This document shows, in pieces, positions 1 to 64,000 of a DNA stretch of 64,000 nt. Position 1 is the stretch's first letter. Each line of letters starts with the position of its first letter. This DNA is from Marivivens sp. LCG002 (GTDB lineage Bacteria > Pseudomonadota > Alphaproteobacteria > Rhodobacterales > Rhodobacteraceae): the NCBI RefSeq assembly GCF_030264275.1, contig NZ_CP127166.1, positions 45,001 through 109,000 of the forward strand. Reading direction: 5' to 3'. The position numbers and the translations under genes were made by a program. The notes under the pieces are model-generated. The model worked only from the letters and a program-made list of their open reading frames with translations. It was not told the DNA's origin and did not search any database.

Positions 1-735
<735 letters not shown>

Positions 736-813
736 TCCAGTAAAAGCAACGCTGCAAATCAAAAGCCATACACCAACAATGTGTACATGACTTGGAATTC
801 TTGGTTCTTTCTC

Positions 814-932
814 GGTCTGGTGGCTATAGCACGAGCAAAACACCCGATCCCTTTCCGAACTCGGCCGTTAAGTGCCGTCGCGCTGATGGTACTGCGTCTT
901 AAGACGTGGGAGAGTAAGTCACCGCCAGACCT
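814..932 (+). rRNA. rrf: 5S ribosomal RNA
   Basis: The ends GGTCTGG (814-820) and CCAGACC (925-931) pair to form helix I. Between them lie the conserved CCGATCCCTTTCCGAACTCGG block and the GGGAGAGTA motif of 5S rRNA. The length of about 119 nt is normal. It follows the 23S gene by about 80 nt, so it is part of the same rrn operon. Confidence 0.96.
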
Positions 933-1018
933 AGTAAGAACCAAAATTCTCTCTAAACGATAGCAAATCCCATCACATAACCCAGATGGGAAACAACTTA
1001 GCGCCAAGCTAAAAATGG

Positions 1019-1095
<77 letters not shown>

Positions 1096-1217
1096 AGTCT
1101 TAAAAAGCATAAAAAACTCAGGTCGTACGCAGTAAGCGCCCGTGGAATGTTTGCTTCCCTATTCGGAGAGGGCGTTTGAGTTCTTGCTGGCTCCGACTTA
1201 GTGACGTGCGGCGTCGC

Positions 1218-1883
1218 CTAATGATTGCTGTTTGCATAAACGGCGCAAGCGCGGGCGAGGGCGTAGGAGGCTCTGACCCCGTCGAGAAGGAGGCCTTGGG
1301 TTCTTCTTTGCAGATCATCGCGTAGATGCGCCATACCTGCACAGCCCAAGACGATCGTGTCGACCCCATCGGTGGCCATGGTCTTCTGAATCGCCGTTGC
1401 GAGTGTTTCGCGCGTCTCTGCGCTGCCTTCGTCGATCGTCAGAACGGGCAGATGGCTTGCCTGCACGCTTTGGCAAGACGCAGCGAAGTTCTGCTGAACA
1501 ATGTTCTTTTCGATAACAGGGATCGAGACGGCGAGGGACGTTACGACCGAAAACCGTTTGCCGAGCAGGGTGGCCATGGTGAAAGCGGCTTGACCGATTC
1601 CGAGCACGGGCACGGTTGATTTCGCGCGGGCGGCTTCGAGCCCTGTGTCGTCGAAGCAGGCGATGACGATGGCATCCGCGCCTTCGGCTATCGCGGTCCC
1701 GACAAGCGCGAGGACGCCCTTGATCGCGGTTTCTCCGTCTTCGGGTCCTTGAATCGCGGCGGGGCCGTCGACATTCGTGTAGCCGATCACCTCATCGGTG
1801 CCGCTCAGGGTCTTGACCACCTCTGTCACCCGTTCGGTCATGGCCTCTGTGGCGTTCGGGTTGATATAGGCGATGCGCATCAC
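1218..1883 (-). CDS. Asp/Glu/hydantoin racemase family protein
   Basis: The 221-aa protein belongs to the aspartate/glutamate/hydantoin racemase superfamily, cofactor-independent two-cysteine racemases. Both expected cysteines are visible: Cys76 in IACFDDTGLEAAR and Cys181 in VLGCAGM. The N-terminus IAYINPNAT is typical of the hydantoin/allantoin racemase branch. The start overlaps the stop of the upstream permease by 4 nt (ATGA), so it is the last gene of the ABC operon and probably epimerises the imported substrate or a derivative. The substrate cannot be read from sequence; a hydantoin, allantoin or amino-acid derivative is the family-based guess. Confidence 0.85.
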   Translation of the reverse strand: MMRIAYINPNATEAMTERVTEVVKTLSGTDEVIGYTNVDGPAAIQGPEDGETAIKGVLALVGTAIAEGADAIVIACFDDTGLEAARAKSTVPVLGIGQAAFTMATLLGKRFSVVTSLAVSIPVIEKNIVQQNFAASCQSVQASHLPVLTIDEGSAETRETLATAIQKTMATDGVDTIVLGCAGMAHLRDDLQRRTQGLLLDGVRASYALARACAVYANSNH

Positions 1884-2716
1884 ACGCCCTTTCCTGCATC
1901 CGAGCCCGCGCGTGCGCGGCGGATGTTCATAGCGCAGACCAGCAAGAGGAAGGCGAGGATGATCAGCAAAGAGAAGCTCGTCGTCAAAGTGCCCAAGGCA
2001 TAAATCACGGGGGTCGTGACGTTGGTCGTCATCCCGAACACCTCGAGCGGGAGGGTGTTGTAACTCCCTGCGGTCAGAAGCGTGCGGGCGAATTCGTCAT
2101 AGGAGAGGGTAAAGCCGAAGAGGGCAACGCCGATGAGCGAAGGCGCGATGATGGGCAGCACCACAAAACGGATCGTTTGCCATGCCGTCGCGCCCTGATC
2201 GCGGGCGGCTTCTTCGAAGCTTTTGTCGAAGCGGTTGAAGACCGCAAACATGATCAGAAGACCGAAGGGTAGGGTCCATGTGAGCTGAGAGCCGAAGCCC
2301 GAGGTTGCCCAATGCACCTTGAATCCGAGTTGGTTGAAGATAAGCCCCACACCGAGCGAGATGAGGATCGACGGGATCACCAGCGAGGTGATCGCCGCAT
2401 AAAAGAGGATCGCCGAGCCTTTGAAGTTTTTGCGAAAGGCCAATCCCGCCGACACAGAGACGACGACCGTCGTAACCATGACCATAAGACCGAGAACGAA
2501 CGAGCGGCGGAATGCGCCCCAGATGTCGCCGACCGCCTGTTCGCGGAAGAGGTCGTGGAACCAAAAGGTAGAGACCCCGTTCATTGGAAAGGTTAGCCCG
2601 CCCTCGGGTCCCTGAAAGCTCAGGATGCCGATTGTGATGGTCGGCCCGTAGAGAAAGAGCACGAAGAGCGCGAAGAAGGCGGCGAGGACATAGAAGCTGA
2701 GCGGTCTTTGTTCCAT
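1880..2716 (-). CDS. ABC transporter permease, PotC/PotI type
   Basis: This 278-aa inner-membrane protein has about six hydrophobic segments and the EAA loop EEAARDQGATAWQTIRFVVLP that contacts the ATPase. It resembles the second permease of spermidine/putrescine-type (PotC, PotI) importers. It follows permease 1 with a 1-nt gap and overlaps the racemase gene by 4 nt, so translation is probably coupled. Substrate is unknown. Polyamine, opine or amino-acid derivatives are typical for this family, and the linked racemase argues against plain polyamine uptake. Confidence 0.9.
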   Translation of the reverse strand: MEQRPLSFYVLAAFFALFVLFLYGPTITIGILSFQGPEGGLTFPMNGVSTFWFHDLFREQAVGDIWGAFRRSFVLGLMVMVTTVVVSVSAGLAFRKNFKGSAILFYAAITSLVIPSILISLGVGLIFNQLGFKVHWATSGFGSQLTWTLPFGLLIMFAVFNRFDKSFEEAARDQGATAWQTIRFVVLPIIAPSLIGVALFGFTLSYDEFARTLLTAGSYNTLPLEVFGMTTNVTTPVIYALGTLTTSFSLLIILAFLLLVCAMNIRRARAGSDAGKGV

Positions 2717-2717
2717 G

Positions 2718-3566
2718 TCAGAGTTCCTTTCGGATGTTCACAAAGCGAAGCAGGATGCCGATCACCAGAAGGACGGTGCAGAGCAGAACGACGGCTGTTG
2801 CGGCGGCCGAGGGATATTGCAAAAGCCCGATGTCGTTCGAAATCAGCCGCCCCACATTCGCGCGCTGGCTTCCCGACATGAAACGGACGGTGATGAAGTC
2901 GCCCATGACAAGCGTCACGACAAAGATCGTTCCGATCATGATCCCCGGTTTGGTCAGGGGAATGATGACATTGACAAGCGTTTGGAAACCCGTCGCCCCT
3001 GCGTCCCGTGCGGCTTCGAGCAGCGAATGGTCGATGCGCATCATGGTGTTGAAGATCGGCACGACCATGAAGAGCGTATAGAGATGCACAAAGGCAAGAA
3101 TGACCGAGAAGTCTGAATAGAGGAGCCATTCGAGCGGTTCGTCGATGACGCCCCAGCTGATGAGTGTCTGGTTGGCGATGCCGTTGCGTCCCAAAAAGGG
3201 AATCCATGAAATCATGCGGATGATGTTCGAGGTCCAGAACGGGATCGTGCAGAGCAGAAAGAGTGCGATCTGCCATGTGAGGCTCTTCACATGGAAGGCG
3301 AGGAAATAGGCGACGGTAAATCCGATGCCGAGCGTCAGAACCCAGACGATTGCCGCGTATTTGAACGTCGCGCCAAAGACCCGCCAAACCACGCTTGATC
3401 CGAAAAGATAGCTATAGTTGTCGAACTGGAAGGCAGGATAGATCGAATATTCGGTCGAGCCCCAGAAGCTCACGATCACGATCATGATGATCGGCGCGAC
3501 GAGAAAGCCCGAGAGGACGAGCGCGAGGGGCGCGGCCTGTAGCCATCCGATCAGATTGCGGGTCAT
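2718..3566 (-). CDS. ABC transporter permease, PotB/PotH type
   Basis: This 282-aa multi-spanning permease has an EAA loop LEAARDAGATGFQTLVNVI near residue 180. The start at 3566 (MTRNLIGW) is chosen because the first membrane segment begins right after it. The open frame runs further upstream, but that part has no family character and crosses the stem-loop after the binding-protein gene. It pairs with the next permease as a heterodimer, as in PotBC. Confidence 0.9.
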   Translation of the reverse strand: MTRNLIGWLQAAPLALVLSGFLVAPIIMIVIVSFWGSTEYSIYPAFQFDNYSYLFGSSVVWRVFGATFKYAAIVWVLTLGIGFTVAYFLAFHVKSLTWQIALFLLCTIPFWTSNIIRMISWIPFLGRNGIANQTLISWGVIDEPLEWLLYSDFSVILAFVHLYTLFMVVPIFNTMMRIDHSLLEAARDAGATGFQTLVNVIIPLTKPGIMIGTIFVVTLVMGDFITVRFMSGSQRANVGRLISNDIGLLQYPSAAATAVVLLCTVLLVIGILLRFVNIRKEL

Positions 3567-3592
3567 GGGGTGCTCCGGAACGTGAGGGGAGA

Positions 3593-3616
3593 GGGGCGCG
3601 CCGCGTGGCGCACCCC
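3593..3616 (-). promoter_or_regulatory. Intercistronic stem-loop between binding protein and permease
   Basis: On the transcribed strand GGGGTGCGCC and GGCGCGCCCC form a 10-bp stem with one G-U pair around a 4-nt loop. There is no T-run. Hairpins at this place in ABC operons often protect the upstream binding-protein mRNA and lower permease expression; that role is inferred here. Confidence 0.6.
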
Positions 3617-3627
3617 TTTGTGTTCGA

Positions 3628-4893
3628 TCAAGCGGCGATGAATTCGTTCCACTTGCGAACCATATACTGGTTCTCGTCCATGACGGCGTTCCAGCAGGCC
3701 ACTGCGCCCATGCGATCCTCGAAGGAGCCGCCGTCGCGGGTTTCGCCTGCTTGGGCCAGAACATCGCCGGTGGGCGAAGTGATGACGTCGGTTGCGGGTT
3801 TGCCTTCGAACCAATAGCCCCACTCGTTTTCGGACATGAAGGCCTTGGAGGTTTCGGGAACGGCCGAGTAATACCCCTGACGCATCAGATAGCCGCCGAC
3901 CCAGCCCGACAGATACCAGTTGATGTATTCATAGGCCGCATCGAGCGCCATGCCCGAGAGGTTGGCCGACAGACCAAGGCCGCCGCCCCACGAACGATAG
4001 CCTTCTTTGAGCGGCTGATAGACACAAGGAATGCCGCGCGATTTCACCGCCGTGATGGCGGGCGACCACATGGATTGGATAACGACTTCGCCCGAGGCCA
4101 TAAGGTTCACGGATTCATCAAAGGTTTTCCAGAAGGCGCGGAACTGGCCTGCGCGTTTTGCTTCGGTAAAGATCGCAAAGGTCGCGTCGATCTCTTCCTT
4201 GGTCATGTTGCCTTTGTCGCCATACTGGATTTCGCCCATGGATTCGCAGACCATCGCCATATCCATGATGCCGATCGACGAGATATCGAGGATCGAGGCT
4301 TTGCCCTTGAATTCTGGGTTCAAAAGCTCGGTCCAGCTTTCGATCGGACGACCGATCAGATCGGGGCGGATGCCGAGCGTGTCGGCGTTGTAGATGGTCG
4401 GAATGAGGGTCATCCAGCCCGTCTCTTCCGACGCGAAAGAGGTGCCGCCCGGACCTTCTACAAAGCCGACGGAATGCGGCGCGGTGCCTTGGGCGATTGT
4501 GCTTTCGGGGGTGAGTTTGCCGTTGCGGAAAATACCCACGATCTTGTCGTAGTTGGCGATTTTCGAGGTATCCATCGCCTGAAGGTTGCCCGTCGGCCAG
4601 ACTTTTTTGCAGATCCAGTATTCGATATCGGCGATGTCGAAGCTGTCGGGCTGGGTGGCGGCGCGCTGGGTCACGCTGTCGGAATCAAGCGCCGTCATTT
4701 CAAGGGTGAAACCGAGGTCCTCTTTGACCTTGGCGGCGACATCGTTGAGGTTGGACACGCCTGTGCCGAACTGGCGCAGGGTGATGTCCTTGATCTCTTG
4801 GGCCCAGATCATCGGGGCGGGAAGAGCGGCACTTGCGGCGGCGGCGACACCGCCCTTGAGAATGGCACGACGGCTATAACGCATTTTGGACAT
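3628..4893 (-). CDS. Tat-exported periplasmic substrate-binding protein, PotD-like
   Basis: This 421-aa extracellular solute-binding protein (family 1, PotD/PotF-like) feeds the neighbouring permeases. The N-terminus contains SRRAILKG followed by an alanine-rich hydrophobic stretch and an AQE processing site near residue 32. That is a twin-arginine signal, so the protein is probably exported folded. The internal start at Met4 is also possible. It is the second gene of the operon, after the ATPase. The ligand cannot be assigned from sequence. Confidence 0.9.
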   Translation of the reverse strand: MSKMRYSRRAILKGGVAAAASAALPAPMIWAQEIKDITLRQFGTGVSNLNDVAAKVKEDLGFTLEMTALDSDSVTQRAATQPDSFDIADIEYWICKKVWPTGNLQAMDTSKIANYDKIVGIFRNGKLTPESTIAQGTAPHSVGFVEGPGGTSFASEETGWMTLIPTIYNADTLGIRPDLIGRPIESWTELLNPEFKGKASILDISSIGIMDMAMVCESMGEIQYGDKGNMTKEEIDATFAIFTEAKRAGQFRAFWKTFDESVNLMASGEVVIQSMWSPAITAVKSRGIPCVYQPLKEGYRSWGGGLGLSANLSGMALDAAYEYINWYLSGWVGGYLMRQGYYSAVPETSKAFMSENEWGYWFEGKPATDVITSPTGDVLAQAGETRDGGSFEDRMGAVACWNAVMDENQYMVRKWNEFIAA

Positions 4894-4924
4894 TTCGTAT
4901 TTCCCTATCGGTTGGAGGTGGGGG

Positions 4925-5905
4925 TCAGGATTGGAGGCGGTGCAGCCGCCCCTCGTTCCAGGCGAGCATCACGCTGTCGCCCGGATTTTTGGGAGATTGG
5001 AAAAAGAGGGACTCGGGCACGAGCGAGAGAACCTCTTCGCCGTTTTCGGTAAGCGCGGTCAGAGCGACATGGCCGCCTTGATATTCAACCGCAGTCACAA
5101 CAGCCGAGAGGCCGCTATCCGAGAGAAGAACATCATCGGCCCGCAGGGCGAACTTTGTGCCATTGACCGCAATGACGTTGTGGCCGCCCATGAATTTTGC
5201 GACAAATTCGGTTTTCGGCGCCGACCAGACATCGCGGGCAGGGCCTGCCTGTTCGATGACCGAATTGTTCATCACCACCAGTTCGTCGCCGAGGGCGAGC
5301 GCTTCGTCCTGTCCGTGGGTCACATGGATAAAGGTGATGCCGAGTTCGCGTTGGAGCCGCTTGAGTTCGGATCGCATGCGGATGCGCAGGAACGGATCAA
5401 GCGCGGACAAGGGTTCATCTAGCAAAAGAACCTTGGGCTGGGTGACAAGGGCGCGGGCCAGCGCCACGCGCTGTTGCTGACCGCCCGAAAGCTGGGCAGG
5501 GAAGCGATCCGCATAGGCCGTCATATCGACCAGTTCGAGAAGCTCGCGGGCTTTGGCGTGGCGGGTGGCCTTGTCGATGCCTTTCATCCGCAAGGAAAAG
5601 GCGACGTTGTCGAGCACCGACAGATGCGGAAAGAGCGCATAGTTCTGGAACATCATCGCGGTGCCGCGTTTGGCGGGCGCGAGATAAGAGACGTCGAACC
5701 CGTCGAGAACGACCGAGCCATCGGACACGCTCTCGTGACCTGCAATCATGCGAAGGGTAGAGGATTTACCGCAGCCCGAAGGCCCTAGGATGCAGACGTA
5801 AGAGCCTGGTTTGAAATGGTAATTGATGCGGTCCACGGCCAGTGTCTCGCCGTATTTCTTCGTCAGATTGACGAGTTCGAGATCGTATCCAGCACCCATT
5901 TCCAC
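4925..5905 (-). CDS. ABC transporter ATP-binding protein, PotA type
   Basis: This 326-aa ATPase energises the PotABCD-type importer encoded downstream. It shows Walker A GPSGCGKSS, Q-loop QNYALF, signature LSGGQQQR and Walker B VLLLDEP. These are followed by the H-loop and a C-terminal TOBE-like domain of about 90 residues, as in PotA. It is the first gene of a five-gene leftward operon (ATPase, binding protein, two permeases, racemase) that diverges from the GntR regulator gene. Confidence 0.93.
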   Translation of the reverse strand: MEMGAGYDLELVNLTKKYGETLAVDRINYHFKPGSYVCILGPSGCGKSSTLRMIAGHESVSDGSVVLDGFDVSYLAPAKRGTAMMFQNYALFPHLSVLDNVAFSLRMKGIDKATRHAKARELLELVDMTAYADRFPAQLSGGQQQRVALARALVTQPKVLLLDEPLSALDPFLRIRMRSELKRLQRELGITFIHVTHGQDEALALGDELVVMNNSVIEQAGPARDVWSAPKTEFVAKFMGGHNVIAVNGTKFALRADDVLLSDSGLSAVVTAVEYQGGHVALTALTENGEEVLSLVPESLFFQSPKNPGDSVMLAWNEGRLHRLQS

Positions 5906-6061
5906 CCCATCCAGACGTTTGCAGGTCTTGTGTCGATGAGGTCAGCACAAACGATTCCGCGGGGCGGTAGCCATCGAAACCAAGTGCCGCGACGTCCGAA
6001 AATCACCGTTGCCCAGAATTTGGGCGCTTTGGGTCGGGGATGTTTCAAATTGTGCGCACAA

Positions 6062-6075
6062 AATTGTATACAATT
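6062..6075. promoter_or_regulatory. Putative GntR operator (perfect palindrome)
   Basis: AATTGTATACAATT is a perfect 14-bp palindrome between the divergent ABC operon (start 5905) and the GntR gene (start 6153). The TTGTATACAA core fits operators of FadR/VanR-type GntR regulators. Position and symmetry suggest it controls both directions. Confidence 0.7.
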
Positions 6076-6152
6076 GCGAAAACAATCTCGAATCAGATTT
6101 GTCGATTGCCCTTTGGTGCGTGTCGTTCCAATTTGATCCCAGAGGAATGACC

Positions 6153-6842
6153 ATGACCGATTTGCAAGACGCCCCCCTGACCACCGACCGCTTGTCCGAG
6201 CTTCTGGAGCTTGCCATCCATGAGCACAGGTTGGCGCCGGGCACCAAATTGGGTGAAGACGAGCTTGGCGAGATTTATGGCGTCAGCAGAACCATCGTTC
6301 GCGCCGCGCTCCAGTCTCTCGCGCATCAGCGTTTGGTGGAGTTGCGCCGCAACAAAGGTGCCTTTGTCGCCCAGCCCAAGATCAAGGAAGCGCGCGAGGT
6401 TTTTGAGGCGCGCGCCCTTCTTGAGCCGCGCACCGCGCATTCGGCGGCGCTTCGGATTACCGACGCCCAGATCGCCGCGCTTCAGGCCCATATCGATGCA
6501 GAGCATGAGGCGATCCACAAAGGCGACCACGGGCGTGCGCTCTATCTTTCGGGGCAATTCCACATCGAGATTGCGAAAATCGCCGATCAGGAAACCATCG
6601 CGGCCTTTATCCAACAACTGATTTCACGATCATCGCTGATCATTGCGCTCTATTGGCAGAGACGGTCGGCGCTTTGTGAAAGCAACGCGCATCACGCCTT
6701 GATGAAAGCGTTCATCGCACGCGACGGGGATCGGGCGCAGGAATTGATGAACAGTCATCTTGTAGACCTGATGACCTCGCTTGATCTGCGCAACATTACG
6801 GCCACGCCGACGACGTTGCGCGACGCGCTTGTGGGGTCATAG
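6153..6842 (+). CDS. GntR-family regulator, FadR/VanR (FCD) type
   Basis: This 229-aa regulator has an N-terminal winged helix (residues about 10-75; motif LGEIYGVSRTIVRAALQSL) and a C-terminal all-helical FCD ligand domain that starts around EVFEARALLEPRTA and contains the metal-binding-type histidines FHIEIA and HHALMKAF. The start at 6153 is preferred because AGAGGA (6141-6146) is then 6 nt away; the ATG at 6147 sits on top of it. It is divergent from the racemase/ABC operon, which it probably represses in the absence of the transported ligand. Confidence 0.88.
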   Translation: MTDLQDAPLTTDRLSELLELAIHEHRLAPGTKLGEDELGEIYGVSRTIVRAALQSLAHQRLVELRRNKGAFVAQPKIKEAREVFEARALLEPRTAHSAALRITDAQIAALQAHIDAEHEAIHKGDHGRALYLSGQFHIEIAKIADQETIAAFIQQLISRSSLIIALYWQRRSALCESNAHHALMKAFIARDGDRAQELMNSHLVDLMTSLDLRNITATPTTLRDALVGS

Positions 6843-6870
6843 GGTCTTGGTCCCTGTTGCGCCAGTCTGA

Positions 6871-7761
6871 TCAGGACCGGATTCCGTTCGCTTGTTGCGC
6901 TGTCGAAAGAAGCCACTCCACAAAGCCATCTGCTTCGGGATGGGTCGTGCCGCCTGCAGGAATGATGACGTGGAAGGCTTCGTCGATGGGAACCTCGATG
7001 TCGAAGGGGGCGACGAGACGCCCTGACTCCAAACTTTGCGCGGCCAGCGATTTGCGGCCCAAAGCCACGCCCGCCCCTTGGGCGGCCAGTTCCAACGCGG
7101 CCAGCGATGTATCGAGATGCAGACCCGAGCCCGCGTCGACGCCTGTGACCCCTGCGGACTTGAGCCAGATCCCCCAGCCTTCGTGATAGCCGAGCACATG
7201 GAGCAAGCGCTGCTCCGCGAGATCGGCAGGCGTATCGAGGCGGGTCTGCGGCGCACAGAGCGGCGTGATCGTCTCCCACGTCAGGCGGTGACTGTTGAAG
7301 CCGGGCCAATGCCCCGTGCCGTATTGGATGTCGAGATCGAAGTCCTGATCCTCGGAGGGTTCGTTCCAGACCGAGGAGAGAAGACGGATTGACCGCCCCG
7401 GATGCCGGTCAAGGTAATCGGGCAATCGCGGTGCCAGCCAGCTCACTGCAAAGGAAACGGCACAGCGCAGAGTGAGCGCGTTGTTGCGGCGCTGGCCGAA
7501 CACCTCGCGCGTGCCGATGGCAAGACGCTGGAGCGCGTCCTGCACCTTTGGCAGATAGGCTGCACCCGATTTGGTAAGCTCCAATCCGCGCGGGTGGCGC
7601 AGAAACAGCGGTGCGCGAAGATGGTGCTCCAGTGACTTTACATGCTTCGAGACGGCCGCTTGCGTGATGTGCAATTCGGCGGCCGCATGGGTGAAACTGA
7701 GCGTGCGCGCCGAGGCCTCGAACGCGCGCAGCCAAGTCAGAGGGGGCAGATCGAGGTTCAT
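6871..7761 (-). CDS. LysR-family transcriptional regulator, GcvA type
   Basis: This 296-aa protein has an N-terminal LysR helix-turn-helix (LSFTHAAAELHITQAAVSKH, residues about 21-40) and a C-terminal LysR substrate-binding fold. Sequence around LPPLTWLRAFEASARTLSF is typical of the GcvA branch. The start is fixed by the first methionine of the HTH domain at 7761; a much longer open frame upstream lies antisense to the dmdA-like gene and is not part of it. It is transcribed away from the dmd-like operon and is the obvious candidate regulator of that operon. The inducer could be DMSP or an acrylate-type intermediate, which is inference. Confidence 0.9.
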   Translation of the reverse strand: MNLDLPPLTWLRAFEASARTLSFTHAAAELHITQAAVSKHVKSLEHHLRAPLFLRHPRGLELTKSGAAYLPKVQDALQRLAIGTREVFGQRRNNALTLRCAVSFAVSWLAPRLPDYLDRHPGRSIRLLSSVWNEPSEDQDFDLDIQYGTGHWPGFNSHRLTWETITPLCAPQTRLDTPADLAEQRLLHVLGYHEGWGIWLKSAGVTGVDAGSGLHLDTSLAALELAAQGAGVALGRKSLAAQSLESGRLVAPFDIEVPIDEAFHVIIPAGGTTHPEADGFVEWLLSTAQQANGIRS

Positions 7762-7791
7762 CGGAAACTCCAAAACAGAGCCATAACTTTT

Positions 7792-7816
7792 CGTATGGGT
7801 GATGCCCATGAATACG
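7792..7816. promoter_or_regulatory. Putative LysR binding site
   Basis: CGTATGGG-TGATG-CCCATGAATACG is an interrupted dyad (outer CGTAT/ATACG, inner ATGGG/CCCAT) between the divergent LysR gene and the dmdA-like gene. This is the expected place for a LysR recognition site. It is supported only by symmetry and position. Confidence 0.5.
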
Positions 7817-7872
7817 TCGTTTGACCGCGCCCCGCCAGAGTGATCATTCAGGTGATAACCAAGGGAGGTCAC

Positions 7873-8976
7873 ATGTTCCAAGTATTCCCCACGGCGCGTC
7901 TGCGCCCTTCGCCGTTCTATGCCTCTGCCGTGGCAGAGGGTATGACTGCAGCCAGCATCTATAACCGTATGATTATGCCGACGTCCTATGGCGATCCCGA
8001 GGGCGAATATTGGCGGCTGATCAACGGCGTCTCGCAATGGGATGTCGGGGTCGAGCGTCAGGTGCAATTGAAAGGTCCCGACGCGGGCCGTCTTGCCCAG
8101 ATTCTGAGCCCGCGCGATCTCTCCACCTGCAAGGTGGGGCAGGGCAAATATGTGCCCCTGTGCAACCATCGCGGCACCATCATCAACGATCCGATCCTGC
8201 TCAAGCTGGCCGACGATCTCTATTGGCTTTCGATCGCCGACAGCGACATCTGGTTCTGGGCGAGTGCGATCGCCGCCGAACGCGGTCTTGATGTCGAAGT
8301 GTCCGAGCCTGATGTCTCGCCCATGGCGCTTCAGGGCCCCAAGGCAGAAGACGTGGTCGCGCATGTGCTGGGCGATTGGGTGCGCGATCTCAAATACTTC
8401 TGGTTCAAGGAAACCGAGATCAACGGGATTCCTGTCGCGGTTCAGCGGTCGGGCTGGTCCAAACAGGGCGGCTTCGAGATTTATCTCAAGGACGGGACGC
8501 GCGGCACCGAGCTTTGGAACATCTTCAAGGAAGCAGGTCAGCCTTGGGGGATCGGGCCGGGTGCACCGGCAACGGCAGAGCGGACCGAAAGCGGTCTCGT
8601 TTCGGTGGGCGGTGATACCGATGATATGACCAACCCCTTCGAAGTGCGCTTGGGCAAATATGTCGATCTCGATGTCGATGATGATGTGGTGGGCATCGCC
8701 GCTCTGCGCCGGATCAAGGCTGAGGGCGTCAAGCGTCACCAACTGGGGCTGGTGCTCGAGGGCGATGTGCCCGCGCCTTTGGGGTTCCGCCGCGAGGACA
8801 TCACCCGCAACGGCGTGCGCGTCGGTATGATGACCAACTGTGTCTGGTCGCCAAGGATGAAGGCCAACATCGGCTATGCTCTGATCGATGCGGGCGTTCC
8901 CGAAGGCGAAACGGTCCAAGTGCAACGCGACAAGGGCGCCGTCGATGCGCGGCTTGTCCCCTTGCCCTTCCTCTGA
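7873..8976 (+). CDS. dmdA: DMSP demethylase-like aminomethyltransferase (DmdA-like)
   Basis: This 367-aa protein belongs to the glycine-cleavage T-protein/DmdA family, which transfers a methyl group to tetrahydrofolate. The order of blocks matches DmdA: an FPTARLRPSPF start, QWDVGVERQV, YVPLCNHRGTIINDP, EPDVSPMALQGP and RSGWSKQGGFEIY. Length fits DmdA (about 365-370 aa). AAGGGAGG at 7861-7868 supports the start at 7873. It is the first gene of an operon with ligase, dehydrogenase and hydratase genes that match DmdB, DmdC and DmdD, which strongly supports a role on DMSP or a close methylated analogue. A different methyl donor is possible, because T-protein paralogs also demethylate other substrates. 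Confidence 0.7.
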   Translation: MFQVFPTARLRPSPFYASAVAEGMTAASIYNRMIMPTSYGDPEGEYWRLINGVSQWDVGVERQVQLKGPDAGRLAQILSPRDLSTCKVGQGKYVPLCNHRGTIINDPILLKLADDLYWLSIADSDIWFWASAIAAERGLDVEVSEPDVSPMALQGPKAEDVVAHVLGDWVRDLKYFWFKETEINGIPVAVQRSGWSKQGGFEIYLKDGTRGTELWNIFKEAGQPWGIGPGAPATAERTESGLVSVGGDTDDMTNPFEVRLGKYVDLDVDDDVVGIAALRRIKAEGVKRHQLGLVLEGDVPAPLGFRREDITRNGVRVGMMTNCVWSPRMKANIGYALIDAGVPEGETVQVQRDKGAVDARLVPLPFL

Positions 8977-8983
8977 GGTCGTC

Positions 8984-10561
8984 ATGCGGGCCCATTTCGA
9001 AAGTCCCTCGTGGCAGGATGCCAACCATGTGGCTCTTTCGCCGCTGTCCTTTCTCAAGCGGGCCGAGAGGGTTTACGCCGCTCGCCCCGCCACCACCTGC
9101 GGCGAGACCACGCGCAGTTGGAGCGAGGTCGGGCGTCGTTGCCGTGCGGTAGCGGCAGGGCTTGCGGCGCGCGGTGTCGGGATCGGGGATACGGTCGCGG
9201 TTCTTGCGCCCAATGGGCCCGAGCTCTTTGAATTGCACTACGCAGTGCCCTTGGCGGGCGCAGTGCTCAATGCCATCAACACGCGCCTCGACCCCGAGAC
9301 CGTGGCCTATATCCTCGGGCATTCGGACGCGGTGATGGTCATCGTCGATCCGACGCTCCGCGCGTTGCTGAACGATGCTTTGGCGCATCTGGGGCGCGAT
9401 TTGCCCGTTCTGGGGTTCGATGATTACGAGACGCTGGCCGCGCTTGAGCCGATGGACTGGACCCTTCCCAAGGACGAGGGACAGGCGCTTGCGCTCAATT
9501 ATACCTCGGGCACATCGGGCAAGCCCAAGGGCGTGATTTATCATCACCGCGGGGCCTATCTTATGGCGATGGGATCGGTCGCGGGCTGGGCATTGCCGCC
9601 GCATCCGACCTATCTGTCGGTCGTGCCAATGTTCCATTGCAACGGCTGGAACCATCCTTGGGCGATGGCCATCGTCGGCGCGCATATGATCTTTGTGCGA
9701 GAGGCGACACCCGCGAACCTTCTGGCCGCCATAGCAATGCACAAGGTCACGCATTTCGGCGCCGCGCCGATCGTGTTGCAAATGCTGTGCGAGCAGGCGC
9801 AAGAGCGGTTCTCTCCTGTCGTCAAGGTTCTGACCGCAGGGGCTCCGCCGCCGCCTTCCGTTCTTGAAAAAGCGGCGCTCCTCGGCATGGAGGTGATGCA
9901 GGTCTATGGTCTGACCGAAACCTATGGGCATATCGCACAGTGTCTTTGGCAGGAGGAATGGGAGACGCTTTCCCCCGAGGCCCGCGCCGAGCGTCAGGCC
10001 CAGCAGGGCGTTGCCTTCCCGATGGTCGAGGATATCCGCGTGGTCGATCGCAGCAGCGGGCAGGATGTGCCGCAAGACGGGCTGACCCAAGGCGAGATCG
10101 CCATTCGCGGCAACACCGTCATGAAAGGCTATTACAAGGACGAGGCCGCCACGGCCCAAGCCTTTGACGGAGGCTGGTTCTGGTCGGGGGATGCGGCGGT
10201 CGTGCATCCCGACGGTTACATCCAGATCCGCGACCGTCTCAAGGACGTGATCATCTCGGGCGGCGAGAATATCTCGTCCGTCGAAGTGGAAGCGGTGCTT
10301 TATCGCCACCCCGCGGTTCAGGCCGCTGCGGTTGTCGCGCGCCCCCATGCGAGATGGGGCGAAAGCCCCTGCGCCTTTGTCGAACTGCGCGAGGGCGCTG
10401 CACCGACCGAGGCGGAAATCATCGGGTTCTGCCGCGAGCGGATCGCCCATTTCAAGGCGCCCAAGACCGTGGTCTTTGGTCCCCTGCCCAAAACCGCCAC
10501 TGGCAAGATCCAGAAATTTGTGCTTCGTCAGGCGGCACGAGACATGGGAGAGCAAACGTGA
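8984..10561 (+). CDS. dmdB: Acyl-CoA ligase, 3-methylmercaptopropionate-CoA ligase type
   Basis: This 525-aa ANL-superfamily enzyme activates a short acid to its CoA thioester via an adenylate. The AMP-binding P-loop YTSGTSGKPKG lies near residue 173. The MQVYGLTETYG block and the C-terminal SGGENISSVEVE and KTATGKIQK motifs, with the catalytic lysine, are all present. In this setting the substrate would be 3-methylmercaptopropionate (MMPA), as for DmdB. The start at 8984 lies 5 nt after the dmdA-like stop. The stop overlaps the GTG start of the dehydrogenase gene by 4 nt. Confidence 0.82.
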   Translation: MRAHFESPSWQDANHVALSPLSFLKRAERVYAARPATTCGETTRSWSEVGRRCRAVAAGLAARGVGIGDTVAVLAPNGPELFELHYAVPLAGAVLNAINTRLDPETVAYILGHSDAVMVIVDPTLRALLNDALAHLGRDLPVLGFDDYETLAALEPMDWTLPKDEGQALALNYTSGTSGKPKGVIYHHRGAYLMAMGSVAGWALPPHPTYLSVVPMFHCNGWNHPWAMAIVGAHMIFVREATPANLLAAIAMHKVTHFGAAPIVLQMLCEQAQERFSPVVKVLTAGAPPPPSVLEKAALLGMEVMQVYGLTETYGHIAQCLWQEEWETLSPEARAERQAQQGVAFPMVEDIRVVDRSSGQDVPQDGLTQGEIAIRGNTVMKGYYKDEAATAQAFDGGWFWSGDAAVVHPDGYIQIRDRLKDVIISGGENISSVEVEAVLYRHPAVQAAAVVARPHARWGESPCAFVELREGAAPTEAEIIGFCRERIAHFKAPKTVVFGPLPKTATGKIQKFVLRQAARDMGEQT

Positions 10562-12201
10562 CCTTTGAAGCCCCTCTGGACGATCTTTTGTTCAACATCG
10601 CCGCCATCGCCGGCAGCGACGAAGATCCTGATGTCACCGCAGCCGTTCTTGGCGAATTCGGGCGTTTTTGCGCCGAAGAGATCGCCCCGCTCAACGCGTC
10701 CGGAGACCGCGAGAGTTCGCACTGCGAAGCGGGGCAGGTGAAGACGCCCAAAGGGTTCCGCGAGGCCTATGCCAAATTCATCGAGATGGAATGGCAGGGG
10801 CTGGTCCATCCGTCCGAATTCGGCGGACAGGGTTTGCCCAGAGCGGTCGGTGCGGCGGCGGGCGAAATTCTGAACGCCGCCAATATGAGCTTTGCGCTTT
10901 GTCCTTTGCTCACCGACGGGGCTATCGAGGCGTTGAACCACTTCGGCTCGGACGAGATCAAGGCGCGCTATCTTCCCGATCTGGTTTCGGGTCGCTGGAC
11001 GGGGACGATGAACCTGACCGAACCGCAGGCGGGCAGCGATCTTGCGCTCTTGCGTGCCCGCGCCGAGGCACAGGCGGATGGGACCTATCGCATCACGGGC
11101 ACCAAGATTTTCATCACCTATGGTGAGCATGATCTGTCCGACAACATCATTCATCTCGTTCTTGCGCGCACGCCCGATGCGCCCGAGGGCATCAAGGGGA
11201 TCAGTCTTTTCGTGGTGCCCAAGGTTCTCTTGGACGGCACCCGTAACGCCATTCGCTGCCAAAGCATCGAGCACAAGCTCGGCGTCCGCGCGAGCCCGAC
11301 CTGTGTTCTTGAATACGAGGGCGCGACGGGGTTTCTCATCGGCCGCGAAAACGCGGGTCTTGAGTATATGTTCACCATGATGAACGCCGCCCGTTTTGCG
11401 GTCGGTGTGCAAGGCAACGCGATTTCCGAACGCGCCTATCAACAGGCGCTTGCCTATGCCGAGACCCGTGTTCAAGGACGCCCCGTCGACGGGAGCGCCA
11501 ATACCGCCGTCACCATCGCCCATCACCCCGATGTGCGCCGCATGCTGATGCAGATGCGGGCCTTGACCCAAGGCGGACGGTCCCTTGCGGCCTATACCGC
11601 TGGTCTTCAGGACAGGGGCGAAACCACGCTGGCCGAGTTTATGGTCCCGCTGGTCAAAGGCTTTTGCACCGAAAAGTCGCTCGAGGTCACATCGCTCGGG
11701 GTGCAGATCCATGGCGGCATGGGCTTTATCGAGGAAACGGGCGCCGCCCAGCATTATCGCGATGCGCGGATTTTGCCGATCTATGAAGGCACGACCGCTA
11801 TTCAGGCCAACGATCTTCTGGGCCGCAAAACGCTCCGTGATCAAGGCGCCACTGCGACCCGTCTTGCGGGGATGATCGCCGCGACCGAAGCCGAGCTGCG
11901 CAATGGCGGGGCAGAGGCGCAAGCGATGGCCGACCGTCTGGCCGAAGCACGCGAGGATTTCCAAAGCACTGTTGCGCATCTTTTGCAGGCGGGACCCAAT
12001 GAGGCCTTTGGCGCGGCTGTTCCCTATCTCATGCTGGCGGGCAATCTGGTTGCGGGCTGGCAGATGGCCCGCGCCTACCTTGCGGCCGGAGAGGCAAACA
12101 GCCCCTTCCTTATCGACAAGATCGCCACGGCGCGGTTTTACATCCATCACATTCTGCCGGAGACCGGATTGCTGCGCGCGCGTGCAACAGCCGGACTTTG
12201 A
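10558..12201 (+). CDS. dmdC: Acyl-CoA dehydrogenase, MMPA-CoA dehydrogenase type
   Basis: This 547-aa FAD enzyme of the acyl-CoA dehydrogenase family has the long C-terminal extension typical of DmdC-like proteins. Visible blocks are MNLTEPQAGSDLA (FAD/substrate loop), EHKLGVRASPTC, QIHGGMGFIEETG and the catalytic-base region YEGTTAIQANDLLGRK with Glu near 410. The start is GTG at 10558, overlapping the upstream stop (GTGA), which implies translational coupling; no better start lies near. Predicted reaction: MMPA-CoA to methylthioacryloyl-CoA. The N-terminus is somewhat shorter than usual for the family. Confidence 0.83.
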   Translation: MTFEAPLDDLLFNIAAIAGSDEDPDVTAAVLGEFGRFCAEEIAPLNASGDRESSHCEAGQVKTPKGFREAYAKFIEMEWQGLVHPSEFGGQGLPRAVGAAAGEILNAANMSFALCPLLTDGAIEALNHFGSDEIKARYLPDLVSGRWTGTMNLTEPQAGSDLALLRARAEAQADGTYRITGTKIFITYGEHDLSDNIIHLVLARTPDAPEGIKGISLFVVPKVLLDGTRNAIRCQSIEHKLGVRASPTCVLEYEGATGFLIGRENAGLEYMFTMMNAARFAVGVQGNAISERAYQQALAYAETRVQGRPVDGSANTAVTIAHHPDVRRMLMQMRALTQGGRSLAAYTAGLQDRGETTLAEFMVPLVKGFCTEKSLEVTSLGVQIHGGMGFIEETGAAQHYRDARILPIYEGTTAIQANDLLGRKTLRDQGATATRLAGMIAATEAELRNGGAEAQAMADRLAEAREDFQSTVAHLLQAGPNEAFGAAVPYLMLAGNLVAGWQMARAYLAAGEANSPFLIDKIATARFYIHHILPETGLLRARATAGL

Positions 12202-12225
12202 CACTCTGACGAAAGGACCGATCCA

Positions 12226-13032
12226 ATGACCGTTCAAATCGACCCCGCCCGCTTCCGGAACCTTGATCTCGTGGCGCATGACGACGGCGTCTGGGTGGTC
12301 ACTCTGAACCGCCCCAACAAGCGCAACGCGCTCGATGCCCAATCGATCGAAGAGCTGGTCGAGTTTTTCTCGACCGCCCCGCGCGCGGGAATCCGTGCGG
12401 TCGTGCTTGCGGGGGCAGGGGATCATTTCTGTGCGGGTCTCGATCTTGTCGAGCATCATGATGCCGACCGCAGCCCCGCCGAGTTCATGCATCTGTGCCT
12501 GCGCTGGCATGAGGCTTTCAACAAGATGGAATACGGCGGCGTTCCCGTGATTGCCGCTCTCAAAGGGGCGGTCGTCGGCGGCGGGCTGGAGCTTGCCAGT
12601 GCGGCCCATGTCCGCGTGATGGACGAAAGCACCTATTTCGCGCTCCCCGAAGGACAGCGCGGTCTCTTTACAGGGGGCGGGGCCACGATCCGCGTTGCCG
12701 ATCTCGTCGGTAAAGCACGGATGATCGACATGATGCTCACGGGGCGGGTCTATCAGGGGCAGGAGGCCGTCGATCTCGGCCTTGCGCAATACCGCGTCGA
12801 AGGGTCGAGCCTTGATAAGGCGATGGAGCTGGCGCGCAAGGCGGCGCAGAACCTACCGCTGACCAACTTTGCCATCTGCTCGGGTATCAGCCATATGCAG
12901 AACATGTCCGCTCTGGACGCCGCCTATGCCGAGGCAGTCCTTGCGGGTGTCGTCAACACCCAGCCCGATGCGCGTTCGCGTCTTGCGGCCTTTGCCGACA
13001 AATCCGCTGCGCGGGTGAGACCCAACAGCTAG
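12226..13032 (+). CDS. dmdD: Enoyl-CoA hydratase family, methylthioacryloyl-CoA hydratase type
   Basis: This 268-aa crotonase-fold enzyme has the CoA-binding block HFCAGLDL, the oxyanion region [12 protein letters not shown], and two glutamates, Glu122 (GGGLE) and Glu142 (PEGQRG). These sit one residue from the Glu121/Glu141 pair known as catalytic in Ruegeria DmdD. DmdD hydrates methylthioacryloyl-CoA and releases methanethiol, acetaldehyde and CoA. As last gene of the operon it completes the demethylation pathway. Function as a general enoyl-CoA hydratase cannot be excluded from sequence alone. Confidence 0.82.
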
Positions 13033-13041
13033 GTCAGCACC

Positions 13042-13065
13042 AAAGGCGGCCCAAAGGCCGCCTTT
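13042..13065. terminator. Bidirectional intrinsic terminator
   Basis: AAAGGCGGCC-CAAA-GGCCGCCTTT forms a 10-bp stem with A/T-rich flanks on both sides. It lies between the convergent dmdD-like gene and the small lipoprotein gene, so it can end both transcripts. Confidence 0.85.
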
Positions 13066-13068
13066 GCC

Positions 13069-13380
13069 CTAGTCGGCGCATTTGACGGCATAGTCCTTGG
13101 TGTCAAAGCGGCCTTCTTTGTCCTGAAAATAGCCTTTGCTGCGCAAACAAGCCTTGAGCATTCCGCAGGAAGGAAGCGATTCCTCGCGATAGTTCACGCC
13201 CATGCGCGAGAGGCCCCCAACGGTGACGGGGCTGCTTGTGTCTTGGGCGCAGCTATAGAACACCTTGGCGAATTGCTGCTCGGTGGCCGTTGCAGGGCCG
13301 TCATATTTGTATTTATCGCCAAAGCCCATGCAGCTTGCCAAGACCGTCAAGCCGACGAATGCTATTGCAGATTTACGCAT
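13069..13380 (-). CDS. Small putative lipoprotein, unknown function
   Basis: This 103-aa protein starts with a short signal sequence and a lipobox (LASC, Cys17), so it is probably lipid-anchored in the cell envelope. The mature part has four more cysteines (in YSCAQD, LPSCGML, KACLRS and VKCAD), suggesting two disulfide bonds in the periplasm. I do not recognise the family. It stands alone between converging and diverging neighbours. Confidence 0.72.
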   Translation of the reverse strand: MRKSAIAFVGLTVLASCMGFGDKYKYDGPATATEQQFAKVFYSCAQDTSSPVTVGGLSRMGVNYREESLPSCGMLKACLRSKGYFQDKEGRFDTKDYAVKCAD

Positions 13381-13470
13381 TTTGACCTCGTGAGATTCAG
13401 CGCTTTGCAGGAGTTGCGAATGTCATTTCATTCCTTGGGAAAGACGTCAATCGGTCAAGCGCTTTCCCTG

Positions 13471-14535
13471 TCAGGCCGATTTCGGAACGGCCCAGACCTC
13501 GGCGGGTTCAAGCGCACGAAAGCGCTCTTGCGCGATGTTTTCCGCATCGAGCGCGAGCCCCAGCGCGATTTTCGGATCATCGCGTCCTTCGTTGGTGAGT
13601 TGGATCGTGCCCCAATGGTGGCCGATGGCAAAGTCCGCCCCCATAAGCTTGAACCCCTCGACCGCTTCGGCGGGGTTCTGGTGCTGGTCGGCCATGAACC
13701 ACTGCGGATCATAAGCCCCGATGGGGAGAAGCGCCATGCGGATGCGTCCGAAGTCGGAGGCCAGCGTTCGATAGGGGCGGCCCTTGTCGAAGCCCGTATC
13801 GCCGATGAAAAGCAAAGCGCCGTCAGGTCCCGTCAGAACGAAAGAGGCCCAGAGCGCCATCGAACGATCCGTCACGCCGCGCGCGCCCCAGTGGTGGCAC
13901 GGCACGCAATGCACCTCGAACGGGCCGTTTCGGGTTTTCTGTCCCCAATCAAGGACTTCGGTCCTGAGCCCTGTGCTCTTGATGATCGTGTCGTTGCCGA
14001 GGGGGGTGATCACCAGAGGATCATGAACGGCCTTCAAGCGCTTGAGCGTGGCAAGGTCCATGTGATCATAATGGCAATGGGACAAGAGGATCACGTCGAT
14101 CGGCGGCAGGTCTTCAAACGCGATGCCCGGTTTGATCACCCGCTTGGGGCCCGCAAAGGAAACGGGCGAAGCGCGCTCCGACCAGAAGGGATCGGTGAGG
14201 ATGTTCATCCCTTGGCTCTGGATCAGCATCGTCGCGTGGCCCACCATCGTGATGGTAAGATCCGAAACCCGCGCCGCAGGCTTTGCGGTCTGGGCGAGGG
14301 GGATGGTCTCGGGCCAAACCTGCGGCTTGGGACCGTTGCGCCATTTCCAGAGGTCCGCCATGCCCTTGGGCGGTGCACCATCGGGATTGAAAAACCTCAC
14401 GCCATCAAAGTGATCGGAAACGGGGCCGTTGTAATAGCGGTTATTGGTCATGCGCACGGTATATGTGGTGCCTCCTGCGAGGGTCGAAACGCCGCACAGA
14501 GCGGCAGCGGAACGTAAGAAAGCGCGGCGGTTCAT
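13471..14535 (-). CDS. Metallo-beta-lactamase-fold hydrolase, NAPE-PLD/RomA-like, exported
   Basis: This 354-aa protein starts with a twin-arginine-like signal (MNRRAFLRSAAALCG). It has the metal-binding signature HCHYDHMD, later HHWGARG and the IGDTGFDKG strand of the beta-lactamase-fold family. The general arrangement (VGHATMLIQSQGMNILTDPF) matches the UlaG/RomA/NAPE-phospholipase D-like branch, which hydrolyses phosphodiesters or acts in envelope functions. Substrate is unknown. It is probably periplasmic or membrane-anchored. Confidence 0.82.
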   Translation of the reverse strand: MNRRAFLRSAAALCGVSTLAGGTTYTVRMTNNRYYNGPVSDHFDGVRFFNPDGAPPKGMADLWKWRNGPKPQVWPETIPLAQTAKPAARVSDLTITMVGHATMLIQSQGMNILTDPFWSERASPVSFAGPKRVIKPGIAFEDLPPIDVILLSHCHYDHMDLATLKRLKAVHDPLVITPLGNDTIIKSTGLRTEVLDWGQKTRNGPFEVHCVPCHHWGARGVTDRSMALWASFVLTGPDGALLFIGDTGFDKGRPYRTLASDFGRIRMALLPIGAYDPQWFMADQHQNPAEAVEGFKLMGADFAIGHHWGTIQLTNEGRDDPKIALGLALDAENIAQERFRALEPAEVWAVPKSA

Positions 14536-14619
14536 GGGGAAAGGAATGCTTTTGGTTGGACTATCCCAAACAGATAGGGCCGATCGCAGCGATTGGAACA
14601 GAGCCGCGCCGAGAAAACG

Positions 14620-14645
14620 AAAAAGCCCGACCGAAGTCGGGCCTT
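14620..14645 (-). terminator. Intrinsic terminator of the fumarase gene
   Basis: Read on the minus strand, GCCCGAC-TTCG-GTCGGGC is followed by TTTTTCGTTTTC. It lies 23 nt after the fumarase stop and is a clear rho-independent terminator. Confidence 0.88.
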
Positions 14646-14667
14646 TCCCTGAACTTTGCCTTTGGCC

Positions 14668-16173
14668 TTAGGCCTTGACGTATTCGCGGCGCCACGCAGC
14701 AGGACCCGTTTTGTGGATCGAGTTGCCTTGGGTATCGACGGCCACGGTGACGGGCATGTCTTCTACGCGAAGCTTGTAGATCGCTTCCATCCCGAGATCC
14801 TGGAAGGCAATCGGAGCCGCTTCCTTGATCGCTTTGGACACGAGATAGGCCGCGCCGCCCACCGCGATGAGATAGGCAGCCTTGTGCTTGGCAATGGCTT
14901 CAAGGCCCACTGCACCGCGCTCGGCTTTGCCGATCATCACCTTGAGACCCGTCTGGGCAAGGATCTGGTCGGTGAATTTGTCCATACGGGTCGAGGTGGT
15001 CGGACCTGCAGGCCCGATGACTTCGTCGCCGACGGCATCAACGGGACCGACGTAATAGATCGCCTTGCCCTTGAGATCGACAGGGAGCTCTTCGCCGCGG
15101 TTGAGCATATCGGTCATCCGCTTGTGCGCCGCGTCACGGCCCGTATAGAGCGTGCCCGACACAAGAAGCGTATCGCCCGGCTTGAGGCTGTCGAGCACGT
15201 CTTGGTTCAGATCGTCGAGGTCGAGCTTTTTCGCATGTGCGCTGGCCTGATCGAGAAGGATCTCGGGCCAATCGCTGAGGTCGGGCGGGGTAAAGGTCGC
15301 AGGACCCGAGCCGTCGAGCACGAAATGCGTGTGACGCGTGGCGGCACAGTTCGGGATAAGACCAACGGGGAGCGATGCCGCGTGGGTCGGGTAGGAGTGG
15401 ATTTTCACGTCGAGAACGGTAGTGATACCGCCAAGACCCTGTGCCCCGATGCCAAGCGCGTTGACGCGATCCGCAATCTCGATCCGAAGCTCTTCGGTGC
15501 GGTTTTGCGGTCCACGGCGGCGGATTTCAGGAAGGTCGATGTCGTCGTTCAGCGACATCTTGGCCATCTTCATCGCCTTGTCCGCGCCGCCGCCGATGCC
15601 GATCCCGAGGATACCGGGCGGACACCAGCCGGCGCCCATCTTCTCGACTTCGGAGACAACCCAATCGGCAACCGAAGCCGAGGGGTTCAGAACGGTAAAG
15701 CGCGACTTGTTTTCCGAGCCGCCACCCTTGGCCGAGACGTGAACCTTGATCTTGTCGCCAGCGACCATATCGACGGTGAGCATGGCGGGGGTGTTGTCGC
15801 CCGAGTTCTTGCGGCTGTCGAAGGGATCGCGCACGACCGAGGCCCGAAGCGGGTTGGTGTCGAGCTTATAGGCCTTGCGGACCGCATCATCGACGATGTC
15901 CTGAAGCGGGCGGGTGCTGTCGATGCGGGCTTCCGCGCCGATCTCGATCGCCACATTCGCGGTGCCCGTATCCTGACAGATCGGACGGCGACCAAGCGCA
16001 CACATGCGCGAGTTCACAAGGATCTGGGCCATGGCTGCTTTTGCACCGGGGTTTTCTTCGACTTCCCAAGCGGCCGCCATCGCGCGGATGAAATCCGGCG
16101 GATGATAATACGAGATATACTGGAAAGCTTCGGCGATCGAGTTGATCAGATCGTCTTCGCGGATGATGTTCAT
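14668..16173 (-). CDS. fumA: Class I fumarate hydratase (iron-sulfur)
   Basis: This 501-aa enzyme interconverts fumarate and malate in the TCA cycle using a [4Fe-4S] cluster. The N-terminal domain carries the PICQDTGTANV block, with the cluster cysteine near residue 88, and KGGGSENKSRF. The C-terminal domain carries GPTTSTRMDKF. The start at 16173 (MNIIREDD) is preferred because an AGGAAGAG ribosome site precedes it; the open frame continues 17 codons upstream without family sequence. Stand-alone gene with its own terminator. Confidence 0.92.
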   Translation of the reverse strand: MNIIREDDLINSIAEAFQYISYYHPPDFIRAMAAAWEVEENPGAKAAMAQILVNSRMCALGRRPICQDTGTANVAIEIGAEARIDSTRPLQDIVDDAVRKAYKLDTNPLRASVVRDPFDSRKNSGDNTPAMLTVDMVAGDKIKVHVSAKGGGSENKSRFTVLNPSASVADWVVSEVEKMGAGWCPPGILGIGIGGGADKAMKMAKMSLNDDIDLPEIRRRGPQNRTEELRIEIADRVNALGIGAQGLGGITTVLDVKIHSYPTHAASLPVGLIPNCAATRHTHFVLDGSGPATFTPPDLSDWPEILLDQASAHAKKLDLDDLNQDVLDSLKPGDTLLVSGTLYTGRDAAHKRMTDMLNRGEELPVDLKGKAIYYVGPVDAVGDEVIGPAGPTTSTRMDKFTDQILAQTGLKVMIGKAERGAVGLEAIAKHKAAYLIAVGGAAYLVSKAIKEAAPIAFQDLGMEAIYKLRVEDMPVTVAVDTQGNSIHKTGPAAWRREYVKA

Positions 16174-16346
16174 CGTTGGCTCTCTTCCTTGGTTCGGGGT
16201 CGCTGACGATAGTAACGACAACAAACCCCAGACGTAACAGCAATGTGGTCACAATCGTGGCACAAGATGTCGCGTAGAAAGCATGTTTCGACAGAGCCGA
16301 CAATCTTTTACGGCATGCAAATGCATACCGAATGCAACTGTTAGGG

Positions 16347-16595
16347 CTAACTACTGTTTCTTCGAACCAGACAAGGCGTAATCAGGCGGTGTTCTGCCGT
16401 GGTGCGCCCGTCGATACGGCCCAGAAGCGTGCTCACCGCCGCCCGCGCAAGCGACTCGGTGTTCTGGTCGATACTGCTCAGGTTGATCATCTCGAGAGCG
16501 GCAAGCGTGTTGTTGTCATAACCGACCACCGCAATGTCTTCGGGCACCCTTAGCCCCAGCAACCGAACGTGTCCCTGTAACGGACGGACAACGCC
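16347..16595 (-). pseudogene. LacI-family regulator, C-terminal remnant
   Basis: About 70 residues match the end of LacI regulators (LRVPEDIAVVGYDNN, SSIDQNTESLARAAV, ending LVRRNSS). The DNA-binding domain and most of the ligand domain are missing. Upstream, the frame loses family character after a few codons and meets a stop at 16596-16598. No matching N-terminal part lies nearby. It is best read as the relic of a deleted regulator gene, possibly together with the operon it controlled. Confidence 0.75.
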
Positions 16596-16706
16596 TCATT
16601 GCCTATGCGTCCGAGTGGAAGGCAATGCTAAGGCAATAAAAGCAACGCTTTACTCGGCAAAGCTGCTGGCCCTAGTATCCACCCGTAACGGACAACGAGG
16701 ATCATC

Positions 16707-17396
16707 GTGCTTATACGGGTGGGCCACGAGCGGTCGCTTCAGATGGATCTCATGCTTGCGGGATGGATGTCGTTCATCGCGGGCGCTCTCAACGCGGTCG
16801 GGTTCCTCATCGCGGGATCGTTCACGGCGAATATGACGGGCAATATCTCGATGTTCGTCGAGCATCTGGCCGACCGTGACACCATCCTTGCGCTGTCCTT
16901 TGCAGGGTTGGTGCTGACCTTTATCATCGGGGCGACCTTTGCCGCTTTGGTCATTCAAACGGGCGAAGCGCGCGGTGTGCGGAGCATCTACGGCTGGGTC
17001 ACTGCGATGGAAGCTGCTATCCTGATCGCGCTCGGCGCGGCCTTTCTCATCGGTCCCGCTTGGGCAGAGGAAACCCATCTCGTCATCGTGCTCAGCTTTG
17101 TCATGGGGCTTCAGAACGCAATGACCACCATGATTTCCAAAGCCCGCGTGCGCACCACCCATGCCTCTGGCATGGCGACGGATCTGGGGATCGAGATTGC
17201 CGCGCTGATGGGGCGGGGACAGGATCGGTCCGACACGATGGCGAAATTCAAGCTCCACAGCCTTACGCTTTTCAGCTTTGCCCTCGGTGGCCTCGGCGGG
17301 GTGTTCGGCTATCTGTGGGTCTCGAACTGGCTCTTCGTGATTTCGGGGGCGATGCTCGTCTTCATCGCCCTTCCGACGCTACTTCTGCGGGATTAG
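16707..17396 (+). CDS. DUF1275 (YoaK) family membrane protein
   Basis: This 229-aa integral membrane protein has about six hydrophobic helices and the DUF1275 blocks GWMSFIAGALNAVGFL, FTANMTGNIS, FVMGLQNAMT and THASGMATDLG. The start is GTG at 16707 with GAGG 6 nt upstream. The family is widespread, related to small transporters, and has no firm function. The stop overlaps the end of the convergent GlpD gene by 4 nt. Confidence 0.85.
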   Translation: MLIRVGHERSLQMDLMLAGWMSFIAGALNAVGFLIAGSFTANMTGNISMFVEHLADRDTILALSFAGLVLTFIIGATFAALVIQTGEARGVRSIYGWVTAMEAAILIALGAAFLIGPAWAEETHLVIVLSFVMGLQNAMTTMISKARVRTTHASGMATDLGIEIAALMGRGQDRSDTMAKFKLHSLTLFSFALGGLGGVFGYLWVSNWLFVISGAMLVFIALPTLLLRD

Positions 17397-18997
17397 AGCC
17401 GCATACGGTGTTTGCCCACCAGCATAGCGTGCGTCTTGGAAAGCTCTTCCTGCGTGCGGTCGGCAGACCATCCCAGCACCCGCGCCGCGATCTGCGCAAT
17501 CTCGGTGAGCGCGGCATTGGTCAACTCACCCCGCACCGCAACAAGCGTGCGGCGGATGACGATGTCGGCCAGATGCACGACCCGCTCGTTGTCGCAAATC
17601 CACTCGATCTCGGCCCGCGAGGTCGAGGCAAGATCGGTGATCCTCTCGCCGCCCTCCGCTTCGACCTTGGCAATCTCGAGCCCCGTGGCGCCATAGCGCT
17701 CGACGAGTTCGCGGGCGCGGCCGGACGTTTGGGTGACCGCCTCTGAAAACCCGCGTCCGCCCCCGATGGGCAGCTCGGATGTCGAAACGCGGCGCGTCCG
17801 TTCAAGCCGCCCGAGCACATCATCGGCCACTTCTTCGGCAAACCCGCGAAAGGTCGTCCATTTCCCCCCGACAAGCGAAAGGATGTCAAAGGGCCGCTCG
17901 GCTGTGGCCGCGATCACGGGCACCGAGTGGTCGCGACTGATCAACCCGACGGCAAGCCCGTCCGAGGCGGGCAGGGGCCGTATCCCCGAATAGGCATAGA
18001 CGATCTGGCTGCGATCCAAGGGAAGTTCGGGGAAAACATTGCGCAGCACATCGAAGAAATACTCGATCTCGTCGTCCTGACAGGCCACTTCGTCGGGGTT
18101 GTCCGCCCGAATGTCCGAGGTCCCGAGCATCACGCGCCCCTCGTATTCATAGGCCAGACAGATGCGCCCCTCGTTGGTTTCGAAATAGATCATGCGCCCA
18201 TTCAGCATCTCGCGAAGCTGTGGATGATCGAGCACCACATGCGATCCTTTGGTGCCGCCGATGAACTTGCTTTCAGAGCCAAGAACGCCGTTCACGCGGT
18301 CGATCCAAGGGCCGGCGGCATTCACCACGATCTTGGGACGGAAGGATTGCACGCCCGCCGCGCTCTCGACCGTGACCACGCCGCCTTCCTGACCCGTGAC
18401 GTTCGCATAATTGAGCGCAATGGCGTCCGAATGCGCCGCGCAGCCGTCCTTGACGAGTTCGAGCACAAGCCGCTCGGGGGCTGTGACCCGCGCGTCGAAA
18501 TAGGACCCCATCGCAACGATCCGGTCGGTGATCAGCGGCAATTCCCGCTTGGCCCGCGCCTTAGTCCAAAAGCTGTGACGCGGCATGACCCGCGCGCGCG
18601 ATCCGAAAAAGTCATAGATGAAGAGCCCCACCTCGATGAGCAGCGCCCCACGGCTCCGCGCCGCCGTTTTCGACCCGAAGAGGGTGCGCAGCGCGGCGGG
18701 TATCCCCTTGAGCCACGAAAACATCGGGATCATCGTTTCCAGCGGTTTGATCAGATGCGGCGCGTTCTTGAGCAACAGGTTCCGCTCATAGGTCGATTGC
18801 GCGACCAGCCCGAATTCCCCCGTTTCAAGGTATTTAAGCCCGCCGTGGATCATCCGCGATGGGGCGGCCGAAGTGCCCGAGCCGAAATCGCCCTTGTCCA
18901 CGATGGCGGAGGACACACCTTGTTCGGCCAGATCACGGAACAGCCCCGCCCCGTTGATCCCCGCGCCGATGATCAGAACGTCGATATCTTTGGTCAT
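17393..18997 (-). CDS. glpD: FAD-dependent glycerol-3-phosphate dehydrogenase family (GlpD/EryB-like)
   Basis: This 534-aa membrane-associated flavoprotein has the FAD fold GAGINGAGLFRDLAEQG at the N-terminus. It is followed by GSGTSAAPSRMIHGGLKYLE, typical of aerobic GlpD, and a C-terminal GlpD domain. Members oxidise glycerol-3-phosphate and pass electrons to ubiquinone; EryB of erythritol catabolism is a paralog acting on erythritol-phosphate. It is coupled by a 4-nt overlap to the upstream DeoR regulator gene and lies downstream of a dihydroxyacetone-type kinase. Glycerol or a four-carbon polyol phosphate are both possible substrates. Confidence 0.88.
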   Translation of the reverse strand: MTKDIDVLIIGAGINGAGLFRDLAEQGVSSAIVDKGDFGSGTSAAPSRMIHGGLKYLETGEFGLVAQSTYERNLLLKNAPHLIKPLETMIPMFSWLKGIPAALRTLFGSKTAARSRGALLIEVGLFIYDFFGSRARVMPRHSFWTKARAKRELPLITDRIVAMGSYFDARVTAPERLVLELVKDGCAAHSDAIALNYANVTGQEGGVVTVESAAGVQSFRPKIVVNAAGPWIDRVNGVLGSESKFIGGTKGSHVVLDHPQLREMLNGRMIYFETNEGRICLAYEYEGRVMLGTSDIRADNPDEVACQDDEIEYFFDVLRNVFPELPLDRSQIVYAYSGIRPLPASDGLAVGLISRDHSVPVIAATAERPFDILSLVGGKWTTFRGFAEEVADDVLGRLERTRRVSTSELPIGGGRGFSEAVTQTSGRARELVERYGATGLEIAKVEAEGGERITDLASTSRAEIEWICDNERVVHLADIVIRRTLVAVRGELTNAALTEIAQIAARVLGWSADRTQEELSKTHAMLVGKHRMRL

Positions 18998-19761
18998 GTC
19001 AAAGTCACTCTTTCCAACGTCACGCCCGAAGCGATCAGGAACTCTGCGGTCGCAGGATCAAGGGCGTCGTCCGTTATCACATGGTCAAAGGCGCTAAGCT
19101 CCGCAAAAGCGTGCAGCGCCCGTTTGTTGAATTTGTCCGAATGCACGAGCAGGATGCGCTTTTCGGCAGCGCGGAACATCGCCTGTTTGATCCGCGTCAG
19201 TCCTGCATCATGGATAAGTGCGACCCCGTCCTGAACCGCCGAGGCCGAACAGACAAAGCTATACACCCGAAGTGCATCGAGCGCCCGTTCACAGACATGG
19301 CCGATAAAGGCGTTATAGGTCGGATGATAATCCCCGCCCGTCGAGAGAAACGAAACGCCCTCGACCCCTGCAAGCATATTGGCAAGCCCGAGGCTGTTGC
19401 TCACCACGTGAATGGGTGCGCGTTCGGCCAGCATCGCTCCCAGCGGCTGACAGGTGGTGCTGTCGTCGATCATCAACGACTGCCCCGCCTCGATATGGGC
19501 AAGTGCGGCGCGGGTGAGGGCGGCCTTGGCCTCTGTCCCCTGTGCCTCTCGAAAGGCAAAGAGCGCCTCATAGACCGCAGAGGGCTGTGCGCTTACCGAT
19601 CCGTGTAGCTTGCGGATCACCCCCTGCCGCGACAACTCGTCGATCACGCGGTGGATGGTCATCCGCGAGACGCCGAATTCCTCGGTCAGCGTGTCGATCC
19701 GCACCTCGCCATGGGCAAGGACGTAATCGGCAATGGCTTTGCGGCGCTCAAAGGGTGTCAC
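18994..19761 (-). CDS. DeoR-family transcriptional regulator (GlpR-like)
   Basis: This 255-aa protein has an N-terminal DeoR helix-turn-helix (RIDTLTEEFGVSRMTIHRVI, residues about 21-40). Its C-terminal DeoRC sugar-phosphate sensor includes the motifs DDSTTCQPL and FLSTGG. DeoR regulators of this kind usually sense phosphorylated sugars or polyols. It is co-transcribed with the GlpD-type gene (4-nt overlap). A strong inverted repeat directly upstream is its likely operator. Confidence 0.88.
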   Translation of the reverse strand: MTPFERRKAIADYVLAHGEVRIDTLTEEFGVSRMTIHRVIDELSRQGVIRKLHGSVSAQPSAVYEALFAFREAQGTEAKAALTRAALAHIEAGQSLMIDDSTTCQPLGAMLAERAPIHVVSNSLGLANMLAGVEGVSFLSTGGDYHPTYNAFIGHVCERALDALRVYSFVCSASAVQDGVALIHDAGLTRIKQAMFRAAEKRILLVHSDKFNKRALHAFAELSAFDHVITDDALDPATAEFLIASGVTLERVTLT

Positions 19762-19773
19762 GGTCGAATCCGA

Positions 19774-19803
19774 TAAGTTATCACTCCAATATGTGATAAC
19801 TTA
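19774..19803. promoter_or_regulatory. Putative DeoR operator (11-bp inverted repeat)
   Basis: TAAGTTATCAC (19774-19784) and GTGATAACTTA (19793-19803) form a perfect inverted repeat with an 8-nt spacer. It starts 13 bp upstream of the DeoR start codon, in the 83-bp gap after the kinase gene. Autoregulation of the regulator-dehydrogenase pair is the simplest reading. Confidence 0.75.
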
Positions 19804-19844
19804 ACATCCAACTGTGTTACAAGTGGCGAAAGTGCCCTAGACGG

Positions 19845-21584
19845 TTACGGTGCCGCCTTTGTGAAAGCTTCAAGCATCACATGGGCCGACGCTGCACCGG
19901 GGTCCATATGCCCGATGGACCGCTGACCGAGCTTGGCCGACCGCCCCCGCTTGCTCTCGATGGTGGCGGTGTAATCACGGCCCTCTTTCGCGCCCGTCGT
20001 TGCGGCCTCAAGGCAGCCTTTGACGTCCGCGCCCTTGGCCAAGGCCTCTTTGGCCGCATTCACTGCAGGCACCCAAGCATCGATCATAGTCTTGTCCCCG
20101 ACCGATGCGCCGCCGCGCGACAAAATCCCGTCACAGAGCCCCTCGACCCAAGCGACCATTGCGGCAGCATCAAGGTTGAGCCGATCCGAAACCGCTTTGC
20201 CTGCCGCGCGGAAGGCCGAGGCATAGAGCGGCCCCGAAGATGCGCCGACCGCATCAAGAAAGGCCTTGGCCATGCGCTCGCTGATCTCTGCAATCGTTGC
20301 ATCCCCAAGGGCTGCAAGTTCTTTGCGCACAGCGGTCCAGCCGATATCCATCGTCACCCCGTGGTCGCCATCCCCGATGACCCCATCCAGCTCCGACAGC
20401 CAGTCACGGTTGGCGCGGATCGCATCGGCAGCGGCCAGCATCATCGCGGTAAAGCCCGCGGGCGTGACGCTGCCTTCGGTTTTCAGCGTTGCGCGATCCA
20501 CGGCCGCGCTGGCGGCCTCGCCCGCATGATGCCGCGCGGAACGCGTGCCCTTGGGTTCCAGCGCCCCCGCAACGGTGAGCGCGGGCGTGCGGCACGGCGT
20601 ATCGAGAAGCAGCTTGAGATCGTCATCAAGTCGTAGCAGCGTTACCGAAGCCCCCGCCATTTCAAGCGAGGTACAATATTCCCCGACCCACGAATGGTGG
20701 ATTTTGACGCCGCGCTCCCCAAGGATCTGCGCCACACGGCGATGGATGATATAAAGCTCGAGCGGTCCCGTGGCCCCAAGCCCGTTGACCAGCACCGCAA
20801 CCTCGTCCCCCGCGCCCAAGGGCATATCGGCCAGCATCGCGCCCATCAGCTCGTCTGTCACATTGTCGGCGGTTTCGAGCTTGCCGCGCCGCATCCCCGG
20901 CTCGCCATGCACACCCATGCCGATTTCCATTTCGTCATGGCCGATCTCGAAATTGAGCTTGCCCGTCTGCGGCATCGAACAGGCGGTCAACGCAACCCCC
21001 ATCGAGCGGCAATTGTCGTTGGCATGGAGCGCAGCGGCATAACAGTCCTCAAGCGAACGACCATGTTCGGCCGCAGCCCCCGCGATCTTGAAAACGAAAA
21101 AGTCGCCCGCAATCCCGCGCCTCTCGTCCTCTCGCCCCTTGGGGGCCGAGGCGACATCGTCCGTCACTTGCACCGAGCGGGTGGGGATACCCATCCCCTC
21201 GCATTCCTCGGCGGCCATGTCGAAATTCATCACATCGCCCGTGTAATTCCCATAAAGGAACATGACGCCCGCGCCCCCATCCGCCGCGCGCGCCGCATCC
21301 ATGATCTGCTCGGGAGAGGGCGAGGCAAAGACGTTCCCGACCGCTGCCGCATCCGCAAGACCGCGCCCGACATAACCCGCAAAGGCCGGCTCATGCCCCG
21401 AGCCGCCGCCGATGATGATCCCGACCTTGCCGTCGCGCGGGCCATCCTTGGCCACCACAGCGCGGCCCGTCGCCCCTTCGATGGTCAGCAAATCGGGGTG
21501 CGCCGAAATCATCCCCTCAAGCGCATGGGTGATGATGTCTTCGGGCGCGTTGATCAGCTTCTTGGTGCGGATATCTTCGGTCAT
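19845..21584 (-). CDS. Fused dihydroxyacetone-type kinase (DhaK-DhaL)
   Basis: This 579-aa single-chain kinase has an N-terminal DhaK substrate domain (GGGSGHEPAFAGYVGRGLADAA, GNYTGDVMNF; residues about 1-330) and a C-terminal DhaL ATP domain (DGVIGDGDHGVTMDIGW, GASVGDKTMID; residues about 380-579). The substrate-binding histidine lies near residue 220, in IGMGVHGEPG. ATP-dependent fused kinases phosphorylate dihydroxyacetone, and relatives act on D- or L-erythrulose. The gene follows the isomerase gene without any gap, so the two enzymes likely act in one pathway. With the GlpD-type enzyme this suggests polyol or ketotetrose breakdown. Confidence 0.88.
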   Translation of the reverse strand: MTEDIRTKKLINAPEDIITHALEGMISAHPDLLTIEGATGRAVVAKDGPRDGKVGIIIGGGSGHEPAFAGYVGRGLADAAAVGNVFASPSPEQIMDAARAADGGAGVMFLYGNYTGDVMNFDMAAEECEGMGIPTRSVQVTDDVASAPKGREDERRGIAGDFFVFKIAGAAAEHGRSLEDCYAAALHANDNCRSMGVALTACSMPQTGKLNFEIGHDEMEIGMGVHGEPGMRRGKLETADNVTDELMGAMLADMPLGAGDEVAVLVNGLGATGPLELYIIHRRVAQILGERGVKIHHSWVGEYCTSLEMAGASVTLLRLDDDLKLLLDTPCRTPALTVAGALEPKGTRSARHHAGEAASAAVDRATLKTEGSVTPAGFTAMMLAAADAIRANRDWLSELDGVIGDGDHGVTMDIGWTAVRKELAALGDATIAEISERMAKAFLDAVGASSGPLYASAFRAAGKAVSDRLNLDAAAMVAWVEGLCDGILSRGGASVGDKTMIDAWVPAVNAAKEALAKGADVKGCLEAATTGAKEGRDYTATIESKRGRSAKLGQRSIGHMDPGAASAHVMLEAFTKAAP

Positions 21585-22403
21585 TCAGCGTCCCTCCACA
21601 AAGCGTTTGGCGGCGGCGACAGTCTGGTCGAGCCACGGTTGTTCCTTGGCAATCGTGGCCGCCAGACCCTCCTGATCCAGCATAAGCCAATGCTCCAAAA
21701 TCACGCTCATATCCTTGGGGCGGTGCTTGAGCTGATCCAGAATCCACGCAATCGGCGCGCGGCCCTGACCCAAGGGCACCCCGTGGATGCGGAACCCCAC
21801 ACCGTAAACATCTGGCGTGATCTCATAGTCCTTGAGATGCAGGTTGATCGTATAGGGCGCGAGCATGGTGATTGTTTCCTCGGGCCATTCATTCGCACAG
21901 ATCGAATTCGCCACATCGAGACAAACGCCGAGATGATCGTCGTTCACGGCATCCAAAAGCTCGACCATACGCGGGCTGGGATAGTTGAAGTGGTTTTCGA
22001 TGGCGATCTTCATCCCCGCTTCGCGCGCCCGCTCCACACGGGGGCGAAGCTGCTCCGCAAGCTCGGGCACAGGCACATGGCTGTCCGCCTCGTCCAATGC
22101 CACCCGCAGGATCTTGGAATGCAGCCGCTTGCCGATCTCGATATAATTGTCGACCTCTTCGGCATTGAAACACTGGGTCCCGAGTTCAAGGTAAAGCCCT
22201 TTGTCCTGCGCCACCTCATAGAGCCGATGATGATCCGCCTCGGAATACTTATGCAGCGGCATGTTATCCGCATATTGCACCATCGAAAGACCCATCGCCT
22301 CGGCACGATCCAAAAGGTCAAAGGCGGTCAACGGCTGTGCGGGCACCTGATCCTTGATCCCGATCGACCACCGATAGGCATAGCTTCCAAGTCCAAGCTG
22401 CAT
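21585..22403 (-). CDS. Sugar-phosphate isomerase/epimerase, TIM barrel
   Basis: This 272-aa AP-endonuclease-2-family (xylose isomerase-like) TIM barrel has metal-ligand-type residues in IAIENHFNYP, LDVANS, INLHLKDY and ILEHWL. Relatives include EryC and other keto-sugar-phosphate epimerases and hydroxypyruvate isomerase-like enzymes. It is first in the leftward unit with the fused kinase, so a role on the kinase product or its precursor is likely. The exact reaction cannot be told from sequence. Confidence 0.82.
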   Translation of the reverse strand: MQLGLGSYAYRWSIGIKDQVPAQPLTAFDLLDRAEAMGLSMVQYADNMPLHKYSEADHHRLYEVAQDKGLYLELGTQCFNAEEVDNYIEIGKRLHSKILRVALDEADSHVPVPELAEQLRPRVERAREAGMKIAIENHFNYPSPRMVELLDAVNDDHLGVCLDVANSICANEWPEETITMLAPYTINLHLKDYEITPDVYGVGFRIHGVPLGQGRAPIAWILDQLKHRPKDMSVILEHWLMLDQEGLAATIAKEQPWLDQTVAAAKRFVEGR

Positions 22404-22500
22404 TTGACCTCCCTCGCGCTTTGCGCCTCTGAATTACCGAGCCTAAGTCCTAGTCAAACTGACTGTGCGGGAAAACCGAAACAAAGTGATCTTCACATTA

Positions 22501-22529
22501 GCTTGGCTTAATCCAGCTTTAAGCCAAGC
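22501..22529. promoter_or_regulatory. Inverted repeat in divergent promoter region
   Basis: GCTTGGCTTAA and TTAAGCCAAGC form a perfect 11-bp inverted repeat with a 7-nt spacer. It lies between the divergent isomerase (start 22403) and beta-mannosidase (start 22661) genes and is a good operator candidate for one or both. It differs from the DeoR and LacI candidate sites in this window. I see nothing else definite in this 257-bp gap. Confidence 0.6.
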
Positions 22530-22660
22530 CACCAGCGGTTAACTGATATACTAGCTTGAATTTTTCGATTTCCGACCTTGACGATAGCGCCAACATGACG
22601 CTCACTGCCGCCCGAGGAGAGGCGCTTTTCAGGCGCTCAAAGATTTCAGGGAGCATTGTG

Positions 22661-25069
22661 ATGAAGTTGACGGGCGAATGGCGGCTGAGTTCTGCCGCGA
22701 TCGAAGGAGAAGTGACCTTTGCGGTTCCGGGGGACGTGCATTCGGCGCTTCTCGCGGCGGGCAAGATCACCGATCCCTATTGGCGCGATACCGAGGTTTC
22801 GCTTGATTGGGTGCACGAGGCCGAGTGGGTCGCCACCCGTTCTTTTGCGCTCGAAAGCCTCGGGAACGGTCGCTATTTCATGACCTTCCAAAGCGTCGAC
22901 ACCATCGCAGAACTGCGCGTCAACGGCATCTATATCGGCAAATTCGAGAACCAGTTCATCCGCTATAGCTTTGACGTGACCGAAGCGTTGAGGGCGGGCG
23001 AAAACACCGTCTCGATCCATTTCGCATCGAACAGCCGCGAAGCCGTTGCGCGGGCCAATGCCTCTGAAATCGAAGTGCCCTATATCGCGCACAACTGCCG
23101 CATTCCCTACACCAACTTCCTGCGCAAGACCCAGTGTCATGCAGGCTGGGACTGGAACATCGCGATCCTCCCGCTCGGGATCTACGGCGATGTGACCTTG
23201 TCCGAGGTCGAGACCTTCCGCCTTGATGACGTCTCGGTCCGCCAGACCCACGAGCCGAACGCCGTAACGGTCGAAGTCACCGCCCATTTCGACGCCTTCG
23301 ATCCGATGGAGGACACCCTCACGCTCGAGATCAACGGCCAGACCGAAACGGCCAAGGTCAAGGCCTGGCCTGGCACAGGCGCCGCAACGGTGGCCGTTAC
23401 CATCGAGAACCCCGACCTCTGGTGGCCCGCAGGGCACGGGGCCCAGACCCTTTATGACGTCAAAGTCTCGCTTGGCTCCCAAAGCCGGAGCTTCAAACTC
23501 GGTCTGCGTCAGGTCGAACTGATCACCGACAAGGACGAGGTCGGCGCGCGCTTTGCTTTCCGCGTCAACGGCCGCGAGATTTTCATGCGCGGGGCCAACT
23601 GGATTCCGACCGACGCGCTCCCTTCGCGCGATACCATTGAGACGACCCGTGATCTTCTGACGTCGGCCCGCGAAGCCAATATGAACATGCTCCGCATCTG
23701 GGGCGGCGGCGAATACGAGGCCGATTGGTTCTATGCCATGTGCGACGAGATGGGCCTCATGGTCTGGCAGGACTTCATGTTCGCCTGCAACGCCTATCCC
23801 GGCCACGACCGCGACTGGCTCCGCCTTGTGAAAACCGAAGCCGAGCAACAGGTGCGCCGCCTGTCGAAATTCGCCTCCCTCGCGGTCTGGTGCGGCGACA
23901 ACGAACTTGTCGGTGCGCTGAGCTGGTTCAAGGAAACCAAGGCCGACCGCGACCGCTATCTCGCCATGTATGACCGTCTCAATCACACGCTTGAAATGGT
24001 GGTCGATGACGAACGCCCCGATGTGCCCTTCTGGCCTTCTTCGCCCTCGATCGGGCGGCTCAACTTCGGCGACGGCTGGCACCTCGATACCTCGGGCGAC
24101 ATGCACTTCTGGTCGGTCTGGCACGAAGCCAAGGACTTCGAGCATTACCGCACCGTCCGTCCGCGCTTCTGCTCGGAATTCGGGTTCCAGTCCTTCCCTT
24201 CGAACCGCTTGATCGAGACCTTTACCCTCCCCGAGGATCGCAACGTCTCGTCCAAGGTGATGGACGTCCACCAGCGCAACATCGGTGGTAACGCCCGTAT
24301 CGTGGAAACCATCACCCGCTATTTCCGCTTCCCCGACGGGTTCGAGGATATGGTCTATCTGAGCCAGCTGAGCCACGGCCTTGCGATGAAAACGGCCATC
24401 GAATTCTGGCGCGCAAACAAGCCGCACACCATGGGCACACTCTATTGGCAGATCAACGACACATGGCCTGTGGCAAGCTGGGCGAGCCTTGAATACGGCG
24501 GCGGCTGGAAAACCGTCCACTATATGGCCAAGGGTTATTTCGCCGATGTCCTCGTCACCGCGCAGCCCGATGCCGAAACGGGCGACACCGTGCTTTGGGC
24601 CATCAACGACACGCCGTCGGCCCAAGACATCTCGCTGCGCATTCGTGCCGTAACCGCAGGCAAAACCGCAATGCGCGACCTTGCCCCGATCACGGCGACG
24701 ATCCCCACGGACCGCGCCATCGAAATCGGCCGCATCCCCCAAGGCACCCTCGGTGCTGAGGAATTCATCGTCTTCGAGTGGAAAGGGAACGGCCACGCGG
24801 GCGAGAATTACTATCTCCCGCTTCGTCCCAAGGCCTATGACTTCGGTATCCCCAAAGTGACCGCAACCGAAAACGCCGATGGCTCGGTGACGCTGACCTC
24901 CGATCTTCCTGCGCTCTATGTCACGTGGGATCATGGCGGCGACACCGTCTATAGCGACAACTGCGTCACCCTCCTTCCGGGCGAGCCGAAAACCCTCCTG
25001 CCGACGCGCCAGCGCACCTCGCATCTTCCAAAAAACGTCAAAGAGGTGAAATTCCTTGGCGCAAAATGA
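22661..25069 (+). CDS. GH2 beta-mannosidase, cytoplasmic
   Basis: This 802-aa glycoside hydrolase family 2 enzyme has an N-terminal sugar-binding domain, Ig-like domains and a TIM barrel. The acid/base Glu415 (WCGDNE) and nucleophile Glu506 (CSEFGFQSF) are visible, and the block RIWGGGEYEADWFY is typical of mannosidases. No signal peptide is present, so it should act in the cytoplasm on imported manno-oligosaccharides. The start at 22661 has AGGGAG 7 nt upstream; the open frame extends 35 codons further without family sequence. The gene is followed by an inverted repeat and a LacI gene. Confidence 0.9.
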   Translation: MKLTGEWRLSSAAIEGEVTFAVPGDVHSALLAAGKITDPYWRDTEVSLDWVHEAEWVATRSFALESLGNGRYFMTFQSVDTIAELRVNGIYIGKFENQFIRYSFDVTEALRAGENTVSIHFASNSREAVARANASEIEVPYIAHNCRIPYTNFLRKTQCHAGWDWNIAILPLGIYGDVTLSEVETFRLDDVSVRQTHEPNAVTVEVTAHFDAFDPMEDTLTLEINGQTETAKVKAWPGTGAATVAVTIENPDLWWPAGHGAQTLYDVKVSLGSQSRSFKLGLRQVELITDKDEVGARFAFRVNGREIFMRGANWIPTDALPSRDTIETTRDLLTSAREANMNMLRIWGGGEYEADWFYAMCDEMGLMVWQDFMFACNAYPGHDRDWLRLVKTEAEQQVRRLSKFASLAVWCGDNELVGALSWFKETKADRDRYLAMYDRLNHTLEMVVDDERPDVPFWPSSPSIGRLNFGDGWHLDTSGDMHFWSVWHEAKDFEHYRTVRPRFCSEFGFQSFPSNRLIETFTLPEDRNVSSKVMDVHQRNIGGNARIVETITRYFRFPDGFEDMVYLSQLSHGLAMKTAIEFWRANKPHTMGTLYWQINDTWPVASWASLEYGGGWKTVHYMAKGYFADVLVTAQPDAETGDTVLWAINDTPSAQDISLRIRAVTAGKTAMRDLAPITATIPTDRAIEIGRIPQGTLGAEEFIVFEWKGNGHAGENYYLPLRPKAYDFGIPKVTATENADGSVTLTSDLPALYVTWDHGGDTVYSDNCVTLLPGEPKTLLPTRQRTSHLPKNVKEVKFLGAK

Positions 25070-25071
25070 CG

Positions 25072-25096
25072 CTAAATGAGTGAAACCCTCATTTAG
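25072..25096. promoter_or_regulatory. Inverted repeat upstream of LacI regulator 1
   Basis: CTAAATGAG and CTCATTTAG form a 9-bp perfect inverted repeat with a 7-nt spacer, just after the mannosidase stop and 38 bp before the LacI start. There is no T-run, so an operator is more likely than a terminator. It overlaps the reverse-orientation motif TTTAGCGTCATTT, which resembles sites elsewhere in the inositol locus. Confidence 0.55.
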
Positions 25097-25133
25097 GCGT
25101 TGCGGCTTTTCGGGCGGTGATCAAAACTGCGGT

Positions 25134-26165
25134 ATGAGCAACAGACCGACAGTCAAAGACGTCGCCCGCGAAGCGGGGGTGAGCGTGACCACAGTGGACC
25201 GTGCCCTCAACGGCCGATCCACCGTGCGCGAGGATACGATGCGCCGCATTGCCGAGGCGGCGCATAAGGTCGGCTATCATGCGCGCGGCCTCATCAACCA
25301 TCGTCTCAACACCGTCGCGCCCGAGATGAAATTCGGCTTTATCCTCCTCAAGGAAAAGCACGAGTTCTATCAGCAATTCGCCCGCGAGCTTGAAGCCGCC
25401 GTTGCTGCCCGCACCGATTTGCGGGGCCGCGTGATCATCCGCTATGCCACCTCGCAAACCCCTGAACATTTTGCCGAGCTTATCGAAACCCTCGGGGAAA
25501 AGGTGGACGCCATCGCAAGCGTTGCGGTGAACCACCAGAAACTGAGCAACGTGGTCGAGGACCTTCGCGGAAAAGGTGTGCTAACCTATTCTCTGCTCAA
25601 CGATTTTGCCCAAGGCGTGCGCCGTAATTATCTGGGTCTCAACAATATGAAAGTGGGCCGTGTCGCGGCTTGGACCCTCACACGAGGGGTGTGCGAACCC
25701 GGTCCTCTGGCCATTTTCGTCGGTGGCAACCGCTGGCACGGCCACGACCTGAGAGAGGTCGGCTTCCGCAGCTTCGTGCGCGAGAATGCGCCCGAATTTC
25801 GCGTGCTCGACACCATCGTCAACCTCGAAGCGCGACAGATCACCTACGAGGCTGTGCGCGATCTCATTGATCGTTATCCCAAGCTGCGCGGCATCTATAT
25901 GGCGGGTGGCGGGATGGAGGGCGCGATTGCCGCCGTTCGCGAAGCTTGTGCGCCGGGACAGCTCCAACTCGTGGTCAACGAATTGACGAGCGAGAGCCGC
26001 GCCGCGCTTCAGGACGGCTATGTCACCACCGTCATTTCGACACCGCTTCAACAGCTCTGCCACGATTTGGTGAATATGATGGTAAACGACCGTGGCAACC
26101 CGTCCGATCCCACCTTCGGCCAGCATTTCCTCGATCCGCGCCTGATCGTCCCCGACATGCTTTGA
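25134..26165 (+). CDS. LacI-family transcriptional regulator 1
   Basis: This 343-aa protein has a LacI helix-turn-helix and hinge (TVKDVAREAGVSVTTVDRAL, residues about 5-24) followed by a periplasmic-binding-protein-like sensor domain. The start at 25134 places the HTH at the N-terminus as is normal; the frame runs 18 codons upstream without family sequence. It is paralogous to the convergent LacI at 26217-27245 (shared blocks GGNRWHGHDLRE/GGSRWHGHVLRE, ENAPEF, ISTPL). It probably senses inositol or a derivative, by location. Confidence 0.9.
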   Translation: MSNRPTVKDVAREAGVSVTTVDRALNGRSTVREDTMRRIAEAAHKVGYHARGLINHRLNTVAPEMKFGFILLKEKHEFYQQFARELEAAVAARTDLRGRVIIRYATSQTPEHFAELIETLGEKVDAIASVAVNHQKLSNVVEDLRGKGVLTYSLLNDFAQGVRRNYLGLNNMKVGRVAAWTLTRGVCEPGPLAIFVGGNRWHGHDLREVGFRSFVRENAPEFRVLDTIVNLEARQITYEAVRDLIDRYPKLRGIYMAGGGMEGAIAAVREACAPGQLQLVVNELTSESRAALQDGYVTTVISTPLQQLCHDLVNMMVNDRGNPSDPTFGQHFLDPRLIVPDML

Positions 26166-26166
26166 T

Positions 26167-26181
26167 GAAGGTTTAACGTCA
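26167..26181 (+). repeat. 15-bp repeat GAAGGTTTAACGTCA, copy 1
   Basis: This sequence is identical to 30582-30596, upstream of the isomerase/ABC operon. Here it lies just after the LacI-1 stop, within the 51-bp gap between the convergent regulators. It contains a TTTAACGTCA core shared with further sites; see the regulatory region at 30576-30925. Confidence 0.6.
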
Positions 26182-26216
26182 TCTAAACGCACCGAACGTT
26201 TTCCCCGCGGGGAAGG

Positions 26217-27245
26217 TTAGACAGACTCGGGAAGGAAAATGCGCGGCTCCAGAATGCGCCGCCCCGTAGGAAGGGTCGTGTCCCCCTGACGCACACGGAT
26301 CATTGCGTCGATCAGATCGCGGCAGAGTTCGCGCAGCGGCGTCGAAATCACCATCGTGACATAGCCATCAACCAGCGCCGCGCGCCGATCATCGGTCAAT
26401 TCGTTGGCAATCAGAGTGACCTTGCCTGCGGGTCGCTTTTCCCTGAGCGCGGCAATCGCACCTTCGATCCCGCCGCCCGCGACATAAATCGCGCGAAGAT
26501 CCCCGTGCCGTTCCAAAAGATCGAGCGTCGCCTCATAGGTCACTTGGCGCGTATCGAGGTTCACATAGGTATCAAGGAGCGTGAACTCGGGCGCATTCTC
26601 GCGCAGGAAGCTGACGAATCCCGTCTCGCGAAGCACATGCCCATGCCAGCGGCTCCCCCCGACAAAAACCGCGACCTTGCCCGCTTCGCGCACTTTGGTG
26701 GCGATCATCCACGCCGCAAGCCGTCCGACTTTGATATTATCCATCCCGAAATAGCTGTGCCGCGCGGGCTCGGCCACATCATTGAGAAGCGAGAAGAACG
26801 GGATACCCTTGGCGGCAAGTTCGGTGACGGTTTGCGTGACCAAAGGATGGTTCACAGCGGCACTGGCCAGCGCCGAACAACTCCCCCCCAAAGCGCGAAG
26901 CTCCTCGCTGAAATCCTCGGGGGTGGTGGATTTGACGAAACGGATCTTGGCGGTGCCTCTGATGTCATGCCGCTCCTCGACAGCCCTTTGAATTTCTTGG
27001 GAAAAGTTCTGGTAGAAGGGTTGCTTTACCTTGCTCAGGACAAAGCCGAAGGTCATCGCTGGAAGGCTTGCCTGCGCCCGCGTCCGCAACAGTCCCTGTG
27101 CATGGAAACCGAGCCGTTCGGCAGCCTCGGCCACGCGGAGCGCCGTCGCCTCTTTGACCTTGGCGCGCCCGTTGAGAACGCGGTCCACGGTGGCCACGCC
27201 GACCCCTGCTTCGCGGGCGATATCGGAAAGGGTGGGGCGTTTCAT
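26217..27245 (-). CDS. LacI-family transcriptional regulator 2
   Basis: This 342-aa regulator has an N-terminal LacI DNA-binding domain (TLSDIAREAGVGVATVDRVL, residues about 4-23) and a sugar-sensor domain. It is clearly a paralog of LacI regulator 1, to which it is convergent. It diverges from the MocD/MocE-like pair, and an elaborate dyad lies just upstream of its start, so control of that pair plus autoregulation is likely. Confidence 0.9.
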   Translation of the reverse strand: MKRPTLSDIAREAGVGVATVDRVLNGRAKVKEATALRVAEAAERLGFHAQGLLRTRAQASLPAMTFGFVLSKVKQPFYQNFSQEIQRAVEERHDIRGTAKIRFVKSTTPEDFSEELRALGGSCSALASAAVNHPLVTQTVTELAAKGIPFFSLLNDVAEPARHSYFGMDNIKVGRLAAWMIATKVREAGKVAVFVGGSRWHGHVLRETGFVSFLRENAPEFTLLDTYVNLDTRQVTYEATLDLLERHGDLRAIYVAGGGIEGAIAALREKRPAGKVTLIANELTDDRRAALVDGYVTMVISTPLRELCRDLIDAMIRVRQGDTTLPTGRRILEPRIFLPESV

Positions 27246-27258
27246 CAGGATGCGAACC

Positions 27259-27294
27259 TATCAAAATTTCGGATTATCATGATAGATTTTGATA
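27259..27294. promoter_or_regulatory. Putative operator of LacI regulator 2 (nested dyad)
   Basis: TATCAAAAT (27259-27267) and ATTTTGATA (27286-27294) form a 9-bp inverted repeat that encloses the perfect palindrome TATCATGATA (27275-27284). It starts 14 bp upstream of the LacI-2 start codon and lies between the divergent LacI-2 and mocD-like genes, so it can control both. Confidence 0.7.
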
Positions 27295-27368
27295 GAATGA
27301 TCCAGCCCCCGACTTAGCGTCCCGAACCGCCGAAGATATGGTCCCTCCAAAGTTCCGAGGAGGATCAC

Positions 27369-28445
27369 ATGGGGAAACGAGATTATTCGCTCTTGGGCGA
27401 GGACGCCCGCCGGGCCGTTGAAACGGGGCTTGCTGCTGCGCAGTGGTATCACACCGACATCCCGCGCAAGGAAATGAAGGAGCTGATGCAGCGCTCGGAC
27501 GGGCCTGCCATCCGCGATGCGGTGATCCTCTTCGGGTCTATGATCGTCTTTGCCGCTCTCGGGATCATGCTCTGGCCGAGCGCGTGGTCCGCGCCGTTTT
27601 GGCTGGCTTACGGCGTCCTTTACGGGTCCGCGATGGACAGCCGCTGGCACGAATGCTCGCACGGCACCGCGTTCAAGACCCGCTGGATGAATGATGTGGT
27701 CTATCAGATCGCCTCGTTCTGTATGATCCGCAATCCGCACACATGGCGCTGGAGCCACGCGCGCCACCACACCGACACAGTGATCGTCGGCCGTGATCCC
27801 GAGATTGCGATCATGCGCCCGACCGAGTTTGTGAAGCTGGTTCTCAATGTCTTCGGTATCCTCGATAGCCTTAATGGCTGGGCGCGGATGCTCAAGAATG
27901 CCTCGGGTGTGGTCGACAAGGAAGAGGCCACCTTTATCCCCGAGACCGAGTATCCCAAGGTGATCCGCGTGGCCCGTATCTGGGTGCTGATCTATGCGGC
28001 GACTATCGCGCTTGCCATCTCCCTTGGGTCGATCCTTCCGCTCATGATTATCGGGCTGCCGCGTCTTTATGGTGCATGGCACCACATCATGACGGGGCTC
28101 TTGCAGCATGGCGGACTTGCCGACAACGTCATCGACCACCGTCTCAATTCGCGCACGGTCTATATGAATCCCGTCTCGCGTTTCGTCTATTGGAACATGA
28201 ATTACCACGTCGAACACCACATGTTCCCGATGGTGCCCTATCACCGCTTGCCCGAGCTGCACGACAGGATCAAAGGTGATCTTCCTGCGCCGAACACCTC
28301 GATCCTTGATGGTCTGACCGAGATGGTGCCTGCGCTCTGGCGGCAGATGAAGAACGAGGACTACTTCCTCAAGCGCGCTCTGCCCGAGACGGCCAAGCCT
28401 TACAAAGAAGAGTTCCACGCCGCCGCCTTGGGCGCGGCCGAGTAA
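27369..28445 (+). CDS. Membrane di-iron oxygenase of the fatty-acid desaturase family, MocD-like
   Basis: This 358-aa membrane protein of the fatty-acid desaturase/hydroxylase superfamily has hydrophobic segments at about 52-88 and 203-230 and three histidine boxes that bind the di-iron centre: HECSH (94-98), HARHH (130-134) and HVEHH (280-284). GGAGG precedes the start. It is followed 22 nt later by a Rieske ferredoxin, the arrangement known for MocD and MocE of rhizopine (3-O-methyl-scyllo-inosamine) catabolism, where the pair is linked to removal of the O-methyl group. Location beside a full inositol operon supports the same role on methylated inositols. A lipid desaturase is the alternative. 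Confidence 0.78.
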   Translation: MGKRDYSLLGEDARRAVETGLAAAQWYHTDIPRKEMKELMQRSDGPAIRDAVILFGSMIVFAALGIMLWPSAWSAPFWLAYGVLYGSAMDSRWHECSHGTAFKTRWMNDVVYQIASFCMIRNPHTWRWSHARHHTDTVIVGRDPEIAIMRPTEFVKLVLNVFGILDSLNGWARMLKNASGVVDKEEATFIPETEYPKVIRVARIWVLIYAATIALAISLGSILPLMIIGLPRLYGAWHHIMTGLLQHGGLADNVIDHRLNSRTVYMNPVSRFVYWNMNYHVEHHMFPMVPYHRLPELHDRIKGDLPAPNTSILDGLTEMVPALWRQMKNEDYFLKRALPETAKPYKEEFHAAALGAAE

Positions 28446-28467
28446 ACAGCCGAAAGGGGAGAGACAT

Positions 28468-28776
28468 ATGGCTTGGGTAGATGCAGTCGCAACGAGCGAC
28501 ATCGAAGAAGAGGACCTGATCCGGTTCGATCACGGGGGCAAGACCTTTGCGATCTATCATTCGCCTGATGGGGCGTTCTTTTGCACCGACGGCAAATGCA
28601 CCCACGAGGATGTGCACCTCGAAGACGGATTGGTTATGGAATACGAGATCGAATGCCCCAAGCATAATGCGGCCTTCGACTATCGCACGGGCGAGGCTCT
28701 GCGTGCGCCCGCTTGCATCAACCTCAACACCTATCCCGTGAAGGTCGAAGGCGACCGCGTGTTCATCGATATCTGA
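28468..28776 (+). CDS. Rieske-type [2Fe-2S] ferredoxin, MocE-like
   Basis: This 102-aa Rieske ferredoxin has both cluster motifs, CTH (Cys44, His46) and CPKH (Cys63, His66, in CPKHNAAFDYRTGEA). It resembles small electron donors of ring or membrane oxygenases, including MocE. It is cotranscribed with the MocD-like oxygenase and should feed it electrons. A ferredoxin reductase (MocF equivalent) is not in the window, so reductant must come from elsewhere. Confidence 0.85.
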   Translation: MAWVDAVATSDIEEEDLIRFDHGGKTFAIYHSPDGAFFCTDGKCTHEDVHLEDGLVMEYEIECPKHNAAFDYRTGEALRAPACINLNTYPVKVEGDRVFIDI

Positions 28777-28802
28777 TGCGTGAACACGCGGGGCGCTTGA
28801 TC

Positions 28803-29669
28803 CTAGAGGCCGACAGTCGCGAGCCAAGCGACAAAGTCGTCCATCCATCGGTCGGACAGGGTGCCTTGGACCTTGCCGCCGAAGCCGTGGCGTCCGTTGC
28901 CGTAGAGGTGGAGCGTCACGGGGACTTTGGCGGCATGACAGGCCTCGGCCAGCCGTGTCGTCGAGCAGGGCGGCACAAGGTCGTCATCGGCAGCGGTCGC
29001 AAGGAACATCGGACAGGTATCCGCAGGAAGCGGCACCTTGCGGTAGGCGGGATAGATCGGGGCAGACGCCTTGGGGCGGCAGTCGGACGGGGCGTCTGTG
29101 GCAAGATGTGCGGCAAGACCGCCACCCGCCGAAAAGCCGACCACGCCGATGCGGTCCGCGTCGATGTTCAGAGCCGCTGCGTTCGCCTTGAGATACCGCA
29201 TGGCTTGACGCGCGTCCTCTTCGGCAAAGACGCGGCCGCCTTCGATATGGGGATTGCGGGTCGGCGGTTCGGTGCCGCCATAGTCGACACCGCGCAGACC
29301 GCCGAAGAACTGCTCCATAAAGGCAGGGATTTCGGCGTCCTCCTCGGGGAGGATGTTGCAGCGATAGGTCAGGATAAAACAGTCGAAGCCTTCGCGGCTC
29401 ATGCGGTTTGCGATGCGATAGCCTTCGTTGTCGATGGACACAAAGAGATAGCCGCCCCCCGGAATGATGAGCATGGCCTTGCCCGTCGGGTGTTCGGCGG
29501 GAATGTGGGTGAGGGTCGGGATATGGATATTGCGCACCCAGCGTTCGCTCGGGTCCGTCGGGTTGAAAAAGGTTTTCTCGGTTCGGCCTGCAGCAGGATC
29601 GGACGGCGGACCCTCGGGCCAGATTTCAAGTTTCGCAACGGCGTTATCGGGCAAAGGGTGAGACATCAT
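28803..29669 (-). CDS. Alpha/beta-hydrolase, esterase-like
   Basis: This 288-aa alpha/beta-hydrolase has the oxyanion motif IIPGGGYLF, the nucleophile elbow GFSAGG (Ser near 200), an Asp in ATAADDDLVPP and a His in NGRHGFGG. There is no signal peptide, so it is cytoplasmic. It resembles BD-FAE/acetylxylan-esterase-like carbohydrate esterases. It stands alone, convergent to the ferredoxin gene and divergent from the PanB-like gene. It could remove acyl groups from imported glycosides or inositol esters. Confidence 0.8.
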   Translation of the reverse strand: MMSHPLPDNAVAKLEIWPEGPPSDPAAGRTEKTFFNPTDPSERWVRNIHIPTLTHIPAEHPTGKAMLIIPGGGYLFVSIDNEGYRIANRMSREGFDCFILTYRCNILPEEDAEIPAFMEQFFGGLRGVDYGGTEPPTRNPHIEGGRVFAEEDARQAMRYLKANAAALNIDADRIGVVGFSAGGGLAAHLATDAPSDCRPKASAPIYPAYRKVPLPADTCPMFLATAADDDLVPPCSTTRLAEACHAAKVPVTLHLYGNGRHGFGGKVQGTLSDRWMDDFVAWLATVGL

Positions 29670-29774
29670 AAGACCTTATTGCAAATCGGTATCGCCAACA
29701 CATTAACGCAGCGCTCTCTCTTGGCGAGGGAAAAGCTGCGCTTGCGCCGCATGGAGGCGGCAGAAGGAGGAACA

Positions 29775-30575
29775 ATGGGGCTCTATCATAAACGCCCGAC
29801 CGTCGCGGATATTCGGGGCATGAAAGGCAAGCGGCAGCTGTCGATGCTTTATGTCGATACGGTCGAGGAAGCGGCGGCGGCTTCGGCGGCGGGTATCGAT
29901 ATGCTCTCGATCATCGATCCCGTTTGGACGCCCGAGATGCGAGAGGCGGCGGGGAATTGTTTTGTGCAGGTCGGGCTTCTTTATGGGGAGCTGGTCACGC
30001 AGGAGGATTACATGCGCGCCACGCACCGCGTGATGAAGATCGGCGGGGATTGTGTTTATTGCGCCTCGTCCTTGGGGACCATAAAGGCGCTGGCCGATGA
30101 CGGAATCCCCGTGGTGAGCCACGTGGGGTTGATCCCATCCAAGGCGACATGGACGGGCGGGTTCAAAGCTGTGGGCAAGACCGCCGAGAGTGCGCTTGCT
30201 GTGTTCGAGCATGTGAAGGCGCTCGAAGACACCGGGGCATTCGGTGCCGAGCTCGAGGTCGTGCCCGACCGCGTTGCAGCCGAGATCGCCAAGCGGACAA
30301 ATCTTGTGCTGCTTGGTATGGGGGCGGGGCCTCATGCGGATGCCCAGTATCTCTTTGCCGAGGACGTTTTGGGTTGCACGCGTGGGCACAAACCGCGCCA
30401 TGCCAAGACCTATCGCGACTTTCGGACCGAGCTCGATCGGCTCCAGCAAGAGCGGATCGCGGCGTTCAGGGAGTTCAAGTCGGATGTGGAGTCGGCGGCC
30501 TATCCTGCGGCGGAACATGTGGTGCCGATCGCGGATGAGGAGCTCGAGAAATTCATTGCGTCATTACCATGTTGA
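29775..30575 (+). CDS. PanB-like (ketopantoate hydroxymethyltransferase family) protein
   Basis: This 266-aa TIM barrel of the PEP mutase/ketopantoate hydroxymethyltransferase superfamily shows MLYVDTVEEAAAASAAGIDM at the N-terminus, SHVGLIPSKATWTGG as in PanB (GHvGLtPQ), ELEVVPDRVAAEI and LLGMGAG. It carries the general barrel but differs from standard PanB in several blocks. AAGGAGG precedes the start at 29775. Pantothenate synthesis is unlikely given the inositol setting. A one-carbon or C-C bond reaction in the catabolic pathway is possible. Function not assigned. Confidence 0.7.
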   Translation: MGLYHKRPTVADIRGMKGKRQLSMLYVDTVEEAAAASAAGIDMLSIIDPVWTPEMREAAGNCFVQVGLLYGELVTQEDYMRATHRVMKIGGDCVYCASSLGTIKALADDGIPVVSHVGLIPSKATWTGGFKAVGKTAESALAVFEHVKALEDTGAFGAELEVVPDRVAAEIAKRTNLVLLGMGAGPHADAQYLFAEDVLGCTRGHKPRHAKTYRDFRTELDRLQQERIAAFREFKSDVESAAYPAAEHVVPIADEELEKFIASLPC

Positions 30576-30925
30576 GGGCGTGAAGGTTTAACGTCAAATT
30601 TGCTGACTTACTCCATCAGGATCTTCGCATCCTGATGGAGCTTTTGACGTTGTGCGGGATGAGGCGCGGCTACGGAAATGTGGCTGCGCCTTTGTTGTTT
30701 TGTAAGAAACCCCCTTTTATTCAATGTTTTGACTTGATTTTGCGGGACTGTTCATCGGGCGTGCGGATTTGTGGCAAATTGGATGATGCTTTTACGTCAT
30801 CGCCAATCCTTCAGAAAACGTCATTTATGGCGTGAAATTCCGCCGACAGATTGACGGAATCGGCCGCAGTTCTCAGTCTAGCGCGAAGACCGGCGAAGGG
30901 AGTTTTCGCCGGATGGGGGATAGAA
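30576..30925. promoter_or_regulatory. 350-bp control region with repeated TTTAACGTCA-type sites
   Basis: No convincing gene lies here. The region holds the second copy of GAAGGTTTAACGTCA (30582-30596) and two related sites, TTTTACGTCAT (30790-30800) and AAAACGTCAT (30815-30824), close to the start of the isomerase/ABC operon. Related sequence occurs near both LacI genes. Multiple spaced copies suggest operator sites of one LacI regulator. The A/T-rich stretch 30690-30750 may hold the promoter. Confidence 0.6.
30611..30645 (+). terminator. Probable terminator after the PanB-like gene
   Basis: CTCCATCAGGAT (30611-30622) and ATCCTGATGGAG (30629-30640) form a perfect 12-bp stem around a 6-nt CTTCGC loop, followed by CTTTTG. 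It lies 36 nt after the PanB-like stop. The T-run is short, but the stem is very stable. Confidence 0.75.
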
Positions 30926-31738
30926 TTGAAACGCGCATTGAACCACATGACGGCGCCCAGTCTCGGGTATGTCGAGTTTCTCGAACTGGCCAAATCTCTG
31001 GGCTGCTATGGCGTCGAAGTGCGCAATGACATCGCGCGTCCGCTGTTCGACGGGATGGCTCCGAACGCGGCAGGTGCGCTGGCGCGGGACATGGGGCTCG
31101 AGATCGTCGGGGTGAGTCAGGTCTATCCGTTCAACACCTGGACAGCAGAACGTGCCGACGAGGTGCTTGCGCTTATCAAGACTTCCAAGGCGGCGGGGGC
31201 GCATACGATGAGCCTCATTCCGCGCAACGACGGCACCCAGACGGGCGAGGGCGAACGCCGTGTCAATCTGCGCACCGCTCTGAGCGCGATCAAACCGATG
31301 CTCGAAGGTGAGGGCATGGTTGCCTTGGTCGAGCCGCTCGGGTTCTTGCGGTCCTCGCTCCGGTCCAAGACCGAGCTTGTCGAAGAGATCGAGGTGCTTG
31401 GTGCCAAGGGGCTGTTCAAGCTGGTGCACGACACGTTCCACCACACTCTTGCAGGTGGTGGCCCGATTTACCCCGAGCATACGGGGATCATCCATATTTC
31501 GGCGGTTGTCGATCCGTCCCTTGCCGTGAGCGAGATGGAGGACGAGCACCGTGTTCTGGTCGACGAAAACGACCGTCTGGGCAATGTCGAGCAAATCGCC
31601 GCGCTCTTGGCCGCGGGGTATGACGGTCCTGTGTCCTATGAATGCTTCTCGCCCGAGACGCATGCTCTGGCCGATCCGTTCACCGCGATCAAACGCTCAT
31701 TCGAATTCATTTCATCGCAGATCAAAACGCCTGCGTGA
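30926..31738 (+). CDS. TIM-barrel inosose isomerase-like protein (IolI/MocC-like)
   Basis: This 270-aa AP-endonuclease-2-family barrel starts LKRALNHMTAPSLGYVEFLE, the typical beginning of IolI/MocC-like proteins of inositol catabolism. Metal-ligand residues appear in VALVEPLGF, KLVHDTFHH and GIIHISAV. TTG at 30926 is chosen as start because GGGGGA lies just upstream and the family begins here; the frame extends 25 codons upstream. It precedes the ABC transporter genes and probably interconverts inososes so that other inositol isomers enter the main path. Confidence 0.8.
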   Translation: MKRALNHMTAPSLGYVEFLELAKSLGCYGVEVRNDIARPLFDGMAPNAAGALARDMGLEIVGVSQVYPFNTWTAERADEVLALIKTSKAAGAHTMSLIPRNDGTQTGEGERRVNLRTALSAIKPMLEGEGMVALVEPLGFLRSSLRSKTELVEEIEVLGAKGLFKLVHDTFHHTLAGGGPIYPEHTGIIHISAVVDPSLAVSEMEDEHRVLVDENDRLGNVEQIAALLAAGYDGPVSYECFSPETHALADPFTAIKRSFEFISSQIKTPA

Positions 31739-31818
31739 ATGGAAGGGATCCCCATAGGGAGGGGGTCAAAAATCCGGCTTATGAACGGTGCGCCGGACAC
31801 CATATTGGGAGGAAACCA

Positions 31819-32763
31819 ATGAAAAAGACACTTATCGCCGCTGGCCTCGCTTCGATGCTTTCGACCACTGCTATGGCAGAGAACGTCGGCGTTTCGATGG
31901 CTCTGTTCGACGACAACTTCCTGACCGTTCTTCGTAACGGCATGATCGCCACCGCCGACGGTATGGACGGCGTCGACCTTCAGGTCGAAGACGCGCAGAA
32001 CGACGTGGCCAAGCAGCTTGACCAGATCAACAACTTCATCGCTTCGGGCGTCGATGCGATCATCGTGAACCCTGTCGACACTTCGGCTACTCAGGCGATG
32101 ACCGATGCTGCTGCTGCCGCCGGTGTTCCGCTGGTTTATGTGAACCGCCAGCCAATCAACGTCGATACGCTCCCCGACAATCAGGCGTTCGTCGCTTCGA
32201 ACGAGATCGAGTCGGGCACGCTTGAAACCTTTGAAATCTGTAAGAACCTGCGTGCGGCAGGCAAGGCCGGCGGCGCGCGCGCCTATGTGCTGATGGGCGA
32301 GCTGTCGAACCAAGCTGCTGTTCAGCGCACCAAGGACGTGCACGACATTCTCGGCACCGACATGTGCAACTTCATCGAGATCGTAGACGAGCAGACTGCA
32401 AACTGGTCGCGTGACGAAGCCCAAGACCTTATGACCAACTGGCTGTCCTCGGGCGAGCCGTTTGATGCAGTCATCGCCAACAACGACGAAATGGCCATCG
32501 GTGCGATTCAGGCGATGAAGGCCGCCGGTATCGACATGGCGTCGGTTCAGGTCGGCGGTGTTGACGCAACGGCGGATGCTCTTGCTGCAATGGCTGCCGG
32601 TGATCTTGACGTGACCGTGTTCCAGAACGCTGCAGGTCAGGGTTCGGGTGCTCTTGATGCCGCTCTCAAGCTGGCGCGTGGCGAAGCGGTCGACCAAAAG
32701 GTCTATATCCCGTTCGAGCTGGTTACGCCCGCAAACCTCGCGGATTACGCCGCCAAGAACTAA
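31819..32763 (+). CDS. Periplasmic sugar-binding protein of inositol-type ABC transporter
   Basis: This 314-aa LacI/RbsB-type binding protein has a Sec signal peptide (MKKTLIAAGLASMLSTTAMA, cleaved after AMA). Ligand-domain blocks include GVSMALFDDNFL, VDAIIVNPVDT, YVNRQP, VIANNDEMAIGAIQAM and VGGVDAT, as in the ribose/inositol (IbpA, MocB) group. GGGAGGA precedes the start. The stem-loop after the gene suggests higher expression than the permease, as expected for a binding protein. Confidence 0.88.
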   Translation: MKKTLIAAGLASMLSTTAMAENVGVSMALFDDNFLTVLRNGMIATADGMDGVDLQVEDAQNDVAKQLDQINNFIASGVDAIIVNPVDTSATQAMTDAAAAAGVPLVYVNRQPINVDTLPDNQAFVASNEIESGTLETFEICKNLRAAGKAGGARAYVLMGELSNQAAVQRTKDVHDILGTDMCNFIEIVDEQTANWSRDEAQDLMTNWLSSGEPFDAVIANNDEMAIGAIQAMKAAGIDMASVQVGGVDATADALAAMAAGDLDVTVFQNAAGQGSGALDAALKLARGEAVDQKVYIPFELVTPANLADYAAKN

Positions 32764-32786
32764 TCGATCCGTAATGGGTCCAAGTG

Positions 32787-32811
32787 AGGCGGCGCCGATA
32801 AGGTGCCGCCT
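32787..32811 (+). promoter_or_regulatory. Intercistronic stem-loop between binding protein and permease
   Basis: AGGCGGCGCC and GGTGCCGCCT form a 10-bp stem with one G-U pair around the loop GATAA, without a T-run. It sits in the 96-nt gap after the binding-protein gene. Partial termination or mRNA protection is inferred. Confidence 0.65.
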
Positions 32812-32859
32812 TGCACGCTGCATCACCACGCAGGATGCAGACAATGCTGGGAGCAAGAC

Positions 32860-33930
32860 ATGTCGCAAAATTCGCATGGCATCGGGGGGCTGACTTTCGA
32901 CGAAAAGAAGAAAGTCCGTGCGCCCGAATGGAACGTATTCTTCGCCTTAATTCTTATCGTCGCTATTTTCGAAGCGCTCGGGTTCATGCTTCAGGGACAA
33001 AGCTTTTTGTTCGACAGCGCCGACCGTTTCGACAGTATTTTCAATGAAGCGCGTTTGAAGATCATCATTCTTCAGGTGGCCATCGTCGGGATCATCGCAA
33101 TCGGTTCGACACAGGTTATCATCCTTGGGGGTATCGATCTTTCGCCCGGTTCGGTTGTGGGTCTGACGGCGATGGTCGCGATGTCCTTTGCGCAGGTTGC
33201 CGAGGTCAACGGGCTTGCCAATCCCAAGCTGATGTTCGAGGGGGTTGCCGATCTTCCCGTGATTGCGCCGCTTGTGGTCGGTATCTTGTGCGGGGTCTTG
33301 GCGGGTCTCGTGAACGGGGCGCTCATCGCCTATACCAAGATCCCGCCCTTTATCGCGACGCTCGGCATGATGGTTACCGCGCGCGGAGCGGCGAAATGGT
33401 GGTCCAAGGGTCAACCGATTTCATTCCCGACCGAGAGCTATGCGGCCATCGGGGAAGGCATGAACCCCGTGTTCATCTTTATCGCTCTGGCGATCCTCTT
33501 CCATCTCATCCTTACCTATACGGTCTATGGCAAGCATACTTACGCCATCGGCTCGAACGAGCAGGCCTCGCGTATGTCGGGGATCAATGTCGAGCGTCAC
33601 AAGGTGCTTGTCTATACGATTGCAGCGACTTTGGCGGCGCTGGCGGCGGTTGTCCTGTCGTCCAAGAACCTCACTGCGCAGGCGGGGATGGGCGTTATGT
33701 ATGAACTCGACGCCATCGCGATGACGGTCATCGGGGGCGTGTCGCTCTCGGGCGGGCGTGGGTCGATCATCGGCACCGTAATCGGGTCGCTGATCTTCGG
33801 GGTGATCATCTCGGGGTTCACCTTCCTCAAGCTCGATGCCTATTACCAGGAAATGGTCAAAGGCGCGATTATCGTCGGTGCGGTCGTTCTCGACCAATGG
33901 CGTCAAACCCGTGCTTCGGCGCGTTTGTAA
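32860..33930 (+). CDS. Sugar ABC transporter permease, RbsC/FrcC/IatP family
   Basis: This 356-aa membrane protein has 8-10 hydrophobic segments. It shows the family motifs STQVIILGGIDLSPGSV, GLVNGALIAYTKIPPFIATLG, AIGSNEQASRMSGI and GVSLSGGRGSIIGT of the ribose/xylose/inositol permease family, and works as a homodimer. It is 6 nt upstream of the ATPase gene. Specificity for inositol follows from the operon, not from the permease itself. Confidence 0.88.
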   Translation: MSQNSHGIGGLTFDEKKKVRAPEWNVFFALILIVAIFEALGFMLQGQSFLFDSADRFDSIFNEARLKIIILQVAIVGIIAIGSTQVIILGGIDLSPGSVVGLTAMVAMSFAQVAEVNGLANPKLMFEGVADLPVIAPLVVGILCGVLAGLVNGALIAYTKIPPFIATLGMMVTARGAAKWWSKGQPISFPTESYAAIGEGMNPVFIFIALAILFHLILTYTVYGKHTYAIGSNEQASRMSGINVERHKVLVYTIAATLAALAAVVLSSKNLTAQAGMGVMYELDAIAMTVIGGVSLSGGRGSIIGTVIGSLIFGVIISGFTFLKLDAYYQEMVKGAIIVGAVVLDQWRQTRASARL

Positions 33931-33942
33931 GGAGGGATGATG

Positions 33943-34713
33943 ATGAGCGATATTATCCTCGAAACCCGCGATCTGACCAAACATTACGGCGGTGTGCACG
34001 CTTTGGAGGGCGCGAATTTCCAAATCCACAAGGGCGAGCACGTCGCCATCATGGGTGACAACGGCGCAGGGAAGTCCACCTTTGTGCGGCAGATCACCGC
34101 CGTCGAGCAGCGCACCCGTGGGGAAGTGATTTTCGACGGCAAGCCCGTGCATTTCGCAGGACCCATCGAAGCGCGTGAAGCGGGGATCGAGACCGTGTTC
34201 CAGAACCTTGCTCTGGCCGATGATCTTGACGTTCCGTCGAACCTTTTCCTTGGGCGCGAGAAGGTCAAGTTCAACCTCGGGCCGTTCTCGATCCTTGATC
34301 GCAAAGCGATGCGCGAGGCGACGATGGCGGGGCTTGTGAAGACGGGGGTCAAGATCCCGAACATCATGAACCCGATCCGCAATATGTCGGGCGGTCAGCG
34401 TCAGTGCGTTGCCATTGCACGCACGGCGGCGTTCCACTCGAAGCTGACCATCATGGACGAGCCGACGGCGGCGCTCGGGGTGCAGGAGACCGCGCAGGTC
34501 GAGAACATCATCAAGACGCTCAAAGAGCAGGGCGAGAGCCTTATCCTTATCAGCCACAACATGCGGCAGGTGTTCGATCTTATGGACCGTATCGTCGTGT
34601 TCCGCCGTGGCCGCATCTGTGCGAACCTGAACGTGAGGGACACGGACCCGCAGGATGTGGTCGCCTATATCACGGGAGCCAAGACGGGGGCCGAGTTCGC
34701 GGACGCCGTTTGA
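33943..34713 (+). CDS. Sugar ABC transporter ATP-binding protein, single-domain (FrcA-like)
   Basis: This 256-aa ATPase has Walker A GDNGAGKST, signature MSGGQRQ, Walker B LTIMDEP and the H-loop ILISHNM. Most ribose/inositol-type systems use a duplicated ATPase of about 500 aa; this one has a single domain like FrcA of rhizobial fructose uptake, so two copies must pair. Three in-frame ATGs follow GGAGGG; the third (33943) has the best spacing, while 33937 and 33940 are possible. Confidence 0.88.
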   Translation: MSDIILETRDLTKHYGGVHALEGANFQIHKGEHVAIMGDNGAGKSTFVRQITAVEQRTRGEVIFDGKPVHFAGPIEAREAGIETVFQNLALADDLDVPSNLFLGREKVKFNLGPFSILDRKAMREATMAGLVKTGVKIPNIMNPIRNMSGGQRQCVAIARTAAFHSKLTIMDEPTAALGVQETAQVENIIKTLKEQGESLILISHNMRQVFDLMDRIVVFRRGRICANLNVRDTDPQDVVAYITGAKTGAEFADAV

Positions 34714-34915
34714 CCCCATCGGATCGGCGGTTTCGGCCGCCCTTCCACTTGTCCTTTGCGATCTTTGTATTTTGGCATCAAATGGCACTTGCCAGCTGTC
34801 GAAATGACATGGATTGAGACGAAACTTTCATTGCCGCGGACTCTGTGTTGACGAAAGGGGGCGCGGCCCCTCAAACCCCAAATAAGTCCGGCCGAGTCCG
34901 GAGCGGGAGGAAAAT

Positions 34916-35905
34916 ATGAGCTTACGTTTTGCGGTTCTGGGCGCGGGCCGAATTGGTCAGGTGCATGCCCGTGCAATCAGTTCGGTTGCAGGTGCCGAGC
35001 TCATTGCGATTGCCGAACCTTTTGAAGCGGCGGCCAAGGCAGCGCAGGAAAAATACGGCTGCGACATCCGCACCATCGACGAGGTTGCAGCCTCGGCCGA
35101 TATCGACGCGGTCGTGATCTGCACGCCGACCGATACCCATGCCAATCTGATCGAGCTTTTTGCCAAAGCGGGTAAGGCCGTGTTCTGTGAAAAGCCTGTT
35201 GATCTCAGCGTCGAGCGCGTCAAGCAGGCTCTGGCCACGGTCGAGGCGGAAAAGGCCACTTTGATGGTCGGCTTCAACCGCCGTTTCGATCCCGACTTTA
35301 TGGCCGTGAAGGCTGCGGTCGATAACGGCACCATCGGGGATGTCGAGATGGTGACGATCACCTCGCGCGATCCCGGCGCTCCGCCCGCGGAATACATCAA
35401 GGTTTCGGGCGGGATTTTCCGCGATATGACCATCCATGATTTCGACATAGCGCGCTGGCTTTTGGGCGAAGAGGTCGAGACGGTTGTCGCTCAGGCGTCG
35501 AACCTTGTCGATCCTGCCATCGGGGCGCTTGGTGATTATGACTCGGTCAACGTGATCCTGCGCACGGCGAGCGGCAAGCAGGCCGTAATCACCAACTCGC
35601 GCCGTGCGACCTATGGCTATGACCAGCGCATCGAAGTGCTTGGCTCCAAGGGCATGGTGTCGGCCAAGAACATGGCAGAGGCCAACATCCAAGTGGCGAC
35701 AGCCGATGGTTTCAGCGAGCCGCCGCTCCTGAACTTTTTCATGACCCGCTATACTGCGGCTTATGCGAACGAGATTGCTGCGTTCGTCAAGGCCGTTGCC
35801 GAAGGCACCGCCACCCCGACCACGGGGCTCGACGGGCTCAAGGCGCTTGAACTTGCTGACGCAGCGCTCAAGTCGGCCCAAACGGGCCAAGCTGTAAAGC
35901 TCTGA
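34916..35905 (+). CDS. iolG: myo-Inositol 2-dehydrogenase
   Basis: This 329-aa GFO/IDH/MocA oxidoreductase uses NAD to oxidise myo-inositol to 2-keto-myo-inositol (scyllo-inosose). It has the Rossmann motif GAGRIGQVHA at the N-terminus and the family's catalytic EKPVDLS, with Lys near 95. Further downstream come FNRRFDPDF and RDMTIHDFDIARWL, with the Asp/His pair. It starts the iol gene run, 202 bp after the transporter genes and behind GGGAGGA. Several IolG-family members also accept other inositol isomers or sugars. Confidence 0.92.
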   Translation: MSLRFAVLGAGRIGQVHARAISSVAGAELIAIAEPFEAAAKAAQEKYGCDIRTIDEVAASADIDAVVICTPTDTHANLIELFAKAGKAVFCEKPVDLSVERVKQALATVEAEKATLMVGFNRRFDPDFMAVKAAVDNGTIGDVEMVTITSRDPGAPPAEYIKVSGGIFRDMTIHDFDIARWLLGEEVETVVAQASNLVDPAIGALGDYDSVNVILRTASGKQAVITNSRRATYGYDQRIEVLGSKGMVSAKNMAEANIQVATADGFSEPPLLNFFMTRYTAAYANEIAAFVKAVAEGTATPTTGLDGLKALELADAALKSAQTGQAVKL

Positions 35906-35916
35906 TCTCCTCCCTC

Positions 35917-35946
35917 GGGCTCTGGCGGTTTCGACCGTCAGGGCCC
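35917..35946 (+). promoter_or_regulatory. Strong stem-loop between iolG and iolC
   Basis: GGGCTCTGGCGGT (35917-35929) and ACCGTCAGGGCCC (35934-35946) pair over 13 bp, with two G-U pairs, around a TTCG tetraloop. No T-run follows. CTCGGG at 35914-35919 can instead pair with CCCGAG at 35961-35966, which touches the iolC ribosome site. Confidence 0.6.
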
Positions 35947-35978
35947 AAGTGATAAACGAACCCGAGAGGCATCCGAAT

Positions 35979-37883
35979 ATGAAACACCTTGATGTAATCA
36001 CCATCGGCCGCGCAGGCGTTGACCTTTATGGCACGCAGGTCGGGGGGCGTCTGGAGGACATGGGGTCCTTTGACAAATACATCGGGGGATCGCCCACCAA
36101 TATTGCATGCGGCACGGCGCGTCTTGGGCTCAAGTCTGCTTTGATCACTCGCGTGGGCGACGAGCACATGGGTCGTTTCATCCGCGAGCAGTTGGTGCGC
36201 GAGGGGGTGAATGTCGAGGGTGTGAAGACCGATCCCGAGCGGCTCACCGCTTTGGTGATCCTCGGTATTCGCGACGAAGAGCAGTTCCCGTTGATTTTCT
36301 ATCGCGAGAATTGCGCGGATATGGCGCTTTGCGAGGATGATATCGACGAGGATTTCATCGCGTCTTCGCGGTCGGTTCTGGCGACGGGCACGCATTTGTC
36401 GAACGTCAAGACCGAAGCCGCTGTGATCAAGGCGCTCAAACTTGCCCGCAAGCATGGGGCGCAGACGGCTCTGGATATCGATTACCGTCCGAACCTTTGG
36501 GGCGTGGCGGGGCATGGCGACGGCGAAAGCCGTTTTGTCGAAAGCGCGAAGGTGACGGAAAAGCTCCTCTCGACGCTGCATTACTTTGACCTGATCGTCG
36601 GCACGGAAGAAGAGTTCCACATCGCGGGCGGCTCGACCAACACGATCGAGGCGCTGCGTGCGGTGCGCAAGGTGTCGGGTGCAACGCTTGTCTGCAAGCG
36701 CGGCGCGGCGGGGGCTGTGGCATTTGAGGGCGAGATTCCCGATAGCCTTGACGAGGGTCAAACCGGCCCCGGTTTCCCGATCGAGGTCTTCAACGTGCTT
36801 GGCGCGGGGGATGGGTTCTTCTCGGGTCTGATGAAGGGTTGGCTCGACGGTGAAGACTGGCCCACCGCTCTTAAATACGCGAATGCCTGCGGTGCCTTTG
36901 CCGTGTCGCGCCACGGCTGCACGCCTGCTTATCCGAGCCTGACGGAACTCGAGTTCTTTCTTGATCGCGGGGTGATCCGTCCTGATCTTCGCAATGATGC
37001 GCAGCTTGAGCAGATCCACTGGTCCACTAACCGTCACGGCGATTGGTCGACGATGCGGGTCTTTGCCTTTGACCACCGGATGCAGCTTGAGGCGATGGAG
37101 GGCTATTCGCTTGAAAAGGGCGGAGCGTTCAAAGAGCTGTGCCTTAGGGCTGCGCAGCAGGTGCAGAACGGGCAGAGTGGCTATGGCATCCTGTGTGACA
37201 ACCGGATCGGCCGCGCGGCGCTTCATGCGGCGTCGGGGTCGGGGCTTTGGGTCGGGCGTCCGACCGAGTGGCCCGGATCGCGTCCGTTGACGCTGGAGCC
37301 TGAACTGGGGTCCGATTTCGGCGGGCTCAATCAATGGGCCAAGGAAAATGTGGTCAAGGTTCTGTGCTTCTGTCACCCCGAGGATGATGCCGAGATGCAG
37401 GCCAAGCAGGAAGATACGGTCAAGCGTCTCTTTGAAGCCTCGCGCCGCAATCGGCTCGAGTTTCTTCTTGAGGTGATCCCGTCCAAGGTGGCCCCTGTGG
37501 ATGACGAGACCACGGCGAAACTGATCCGCCGCTTTTACGAGATCGGCGTCTATCCCGATTGGTGGAAGCTTGAGCCGATGACCTCGGACGCGGGCTGGCA
37601 GAATGCGATCAACGCAATCGAAGAGAACGACCCCTATACCCGCGGGATCGTGGTCCTGGGGCTGGATGCGCCAGAGGACGAGCTTCGCGCAAGTTTCGAG
37701 GTTGCGGCCTCTTACAAGTTGGTCAAAGGCTTTGCCGTGGGGCGCACCATTTTCGGGGATGCGGCGCGGGCTTGGATGAAGGGTGATATGGATGATGCCG
37801 CTGCGATTGCGCAGATGGCAGAGCGTTACACCCGACTTTGCAATATTTGGGATGCGGCCCGCGCAAAGGCCGATCTGAACTGA
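35979..37883 (+). CDS. iolC: 5-Dehydro-2-deoxygluconokinase fused to a DUF2090 aldolase-like domain
   Basis: This 634-aa two-domain protein has an N-terminal PfkB/ribokinase-type kinase (residues about 1-325; GGSPTNIACGTARLG, catalytic NVLGAGDGFFSG) that makes DKG-6-phosphate. Its C-terminal DUF2090 domain (about 340-634; begins RVFAFDHRMQLEAM, ends KLVKGFAVGRTIFGDAA) resembles class I aldolases. The fusion is usual in alphaproteobacteria, and the second domain may supply the IolJ aldolase step, since no separate iolJ is seen. GAGAGG precedes the start; the upstream 10 codons of the frame are not family sequence. Confidence 0.92.
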   Translation: MKHLDVITIGRAGVDLYGTQVGGRLEDMGSFDKYIGGSPTNIACGTARLGLKSALITRVGDEHMGRFIREQLVREGVNVEGVKTDPERLTALVILGIRDEEQFPLIFYRENCADMALCEDDIDEDFIASSRSVLATGTHLSNVKTEAAVIKALKLARKHGAQTALDIDYRPNLWGVAGHGDGESRFVESAKVTEKLLSTLHYFDLIVGTEEEFHIAGGSTNTIEALRAVRKVSGATLVCKRGAAGAVAFEGEIPDSLDEGQTGPGFPIEVFNVLGAGDGFFSGLMKGWLDGEDWPTALKYANACGAFAVSRHGCTPAYPSLTELEFFLDRGVIRPDLRNDAQLEQIHWSTNRHGDWSTMRVFAFDHRMQLEAMEGYSLEKGGAFKELCLRAAQQVQNGQSGYGILCDNRIGRAALHAASGSGLWVGRPTEWPGSRPLTLEPELGSDFGGLNQWAKENVVKVLCFCHPEDDAEMQAKQEDTVKRLFEASRRNRLEFLLEVIPSKVAPVDDETTAKLIRRFYEIGVYPDWWKLEPMTSDAGWQNAINAIEENDPYTRGIVVLGLDAPEDELRASFEVAASYKLVKGFAVGRTIFGDAARAWMKGDMDDAAAIAQMAERYTRLCNIWDAARAKADLN

Positions 37884-37895
37884 GAGGAACGAAAG

Positions 37896-39737
37896 ATGAC
37901 GAAGACACTCCGACTAACGTCCGCTCAGGCCATGGTGAAATGGTTGTCCGTTCAGATGAACGAGGACGGCGAGCGTTTTATCGATGGCGTTTGGGGAATT
38001 TTCGGGCACGGAAACGTTGCGGGACTTGGCGAGGCGCTTGAAAAGGCGAAGGCAGATCTTCCCACTTGGCGCGGCCAGAACGAACAGACGATGGCGCATA
38101 CGGCGATTGCCTATGCCAAGACGCTCAAGCGCAAGCGGGCGCAGGCTGTGACCTCGTCCATTGGACCGGGCGCAACGAACATGGTGACGGCGGCGGCGCT
38201 CGCCCATGTGAACCGTATCCCCGTGCTCTTCATCCCCGGTGATGTGTTTGCGAACCGTCGCCCCGATCCAGTGCTCCAGCAGATCGAAGCCTTTGAGGAC
38301 GGCACCGTTTCGGCCAACGATTGTTTCCGCCCCGTTGTGCGGTATTTTGATCGTATCAGCCGCCCCGAGCATATCCTTACCGCTTTGCCGCGAGCTTTGG
38401 CGACGATGACCGATCCTGCGACCTGTGGTCCTGTGTGTCTCTCGTTCTGTCAGGATACGCAGGCCGAGGCCTATGATTACCCCGAGGCGTTCTTTGAACC
38501 CAAGGTCTGGCGCGTGCGCCGTCCCGAACCTGATGCCCATGAGCTGGGGTCTGTGGCCGAGATGATCAAAGCGGCCAAGTCGCCTGTGATCGTTGCGGGC
38601 GGCGGCGTGATCTATTCCGAGGCCGAAGAGGTTTTGGCCGATTTCGCGACCAAGTTCGGCATTCCGATCGTCGAGACCCAAGCGGGCAAATCCGCCATCG
38701 CGCAGAGCCATCCGATGAACTATGGCGCATCGGGCGTGGATGGGTCGGAGGCTGCGAATATCGTCTCGAAAGAGGCCGATCTTGTGATCGGTGTCGGCAC
38801 CCGTTTTCAGGACTTTACCACGGGGTCGTGGTCGCTCTTTGAAAACCCAGATCGCAAACTCGTGTCGATCAACGTCGCGGCCTATGACGCGGTGAAGCAC
38901 GGGGCTTATCCGATTGTGGCCGATGCCAAGGTTGCGCTTGAAAAGCTCTCGGGTCTTTTGGGCGGATATAAAGCGGGGAATGCGAACCCCGAGGCCCGTG
39001 CCAAGTGGCTTGCGACGGTTGATGCGCATTGTGCGGACCGCAAGGGCGGTGAAGGGTATCTTCCCATGGATTGCGAAGTGATCGGCGCCGTGCAGCGCAC
39101 GTCGTCGGACGCGACCGTTGCGATGTGTGCGGCAGGGACCATGCCCGGTGCGCTCAAGCTTTTGTGGCAGGCGTCGCAGGGCGGCTATCACATGGAATAC
39201 GGCTTCTCTTGCATGGGCTATGAGGTGGCGGGGGCCATGGGGCTCAAGCTTGCTGCGCCGCACCGCGATGTCGTCTGCTTTGTCGGTGATGGCTCGTATA
39301 TGATGGCGAACTCCGAGCTTGCCACGGCGGTCATGCGCAAGGTGCCCTTTACCGTCGTTCTGACCGACAACCGCGGCTATGGCTGTATCAACCGTCTCCA
39401 GCGGGGCACGGGCGGCGAGCCGTTCAACAATCTTTACAAGGATTGCAACATCGAGCAGGGGCCGCAGATCGACTTTGTCGCTCATGCGGCATCGATGGGG
39501 GCGCATGCGGTCAAGGCCAAGGATATTGCCGACCTCGAGGGGCATCTTGCCGCTGCCAAAGGGCGTGATATTCCGACTGTGATCGTGATCGACACCGATC
39601 CGATGCATGGTCCGGGTGAAGCCGGTGGCGGAAGCTGGTGGGACGTTGCCGTGCCCGAGGTTTCGACCAGCGACAAAGTCGCCAAGGCCCGCGCAAGCTA
39701 TGTCGACGGCATGAAGCGCCAGAACCTTGTGAACTAG
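37896..39737 (+). CDS. iolD: 3D-(3,5/4)-trihydroxycyclohexane-1,2-dione hydrolase
   Basis: This 613-aa thiamine-diphosphate enzyme opens the inositol ring to 5-deoxyglucuronate. It shows the N-terminal RGQNEQTMAHTAIAYAK (catalytic Glu), the middle domain, and the C-terminal ThDP motif VGDGSYMMANSELATAV ... VLTDNRGYGCI. Length matches IolD (about 610-640 aa). It lies 12 nt after iolC and is preceded by GAGAGGAA. Confidence 0.94.
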   Translation: MTKTLRLTSAQAMVKWLSVQMNEDGERFIDGVWGIFGHGNVAGLGEALEKAKADLPTWRGQNEQTMAHTAIAYAKTLKRKRAQAVTSSIGPGATNMVTAAALAHVNRIPVLFIPGDVFANRRPDPVLQQIEAFEDGTVSANDCFRPVVRYFDRISRPEHILTALPRALATMTDPATCGPVCLSFCQDTQAEAYDYPEAFFEPKVWRVRRPEPDAHELGSVAEMIKAAKSPVIVAGGGVIYSEAEEVLADFATKFGIPIVETQAGKSAIAQSHPMNYGASGVDGSEAANIVSKEADLVIGVGTRFQDFTTGSWSLFENPDRKLVSINVAAYDAVKHGAYPIVADAKVALEKLSGLLGGYKAGNANPEARAKWLATVDAHCADRKGGEGYLPMDCEVIGAVQRTSSDATVAMCAAGTMPGALKLLWQASQGGYHMEYGFSCMGYEVAGAMGLKLAAPHRDVVCFVGDGSYMMANSELATAVMRKVPFTVVLTDNRGYGCINRLQRGTGGEPFNNLYKDCNIEQGPQIDFVAHAASMGAHAVKAKDIADLEGHLAAAKGRDIPTVIVIDTDPMHGPGEAGGGSWWDVAVPEVSTSDKVAKARASYVDGMKRQNLVN

Positions 39738-39739
39738 GG

Positions 39740-39761
39740 GCGGGGGCGTTCCCCCCGCTTT
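39740..39761 (+). terminator. Possible intrinsic terminator or attenuator after iolD
   Basis: GCGGGGG and CCCCCGC form a 7-bp G/C stem with a 5-nt loop, then TTT. The weak T-run and the continuation of the operon into iolE suggest partial termination or mRNA protection. Confidence 0.5.
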
Positions 39762-39811
39762 AACGATTGAACATATGACGGCAGGGGCCGTCTTTTCGGA
39801 GTAAGACTTAG

Positions 39812-40708
39812 ATGATCCAGTTCGGCACCAACCCGATTGCTTGGGCAAATGACGATGATCAAACCATTGGTGCGAATATCCCGACGGATCGTATCCTGCA
39901 TGAAGCGGGTCGTCTGATCGGATTCGACGGCATCGAAAACGGGCACCGCTGGCCCGATGATGGGGCCGAGATCAAGGCGCTTCTTGGCGGTTATGGGCTC
40001 AAGTTCATTTCGGGCTGGTATTCGACCGAACTCCTCGTGCGGTCGGTCGAGGACGAGATCGCGCATTGCCAGCACCACCTTGCCAAGCTCAAGGCGAATG
40101 ACTGCAAGGTCATGATCGTTTGCGAAACGTCGAACGCCATTCACGGTGATGCCGAAAAGCCCGTCAATGAACGCCCGACGCTCTCGGATGCCGAGATGAA
40201 GGAATTCTGCGCCAAGATCGAGGCCTTTGCCGCCTATCTTGCGGGTGAGGGGATGACGCTTGTCTATCACCACCACATGGGCACCATCATCGAGAGCCCC
40301 GAGGAGATCGACGCTCTGATGGAGAACACAGGCCCGCATCTGCATCTTCTCTTTGATGCGGGGCACTGTGCCTTTGGGGGCGGCGATCCCGTCACAGTTC
40401 TGACCAAGCATGTCGGCCGTGTGCGTCACTTCCACGCCAAGAACATCCGCCCCGCGATCACAGCCAAGGTGCGCAGCGAGGGCTGGTCGTTTCTTCAGGG
40501 CGTTGTAGGCGGAGCTTTTACCGTTCCCGGTGATCAGGAGGGCGGCGTCGATTTCCAACCGCTGTTGCAGATTCTGGCGGATCATTCCTATGATGGGTGG
40601 ATCGTCATCGAGGCCGAGCAAAACCCCGATGAACGCAACCCGCTTCTTTACCAGACGCTCGGCCTTCACACGCTCAAGCGGATTGCCAAGGAAACCGGCC
40701 TTATCTGA
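39812..40708 (+). CDS. iolE: myo-Inosose-2 dehydratase
   Basis: This 298-aa TIM barrel of the AP-endonuclease-2 family dehydrates scyllo-inosose to the trione intermediate used by IolD. It begins MIQFGTNPIAWANDDD, as IolE proteins do. It has metal ligands in LVYHHHMGTIIES, LLFDAGHCAFGG, VRHFHAKNIRP and IVIEAEQNP. The stop overlaps the start of the small DUF3329-like gene. Confidence 0.94.
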   Translation: MIQFGTNPIAWANDDDQTIGANIPTDRILHEAGRLIGFDGIENGHRWPDDGAEIKALLGGYGLKFISGWYSTELLVRSVEDEIAHCQHHLAKLKANDCKVMIVCETSNAIHGDAEKPVNERPTLSDAEMKEFCAKIEAFAAYLAGEGMTLVYHHHMGTIIESPEEIDALMENTGPHLHLLFDAGHCAFGGGDPVTVLTKHVGRVRHFHAKNIRPAITAKVRSEGWSFLQGVVGGAFTVPGDQEGGVDFQPLLQILADHSYDGWIVIEAEQNPDERNPLLYQTLGLHTLKRIAKETGLI

Positions 40709-40905
40709 TGTTTAAACTGAACGACTCTTTTTATCGCCCGCTCTGGATCCGTGTCACCATTGTGGTTGTCATCCTTTTGTGGACGCTGGTCGAATTGGCC
40801 ACGGGGTCCATCGGCTGGGCGATGATCTGGGGGGCTTTGTTGGTCTATTCGGGCTATTCGTTCTTTTTCAATTTCAATCCCGAAGACGACGAGAAGGACA
40901 AGTAA
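40708..40905 (+). CDS. Small membrane protein in iol operon (DUF3329-like)
   Basis: This 65-aa protein has two hydrophobic helices (about 13-31 and 35-54) and a charged tail EDDEKDK. It resembles the small DUF3329 proteins found in alphaproteobacterial inositol operons; the match is from memory of the family. It overlaps iolE by 1 nt and iolB by 1 nt (TAATG), so it is translated together with them. Function unknown. Confidence 0.78.
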   Translation: MFKLNDSFYRPLWIRVTIVVVILLWTLVELATGSIGWAMIWGALLVYSGYSFFFNFNPEDDEKDK

Positions 40906-41711
40906 TGGCGGATTTGCTCAAGCGGCCTTTTGGAGCCCACGGCAAGGTGCACGAGATCACGCCCCAGTCGGCGGGTTGGCGTTATGTCGGGTTCTCGCTC
41001 TATCGTCTGCGTGCGGGTGAAACCGTGGGCGAGGCGACGGGGGACCGCGAGGTTATCCTTGTGGTGGTCGAGGGCAAAGCGACGTTCCAGGCCGCCGGCG
41101 AGAGCTGGGGCGAGCTTGGCGAGCGGATGAGCGTGTTCGAAAAAACGCCGCCGCACAGTCTCTATGTGCCGAACGGCGAGAGCTGGACCGCGACTGCGAC
41201 GACCGAATGCACGATCGCGGTGTGTTCGGCCCCCGGTATGGGCGGGCACAAGGCGCGGCGCATCGGGCCCGAGGGGATCACGCTCACCGAGCGGGGCAAG
41301 GGCGTGAACACCCGCTATATCAACAACATCGCCATGGAGAACGAGGACTATTGCGATAGTCTTCTGGTGACCGAGGTCTTTACCCCTGCGGGCCATTGGT
41401 CGTCCTATCCGAGCCATCGCCACGACGAAGATGATTTTCCGCGGATCACCTATCTTGAGGAAACCTATTACCATCGCATCAATCCGTCCGACGGGTTCGG
41501 CATCCAGCGCGTCTATACAGATGATCTTCAGCTCAACGAGACGATGGCGGTGCATGACGGCGACGTGGTTCTTGTGCCGCGCGGGCATCATCCCTGTGGC
41601 GCGCCGCATGGCTTCGAGATGTATTATCTCAATGTGATGGCGGGGCCGCTTCGCAAATGGCGGTTCGTGCCTGCGCCGAATGTCGAATGGATCATGAAGC
41701 GCGACGCATAG
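40905..41711 (+). CDS. iolB: 5-Deoxy-glucuronate isomerase
   Basis: This 268-aa bicupin converts 5-deoxy-glucuronate to 5-keto-2-deoxygluconate, the substrate of IolC. Family blocks include SLYRLRAGE, YINNIAMENEDYCDSLLVTEV, WSSYPSHRHDEDDFP (metal-binding histidines), YYHRINPSDGFGIQRVYT and LVPRGHHPCGAPHG. It is the last gene of the iol run, followed by a strong terminator. iolA is not in the window. Confidence 0.94.
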   Translation: MADLLKRPFGAHGKVHEITPQSAGWRYVGFSLYRLRAGETVGEATGDREVILVVVEGKATFQAAGESWGELGERMSVFEKTPPHSLYVPNGESWTATATTECTIAVCSAPGMGGHKARRIGPEGITLTERGKGVNTRYINNIAMENEDYCDSLLVTEVFTPAGHWSSYPSHRHDEDDFPRITYLEETYYHRINPSDGFGIQRVYTDDLQLNETMAVHDGDVVLVPRGHHPCGAPHGFEMYYLNVMAGPLRKWRFVPAPNVEWIMKRDA

Positions 41712-41719
41712 GCGAGACG

Positions 41720-41742
41720 GGCGGCCCTTTGGCCGCCTTTTT
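41720..41742 (+). terminator. Intrinsic terminator of the iol operon
   Basis: GGCGGCC-CTTT-GGCCGCC is a 7-bp G/C stem followed by TTTTT. It starts 9 nt after the iolB stop and reaches the end of the convergent TetR gene. Confidence 0.9.
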
Positions 41743-42380
41743 CATGCTTTCACGAAATTCAGGATCATCTCGACGACTTGTCCGCGAAGTCGCTCTTGGG
41801 AGGTTTCGCTAAAGAGGGCGTCGCCGTAGATCGCTGAAAAGGTGCCTTTGTTAGAGACGTTGAAAAAGCTCAGGGCCGAGATGTGGCGGTGAAGCTCGAC
41901 CGGATCGAGATCATCGCGGAATTCGCCCGAGGCGACGCCGCGCGTGATGATGTCGGTCAGTTTTGTGATTACAGGTCTGTTCACATCGCGGATGATGTCC
42001 GAGGTTTTCAGATAGTTCGCATCATGGATGTTCTCGATCATCACCATGCGGATGAAATCGGGATTGCGTCTTTGGTGGTCATAGGTAAAGGCGACGAGGC
42101 GCGCCAAGGCGTCCTTGGGCGCAAGATCGGCCAGATCAAGTGCGCTCTCACCGTCGCGGATGTCGGCATAGACCTTTTCAAGGCAGTGGGCATAAAGCCG
42201 TTCTTTGTCCCCGAAATAATAATAGATCATCCGTTTGGATGTCTTGGTTCTTGCGGCGATTTCTTCGACCCGCGTACCCGATAACCCGTTGGCCGCAAAT
42301 AATGAAATGGCGACACGCAAGATATCACTTTTGACTGCGGCAGGGTCCTGTTTCCAGCCTGACTTGGTTTTTTCACGCAT
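41742..42380 (-). CDS. TetR-family transcriptional regulator
   Basis: This 212-aa regulator has an N-terminal TetR helix-turn-helix (TRVEEIAARTKTSKRMIYYYFGDKE region, residues about 36-60) and an all-helical ligand domain. It diverges from the shikimate dehydrogenase gene and is therefore the probable regulator of the shikimate/beta-ketoadipate genes. The effector would be a pathway intermediate such as 3-dehydroshikimate or protocatechuate (inference). Confidence 0.88.
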   Translation of the reverse strand: MREKTKSGWKQDPAAVKSDILRVAISLFAANGLSGTRVEEIAARTKTSKRMIYYYFGDKERLYAHCLEKVYADIRDGESALDLADLAPKDALARLVAFTYDHQRRNPDFIRMVMIENIHDANYLKTSDIIRDVNRPVITKLTDIITRGVASGEFRDDLDPVELHRHISALSFFNVSNKGTFSAIYGDALFSETSQERLRGQVVEMILNFVKA

Positions 42381-42522
42381 AGGTCCCTGCGTTTTTATCG
42401 TCTTTTGAAAAAAGAATTAGCACAATCGGATGCGATAGGATAGTTCTGCCGTAGATGTAAATTAACCAGAACGAACAAAGTGGCGGAGCGGTTGGATGCT
42501 TTGCCCAAGGAGTGCTCTGACG

Positions 42523-43407
42523 ATGACCGCGCAAACCGCCCAGCCCGAGGTCCGAACGAAACCCGATTTCCGCGTCGGTCTTATCGGGCAGGGGATTCAG
42601 CAAAGCCGAACGCCGCTCATGCATATGAACGAAGGCGCGGCTTTGGGGTTTGTGCTCGATTATCAGCTTCTGGATACCGACAGGATGGACCCTGTTCCGA
42701 GCCTTGCCGCGTTGTTGGAACGGGCCGAGGCCGAAGGATATGCAGGGCTGAACATCACTTTTCCATACAAACAGGAAGTGATGCAGCATCTTGATGTCCT
42801 TTCGGATGCCGCGCGTCAGGTCGGGGCAGTCAATACGGTTGTGTTCAAGGATGGTAAGCGGTTCGGCCATAACACCGACTTTTGGGGCTTTGCGACGGGG
42901 CTCGACTGGGCCCTGCCCGAGGTCAAAAGGGACTGTGTTCTTTTGATGGGCGCGGGCGGTGCAGGCGGCGCGGTTGCCCACGCTCTGGTGAGTGTCGGGG
43001 TGACGCATCTCTTGATTGCCGATGTGCGGCCCGAGACGGCGCAGGCGCTGGCCGCCGCTATAGGCGACGCCCACGGCATCACGGCAGAGGCGGTCACGGA
43101 TATGGCGGTTGCTGCGGTGCGAGCGGACGGGATTGTGAATGCGACACCGATGGGGATGGCCAAGCTCCCCGGTATGGCGATCGCACCAGAGCTGATCGAA
43201 GCGCGCCATTGGGTTTCGGATATCGTTTATTTTCCGCTCGAAACCGAGCTGTTGCGGGTGGCGCGTGCCAAGGGCTGCCAGACCGCAAGCGGGCAGGGCA
43301 TGGCCACCTTCCAAGCGGTGCGGGCGTTCGAGCTTTTCACAGGGCGCAAGCCCGACCCCGAGCGGATGCGCGCCACTTTCGAAAGTTTCGATACGCAGAG
43401 CGCCTAG
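42523..43407 (+). CDS. Shikimate/quinate dehydrogenase, catabolic type
   Basis: This 294-aa AroE-family enzyme has the substrate block QSRTPLMHMNEGAALG, the Lys/Asp pair in NITFPYKQ and GHNTDFWGF, and a NAD(P)-binding GAGGAGGAVAHAL. The start at 42523 follows AAGGAG (42507-42512) with slightly long spacing. It lies next to 3-dehydroshikimate dehydratase, so it likely oxidises shikimate or quinate for catabolism rather than serving aromatic amino-acid synthesis. Confidence 0.87.
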   Translation: MTAQTAQPEVRTKPDFRVGLIGQGIQQSRTPLMHMNEGAALGFVLDYQLLDTDRMDPVPSLAALLERAEAEGYAGLNITFPYKQEVMQHLDVLSDAARQVGAVNTVVFKDGKRFGHNTDFWGFATGLDWALPEVKRDCVLLMGAGGAGGAVAHALVSVGVTHLLIADVRPETAQALAAAIGDAHGITAEAVTDMAVAAVRADGIVNATPMGMAKLPGMAIAPELIEARHWVSDIVYFPLETELLRVARAKGCQTASGQGMATFQAVRAFELFTGRKPDPERMRATFESFDTQSA

Positions 43408-43422
43408 AACGGAGAGACGACG

Positions 43423-45312
43423 ATGAAGACCTCTATCGCGACTGTTTCGATTTCAGGAAACCTTAGGGAAAAGCTTGAAGCGATTGCCGCCGCAGGGTTC
43501 GACGGCATCGAGATTTTCGAGCAAGATTTCATTGCCTATGACGGAAGCCCGCGTGACGTCGGCCAGATGATCCGCGATCATGGGCTCGATATTACGCTGT
43601 TCCAGCCGTTTCGGGATTTCGAGGGGCTGCCCGAGCCGCTTCGCTCCAAGGCTTTTGACCGTGCAGAACGGAAGTTCGACCTTATGCAGGAGTTGGGCAC
43701 GGATCTCGTCCTTATTTGTTCGAGCGTGCATCCGCAGTCGCTTGGCGGGATCGACCGCGCGGCGGCGGATTTCCACGCGCTCGGTGAAAGGGCCAAGGCA
43801 CGGGGGCTTCGGGTCGGATATGAGGCTTTGGCTTGGGGGCGCCACATCAACGATCACCGTGATGCATGGGAAATCGTGCGCCGCGCCGATCACGAGAATG
43901 TCGGTCTTATCCTCGACAGTTTCCACACGCTGGGGCGCAAGCTGTCGCCCGAGAGCATCCGCTCGATCCCCGGGGACAAGATATTCTTTGTGCAGCTTGC
44001 CGATGCGCCTCTGATCGAGATGGACCTTCTTTATTGGTCGCGGCACTTTCGCAATATGCCCGGTGAGGGCGATCTTGATGTCACCGGATTTATGCGGGCG
44101 GTGATGGCGGCGGGCTATAAGGGGCCGATCAGTCTCGAGATTTTCAACGACCAGTTCCGTGGCGCCAATACCAAACAGGTGGCGGAAGACGGGTATCGCT
44201 CGCTTGTGGCGTTGATGGACGATGTGCGCCGCGCCGAGCCGACGCTTGCGGTCGACCTCCCTGCGATCCCGAAGCGGGTTGCGGCCAAGGGCGTTTCTTT
44301 TGTCGAGTTTGCATCGCGCGGCGAAGAGGCGCGGTCGCTTGAAAAGGTTTTGACCACACTCGGTTTCAGCAAGCGGGCGAACCACCGCAACAAGACCCTT
44401 GCGCTTTGGCAGCAGGGGGACATCCGCATCGTGTTGAACGAGGAAACGGAAGGGCACGCGGGCCATGCCTTTAACGCACGCGGCACGACGGTTTGTGACG
44501 TGGGTCTGATGGTGGCGTCGGCGGATGATGTGATCGAGCGGGCGGTTGCCACGGGGGCCAAGCCCTTTGTCCAGCCTGTCGGCGCGGGTGAACTTGCGAT
44601 CCCTGCGATCCGTGGGCTTTCGGGGTCCGTGCTCCATTTCATCGACGAGAGTTCCGCGCTTGCCAATGTCTGGGACGTCGAGTTCGAGCAGGTGGAGACC
44701 GAGACCGCACCTTCGGCAGGATTGACGCGGATCGACCATCTTGCCCAGACGATGAGCTATGAAGACATGCTCAGTTGGACGCTGTTCTACTCTGCAATTT
44801 TCGACGTGCGCAAATCGCCGATGGTGGATGTAATCGATCCTGACGGGCTTGTCCGTTCGCAGGTGATCGAAAGCCGCGATGGCCTTTTGCGCATCACCCT
44901 CAACGGCGCGGATACGCATCGCACGCTTGCGGGTCGGTTCCTGTCCGAGAGTTTCGGGGCCTCGGTCCAGCATATCGCGCTTGCGACCGATGATATTTTC
45001 GACACTGCAAAACGGCTTGAGGGGACGGGGTTCGAAGCGCTTCCGATTTCCGCGAATTACTATGACGATCTTGCGGCGCGCTTTGATTTCCCGCCCGGAC
45101 TGTTGGAGCGGATGAAGGCAGCGAACGTGCTCTATGACCGTGACGAGCCGGGCGAATTCTTTCAGCTCTATTCAAGGACAATGTTCGGCGGGCTGTTCTT
45201 TGAGGTGCTGCAACGCCAGTCGGGATATGTCGGATATGGTGGTCCGAATGCGCCGTTCCGTATTGCCGCGCAAAAACGTGTGCTGAGGCCGAAGGGCGTC
45301 CCGCTGGACTAG
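43423..45312 (+). CDS. quiC: 3-Dehydroshikimate dehydratase, fused TIM barrel plus VOC domain (QuiC/QsuB-like)
   Basis: This 629-aa two-part protein has an N-terminal sugar-isomerase-like TIM barrel (about 1-275; metal ligands in YEALAWGRHINDH, LDSFHTL, FVQLADAP and SLEIFND) and a C-terminal 4-hydroxyphenylpyruvate-dioxygenase-like VOC domain (about 290-629; DHLAQTMSYEDMLSW, GVLF-type FGGLFFEVLQRQSGY). Such fusions convert 3-dehydroshikimate to protocatechuate. The gene is 15 nt after the dehydrogenase gene. Database names such as '4-hydroxyphenylpyruvate dioxygenase' for this family would mislead. Confidence 0.88.
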   Translation: MKTSIATVSISGNLREKLEAIAAAGFDGIEIFEQDFIAYDGSPRDVGQMIRDHGLDITLFQPFRDFEGLPEPLRSKAFDRAERKFDLMQELGTDLVLICSSVHPQSLGGIDRAAADFHALGERAKARGLRVGYEALAWGRHINDHRDAWEIVRRADHENVGLILDSFHTLGRKLSPESIRSIPGDKIFFVQLADAPLIEMDLLYWSRHFRNMPGEGDLDVTGFMRAVMAAGYKGPISLEIFNDQFRGANTKQVAEDGYRSLVALMDDVRRAEPTLAVDLPAIPKRVAAKGVSFVEFASRGEEARSLEKVLTTLGFSKRANHRNKTLALWQQGDIRIVLNEETEGHAGHAFNARGTTVCDVGLMVASADDVIERAVATGAKPFVQPVGAGELAIPAIRGLSGSVLHFIDESSALANVWDVEFEQVETETAPSAGLTRIDHLAQTMSYEDMLSWTLFYSAIFDVRKSPMVDVIDPDGLVRSQVIESRDGLLRITLNGADTHRTLAGRFLSESFGASVQHIALATDDIFDTAKRLEGTGFEALPISANYYDDLAARFDFPPGLLERMKAANVLYDRDEPGEFFQLYSRTMFGGLFFEVLQRQSGYVGYGGPNAPFRIAAQKRVLRPKGVPLD

Positions 45313-45324
45313 GGTCGAGCGCGG

Positions 45325-45382
45325 TTTGTTCATATTGCGCACACCGCTGTTCGAAATAAGAACAAATATCATAATGCGCACA
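45325..45382. promoter_or_regulatory. Candidate control region upstream of pcaI
   Basis: The 132-bp gap before pcaI holds an inverted repeat TTTGTTC (45325-45331) / GAACAAA (45360-45366) and an inner dyad TGTTC-GAAATAA-GAACA (45348-45364). It also holds two near-identical direct repeats, CATATTGCGCACA (45331-45343) and CATAATGCGCACA (45370-45382), 39 bp apart. This suggests a separately regulated promoter for pcaIJF. Confidence 0.55.
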
Positions 45383-45444
45383 AACCTCCTGTGAGAGTGA
45401 GAGGGAACGGGCTAAAAGGCCCTGAACTCTTAGAGGAGACAGGT

Positions 45445-46167
45445 ATGGACAAGACCATTCCCACGCTCGCCGAGGCTGTTGCCGACATTCATGACGGAGC
45501 GGTTCTCATGGTGGGCGGCTTTGGCGGATCGGGTGCGCCGATCGAGCTTATCCACGCATTGATCGACCGTTTCGTCGCGACGGGAAGCCCCAAGAACCTT
45601 ACCGTGATCAACAACAATGCGGGCAACGGCCGTATCGGGATCGCCGCAATGATCGATATGGGCATGGTCAAGAAGATGGTCTGTTCGTTTCCGCGCTCTG
45701 CCGATCCGAGGGCCTTTACCGAGAAATATCTTGCCGGCGAGATCGAGCTTGAACTGGTGCCGCAGGGCACTTTGGCCGAGCGGATAAGGGCGGCGGGTGC
45801 GGGTATCCCCGCCTTTTATACGCCCACGAGCTTTGGCACCGAACTGGCCAAGGGCAAACCCGTCAAGGAATTCGACGGGCGGTCCTATGTCGAGGAGCGC
45901 TGGCTCAAGGCCGACTTTGCGATTGTGAAGGGTCAGCTTGGCGATCCCTATGGCAATGTCACCTATCGGATGGCGGGGCGTAACTTTAACCCGCTGATGT
46001 GCATGGCGGCGGACAAGAGCATTGTGCAGGTGTCCAAGATCGTGCCTGCGGGCGGGATCGAGCCCGAACAGGTGATCACGCCCGGTATCTTTGTGGACCG
46101 CGTCGTCGAGGTCGCGAACCCGAAACAGGAAGAAGACATGAACCTCGCAGGGGAGGTCTATGCATGA
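45445..46167 (+). CDS. pcaI: 3-Oxoadipate CoA-transferase subunit A
   Basis: This 240-aa alpha subunit of a class I CoA-transferase moves CoA from succinyl-CoA to 3-oxoadipate. The CoA-binding glycine motif VGGFGGSGAPIELIHAL lies near residues 23-40, and FYTPTSFGT is typical. GAGGAG precedes the start at 45445. The stop overlaps the start of subunit B (ATGA). Acetoacetate-type CoA-transferase is the main alternative; the thiolase and the quiC neighbour favour PcaI. Confidence 0.86.
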   Translation: MDKTIPTLAEAVADIHDGAVLMVGGFGGSGAPIELIHALIDRFVATGSPKNLTVINNNAGNGRIGIAAMIDMGMVKKMVCSFPRSADPRAFTEKYLAGEIELELVPQGTLAERIRAAGAGIPAFYTPTSFGTELAKGKPVKEFDGRSYVEERWLKADFAIVKGQLGDPYGNVTYRMAGRNFNPLMCMAADKSIVQVSKIVPAGGIEPEQVITPGIFVDRVVEVANPKQEEDMNLAGEVYA

Positions 46168-46838
46168 CCGAAAAACTCAGCAATGCGCAGATCGCTTGGC
46201 GTGCGGCACAGGACATCGAAGACGGCGCCTATGTGAACCTCGGGATCGGATTTCCCGAGATGGTCGCCAAGTTCCAGCCAGAAGGCCGCGAGGCGATTTT
46301 CCACACGGAAAACGGGGTGTTGGGTTTCGGTGAAGCACCGCCCAAAGGACAAGAGGACTGGGACCTCATCAACGCGGGGAAAAAGGCGATCACGCTCAAG
46401 CCGGGGGCTGCGTTTTTCCATCACGCGGATAGTTTTGCGATGGTGCGGGGCGGGCATCTCGATGTTGCCATTCTCGGGGCCTATCAAGTGGCGCAGAACG
46501 GGGATCTTGCCAACTGGAGCGTCGGAGCCAAGGGCGTTCCCGCTGTCGGTGGGGCGATGGACCTTGTGCATGGAGCCAAGCGGGTCGCGGTCATCACCGA
46601 CCACGTGACCAAAGACGGCAAGCCCAAGCTGCTTGAAGCCTGCACGCTTCCGCTGACGGGTGTGGGCTGTGTGACGCGTGTCTATACCTCGCTTTGCGTG
46701 GTAGACGTTGAAAACGGTCGATTTGTGCTGCGGGAAAAGCTGCCGTCAATCAGCCTTGAAGACCTTCAGGCCGTGACGGGTGCGACGCTTGTCATCGATG
46801 GACCTGTGATTGACCTTGTTGTGCCGGAGCTGGACTGA
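46164..46838 (+). CDS. pcaJ: 3-Oxoadipate CoA-transferase subunit B
   Basis: This 224-aa beta subunit carries the catalytic glutamate that forms the CoA thioester (Glu49 in FHTENGVLGFGEAP) and the block NLGIGFPEMVA. It starts within the pcaI stop and ends within the pcaF start, so the three genes are translationally coupled. Together with PcaI it yields 3-oxoadipyl-CoA. Confidence 0.87.
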   Translation: MTEKLSNAQIAWRAAQDIEDGAYVNLGIGFPEMVAKFQPEGREAIFHTENGVLGFGEAPPKGQEDWDLINAGKKAITLKPGAAFFHHADSFAMVRGGHLDVAILGAYQVAQNGDLANWSVGAKGVPAVGGAMDLVHGAKRVAVITDHVTKDGKPKLLEACTLPLTGVGCVTRVYTSLCVVDVENGRFVLREKLPSISLEDLQAVTGATLVIDGPVIDLVVPELD

Positions 46839-48040
46839 TGCGTGACGTTTATATTTGCGACTATGTGAGAACGCCGATCGGCCGCTTTGGCGGATCGCTT
46901 TCCTCGGTGCGGGCCGATGATCTGGGCGCGATCCCGATCAAGGCGCTTATGGAGCGGAACACAGGTGTCGATTGGGCCGCTGTGGACGAGGTGATCTATG
47001 GCTGTGCCAACCAAGCGGGCGAAGACAACCGCAACGTCGCGCGGATGTCGTCGCTATTGGCGGGGATGCCTGTCGAGGTGCCGGGCACGACGATGAACCG
47101 TCTGTGCGGTTCGGGCATGGATGCGGTGATTGCCGCCGCGCGTGCGATCAAGGCTGGCGAAGCCGAGATCATCGTCGCGGGCGGTGTCGAGAGCATGAGC
47201 CGTGCCCCCTTTGTCATGCCCAAGGCCGAAAGCGCCTTTAGCCGTTCGAACGCGGTTTATGACACGACGATCGGCTGGCGGTTCATCAACCCTCTGATGG
47301 AAAAGCAATACGGCGTGGATTCGATGCCTGAGACGGCCGAGAACGTGGCCGAAGACTTTAACATCTCGCGCGAGGATCAGGACGCCTTTGCCGTGCGGTC
47401 CCAGAACAAAGCCGCCGCCGCTCAGGCGAACGGACGTCTGGCCAAGGAAATCGTTGCGGTCACGATCCCGCAGCGCAAGGGCGATCCGATTGTCGTCGAT
47501 CAGGACGAGCATCCGCGGGCGACCACTGTTGAAACGCTTGCTAAACTGCGCGCGCCGTTCCGCGCGGGTGGTTCGGTGACGGCGGGTAACGCCTCGGGCG
47601 TGAACGATGGTGCGGCGGCGCTCATTGTGGCGAGCGAAGAGGCGGTGAAGAAGTATAACCTGACACCCATCGTCAAGGTTCTGGGCGGTGCGACCGCCGG
47701 TGTTGCGCCGCGCATCATGGGCTTTGGTCCTGCGCCCGCAGCTAAGAAGTTGATGGCGCGGCTGGGGCTTGGGCAATCGGACTTTGATGTCATCGAGCTT
47801 AATGAGGCTTTTGCATCGCAGGGTCTTGCAACCCTGCGCGATCTCGGGATTGCCGATGACGATGCCCGCGTAAACCCCAACGGCGGGGCGATTGCGCTTG
47901 GACACCCTCTTGGAATGTCGGGTGCGCGGATCACGGGGACGGCGGCGCTCGAGCTAAAGCTGGGTGGCGGCAAGCGGGCGCTTTCCATGATGTGTATCGG
48001 CGTCGGTCAAGGCATCGCGATTGCCATCGAAGCGGTCTGA
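46838..48040 (+). CDS. pcaF: 3-Oxoadipyl-CoA thiolase
   Basis: This 400-aa thiolase cleaves 3-oxoadipyl-CoA into succinyl-CoA and acetyl-CoA. Active-site residues are Cys90 (NRLCGSGMDAV), His356 (ALGHPLGMSGAR) and Cys386 (MMCIGVGQG). The C-terminal part is a full thiolase domain. The sequence YGCANQAGEDNRNVARM near 54-70 is typical of PcaF rather than acetoacetyl-CoA thiolase. Confidence 0.88.
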   Translation: MRDVYICDYVRTPIGRFGGSLSSVRADDLGAIPIKALMERNTGVDWAAVDEVIYGCANQAGEDNRNVARMSSLLAGMPVEVPGTTMNRLCGSGMDAVIAAARAIKAGEAEIIVAGGVESMSRAPFVMPKAESAFSRSNAVYDTTIGWRFINPLMEKQYGVDSMPETAENVAEDFNISREDQDAFAVRSQNKAAAAQANGRLAKEIVAVTIPQRKGDPIVVDQDEHPRATTVETLAKLRAPFRAGGSVTAGNASGVNDGAAALIVASEEAVKKYNLTPIVKVLGGATAGVAPRIMGFGPAPAAKKLMARLGLGQSDFDVIELNEAFASQGLATLRDLGIADDDARVNPNGGAIALGHPLGMSGARITGTAALELKLGGGKRALSMMCIGVGQGIAIAIEAV

Positions 48041-48063
48041 ACATCGCTCAAATCGGATTTCGG

Positions 48064-48092
48064 CGGCGTGCGGGGAACTGCGCGCCGTTTTT
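48064..48092 (+). terminator. Intrinsic terminator after pcaF
   Basis: CGGCGTGC and GCGCGCCG pair over 8 bp (one G-U) with an 8-nt loop, then GTTTTT-like T5 at 48088-48092. It lies 24 nt after the pcaF stop and separates the pca genes from transaldolase. Confidence 0.75.
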
Positions 48093-48199
48093 CGTCGGGA
48101 TTTCACTATTCGGTTTTATGCCTTCGGGAGTTTGGCTATATAGGCCGCGACTTCGCGGTTCCACGCGGCGTGGGACCGACGCTTTATGGAGAGAGACCA

Positions 48200-49141
48200 A
48201 TGGCAAGTGCACTCGACGCCCTTAGAGATATGACTGTTGTCGTCGCCGATACCGGCGATGTTGATGCAATTCGCGAGCTCAAGCCTGTTGATTGCACCAC
48301 CAACCCGAGCATCATACTCAAGGCGCTCCAGAGCCCTGCTTTTGCCGATATGGTGTCGAGCGAGATCGAAAAGGGAAGCAAAGCGGGCAAGACGCCGCTT
48401 GCTATTGCTGACGCTCTGACCGTTGGTGTGGGCACCGAGCTTGCGGCCTTGGTCCCGGGCCGTGTTTCGACCGAGGTCGACGCGAACCTGTCGTTCAACA
48501 CCGCTGCTTCTGTCGAGAAGGCTCGCGCTTTGATAGCGGCCTATGAGGCAAACGGCGTTGGCAAAGACCGCATTCTGATCAAGCTTGCCTCCACTTGGGA
48601 AGGTATCCGTGCCGCCGAGATCCTTGAAGCAGAAGGCATCCAGTGTAACCTCACCCTCCTCTTTGCACAGTGTCAGGCTGTGGCCTGTGCGGATGCCGGC
48701 GCGTTCCTGATCTCGCCGTTTGTCGGCCGTATCACCGACTGGTACTCCAAGGCCGAGGGCGGCAAGACCTTTGCTGCCGAAGAAGATCCGGGCGTTCTTT
48801 CGGTGCGCAAGATTTACGATTACTACAAGTCGAACGGGATCAAGACCGTTGTGATGGGGGCCTCGTTCCGCAACACGGGTCAGATTAAGGCGCTTGCGGG
48901 GTGTGACCGTCTCACGATTGCTCCGCAGCTTCTCAATGAGCTTGCTGCCGACAGCGCCGAGCTTCCGCGCGTTCTGTCCGAGGACAAGGCCTCGGGCGTT
49001 GCCAAGGTCGAGATGGACGAAGCCCGCTTCCGCTGGGAACTCAACGCCGACGCAATGGCGACCGAGAAGCTTGCCGAAGGTATCCGCAACTTTGACGCGG
49101 ATCACCAGAAGCTTCTCAAGATGATTGCCGAACGTATGTAA
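48200..49141 (+). CDS. tal: Transaldolase, TalB type
   Basis: This 313-aa class I aldolase of the pentose-phosphate pathway forms the Schiff base at Lys128 (ILIKLASTWEGIRA). The TalB signatures DCTTNPSIILKALQ and VSTEVDANLSF are present, and length equals the classical TalB group rather than the short fructose-6-phosphate aldolase group. GGAGAG precedes the start at 48200. It has its own terminator and is probably a single-gene unit. Confidence 0.93.
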   Translation: MASALDALRDMTVVVADTGDVDAIRELKPVDCTTNPSIILKALQSPAFADMVSSEIEKGSKAGKTPLAIADALTVGVGTELAALVPGRVSTEVDANLSFNTAASVEKARALIAAYEANGVGKDRILIKLASTWEGIRAAEILEAEGIQCNLTLLFAQCQAVACADAGAFLISPFVGRITDWYSKAEGGKTFAAEEDPGVLSVRKIYDYYKSNGIKTVVMGASFRNTGQIKALAGCDRLTIAPQLLNELAADSAELPRVLSEDKASGVAKVEMDEARFRWELNADAMATEKLAEGIRNFDADHQKLLKMIAERM

Positions 49142-49165
49142 TCCCCCCCGTAACGGGTTTGGAAA

Positions 49166-49188
49166 GGGTCGCTTCGGCGGCCCTTTTT
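49166..49188 (+). terminator. Intrinsic terminator after transaldolase
   Basis: GGGTCGC-TTCG-GCGGCCC (one T-G pair) is followed by TTTTT. It starts 25 nt after the tal stop. Confidence 0.88.
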
Positions 49189-49228
49189 ATTTGCGTTTGC
49201 ATTTTTGGGAAGGCCTTATTACAAAGCA

Positions 49229-49244
49229 ATGTATGCGCATACAT
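49229..49244. promoter_or_regulatory. Putative GntR-type operator (16-bp palindrome)
   Basis: ATGTATGCGCATACAT is a perfect 16-bp palindrome 35 bp upstream of the sugar-acid dehydratase start. Its form (TGTATGnnCATACA) fits FadR-subfamily GntR operators. No GntR gene is adjacent, so a distant regulator or the one at 58461 would have to act here. Confidence 0.65.
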
Positions 49245-49278
49245 ACGTGGTGCGACTGCTTTGGGAACGAGCCATAGA

Positions 49279-51021
49279 ATGACAAAAGCCGCCCGCATTT
49301 CCCCGGATCAACTTCGTAGTGCCCGCTGGTTTGCTCCCGATGATCTCCGAAGTTTTGGACATCGTTCACGGATGATGCAGCTTGGCTATTCCGAAGAGGA
49401 ATACATGGGCCGCCCGATTATCGGGGTGCTCAATACATGGTCCGAGCTGAATGCCTGTCACGGGCATTTCCGCGAGCGTGCCCAAGACGTGAAACGCGGT
49501 GTGGCGCAAGCGGGCGGGTTCGCGGTCGAGCTTCCATCCTTGTCGGTGGATGAAACTTTTACCAAGCCGACCTCGATGCTTTATCGCAATATGCTTGCGA
49601 TGGAGACCGAAGAGATGATCCGTTCGCACCCGCTTGACGGTGTGGTGCTGATGGGCGGCTGTGACAAGACGACCCCTGGTCTGGTGATGGGCGCGCTGAC
49701 GGCGGGTGTGCCGCTGATTTACCTTCCTGCAGGGCCAATGCTGCGGGGACATTATGCGGGCAAGATCCTCGGCTCTGGGTCGGATGCGTGGAAATACTGG
49801 GACGAGAGACGCGCGGGCACTATCACCGACGAGGAATGGCTTGGCGTTCAGGGGGGGATCGCGCGGTCGGCGGGCACCTGTATGACGATGGGCACGGCCT
49901 CGACAATGACGGCGATTGCGGATGCTTTGGGGATTACGTTGCCTGGGGCGTCGTCCATCCCTGCGGTGGATAGCGGGCACCAGCGCATGTCTTCGGAATG
50001 CGGGCGGCGGATCGTCGAGATGGTCTGGGAGGACCTGACCCCGAACAAGATCGTGACCAAGGCGGCGGTGCGAAATGCGGCAATCGTCGCGATGGCGACG
50101 GGTTGTTCGACGAATGCGGTCGTCCATCTTATTGCGATGGCGCGGCGGGCGGGCGTCGATCTTTCGCTTGATGATCTGGACGCCTTAGGGCGCGAGACGC
50201 CCTTGATCGCGAATGTGCGGCCGTCCGGCAAAGAGTATCTGATGGAGGATTTCTTTTACGCGGGCGGGCTTCGCGCCTTGATGAAGCAGCTCGAGGATCG
50301 GCTTGATACCTCTTGCATGACCGTCACGGGCAAGACGATGGGCGAAAACCTTGAAGGGGCGGTTGTTTATAATGACGATGTGATCCGCCCGCTTTCGAAC
50401 CCTGTCTACCACGAAGGATCGCTTGCCGTTCTGCGCGGCAATCTGTGCCCCGATGGGGCGGTGATCAAGCCTGCGGCCTGTGATCCCAAATACTACAACC
50501 ACCAAGGCCCTGCGCTTGTCTTTGACAGCTATCCTGCGATGAAGGAGGCCATCAACGACGAGACGCTGGAGGTCACACCCGACACGGTTCTGGTGCTGCG
50601 AAATGCGGGGCCGCAGGGTGGACCCGGAATGCCGGAATGGGGGATGCTGCCGATCCCCAAAGCGCTCCTGAAACAGGGGCACCGCGATATGCTCCGGATT
50701 TCGGACGCGCGGATGTCGGGCACCTCCTATGGCGCTTGTGTGCTTCACGTCGCGCCCGAGTCCTTTGTCGGCGGACCGCTGGCGCTTTTGCGAACGGGGG
50801 ATATCGTCAGGCTCGATCTGGAAAACCGCCGTCTCGATATGCTTGTGGATGAAGAGGAAATCGCGCGCCGCAAAGCCGCTTGGACGCCGCCCGAACCGCT
50901 CTTCGAGAGGGGCTATGGCTGGATGTTCTCCAAGCATGTGACCCAAGCCGACAAGGGCTGTGACTTTGACTATCTTGAACGGGACTTCGGCAAAGCCGCA
51001 GGCGAGCCCGATATTTTCTGA
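49279..51021 (+). CDS. IlvD/Edd-family sugar-acid dehydratase, L-arabinonate dehydratase-like
   Basis: This 580-aa dehydratase uses a [2Fe-2S] cluster; the three cysteines Cys60 (NACHGH), Cys128 (GGCDKTTPG) and Cys201 (GTCMTMGTAS) match those of rhizobial L-arabinonate dehydratase. The early block GRPIIGVLNTWSELN fits the same branch rather than IlvD. It makes a 2-keto-3-deoxy acid from a pentonate or related acid. The next gene, 6 nt downstream, encodes the probable following step. A 16-bp palindrome controls the promoter. Confidence 0.86.
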   Translation: MTKAARISPDQLRSARWFAPDDLRSFGHRSRMMQLGYSEEEYMGRPIIGVLNTWSELNACHGHFRERAQDVKRGVAQAGGFAVELPSLSVDETFTKPTSMLYRNMLAMETEEMIRSHPLDGVVLMGGCDKTTPGLVMGALTAGVPLIYLPAGPMLRGHYAGKILGSGSDAWKYWDERRAGTITDEEWLGVQGGIARSAGTCMTMGTASTMTAIADALGITLPGASSIPAVDSGHQRMSSECGRRIVEMVWEDLTPNKIVTKAAVRNAAIVAMATGCSTNAVVHLIAMARRAGVDLSLDDLDALGRETPLIANVRPSGKEYLMEDFFYAGGLRALMKQLEDRLDTSCMTVTGKTMGENLEGAVVYNDDVIRPLSNPVYHEGSLAVLRGNLCPDGAVIKPAACDPKYYNHQGPALVFDSYPAMKEAINDETLEVTPDTVLVLRNAGPQGGPGMPEWGMLPIPKALLKQGHRDMLRISDARMSGTSYGACVLHVAPESFVGGPLALLRTGDIVRLDLENRRLDMLVDEEEIARRKAAWTPPEPLFERGYGWMFSKHVTQADKGCDFDYLERDFGKAAGEPDIF

Positions 51022-51027
51022 GGACAA

Positions 51028-51930
51028 ATGATGGCATTCGATCTGGACAAGGCGCTTGCGGGGATTTCGGGCATTCTGGTGACGCCCTATGATGCGGCGG
51101 GCGAGATTGCACCGCACAGGCTTGGCCCGATCATCGACCGTGCGCTCGGGGCAGGTGTGCATATGCCTGTCGTCAACGGCAATACGGGCGAGTTCTACGC
51201 TCTGACCACCGATGAGGCCTGCACCATGGTTCGCGCGGTTGTCGATATGGTGGGCGGGCGCGCGCCTGTTCTTGCGGGGATCGGGCGCGGGGTGCGCGAT
51301 GCCTGCCGTTTGGCCGAAGTCTCGGCAGAGGCGGGGGCGAGCGCTCTGATGATCCACCAGCCGCCAGATCCATTTGTCTCTCCTCGCGGGACGTGTGACT
51401 ACATCAAGGCCGTGAGCGAGGCTTCGGGCGGTCTTCCCATGATGCTTTATCTGCGCAATGACGCGATCGGGACCAAGGCGATTGCCGAACTTTGTGCCAT
51501 CGAGAATGTGAAAGGTGTGAAATGGGCGACGCCCAATCCTCTTAGACTTGCCGAAGCGATGGCGGCCTGTGATCCGTCGATCACTTGGGTCTGCGGGCTT
51601 GCCGAAGTTTGGGCGCCGCCGCTCTATGCCGTGGGCGCGCGGGGGTTCACGTCGGGTTTGATCAACGTATGGCCCGAACGCTCTGTGGCCATTCATGCCG
51701 CACTTGGGGCAGGGGACTTCGGGACGGCAAACCGTTTGATCGGCGAGATGCGCGTCTTTGAAGAGGTGCGGGCCGAAGAGATGAACGGCACCAATGTCAC
51801 GGGCGTCAAAGCGGCTCTGATCGAGCAGGGGATCGATTGCGGTCCGACAAGGCCGCCTTCGGCTTGGCCGCTGCCCGAAGCGCAACTCGGGAAGTTGCGC
51901 GGGTTCATGACGGTGAACGGGCTTGTTTGA
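51028..51930 (+). CDS. DapA-family enzyme, probable 2-keto-3-deoxy-acid dehydratase or aldolase
   Basis: This 300-aa class I aldolase-fold enzyme has a Schiff-base lysine at Lys165 (GVKWATP), Tyr141 (MLYLRND) and the N-terminal TPYDAAGEI and GNTGEFYALT blocks of the DHDPS/NAL family. Beside an L-arabinonate-type dehydratase it most likely acts on L-2-keto-3-deoxyarabinonate, either dehydrating it to 2-oxoglutarate semialdehyde (AraD) or cleaving it. Lysine synthesis (DapA) is unlikely because the catalytic neighbourhood differs. The upstream Met1-Met2 start choice is uncertain. Confidence 0.8.
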   Translation: MMAFDLDKALAGISGILVTPYDAAGEIAPHRLGPIIDRALGAGVHMPVVNGNTGEFYALTTDEACTMVRAVVDMVGGRAPVLAGIGRGVRDACRLAEVSAEAGASALMIHQPPDPFVSPRGTCDYIKAVSEASGGLPMMLYLRNDAIGTKAIAELCAIENVKGVKWATPNPLRLAEAMAACDPSITWVCGLAEVWAPPLYAVGARGFTSGLINVWPERSVAIHAALGAGDFGTANRLIGEMRVFEEVRAEEMNGTNVTGVKAALIEQGIDCGPTRPPSAWPLPEAQLGKLRGFMTVNGLV

Positions 51931-51936
51931 AGGAGT

Positions 51937-52560
51937 TTAGAGGCGCTCCATCGCGCCTTTGCCCGCGAAGATTTTGTCGCGGAACTTTTCAATGCGGCTG
52001 TAGCGGGTCGCGGGTGACTTGGCCTGATTGAGATTGAAGGCGTAGCTCTTTTGCCGTCCCGGCGTCAGCGCGGCAAAGGCTTCGGCCAGTTCGGGGTCGG
52101 CGTCGAGCACTTCGAGAAGCTCGTCGGGCATATCGACCTCGCGCACGACCTTTTCGGGAACGATGCCAGCGTCGGCATAGGACTTCGCCTCTTGGATATA
52201 GGCGCGGATGGTCGGTTCGAGCGCTTTGACCCCTGCGTTCTCGGTGAACTTGATCATATCGGGGTGTTGGGTGTTTTCACCCTGTCTGACCATGATACCC
52301 TCGGGATCTTTCATCAGCGCGGCCTTGAAAAATGTCAGGCGGAAGTTGTCGAGGAAAGTGCCCATGATCACGAGATTTCGGTCGGCGTGCATATAGCAGG
52401 GATGGCCCCATTTCACCGTTTCCACCAATCCTTCGTCGAGGCAGATGCGGCGCAGATCGGCGATCCCCTCGGCCCAGAGTTTGGTGGTGCAGTCGGGGGT
52501 GTCGAATTTGGCGCAGCGTCCGCAGCCTTTGGTGAAGAAATCTTCGATGTCGGTGATCAT
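51937..52560 (-). CDS. YdeI/OmdA-like protein with DUF1801 domain
   Basis: This 207-aa protein has an N-terminal DUF1801-like domain (WGHPCYMHADRNLVIMGTF, then RLTFFKAALMKDPEG) and a C-terminal bacteriocin-protection YdeI-type tail (PDELLEVLDADPELAEAF, LTPGRQKSYAFNLNQAKSPATRYSRIEK region). The start at 52560 is preferred for its GGGGGCGG ribosome site; an ATG at 52572 would add 4 residues. A KCGRCAKF-like CGRC motif sits at the N-terminus. The role is not understood in the family and is unrelated to its sugar neighbours. Confidence 0.8.
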   Translation of the reverse strand: MITDIEDFFTKGCGRCAKFDTPDCTTKLWAEGIADLRRICLDEGLVETVKWGHPCYMHADRNLVIMGTFLDNFRLTFFKAALMKDPEGIMVRQGENTQHPDMIKFTENAGVKALEPTIRAYIQEAKSYADAGIVPEKVVREVDMPDELLEVLDADPELAEAFAALTPGRQKSYAFNLNQAKSPATRYSRIEKFRDKIFAGKGAMERL

Positions 52561-52741
52561 GTCCGCCCCCATTATTTCGCATCAGGCTAGCAAATGAGGC
52601 CTAGGCCGCGCCAGTGAATTTCTTCGAAGGGGCGGGAATGAACGTAATTTTCCGTAACTTCGACGTTTTCGCGCTCGGCCTCTTGTCACCGCGCATTTTT
52701 GTAAGAAACTGCGCCGCAATATTTCGGGGGAGAGAGATTTC

Positions 52742-55114
52742 ATGAGTATTTACAAGGACCCATCGGCACCGATCGAGGCGCGTATCGAGGACCTTTTGGG
52801 TCAAATGACGATTGAGGAAAAGCTCGCGCAGCTTCACGCGATGTGGCTTTTTCTGTCCGAGGATGGCGAACATCGTCCGCGCGAGGACAAGTTCACGGGA
52901 GAAGGAAATGCAGCGGGTCTCAAGGAGCAGCTTCGGCTGGGTCTGGGCCAGATCACGCGGCCCTTGGGCACGGCGAGTAGGGACCCTCTTTCGGGGGTGC
53001 GGGCGCTCAATGCGCTCCAGAAATTCATGATGGAAGACACCCGGCTCGGGATTCCCGTTCTCTCGCATGAGGAATGTCTCTCGGGTCTTATGGCGCGGGG
53101 TGCGACCTTGTTTCCGTCGTCGCTCGGTTATGGGGCGACGTGGAACCCCGATCTTATCGAAAAGGTCGGTGCGGCCATCGGGCGCGAGATGATGAGCGTC
53201 GGCGGACGGCAGGGGCTTGCCCCCGTGCTTGACGTTGCGCGGGATGCGCGTTGGGGGCGGACCGAGGAGACCTTTGGCGAGGACCCCTATATCGCGGGGA
53301 TTATGGCGACCAGATATGTGCAGGGGCTTCAGGGTCAGGACCGCCAGATCCTAGCCACGCTCAAGCATTACGTGGGCCATTCCTATAGCGAAGGGGCGCG
53401 GAACCATGCGCCTGTGCATCTGGGATGGCGCGAGCTGAATGATGATTTTATGCTCCCCTTTGAGATGGCGGTTAAGCTGGGGAATGCGGCTTCGGTCATG
53501 CCTGCCTATCATGACATCGACAACGAGCCTGTTCATGCCTCGCGGCATCTTTTGACCAAGGTGCTGCGCGAAGAGTGGGGTTTTGATGGGATCATCGTCG
53601 CCGATTATATCGGTGTCACGCTGCTCTATGCGCACCACGGGGTCGCGAGCGATGCGGCAGAGGCGGCGGCGCTTTCGTTCGGGGCGGGGCTTGATGTCGA
53701 GCTTCCGGGGGATGATTGCGCCCCCTCGCTCAAGGCTGCGCTCGAGCGCGGGTTGATCGACATGGCGACGATCGACGAGGCAGTGCGGCGCGGATTGCGC
53801 GAGAAATTCCGCCTTGGGCTTTTCGAGCGGCCCTATACCGACGAGGGCGGCATTGCGCTTCGCACGAAAGAGGCGGTGGAGCTTGCGCTCGAAGTCGCCG
53901 AGCAATCCGTCACCATCCTTGATAACAACGGTATCCTACCGCTCTCCAAGGACAAGCGCGTTGCGGTGATCGGGGCCACGGCGGATGATCCGCTTGCGCT
54001 CTTGGGGGATTATGCCTTCCCTGTGCATGTGATCAACAACGATCAGGTCGAAGATTCCTCGTCGGTTGTGACGCTGCTTGACGGGTTCAAAGAGGCTCTT
54101 GGCGCGGATCGCGTGAGGTTTGCCAAAGGGTGCTATATCCTTGAGACCCGCAGTTCCGGTGCACCCGTTTTCCCCGGAGATGTGGAGGACAACACAACAC
54201 TCAAGCTTGAATCGCCCCTCTCCAAGCGGCTTGATCTGATCCCCGAAGCTGTCGCGGCGGCAAAGGCGGCGGATGTTGCAATCGTTTGTGTCGGGGACCT
54301 TTCGGGGATTTTCCAGACGGGCACAGTCGGCGAGGGTTCGGATGCGGAAACGCTCGAGCTTCCAGGTGTGCAGCAGAAATTGCTCGACGCGATTGTGGAT
54401 ACGGGCACGCCTGTGATCGTCGTGCTCACCAACGGGCGTCCCTATAACCTTGGTGGTCGGGAAAAAGATCTCGCTGCGCAGGTCATGGCCTATTTCCCCG
54501 GTGAACAGGGCGGGCGTGCGGTGGCGCGGGTGATGACGGGAGCGGTCGAGCCTTCGGGTCGTTCGACGCTCTCGATCCCGAGAAGTGCGGGGGCGGTGCC
54601 CTATTTCTACAACCACAAATTCAAGTCCCCCGGCACGCCCGTCGCGCGTCATTTCGGGTCGGATTATGCCTTTGGACATGGGCTGAGCTATACCGCCTTC
54701 GAGTTCAGTGATCTTCGGTTTGGCTCGGATGTTCTCGATATCGAGAGCGGCACCGTTTCGGCGCGGTTCACGGTCAAGAACATCGGCGGACGCAAGGGGA
54801 TCGCCGTTCCACAGCTCTATGTGAGGGACAAGCTTGCTTCGCTCGTGCGGCCGATCAAAGAGCTCAAGGGGTTTGCACGGGTCGCGCTTGAAGCGGGTGC
54901 TTCTGCCGAGGTCACGATCGAAGTGCCTGTCGATATGCTCAACTTCACAGGCTATGAAGGCAAGCGAATCGTTGAACCCGGCGAGTTCGAGATCATGATC
55001 GGCCATTCAAGCGCGGATATTGCGCTTAAGGGAACGGTGACCGTGACGGGCAAACTGCGCACTTTGGGGCACCACTGGCGGATGGTCAGCGAGGCCAAGA
55101 TACAGAAGCTCTAA
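52742..55114 (+). CDS. GH3 beta-glycosidase, cytoplasmic
   Basis: This 790-aa family 3 glycoside hydrolase has an N-terminal TIM barrel with the KHYVGHS motif and the nucleophile aspartate in IIVADYIGV (near 288), then an alpha/beta sandwich and a C-terminal fibronectin-III-like domain (about 690-770). The sequence fits beta-glucosidases/beta-xylosidases. There is no signal peptide, so it acts on imported oligosaccharides. It stands alone between divergent and convergent neighbours. The substrate (glucoside, xyloside or mixed) cannot be read from sequence. Confidence 0.9.
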   Translation: MSIYKDPSAPIEARIEDLLGQMTIEEKLAQLHAMWLFLSEDGEHRPREDKFTGEGNAAGLKEQLRLGLGQITRPLGTASRDPLSGVRALNALQKFMMEDTRLGIPVLSHEECLSGLMARGATLFPSSLGYGATWNPDLIEKVGAAIGREMMSVGGRQGLAPVLDVARDARWGRTEETFGEDPYIAGIMATRYVQGLQGQDRQILATLKHYVGHSYSEGARNHAPVHLGWRELNDDFMLPFEMAVKLGNAASVMPAYHDIDNEPVHASRHLLTKVLREEWGFDGIIVADYIGVTLLYAHHGVASDAAEAAALSFGAGLDVELPGDDCAPSLKAALERGLIDMATIDEAVRRGLREKFRLGLFERPYTDEGGIALRTKEAVELALEVAEQSVTILDNNGILPLSKDKRVAVIGATADDPLALLGDYAFPVHVINNDQVEDSSSVVTLLDGFKEALGADRVRFAKGCYILETRSSGAPVFPGDVEDNTTLKLESPLSKRLDLIPEAVAAAKAADVAIVCVGDLSGIFQTGTVGEGSDAETLELPGVQQKLLDAIVDTGTPVIVVLTNGRPYNLGGREKDLAAQVMAYFPGEQGGRAVARVMTGAVEPSGRSTLSIPRSAGAVPYFYNHKFKSPGTPVARHFGSDYAFGHGLSYTAFEFSDLRFGSDVLDIESGTVSARFTVKNIGGRKGIAVPQLYVRDKLASLVRPIKELKGFARVALEAGASAEVTIEVPVDMLNFTGYEGKRIVEPGEFEIMIGHSSADIALKGTVTVTGKLRTLGHHWRMVSEAKIQKL

Positions 55115-55120
55115 CGAAAT

Positions 55121-55142
55121 CGGGCGCCCATTTGGGCGCCCG
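55121..55142. terminator. Hairpin between convergent genes, probable bidirectional terminator
   Basis: CGGGCGCCC-ATTT-GGGCGCCCG forms a 9-bp stem between the GH3 gene and the end of the FAH-family gene. T-runs are weak on both sides, but position and strength fit termination. Confidence 0.65.
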
Positions 55143-55150
55143 TTCTTCCA

Positions 55151-55996
55151 TCAGGAATGTTTGCGGACTTTTTGGGTCTGTTCGCCAAGACCGTCGATGC
55201 CGAGGCGCATGGTCTCGCCGCCTTTGAGATACATCGGGGGCTTTTTCCCCATGCCGACGCCCGGAGGTGTGCCTGTGGAGATCACATCGCCCGGCTGGAG
55301 GCTCATGAACTGGCTGAGGTAGGACACGAGGAAAGGCACGCGGTAGACCATGGTTGCGGTCGAGCCGTCCTGCATCATCTCGCCGTCGATTTCGAGCCAG
55401 AGGCGGAGGTTGTCGAAATCGGCGACTTCGTCCTTTGTCACGAGATAGGGGCCTGTCGGGCCGAAGGTATCGCAGCCCTTGCCCTTGTCCCATGTGCCTG
55501 AACGCTCGATCTGGTATTCGCGCTCGGAAACGTCGTTCACAACGCAGAAGCCCGCGACGTGGTCCATGGCGTCCGCTTCGTCGATATAGCTGCCGCCCTT
55601 GCCGATGATCACGCCCAGTTCGACTTCCCAGTCTGTTTTGACCGAGCCGCGCGGAATGATCACATCGTCGTTGGGGCCTACAACTGCAGAGGTCCATTTG
55701 TTGAAGACGACAGGTTCGGGCGGCACGTCGAGGCCGGATTCGGCTGCGTGGTCGGCATAGTTGAGGCCGATGCAGATGAATTTGCCGATGTTGCCGACGC
55801 AAGCCCCGATGCGGGTGGAGGCATCGACAACGGGGAGCCTGGCAAGGTCGATGGATTGAAGACGCGCAATCCCTTCGGGGGTCAGCGCATCGCCTGCGAT
55901 ATCCGAGACATGTGCGCTCAGATCACGAATGTTGCCTTCGGTATCGAGGCAACCCGGTTTTTCCTGACCCTTGGGGCCGAAACGGAGAAGTTTCAT
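55151..55996 (-). CDS. FAH-family hydrolase, 2,4-diketo-3-deoxy-L-fuconate hydrolase-like
   Basis: This 281-aa fumarylacetoacetate-hydrolase-family protein has metal-binding acidic residues in DWEVELGVIIGKGG and the blocks CIGLNYADHAAESG, NKWTSAVVGPNDD, FGPTGPYLVT and STGTPPGVGMG. The last enzyme of the oxidative L-fucose route (LRA6 type) belongs here and splits the diketo acid into pyruvate and lactate. It is the third gene of the leftward unit, separated from the dehydrogenase gene by a terminator-like hairpin. Confidence 0.82.
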   Translation of the reverse strand: MKLLRFGPKGQEKPGCLDTEGNIRDLSAHVSDIAGDALTPEGIARLQSIDLARLPVVDASTRIGACVGNIGKFICIGLNYADHAAESGLDVPPEPVVFNKWTSAVVGPNDDVIIPRGSVKTDWEVELGVIIGKGGSYIDEADAMDHVAGFCVVNDVSEREYQIERSGTWDKGKGCDTFGPTGPYLVTKDEVADFDNLRLWLEIDGEMMQDGSTATMVYRVPFLVSYLSQFMSLQPGDVISTGTPPGVGMGKKPPMYLKGGETMRLGIDGLGEQTQKVRKHS

Positions 55997-56007
55997 GTGT
56001 GGTCCTT

Positions 56008-56040
56008 CAAAAAAGGCGGGGACCGCAAGAAGCGGCCCCC
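56008..56040 (-). terminator. Internal terminator-like hairpin between SDR and FAH genes
   Basis: On the minus strand GGGGGCCGC-TTCTT-GCGGTCCCC (9 bp, one G-U) is followed by GCCTTTTTTGAA. This is a good intrinsic terminator inside the presumed operon, so the FAH gene is either expressed at reduced level or has its own promoter. Confidence 0.7.
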
Positions 56041-56062
56041 AGACCTTGGGAGAAAACTTGGG

Positions 56063-56812
56063 TTAGATGGTCACGCCGCCATCCACGAGAAGCGCTTGGC
56101 CAGAGACGAAGCGGCTTTCGTCGCTCAGAAGATAGACGATCATCGGGGTCATATCGTCGACGGTCGCAAGGCGGCCCATCGGTTGGCGGGCGATAAAGTC
56201 CTTTTCCGCCTGAACAGGGTCTGCAGCGGCGGCAATGCGGCCACGCAGCGACGGGGTGTCGACGGTGCCGGGATTGAGCGAGTTGCAGCGGATGCCTTTG
56301 GAGACGAAATCCGAAGCGATGCTTTTGGTAAGGCCGTTTACCGCGGCCTTGGTCGTGCCGTAGGCCGAGCGGAAGGGGAAACCTTTGATGTTCGAGCACA
56401 TGGAGGCCATGTTGAGGATCGAGGCGGACCCCGTCGCTTCGGCGCGGCGGAGCATCCCAGGCAGGAACGCGCGGCACATCCGCACCATCGACGTGACGTT
56501 GAGCGTCATGCTGAACTCGAAGTCTTCGTCGCTCAGATCGAGGATGGTGCCGTGGTGCACAAAGCCCGCGCAATTGAAGAGCCCGTCAAGATCGGGAAGC
56601 TTTGCCGCAAGATCAAGGATCGCCTGAGGGTTGGTCACGTCGAGTACATGGGTCGTGATCGCGGGGTTCTCGGCGCCGAGGCTTGCGATTGTTTCTGCGT
56701 TGATATCCGCCGCGTGGACGATCGCGCCCTCGTTTGCACAGGCGATAGCGGCAGCGCGGCCGATGCCCTGACCTGCGGCGGTGATGAGAATGGTTTTGCC
56801 TTCGAGCCGCAT
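56063..56812 (-). CDS. SDR dehydrogenase, 2-keto-3-deoxy-L-fuconate dehydrogenase-like
   Basis: This 249-aa short-chain dehydrogenase has the NAD motif TAAGQGIGRAAA, NCAGFVHHGT, and the catalytic Ser-Tyr-Lys in NMASMCSNIK and SAYGTTKAAV (Tyr near 146, Lys near 150). Relatives (BDH2-like, LRA5) oxidise 2-keto-3-deoxy-L-fuconate to the 2,4-diketo acid. The start at 56812 gives the usual N-terminus MRLEGKTILIT; 16 further upstream codons are not family sequence. It follows the UxaA-type dehydratase gene by 23 nt. Confidence 0.84.
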   Translation of the reverse strand: MRLEGKTILITAAGQGIGRAAAIACANEGAIVHAADINAETIASLGAENPAITTHVLDVTNPQAILDLAAKLPDLDGLFNCAGFVHHGTILDLSDEDFEFSMTLNVTSMVRMCRAFLPGMLRRAEATGSASILNMASMCSNIKGFPFRSAYGTTKAAVNGLTKSIASDFVSKGIRCNSLNPGTVDTPSLRGRIAAAADPVQAEKDFIARQPMGRLATVDDMTPMIVYLLSDESRFVSGQALLVDGGVTI

Positions 56813-56835
56813 GTGCGTCCCCTTTGTTCTTTGGA

Positions 56836-58359
56836 TTACATCACGGCGCCGATTTGCCACGGCACGAATTCCGCACCGCCGAAACCGAGTTCTTCGCTCT
56901 TGGTTTGCTCGCCCGAGGCGACGCGGATCAGCAGCTCGAAAAGCTCTTTGCCCTTTTCCTCGATGCTCACGCCTTCGGTGACGATGTCGCCGCAGTTGAG
57001 GTCCATGTCTTCGGACATGCGTTCATACATTTCCGAGTTGGTGGCGAGCTTGATGCAGGGGGTCGGTTTGTAGCCCGAAACCGAGCCGCGACCCGTGGTG
57101 AAGATGATGAGGTTGGAGCCCGAAGCGATCTGGCCTGTCACAGAGGCGGGGTCGAAACCGGGGCTGTCCATGAAAACGAAGCCCTTTTTGTCGACGATCT
57201 CGCCAAAGAGGTAAACGTCGCGCATGGGGGCTGTGCCGCCCTTGGCAACCGCGCCGAGCGACTTTTCAAGGATCGTCGTCAGGCCGCCGCGCTTGTTGCC
57301 CGGAGAGGGGTTGTTGTCCATCTCGCCGCCGTTGCGGGCGGTGTAATCCTCCCACCATTCGATGCGGTCGATAAGCTTGCGACCGACTTCTTCGGTTTCG
57401 GCGCGGCGGGTGAGGAGATGTTCGGCGCCGTAGACTTCAGAGGTTTCCGACAGGATGGTTGTTCCGCCGTGGCGGACAAGAAGATCAGAGGCATAGCCCA
57501 GAGCGGGGTTCGCGGTGATGCCCGAATAGCCGTCCGAGCCGCCGCATTGCATGCCGATGGTGATCTCGGAAATGGGGCAGGGTTCGCGGACCGATTTGTT
57601 GGCGATCTCGAGGATGCCGCGAAGCTCTTGGAGGCCCAGTTCGATGGTTTTGCGGGTGCCGCCCGTGTTCTGGATGGTGAAGTAACGCACAGCGCCGTCT
57701 TTGCGGATCGGGCGGTTGCCGACAAGATCGGCGACCTGCATCACCTCGCAGCCCAGACCGACAAGGAGAATGCCCGCAAAGTTCGGATGCTGCGCATAGC
57801 CTTTGAGGGTGCGATAAAGCGTGGCATAGCCTTCGTCTTTGCCTGACATGCCGCAGCCTGTGCCGTGCACGATGGGCACAACCCCGTCGACATTCGGAAA
57901 TTCGTCAAGCATGCCCGATTTCTCGGCGGCTTCGGCGATAAAGCGCGCGACGGAGCCCGAACAGTTCACCGATGTCACGATGCCCACATAGTTGCGGGTG
58001 CCGACGCGGCCATCGGCGCGCTTGAAGCCCATGAAGGTGCGGCCTTCGTCGATGGGCGGAAGCGGCGTGCTGGCGCTTGCGAAACCGTAATCCTGTTTAT
58101 AGTCGCCCATGCCCAGATTGTGGACGTGGACATGTTCCCCGACCGCGATGTCGGCCTTGGCTTCGCCGATGATCTGGCCATAGCGATAGACATGCGCGCC
58201 CTTGGCCACCGCGCGAGTGGCGATCTTGTGGCCGCGGCTCACGCTTTGGGTCAATGTCACGGCGCCGTTTTCGATGAGGGTGCCTGCCTCAAGGTCGCGC
58301 AGTGCAATCACCACGTTGTCATCGGCATGCAAACGGATGGTCGAAGAAGTGGAAGCCAT
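56836..58359 (-). CDS. UxaA/altronate-dehydratase-family sugar-acid dehydratase
   Basis: This 507-aa protein has an N-terminal SAF domain (about 10-85) and C-terminal UxaA domain (about 100-507) with the conserved VGTRNYVGIVTSVNCSGSVA, HGTGCGMSG, GLGCEVMQ, GMQCGGSDGYSGITANPALG and TTGRGSVSG. Cysteines in these motifs suit an iron-dependent dehydratase of D-altronate/galactarate type. In this locus it sits where L-fuconate dehydratase is needed; classical L-fuconate dehydratases belong to the enolase superfamily, so this would be a substitution. D-altronate as true substrate is the alternative, but no uronate genes accompany it. Confidence 0.85.
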   Translation of the reverse strand: MASTSSTIRLHADDNVVIALRDLEAGTLIENGAVTLTQSVSRGHKIATRAVAKGAHVYRYGQIIGEAKADIAVGEHVHVHNLGMGDYKQDYGFASASTPLPPIDEGRTFMGFKRADGRVGTRNYVGIVTSVNCSGSVARFIAEAAEKSGMLDEFPNVDGVVPIVHGTGCGMSGKDEGYATLYRTLKGYAQHPNFAGILLVGLGCEVMQVADLVGNRPIRKDGAVRYFTIQNTGGTRKTIELGLQELRGILEIANKSVREPCPISEITIGMQCGGSDGYSGITANPALGYASDLLVRHGGTTILSETSEVYGAEHLLTRRAETEEVGRKLIDRIEWWEDYTARNGGEMDNNPSPGNKRGGLTTILEKSLGAVAKGGTAPMRDVYLFGEIVDKKGFVFMDSPGFDPASVTGQIASGSNLIIFTTGRGSVSGYKPTPCIKLATNSEMYERMSEDMDLNCGDIVTEGVSIEEKGKELFELLIRVASGEQTKSEELGFGGAEFVPWQIGAVM

Positions 58360-58427
58360 TTGGGAACTCTCGAAATTCTGGCAATCGCGCCTTTGTCGGT
58401 TCTAGCTTGTGGCGCGGCGATGTGTCA

Positions 58428-58441
58428 ACTAACATGTTAGT
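58428..58441. promoter_or_regulatory. Putative GntR operator (14-bp palindrome)
   Basis: ACTAACATGTTAGT is a perfect 14-bp palindrome, 19 bp upstream of the GntR start codon and in the gap to the divergent dehydratase gene. It can control both arms of the fucose-type locus. Confidence 0.72.
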
Positions 58442-58460
58442 ATGTTTAGGTGGAAACCCT

Positions 58461-59168
58461 ATGACCGAAGAGCTTGAAAAACTGCCCCTTGGGGACATCG
58501 AAACCCTGACAGGTTCGCTTGCGCATCGGGTCTATGTGGTGCTGCGCGAGGCGATCCTGCACATGAGGTGCCCGCCCGGGACGGTGCTTCGCAAGGGCCA
58601 GATCTGCGACCAACTCGGGGTGTCCCGTTCGCCCGTTGCCGAAGCGATTGCCAAGCTGTCTGCCGAAGGTCTTGTGGATGTGGTTCCGCAGTCTGCGACG
58701 CGGGTCTCGCGCTTTTCCATGTCGGTGATCCGCGAGGCCACTTTTTTGCGCGAGGCGCTCGAACTTGCCGCTGTCGAGCGGGTTGCACAGACGATCACCG
58801 AAGAGCAGCTTGTTGCGTTGACGCGTAACCTCAAGCTTCAACGGCTGCTGGTCGAAGATGGCGACCACGCCGGTTTTTTCGAGGCGGACGAAGATTTCCA
58901 CAATATGATCATGGCCTTTACAGGTTATCAGGGTGTGACGCGCACTTTGGCAGGTGTTTCGCTTCAACTGTCGCGGGCCAGAATTCTGCTTCTGCCCTCG
59001 TCGGATCGGGCGCAGGAATCGCTTAGGGAACATGAAGAGGTGCTCGAGGCGCTGCGCAGGCGCGACGCCGAAACCGCGCGCAGCGCGATGCGTTTTCATC
59101 TTGGTCAGTTGATCAGCCGAATTGAACCGCTGGAGCAGGTTCATAGCGACTTCTTTGTGGCGCAATAA
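58461..59168 (+). CDS. GntR-family regulator, FCD type
   Basis: This 235-aa regulator has an N-terminal winged helix (about 18-85; QICDQLGVSRSPVAEAIAKL) and a C-terminal FCD helical domain with metal-type ligands in ADEDFHNMIM, LREHEEVLEAL and MRFHLGQLI. The start at 58461 gives the normal length for the family. It lies between and divergent from the dehydratase operon and upstream of the AKR-FucU-lactonase genes, so it is the likely regulator of the whole locus. Confidence 0.88.
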   Translation: MTEELEKLPLGDIETLTGSLAHRVYVVLREAILHMRCPPGTVLRKGQICDQLGVSRSPVAEAIAKLSAEGLVDVVPQSATRVSRFSMSVIREATFLREALELAAVERVAQTITEEQLVALTRNLKLQRLLVEDGDHAGFFEADEDFHNMIMAFTGYQGVTRTLAGVSLQLSRARILLLPSSDRAQESLREHEEVLEALRRRDAETARSAMRFHLGQLISRIEPLEQVHSDFFVAQ

Positions 59169-59181
59169 GGGGCTTTCAAGG

Positions 59182-60222
59182 ATGAAAGTGACGGATCGTT
59201 CTTTGCTCAACAATCGGACCACCCGGCCTGTTTCCCTCACACGGATGGGATACGGCGGCGCCGCTTTGGGGAACCTCTATCGCAAGATCGAGGAGCATAA
59301 CGCGCAGGCCTCGCTTGATGCGGCCTATGCGGCGGGTATCCGGTTTTTCGACACTGCGCCCCAATACGGGCTCGGCCGCTCGGAAGAGCGGATCGGCGCG
59401 GCAATCGGGCGGTTCGGACGCGAGAGCCTCCAACTTTCGACCAAGGTGGGGCGTCTCCTGTTCGATTGCGAACCGCAGGACGTCACACCCGAGGCCTTTG
59501 TCGATGTGCCGCAAAAGCGGATCGTTTTCGACTATACATATGACGGGGTGATGCGCAGTTACGAGGCGAGCCGTCAGCGCTTGGGCGTTGCGAATGCTGA
59601 CATCCTCTTGGTGCATGACGTTTGCGCATTTTCGCAAGGCTCGCAAGAAAAGAGCGACGAAAAGGTGCGCGAGCTCTTTGATGGCGGCGGGTATCGCGCG
59701 CTGACCGAGCTTCGCGATGCGGGCGAGATTGCCGCCATCGGGGCGGGGGTCAACGAGTGGCAAGTCTGCGAGAGACTGCTTGCTCTTGGGGATTTCGACG
59801 GGTTCCTTCTTGCCGGTCGCTATACGCTTCTTGAGCAAGAGGCGCTCGAAAGCTTTCTGCCGCTTTGCGAGAAGCGCGATGTGGGGATCATCCTCGGCGG
59901 TCCTTATAATTCGGGTATTCTGGCCACGGGACCGAAAGAGGGGGCGATGTATAACTATGCCCCTGCAAGCGCGCCTGTGCTTGAAAAGGTGCGCAAGATC
60001 GAGGCGGTTTGCCGTTCGCATGACGTGCCGCTGATCGCTGCGGCTTTGCAATTCGTGTTCGGCCATCCGAATGTGAAAACGGTGATCCCCGGAATGGTGA
60101 GCCCCGCCGAAGTCGAGGCTAATGTGAGGGTGCTTGAAACGCCGATCCCCACGGGATTATGGTCTGATTTGAAAGGTGAAGGGCTGATACGGCCCGATGC
60201 ACCACTTCCCCAAGAGGTATGA
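59182..60222 (+). CDS. Aldo/keto reductase, L-fucose/D-threo-aldose 1-dehydrogenase-like
   Basis: This 346-aa AKR has the full catalytic tetrad Asp57, Tyr62 (FFDTAPQYGLGRSE), Lys88 (STKVGR) and His145 (LLVHDV). Sequence around QYGLGRSEERIG fits the D-threo-aldose (L-fucose, L-galactose) 1-dehydrogenase group. It should oxidise L-fucose to the lactone. The start at 59182 lies 13 nt after the GntR stop, so it is cotranscribed. The mutarotase gene begins 1 nt after its stop. Confidence 0.86.
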   Translation: MKVTDRSLLNNRTTRPVSLTRMGYGGAALGNLYRKIEEHNAQASLDAAYAAGIRFFDTAPQYGLGRSEERIGAAIGRFGRESLQLSTKVGRLLFDCEPQDVTPEAFVDVPQKRIVFDYTYDGVMRSYEASRQRLGVANADILLVHDVCAFSQGSQEKSDEKVRELFDGGGYRALTELRDAGEIAAIGAGVNEWQVCERLLALGDFDGFLLAGRYTLLEQEALESFLPLCEKRDVGIILGGPYNSGILATGPKEGAMYNYAPASAPVLEKVRKIEAVCRSHDVPLIAAALQFVFGHPNVKTVIPGMVSPAEVEANVRVLETPIPTGLWSDLKGEGLIRPDAPLPQEV

Positions 60223-60223
60223 T

Positions 60224-60655
60224 ATGCTCCGCAATATTCCCAATATCCTTTCGCCTGATCTGCTCTACACGCTCGCCGCTATGGGGCATGGGGACGAGCT
60301 TGTCATTGCGGACGCCAATTTCCCCGGTGAAAGCAGCGGTCCCGAATGCATCCGGCTTGACGGTATCTCTGCAACTGCGGTTCTCGAGGCGGTTCTTGCG
60401 CTTATGCCCCTTGATACCTTTGTCGAGGACCCCGCGCTTGTCATGCAGGTGGTCGGCGATCCCGAGGCGGTGCCCGAGATTGTAGGCAACTTTCAGGAGA
60501 TCATCGACAAAACGGCAGACAATCCCGCCAAGATCGGGAGCCTCGAGCGTTTTGCATTCTACGAGCGTGCAAGTTCCGCCTTTGCGATAGTGCAGACGGG
60601 CGAGACGCGTCTTTATGGCAATATCATCATCAAAAAGGGCGTGATCGGATCATGA
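60224..60655 (+). CDS. fucU: L-fucose mutarotase, RbsD/FucU family
   Basis: This 143-aa RbsD/FucU-family protein interconverts sugar anomers. It begins MLRNIPNILSPDLLYTLAAMGHGDELVIADANFP, with the family's conserved GHGD and DANFP elements, and ends with TRLYGNIIIKKGV, typical of FucU. It lies between L-fucose dehydrogenase-like and lactonase genes, supplying the anomer the dehydrogenase uses. AAGAGG precedes the start. The stop overlaps the lactonase start by 4 nt. Confidence 0.9.
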   Translation: MLRNIPNILSPDLLYTLAAMGHGDELVIADANFPGESSGPECIRLDGISATAVLEAVLALMPLDTFVEDPALVMQVVGDPEAVPEIVGNFQEIIDKTADNPAKIGSLERFAFYERASSAFAIVQTGETRLYGNIIIKKGVIGS

Positions 60656-61476
60656 AAATAGATGCACACCATCATCTTTGGGACCCGTCCCGTGGCGATT
60701 ACGGGTGGCTGACGCCAGAGCTTGGTGTGCTCTATCAAACCTTTGGGCCAGAAGATGTGAAGCCTTTGCTCAAGGCGGCGGGCGTCGATGGAACCGTGCT
60801 CGTCCAAGCGGCACCAACGGTGGCTGAGACGGATTATATGCTCGCCATTGCGCGGGAAAACGATTTCATAAAAGGCGTTGTGGGGTGGGTGGACTTTGAA
60901 GCACCCGATGCGCCCGAGGTGATCGCCCGGCTTGCGCAGGAGCCGCTGCTCAAGGGGCTGCGCCCGATGATCCAGGACATCGCCGATCCCGATTGGATGC
61001 TAAAGGGGGAGCTTGCTCCTGCGTTCGAGGCGTTGATCGAAACGGGGCTGCGCTTCGATGCGCTGACCTTTCCCGTCCATCTGGGCAACCTGCGGGAGTT
61101 GATCCGACGTTATCCCGATCTTGCCGTGGTCATAGATCACGGCTCCAAACCCTATATCAAACGGCGTGAGATCGCTGGATGGGAGGCAGATATGCGGATG
61201 CTCGCCCGCGAAACGGACGCCCTGTGCAAGGTGTCGGGCTTGGTAACGGAGGCCGCCGAAGATTGGACGCCCTCGGACCTTCGGCCCTATGTCGATGTGC
61301 TTCTTGATGCTTTCGGACCTGATCGGCTCATGTGGGGGAGCGATTGGCCAGTGAGCCTTTTGGCTTCGGATTACGCGGAGTGGGAGGCGGTTGCGCAGTC
61401 GCTTCTCGATGTCTCGGACGAAGACCGCGCCAAGATTTTCGGTCTCAACGCGGTCAGGTTTTACGGCCTAGAGTAG
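60652..61476 (+). CDS. Amidohydrolase-2 family lactonase, L-fuconolactonase-like
   Basis: This 274-aa TIM-barrel metal hydrolase has the N-terminal HxH (DAHHHLWDPS), later His residues in TFPVHLGNL and VVIDHGSKP, and the Asp in MWGSDWPVSLL. This is the COG3618 family that includes L-fuconolactonase and L-rhamnono-lactonase. It opens the lactone made by the aldo/keto reductase. It is translationally coupled to fucU. Its end overlaps the end of the convergent XylX-like gene by 9 nt. Confidence 0.87.
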   Translation: MKIDAHHHLWDPSRGDYGWLTPELGVLYQTFGPEDVKPLLKAAGVDGTVLVQAAPTVAETDYMLAIARENDFIKGVVGWVDFEAPDAPEVIARLAQEPLLKGLRPMIQDIADPDWMLKGELAPAFEALIETGLRFDALTFPVHLGNLRELIRRYPDLAVVIDHGSKPYIKRREIAGWEADMRMLARETDALCKVSGLVTEAAEDWTPSDLRPYVDVLLDAFGPDRLMWGSDWPVSLLASDYAEWEAVAQSLLDVSDEDRAKIFGLNAVRFYGLE

Positions 61477-62592
61477 GCCCCTCGCGGCAAGATTGCGCAT
61501 CAGGCTGGTTGCGCCGAAGGTCCATGGCGCGCATTCGGTCGAAAGCCGCACGGTGTTGCGGAGCATGCCGAGCCGCGGCTCGGAGATTTCTACGATATCG
61601 CCAAGCTTGTGCGTGAAACCTTCGCCCTTGGCGCCGCGGTCTTGGGTCGGCGCAAAAAGCGTTCCAAGGAATAGGAAAAACCCGTCGGGATACTGGTGAT
61701 GGGTGCCGGCAGCCTGTGCGACGAGGCTTTCGGGATCACGGCTGATCTGGTTCATGCTGCTTGCGCCGTTGAGGAGGAAGCCGTCTTCGCCTTTGACAGT
61801 GAGTGTCAATTCAGCATTCCGGACATCATCCAGAGAGTAGGTTTCGTCAAAAAGTCGCACCATCGGTCCGATCGCGCAGGAGGCATTGTTGTCCTTGGCT
61901 TTGCCGAGAAGGAGGGCCGAGCGGCCTTCGACGTCGCGTAGGTTGACGTCATTGCCCAATGTCGCGCCCTTGATCTCGCCGCGCGAATTGACGGCGAGCA
62001 CGATTTCAGGCTCGGGATTGTTCCAGCGGCTGATCGGGTGAAGCCCCACCTCTGCACCGAAGCCGACTGCGGCCATCGGTTGGCATTTGGTGAAAATCTC
62101 GGCGTCGGGACCGATGCCCACTTCGAGATATTGGGACCAGAGGCCCTCTTTGATCAGAAGGGCTTTGACCTCGGCTGCTTTTTCCGACCCCGGAACGATG
62201 CCGCGCAGGTTGTCGCCGATCACATTGCCGACGCGTGCGCGAATGCCGGCCGCGCGGTCAGGATCGCCTGCGGCCTGTTCCTCGATGACGCGCTCGACCA
62301 TTGAGGCGGCAAAGGTCACGCCGCTCGCTTTGATCGCCTGAAAATCGGAAGGGGCGAGAAGGGCGAGGCCGTCTTTGCCTGAGGCGACATCCTCGAATGT
62401 GCCGATTGTTTCGCCCGTTGCAGATTTGGCATAGGCAGCGGCATCCTCGCGTTCGAGCAAATCGCGCATGGTCGGAACCTCGCGCGAGGTGATGTCGACA
62501 AGTGCTCCGTCGCGCAGGACCACCAAAGACGGGCCGATACCGGGGCGTTCAACCCGACCTACAAAAAGACCATCACTGGGAAGTTGCGTCAT
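61468..62592 (-). CDS. FAH-family 2-keto-3-deoxy-pentonate dehydratase, XylX-like
   Basis: This 374-aa protein of the fumarylacetoacetate-hydrolase superfamily shows blocks LWSQYLEVGIGPDAEIFTK, ALGNDVNLRDVEGRSALLLG, DNNASCAIGP and a THHQYPDGFFLFLGT region that closely resemble XylX of Caulobacter. XylX dehydrates 2-keto-3-deoxy-D-xylonate (and the L-arabinonate analogue) to 2-oxoglutarate semialdehyde. It is downstream of a lactate-type dehydrogenase gene with 15 nt between. A related 2-keto-3-deoxy acid is the alternative substrate. Confidence 0.83.
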   Translation of the reverse strand: MTQLPSDGLFVGRVERPGIGPSLVVLRDGALVDITSREVPTMRDLLEREDAAAYAKSATGETIGTFEDVASGKDGLALLAPSDFQAIKASGVTFAASMVERVIEEQAAGDPDRAAGIRARVGNVIGDNLRGIVPGSEKAAEVKALLIKEGLWSQYLEVGIGPDAEIFTKCQPMAAVGFGAEVGLHPISRWNNPEPEIVLAVNSRGEIKGATLGNDVNLRDVEGRSALLLGKAKDNNASCAIGPMVRLFDETYSLDDVRNAELTLTVKGEDGFLLNGASSMNQISRDPESLVAQAAGTHHQYPDGFFLFLGTLFAPTQDRGAKGEGFTHKLGDIVEISEPRLGMLRNTVRLSTECAPWTFGATSLMRNLAARGLL

Positions 62593-62607
62593 GATATTAC
62601 CTTTGGC

Positions 62608-63963
62608 TCAGGGCAAAAGTTTGCCCGGGTTGAGAATGTCGTGGGGATCAAGGGCGGTTTTGATCGCGCGCATGACCGAGAGCGCAGCATCGCCGTGCAT
62701 TGCCCGCATATGCGAGATTTTACCCATGCCGATCCCGTGCTCGCCCGAAATGGTGCCACCAAGTTCGATGGCAAGGTCAGCGAGCATGGTGGTGAAGTCT
62801 TTGGCGGTCTTGATTTCGGTTGGGTCGTCGGGGTTGATCAAAAGACCACAGTGGAAATTACCGTCCCCGACGTGACCGACGATGGCACAAACGAGGCCGC
62901 GCTTGACGGATTCGATCTTCGCGGTTTCGACCGCTTGGGCAAGTGCAGAGATCGGAACGCAGACATCGGTGGAAATGCTTTTCGCACCCGGACGGAGGGA
63001 CCGAAGGGCGAAATGGGCACCGTGCCGCATTTTCCACAAAGCGCTCCGCTCTTCTGCCAATGTCGACCATTTGAAGTCCGAACCGCCGTTGTCTGCTGCG
63101 ATCTCGCCAAAGGTTTCGGCGGTTTCCTCAACAGAGGTGGGCGATCCGTGGAATTCGACAAAGAGATGGGGCTCCTCGGGGAGGCCCGCATTCGAATGAA
63201 GGTTGAACCCGCGCACCATCATATCGTCGACAAGCTCGATCCGCGCCATGGGAAGTCCCATCTGGATCGTCGTGATCACGGTCTCGACTGCCGCATTGAT
63301 CGACGGAAAACGGCAAACGGCTGCGGACTGCGCTTCGGGCTGGCCGAAAAGTTTGAGCGTCAGCTCGGTGATGATGCCGAGCGTGCCTTCGGAGCCGACA
63401 TAAAGATGGGTGAGATCGTAGCCCGCCGAAGATTTGCGCGCGCGCGTTCCTGTGCGAAGGATCGTGCCGTCAGGCTGCACCACTTCGAGCCCGAGGACCA
63501 TATCCCGCATGGTGCCATAGCGCACCGCCGTGGTGCCCGAGGCCCGCGTTGCCGCCATCCCCCCCAAGGTCGCGTTTGCGCCCGGATCGACAGGAAACAT
63601 GAGGCCGCTATCTCGCAAATGTGCATTGAGAGCTTCGCGGGTCACGCCAGGCTGGACGACGACATCAAGGTCTTCGGCATGCACTTTGATGATTTTGTCC
63701 ATGCCGCTCAGATCGAGCGCGATACCGCCTTTTTTGGCAAGATGATGCCCTTCGAGAGACGACCGCGCGCCTTGGGCGACGACGGGGATCATATGCGCGT
63801 GGCAATAGGCGAGCAGCTCGCTGACCTCTTGGGTGGAGCGGGGGCGCACAACCGCATCGGGGAGCATTTCGGGAAACCACGCTTCGTTTTCGGCATGTTG
63901 TCGACGCACGGCATCAGAGGTGAGCAACCGATCGCCGAGCAGTGTCTTTAGGTCGTCGAGCAT
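62608..63963 (-). CDS. FAD-linked D-2-hydroxyacid (D-lactate type) dehydrogenase
   Basis: This 451-aa flavoprotein of the vanillyl-alcohol-oxidase/GlcD/D-lactate-dehydrogenase family has the FAD-binding domain with VVAQGARSSLEGH, the PGANATLGGMAATRASG block and YVGSEGTLGIITELTL. A C-terminal cap carries HVGDGNFH and SGEHGIGMGKISHM, with catalytic/metal histidines. It oxidises D-lactate, glycolate or related hydroxyacids and passes electrons to the respiratory chain. The start at 63963 is preferred (GGGGGA just upstream); a longer frame would begin inside the palindromic operator. Confidence 0.86.
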   Translation of the reverse strand: MLDDLKTLLGDRLLTSDAVRRQHAENEAWFPEMLPDAVVRPRSTQEVSELLAYCHAHMIPVVAQGARSSLEGHHLAKKGGIALDLSGMDKIIKVHAEDLDVVVQPGVTREALNAHLRDSGLMFPVDPGANATLGGMAATRASGTTAVRYGTMRDMVLGLEVVQPDGTILRTGTRARKSSAGYDLTHLYVGSEGTLGIITELTLKLFGQPEAQSAAVCRFPSINAAVETVITTIQMGLPMARIELVDDMMVRGFNLHSNAGLPEEPHLFVEFHGSPTSVEETAETFGEIAADNGGSDFKWSTLAEERSALWKMRHGAHFALRSLRPGAKSISTDVCVPISALAQAVETAKIESVKRGLVCAIVGHVGDGNFHCGLLINPDDPTEIKTAKDFTTMLADLAIELGGTISGEHGIGMGKISHMRAMHGDAALSVMRAIKTALDPHDILNPGKLLP

Positions 63964-63973
63964 TGAATCCCCC

Positions 63974-63989
63974 AAATGGTATACCATTT
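63974..63989. promoter_or_regulatory. Putative GntR-type operator (16-bp palindrome)
   Basis: AAATGGTATACCATTT is a perfect 16-bp palindrome directly upstream of the ribosome site of the D-2-hydroxyacid dehydrogenase gene. The TGGTATACCA core fits FadR-family GntR regulators such as LldR/VanR types. The regulator gene itself must lie outside the window or be one of the two inside. Confidence 0.7.
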
Positions 63990-64000
63990 CGATGCCACTC

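Follow-up and report, generated by a model that had tools for sequence, protein, structure and literature searches.

The question raised by the gene cluster described here, which lies on a 64,000-nucleotide stretch of the genome of Marivivens sp. LCG002 (the window), is whether it encodes a self-contained route from DMSP to methanethiol, and which protein would take the first step in a genome in which no canonical DmdA was found. DMSP is an algal sulfur compound that DmdA steers to methanethiol and sulfur assimilation, away from DMS, a climate-active gas; the capacity for demethylation is counted with dmdA as the marker. As argued below, the cluster is probably a self-contained DMSP-demethylation operon, in which the first step is taken by a member of a sister lineage of classical DmdA.

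The locus consists of a lysR gene on the minus strand (6871-7761), followed on the plus strand by a dmdA-like gene (7873-8976), dmdB (8984-10561), dmdC (10558-12201) and dmdD (12226-13032), closely spaced over 6871-13032, in agreement with the gene positions given in a preliminary description of the window. The products are, respectively, a GcvA-like LysR regulator of 296 aa (HTH_1 and LysR_substrate domains), a predicted THF-dependent demethylase of 367 aa (GCV_T and GCV_T_C), an acyl-CoA (MMPA-CoA) ligase of 525 aa (AMP-binding), an MMPA-CoA dehydrogenase of 547 aa (acyl-CoA dehydrogenase with Acyl-CoA_dh_C; GTG start) and a methylthioacryloyl-CoA hydratase of 268 aa (ECH_1). A GGGAGG sequence lies immediately 5' of the ATG of the dmdA-like gene, and the four genes are presumably co-transcribed. 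They had been described as consecutive and partly overlapping; consecutive they are, but given that the remaining gaps measure 7 bp (dmdA-like/dmdB) and 24 bp (dmdC/dmdD), true overlap is limited to the 4 bp shared by dmdB and dmdC. Likewise, the proposal of a complete dmdABCD-like operon holds in so far as a co-oriented B, C and D set is accompanied by a demethylase of the T-protein fold, whereas the first protein turned out to lie outside the characterised DmdA clade.

This placement rests on several lines of evidence. The dmdA-like protein scored 360.5 bits against PRK12486, the NCBIfam equivalog model of DmdA, and thus below the cut-off of 410, as compared to 661-699 bits for roseobacter-type DmdAs. 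In a DmdA/GcvT tree, the check that the preliminary description had suggested, the clade holding the assayed enzymes of P. ubique and the roseobacters was recovered with an SH-aLRT support of 100, and the protein encoded at 7873 fell outside it, within a sister clade (X) where its own sister sequence was that of Mesorhizobium huakuii; the support for X plus DmdA was 98. Nesting of X within DmdA was rejected by AU tests (p = 1.6e-6 and 2.3e-5). Profile score, tree and AU tests together rule out a plain DmdA orthologue and speak against membership of the characterised clade as initially assumed. An ordinary GcvT could be rejected as well, since the genome encodes a GcvT besides this protein, which clusters with DmdA. 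Neither did the protein fall within a clade known for another methyl donor: a literature search recovered no assay of any clade X enzyme, and DMSP as the donor is accordingly an inference from the evidence below.

Clade X is separate and has diagnostic residues of its own. Nevertheless, its members keep 70 of the 93 near-invariant DmdA columns, and both the best PDB match of the window protein and its closest solved structure is a DmdA (3tfh, 35% identity), with a TM-score of 0.92 as compared to 0.86-0.89 for the best GcvTs; the identity to the canonical DmdA of P. inhibens is 40%. The active-site motif RSGWSKQGG(F/Y)ExY is kept in full within X and reads RSGWSKQGGFEIY in the window protein, where the residues W195, E202 and Y204 are equivalent to W197, E204 and Y206 of P. 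ubique DmdA (our own mapping of W171, E178 and Y180, which are alignment numbers in PMC7487153). The tryptophan of this motif has been named as DMSP-specific (PMC7487153). A set of paralogues (Y) carries RTGWSSELG in place of the motif shared by X and DmdA.

The three downstream genes are of the standard type. Their products are 58-87% identical to counterparts in annotated dmd clusters and, for DmdB, DmdC and DmdD respectively, 62, 58 and 77% identical to those encoded on pPGA1_262 of P. inhibens, in a cluster with a canonical dmdA. DmdB scored 732 bits against PRK08162 (cut-off 677) and is 61-62% identical to the ligases of Marinovum and P. inhibens whose genes adjoin canonical dmdA, and which likewise belong to PRK08162. 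It fails PRK07008, the NCBIfam equivalog of 3-(methylthio)propionyl-CoA ligase (311 vs 822 bits), as do the ligases from canonical dmdA loci. DmdC is 63% identical to the Sulfitobacter DmdC, matches the DmdC structure 6ijc (E 9e-131) and contains the IYEGT glutamate. DmdD, with 463 bits to R. pomeroyi DmdD (4izb) and 77-87% identity to annotated DmdDs (87% to that of Sulfitobacter), is a predicted methylthioacryloyl-CoA hydratase; the observation that its two glutamates are one position off the known numbering was correct, as E121 and E141 of the R. pomeroyi enzyme (4izb/4izc) correspond to E122 and E142. The presence of DmdD is no proof of DMSP use, because 14 of the 33 family genomes having a DmdD orthologue lack a DmdA-like gene of any sort, and because on Sulfitobacter plasmids dmdC-dmdD lies beside genes of methionine catabolism (for a methionine gamma-lyase and an aminotransferase, together with a 2-oxoacid dehydrogenase-like gene).

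The genomic context of X elsewhere was inventoried for 82 loci, counting partners within 6 kb. DmdD was found at 15 of these, DmdB at 10, DmdC at 4, AcuI at 2 and MtoX at one, the latter (L061, an X-dmdD pair) being 83% identical to the MtoX of the Marinovum dmd cluster; as a neighbour of dmdA, acuI is nothing unusual (PMC3338564). The full set of A, B, C and D is likewise present in M. huakuii and in two MAGs, one of Beijerinckiaceae and one of Mesorhizobium. In distant bacteria, X genes recur next to dmd genes, acuI or mtoX, in many cases preceded by the same divergent lysR and a conserved promoter footprint. At 61 of the 82 loci none of the five partners was present within 6 kb, and some loci adjoin GMC-dehydrogenase-like, MttB-like or Rieske-like genes, so that other donors may serve some members of the clade.

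A divergent LysR with at least 45% identity is found at 15 of the 82 X genes, and its presence goes together with dmd linkage (Fisher p 5e-7, for sequences that are not phylogenetically independent). The window LysR scored 276.6 bits against PRK11139/GcvA, below the cut-off of 288, and is likely the regulator of the operon. The 111 bp separating the two starts (7762-7872) had been reported to contain a dyad between the operon and the divergent lysR; the divergent gene is there, but the palindromes are weak, namely CCATA-N8-TATGG at 7781-7798, found by eye, and an imperfect 12-nt palindrome at 7835-7852, found by a tool. A perfect dyad as operator was therefore rejected and replaced by a comparative footprint, which, being common to other loci, is the stronger control-region evidence. 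Its first block, CATAACTTTTCGTA (7782-7795, plus strand), has a single match within the window and reads ATAACTTTT or ATAACTAAA in relatives, and ATAACT occurs at a similar position in 10 of the 15 other loci having a divergent lysR. The second block, AATACGTCGTTTGAC (7811-7825, plus strand), contains a GTTTG(A/T) core that recurs 3' of block 1 in related loci. The regulator would probably sense DMSP or a breakdown product and act via these ATAACT and GTTTGA elements.

In the scheme that we favor, the X protein would demethylate DMSP once, with tetrahydrofolate as the acceptor of the S-methyl group, so that methylmercaptopropionate (MMPA) and 5-methyl-THF are formed. DmdB would convert MMPA to MMPA-CoA, DmdC would oxidise this to methylthioacryloyl-CoA, and its hydration and hydrolysis by DmdD would yield methanethiol, acetaldehyde, CO2 and CoA. 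The same reaction scheme applies to Ruegeria pomeroyi, whose DmdD is strongly similar, but which has a canonical DmdA and in which the genes are dispersed by locus number (dmdA SPO1913, dmdB SPO0677/SPO2045, dmdC/dmdD SPO3804-3805; PMC5395565). That these functions are scattered in relatives is hence true for R. pomeroyi but not as a general rule, and four-gene contiguity is no novelty. P. inhibens DSM 17395 has dmdC-dmdD-dmdB-dmdA on pPGA1_262 (PGA1_RS19020-19035), likewise contiguous and with a divergent regulator gene, although the DmdA is canonical, the order is C-D-B-A and the regulator is of the AraC family; its dmdA is required for the DMSP response (PMC11306105). The gammaproteobacterial SAR92 clusters dmdA-acuH-dmdB-dmdC are contiguous as well, in another order and with AcuH replacing DmdD (PMC10746254). 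Function was restored to an R. pomeroyi dmdA mutant by SAR92 DmdAs whose branch is peripheral to clades A-E (PMC10746254), so divergence by itself does not exclude function. On pMaD9 of Marinovum algicola a plasmid-borne dmdB-dmdA-acuI-SBP56(mtoX) cluster encodes a DmdB 61% identical to that of the window, but has a canonical DmdA and lacks dmdC and dmdD in the stretch seen. Finally, Y-type T-proteins (C1:1825813-1826889 of this genome; pP88_b of P. inhibens) are also GCV_T-fold proteins beside an ECH and a PRK08162 ligase, but they are 44-46% identical, lack the SKQGG motif and lie outside the DmdA plus X clade, and the ECH is not a DmdD. The Y-type proteins of small gammaproteobacterial genomes were weighed as the SAR92 DmdAs but not named as such: their ranges of identity agree, as do the leading three genes in order, but no dmdC follows.

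Considering the separate position of X, its diagnostic residues, the mixed neighborhoods of members without dmd genes and the many members that, as record titles suggest, stem from inland or soil organisms, the protein could demethylate another onium or methylthio compound, e.g. DMSOP or another sulfonium carboxylate, to MMPA or a close analogue, from which B, C and D would release methanethiol. We regard this as unlikely, as the substrate-side W, E and Y lie in a motif that is unchanged from DmdA and the linkage to acuI, mtoX and dmd genes is recurrent. Less probable still is an operon that mainly serves MMPA, methylthio acids from methionine or short fatty acids, with a T-protein whose role in providing or regenerating one-carbon units has nothing to do with DMSP. 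The wide substrate ranges of DmdB and DmdC (PMC5395565), the Sulfitobacter gene context and the 14 genomes mentioned above would fit such a role, but no methionine-degrading gene adjoins the operon, and a dedicated CoA ligase together with a leading demethylase-fold gene, common to distant bacteria, fits an acid derived from demethylation. That the genes are a decayed or accidental neighborhood without joint function is very improbable: it has nothing in its favor but the absence of the cassette from congeners, while the frames are all intact, the spacing is tight and an equal gene set with a divergent lysR and footprint occurs in other bacterial families.

The cassette was present in one of seven congeneric genomes, which is consistent with lateral acquisition, and together with the sister position of M. 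huakuii this phylogenetic evidence, rather than any mobile element seen at the locus, supports lateral spread of the kind that the preliminary description suggested. With regard to a plasmid location, a search for replicon proteins of the RepABC type (RP-C and RPA) found none in the genome. Neither a BCCT transporter nor MtoX was found in the genome, and the upstream Pot-like ABC transporter (1880-5905) received no support as a DMSP importer: apart from a distant homologue in L051, no linkage of it to X was found elsewhere.

Taken together, clade X most likely represents an overlooked branch of DMSP demethylases, although two things count against this: it falls outside the clade that the two assayed lineages span, and it scores below the cut-off of the NCBIfam model. 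More tentatively, it may comprise unrecognised true DMSP demethylases that spread laterally, partly as a LysR-controlled cassette, across alpha-, beta- and gammaproteobacteria, some of them from lakes, from soil or associated with roots, in which case DMSP demethylation would be wider spread and less confined to the sea than current models reveal in dmdA surveys. Given that the first gene belongs to a branch that is sister to the known demethylase, it would escape marker-gene surveys. If X acts on DMSP, the capacity is undercounted by the models now in use, and both marine and inland bacteria that lack a classical dmdA would be demethylators; if it acts on another substrate, it points to an unknown compound as a further source for the same route to methanethiol.

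The five genes listed in the preliminary description are all present at the positions assigned to them, and each gene name is consistent with the domains found in its product. The lysR gene runs leftward from 7761, while the dmdA-like gene (7873-8976), the ligase gene dmdB (8984-10561), the dehydrogenase gene dmdC (10558-12201) and the hydratase gene dmdD (12226-13032) lie on the plus strand. The genes had been described as partly overlapping, which holds for dmdB and dmdC (4 bp shared) and not for the other junctions, which show gaps of 7 bp (dmdA-like/dmdB) and 24 bp (dmdC/dmdD). The operon has a G+C content of 0.61-0.62, just slightly higher than that of the flanks. The lysR-dmdA intergenic region holds CATAACTTTTNGTA, followed about 15 bp further on by AATACGTCGTTTGAC; ATAACT was found again in 10 of 15 other loci of the divergent-lysR kind. 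Directly upstream of lysR (1218-6842) are genes for an Asp/Glu/hydantoin racemase, a Pot-type ABC transporter made up of two permeases, a substrate-binding protein and an ATPase, and a divergently oriented regulator of the GntR/FCD type, and the minus strand at 17393-21584 encodes a glycerol-3-phosphate dehydrogenase-like FAD oxidoreductase, a DeoR regulator and a Dak1-Dak2 dihydroxyacetone kinase.

Judged by sequence, dmdB, dmdC and dmdD are standard genes. DmdB shares 62% identity with the ligase adjoining the canonical dmdA of P. inhibens pPGA1_262 and 61% with the Marinovum pMaD9 ligase; the identities to the P. inhibens and Sulfitobacter proteins are 58% and 63% for DmdC and 77% and 87% for DmdD. 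The ligase belongs to NCBIfam PRK08162 and not PRK07008, and the same holds for the ligases that accompany canonical dmdA. The catalytic glutamates of DmdD indeed lie one position off the known numbering (E122 and E142).

The dmdA-like gene, by contrast, is not a standard dmdA. Its GCV_T-type product is 40-42% identical to the DmdAs of annotated clusters and 35% to P. ubique DmdA, and it scores 360.5 bits against a DmdA equivalog cut-off of 410 (roseobacter-type DmdAs: 661-699). In trees of 64-90 sequences the assayed DmdA lineages formed a single clade (SH-aLRT 100), and the product of the gene at 7873, presented earlier as part of a complete dmdABCD-like operon, fell not inside this clade but in its sister, clade X (support 98), with a further T-protein type, Y, outside; because the outgroup branches are long, the root is less certain than the X/DmdA split. 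Joining X to roseobacter DmdA or to SAR11 DmdA was rejected by the AU test (p 1.6e-6 and 2.3e-5, respectively). Of the near-invariant DmdA columns 70/93 are kept, including the motif RSGWSKQGG(F/Y)ExY, in which the W is assigned to DMSP and the E and Y to folate (PMC7487153); Y proteins have RTGWSSELG at this site. The AlphaFold2 model (pLDDT 83) best matched P. ubique DmdA (TM 0.92), ahead of GcvTs. Motif and model thus make X look like a working demethylase of the DmdA type despite its divergence. Clade X may be part of the 'non-DmdA' set, the DmdA-like homologues described beside DmdA (PMC7487153).

Four-gene clusters are already known, given the contiguous dmdC-dmdD-dmdB-dmdA of P. inhibens, where the DMSP response is lost on deletion of the dmdA of the pPGA1_262 cluster (PMC11306105). 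SAR92 has a contiguous dmdA-acuH-dmdB-dmdC, and its DmdAs complement an R. pomeroyi mutant even though they lie outside clades A-E (PMC10746254). Other arrangements were also seen. In genome G1204 (locus L232) a divergent T-protein, 47% identical to Y, is directly followed by DmdB (52%) and DmdD (74%), and is a second non-canonical protein occupying the dmdA slot. A gammaproteobacterial genome (G998 C48:16956-18002 and 18212-19252; L205) has a tandem pair of canonical-like DmdA genes.

The neighbourhoods of X genes were surveyed at 82 loci (80 from a scan with one genome per species and 2 from family genomes). DmdD (at least 50% identity) was found within 6 kb at 15/82, and within the same distance DmdB occurred at 10, DmdC at 4, AcuI at 2 and MtoX at 1. 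A divergent LysR (at least 45% identity) was present at 15/82 loci and was associated with dmd genes (Fisher p 5e-7, indicative only as the sequences are related). The complete four-gene set recurs in Mesorhizobium huakuii NBRC 15243 (identities of 93% for A, 73% for B, 69% for C and 85% for D) and in two MAGs, one from Beijerinckiaceae and one from Mesorhizobium. One locus (L061) has the order lysR/A/D and then an MtoX that shares 83% identity with the MtoX of the Marinovum dmd cluster, and in another (L127) acuI lies immediately upstream of X, reminiscent of the roseobacter dmdA-acuI pair (PMC3338564). In Planktomarina and Phaeobacter (L033, L070, L072, L138) X genes have MttB-like methyltransferase and choline dehydrogenase-like (GMC) genes nearby, and in lake betaproteobacteria (L073, L087) they have GMC genes nearby; such X genes may serve other methyl donors or be tied to betaine metabolism.

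How far DmdD itself indicates DMSP can be judged from the family, in which 33/149 genomes have an orthologue (71-87% identity, separated by a clear gap from paralogues at 52% or less). A DmdA-like gene is absent in 14 of these 33, on lists compared by hand, so that DmdD must often depend on another MMPA-CoA source. On Sulfitobacter plasmids (L172, L173) AraC-dmdC-dmdD adjoins genes for a methionine gamma-lyase, an aminotransferase and a 2-oxoacid dehydrogenase-like protein (transketolase-type E1 domain), likely a methionine-to-methanethiol route that skips DmdA and DmdB. Taken together, DmdD marks methylthioacryloyl-CoA rather than DMSP itself; what favours DMSP is the joint presence of a demethylase-fold gene, a ligase that activates the acid, and DmdC/DmdD.

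The genome consists of 2.93 Mb and a 227 kb contig, on which the window with the operon lies; a search of the genome for RepABC and RPA replicon proteins gave no match. Its six GCV_T places comprise GcvT, DMGDH-like and SoxA-like proteins (labels assigned by reading length and score), Y, X and one weak short match, and canonical DmdA was not found among them. The Y-type gene (G000 C1:1825813-1826889; L043 9780-10949) is without the SKQGG motif and is followed by ECH and PRK08162-like ligase genes, a set that recurs in gammaproteobacteria and on plasmids of P. inhibens. Among congeneric genomes X occurs in 1/7 and Y in 5/7. In the tree, the X protein has its closest neighbour in Mesorhizobium and not in other Rhodobacterales. 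This suggests transfer between orders, although contaminated single contigs are a possible alternative source of the likeness. We consider the operon probably laterally acquired, as its preliminary depiction as transferable had implied. The locus is best read as a real, intact DMSP-demethylation operon whose layout is of a known type and whose demethylase belongs to the sister clade of DmdA; DMSP is likely the methyl donor of this enzyme.
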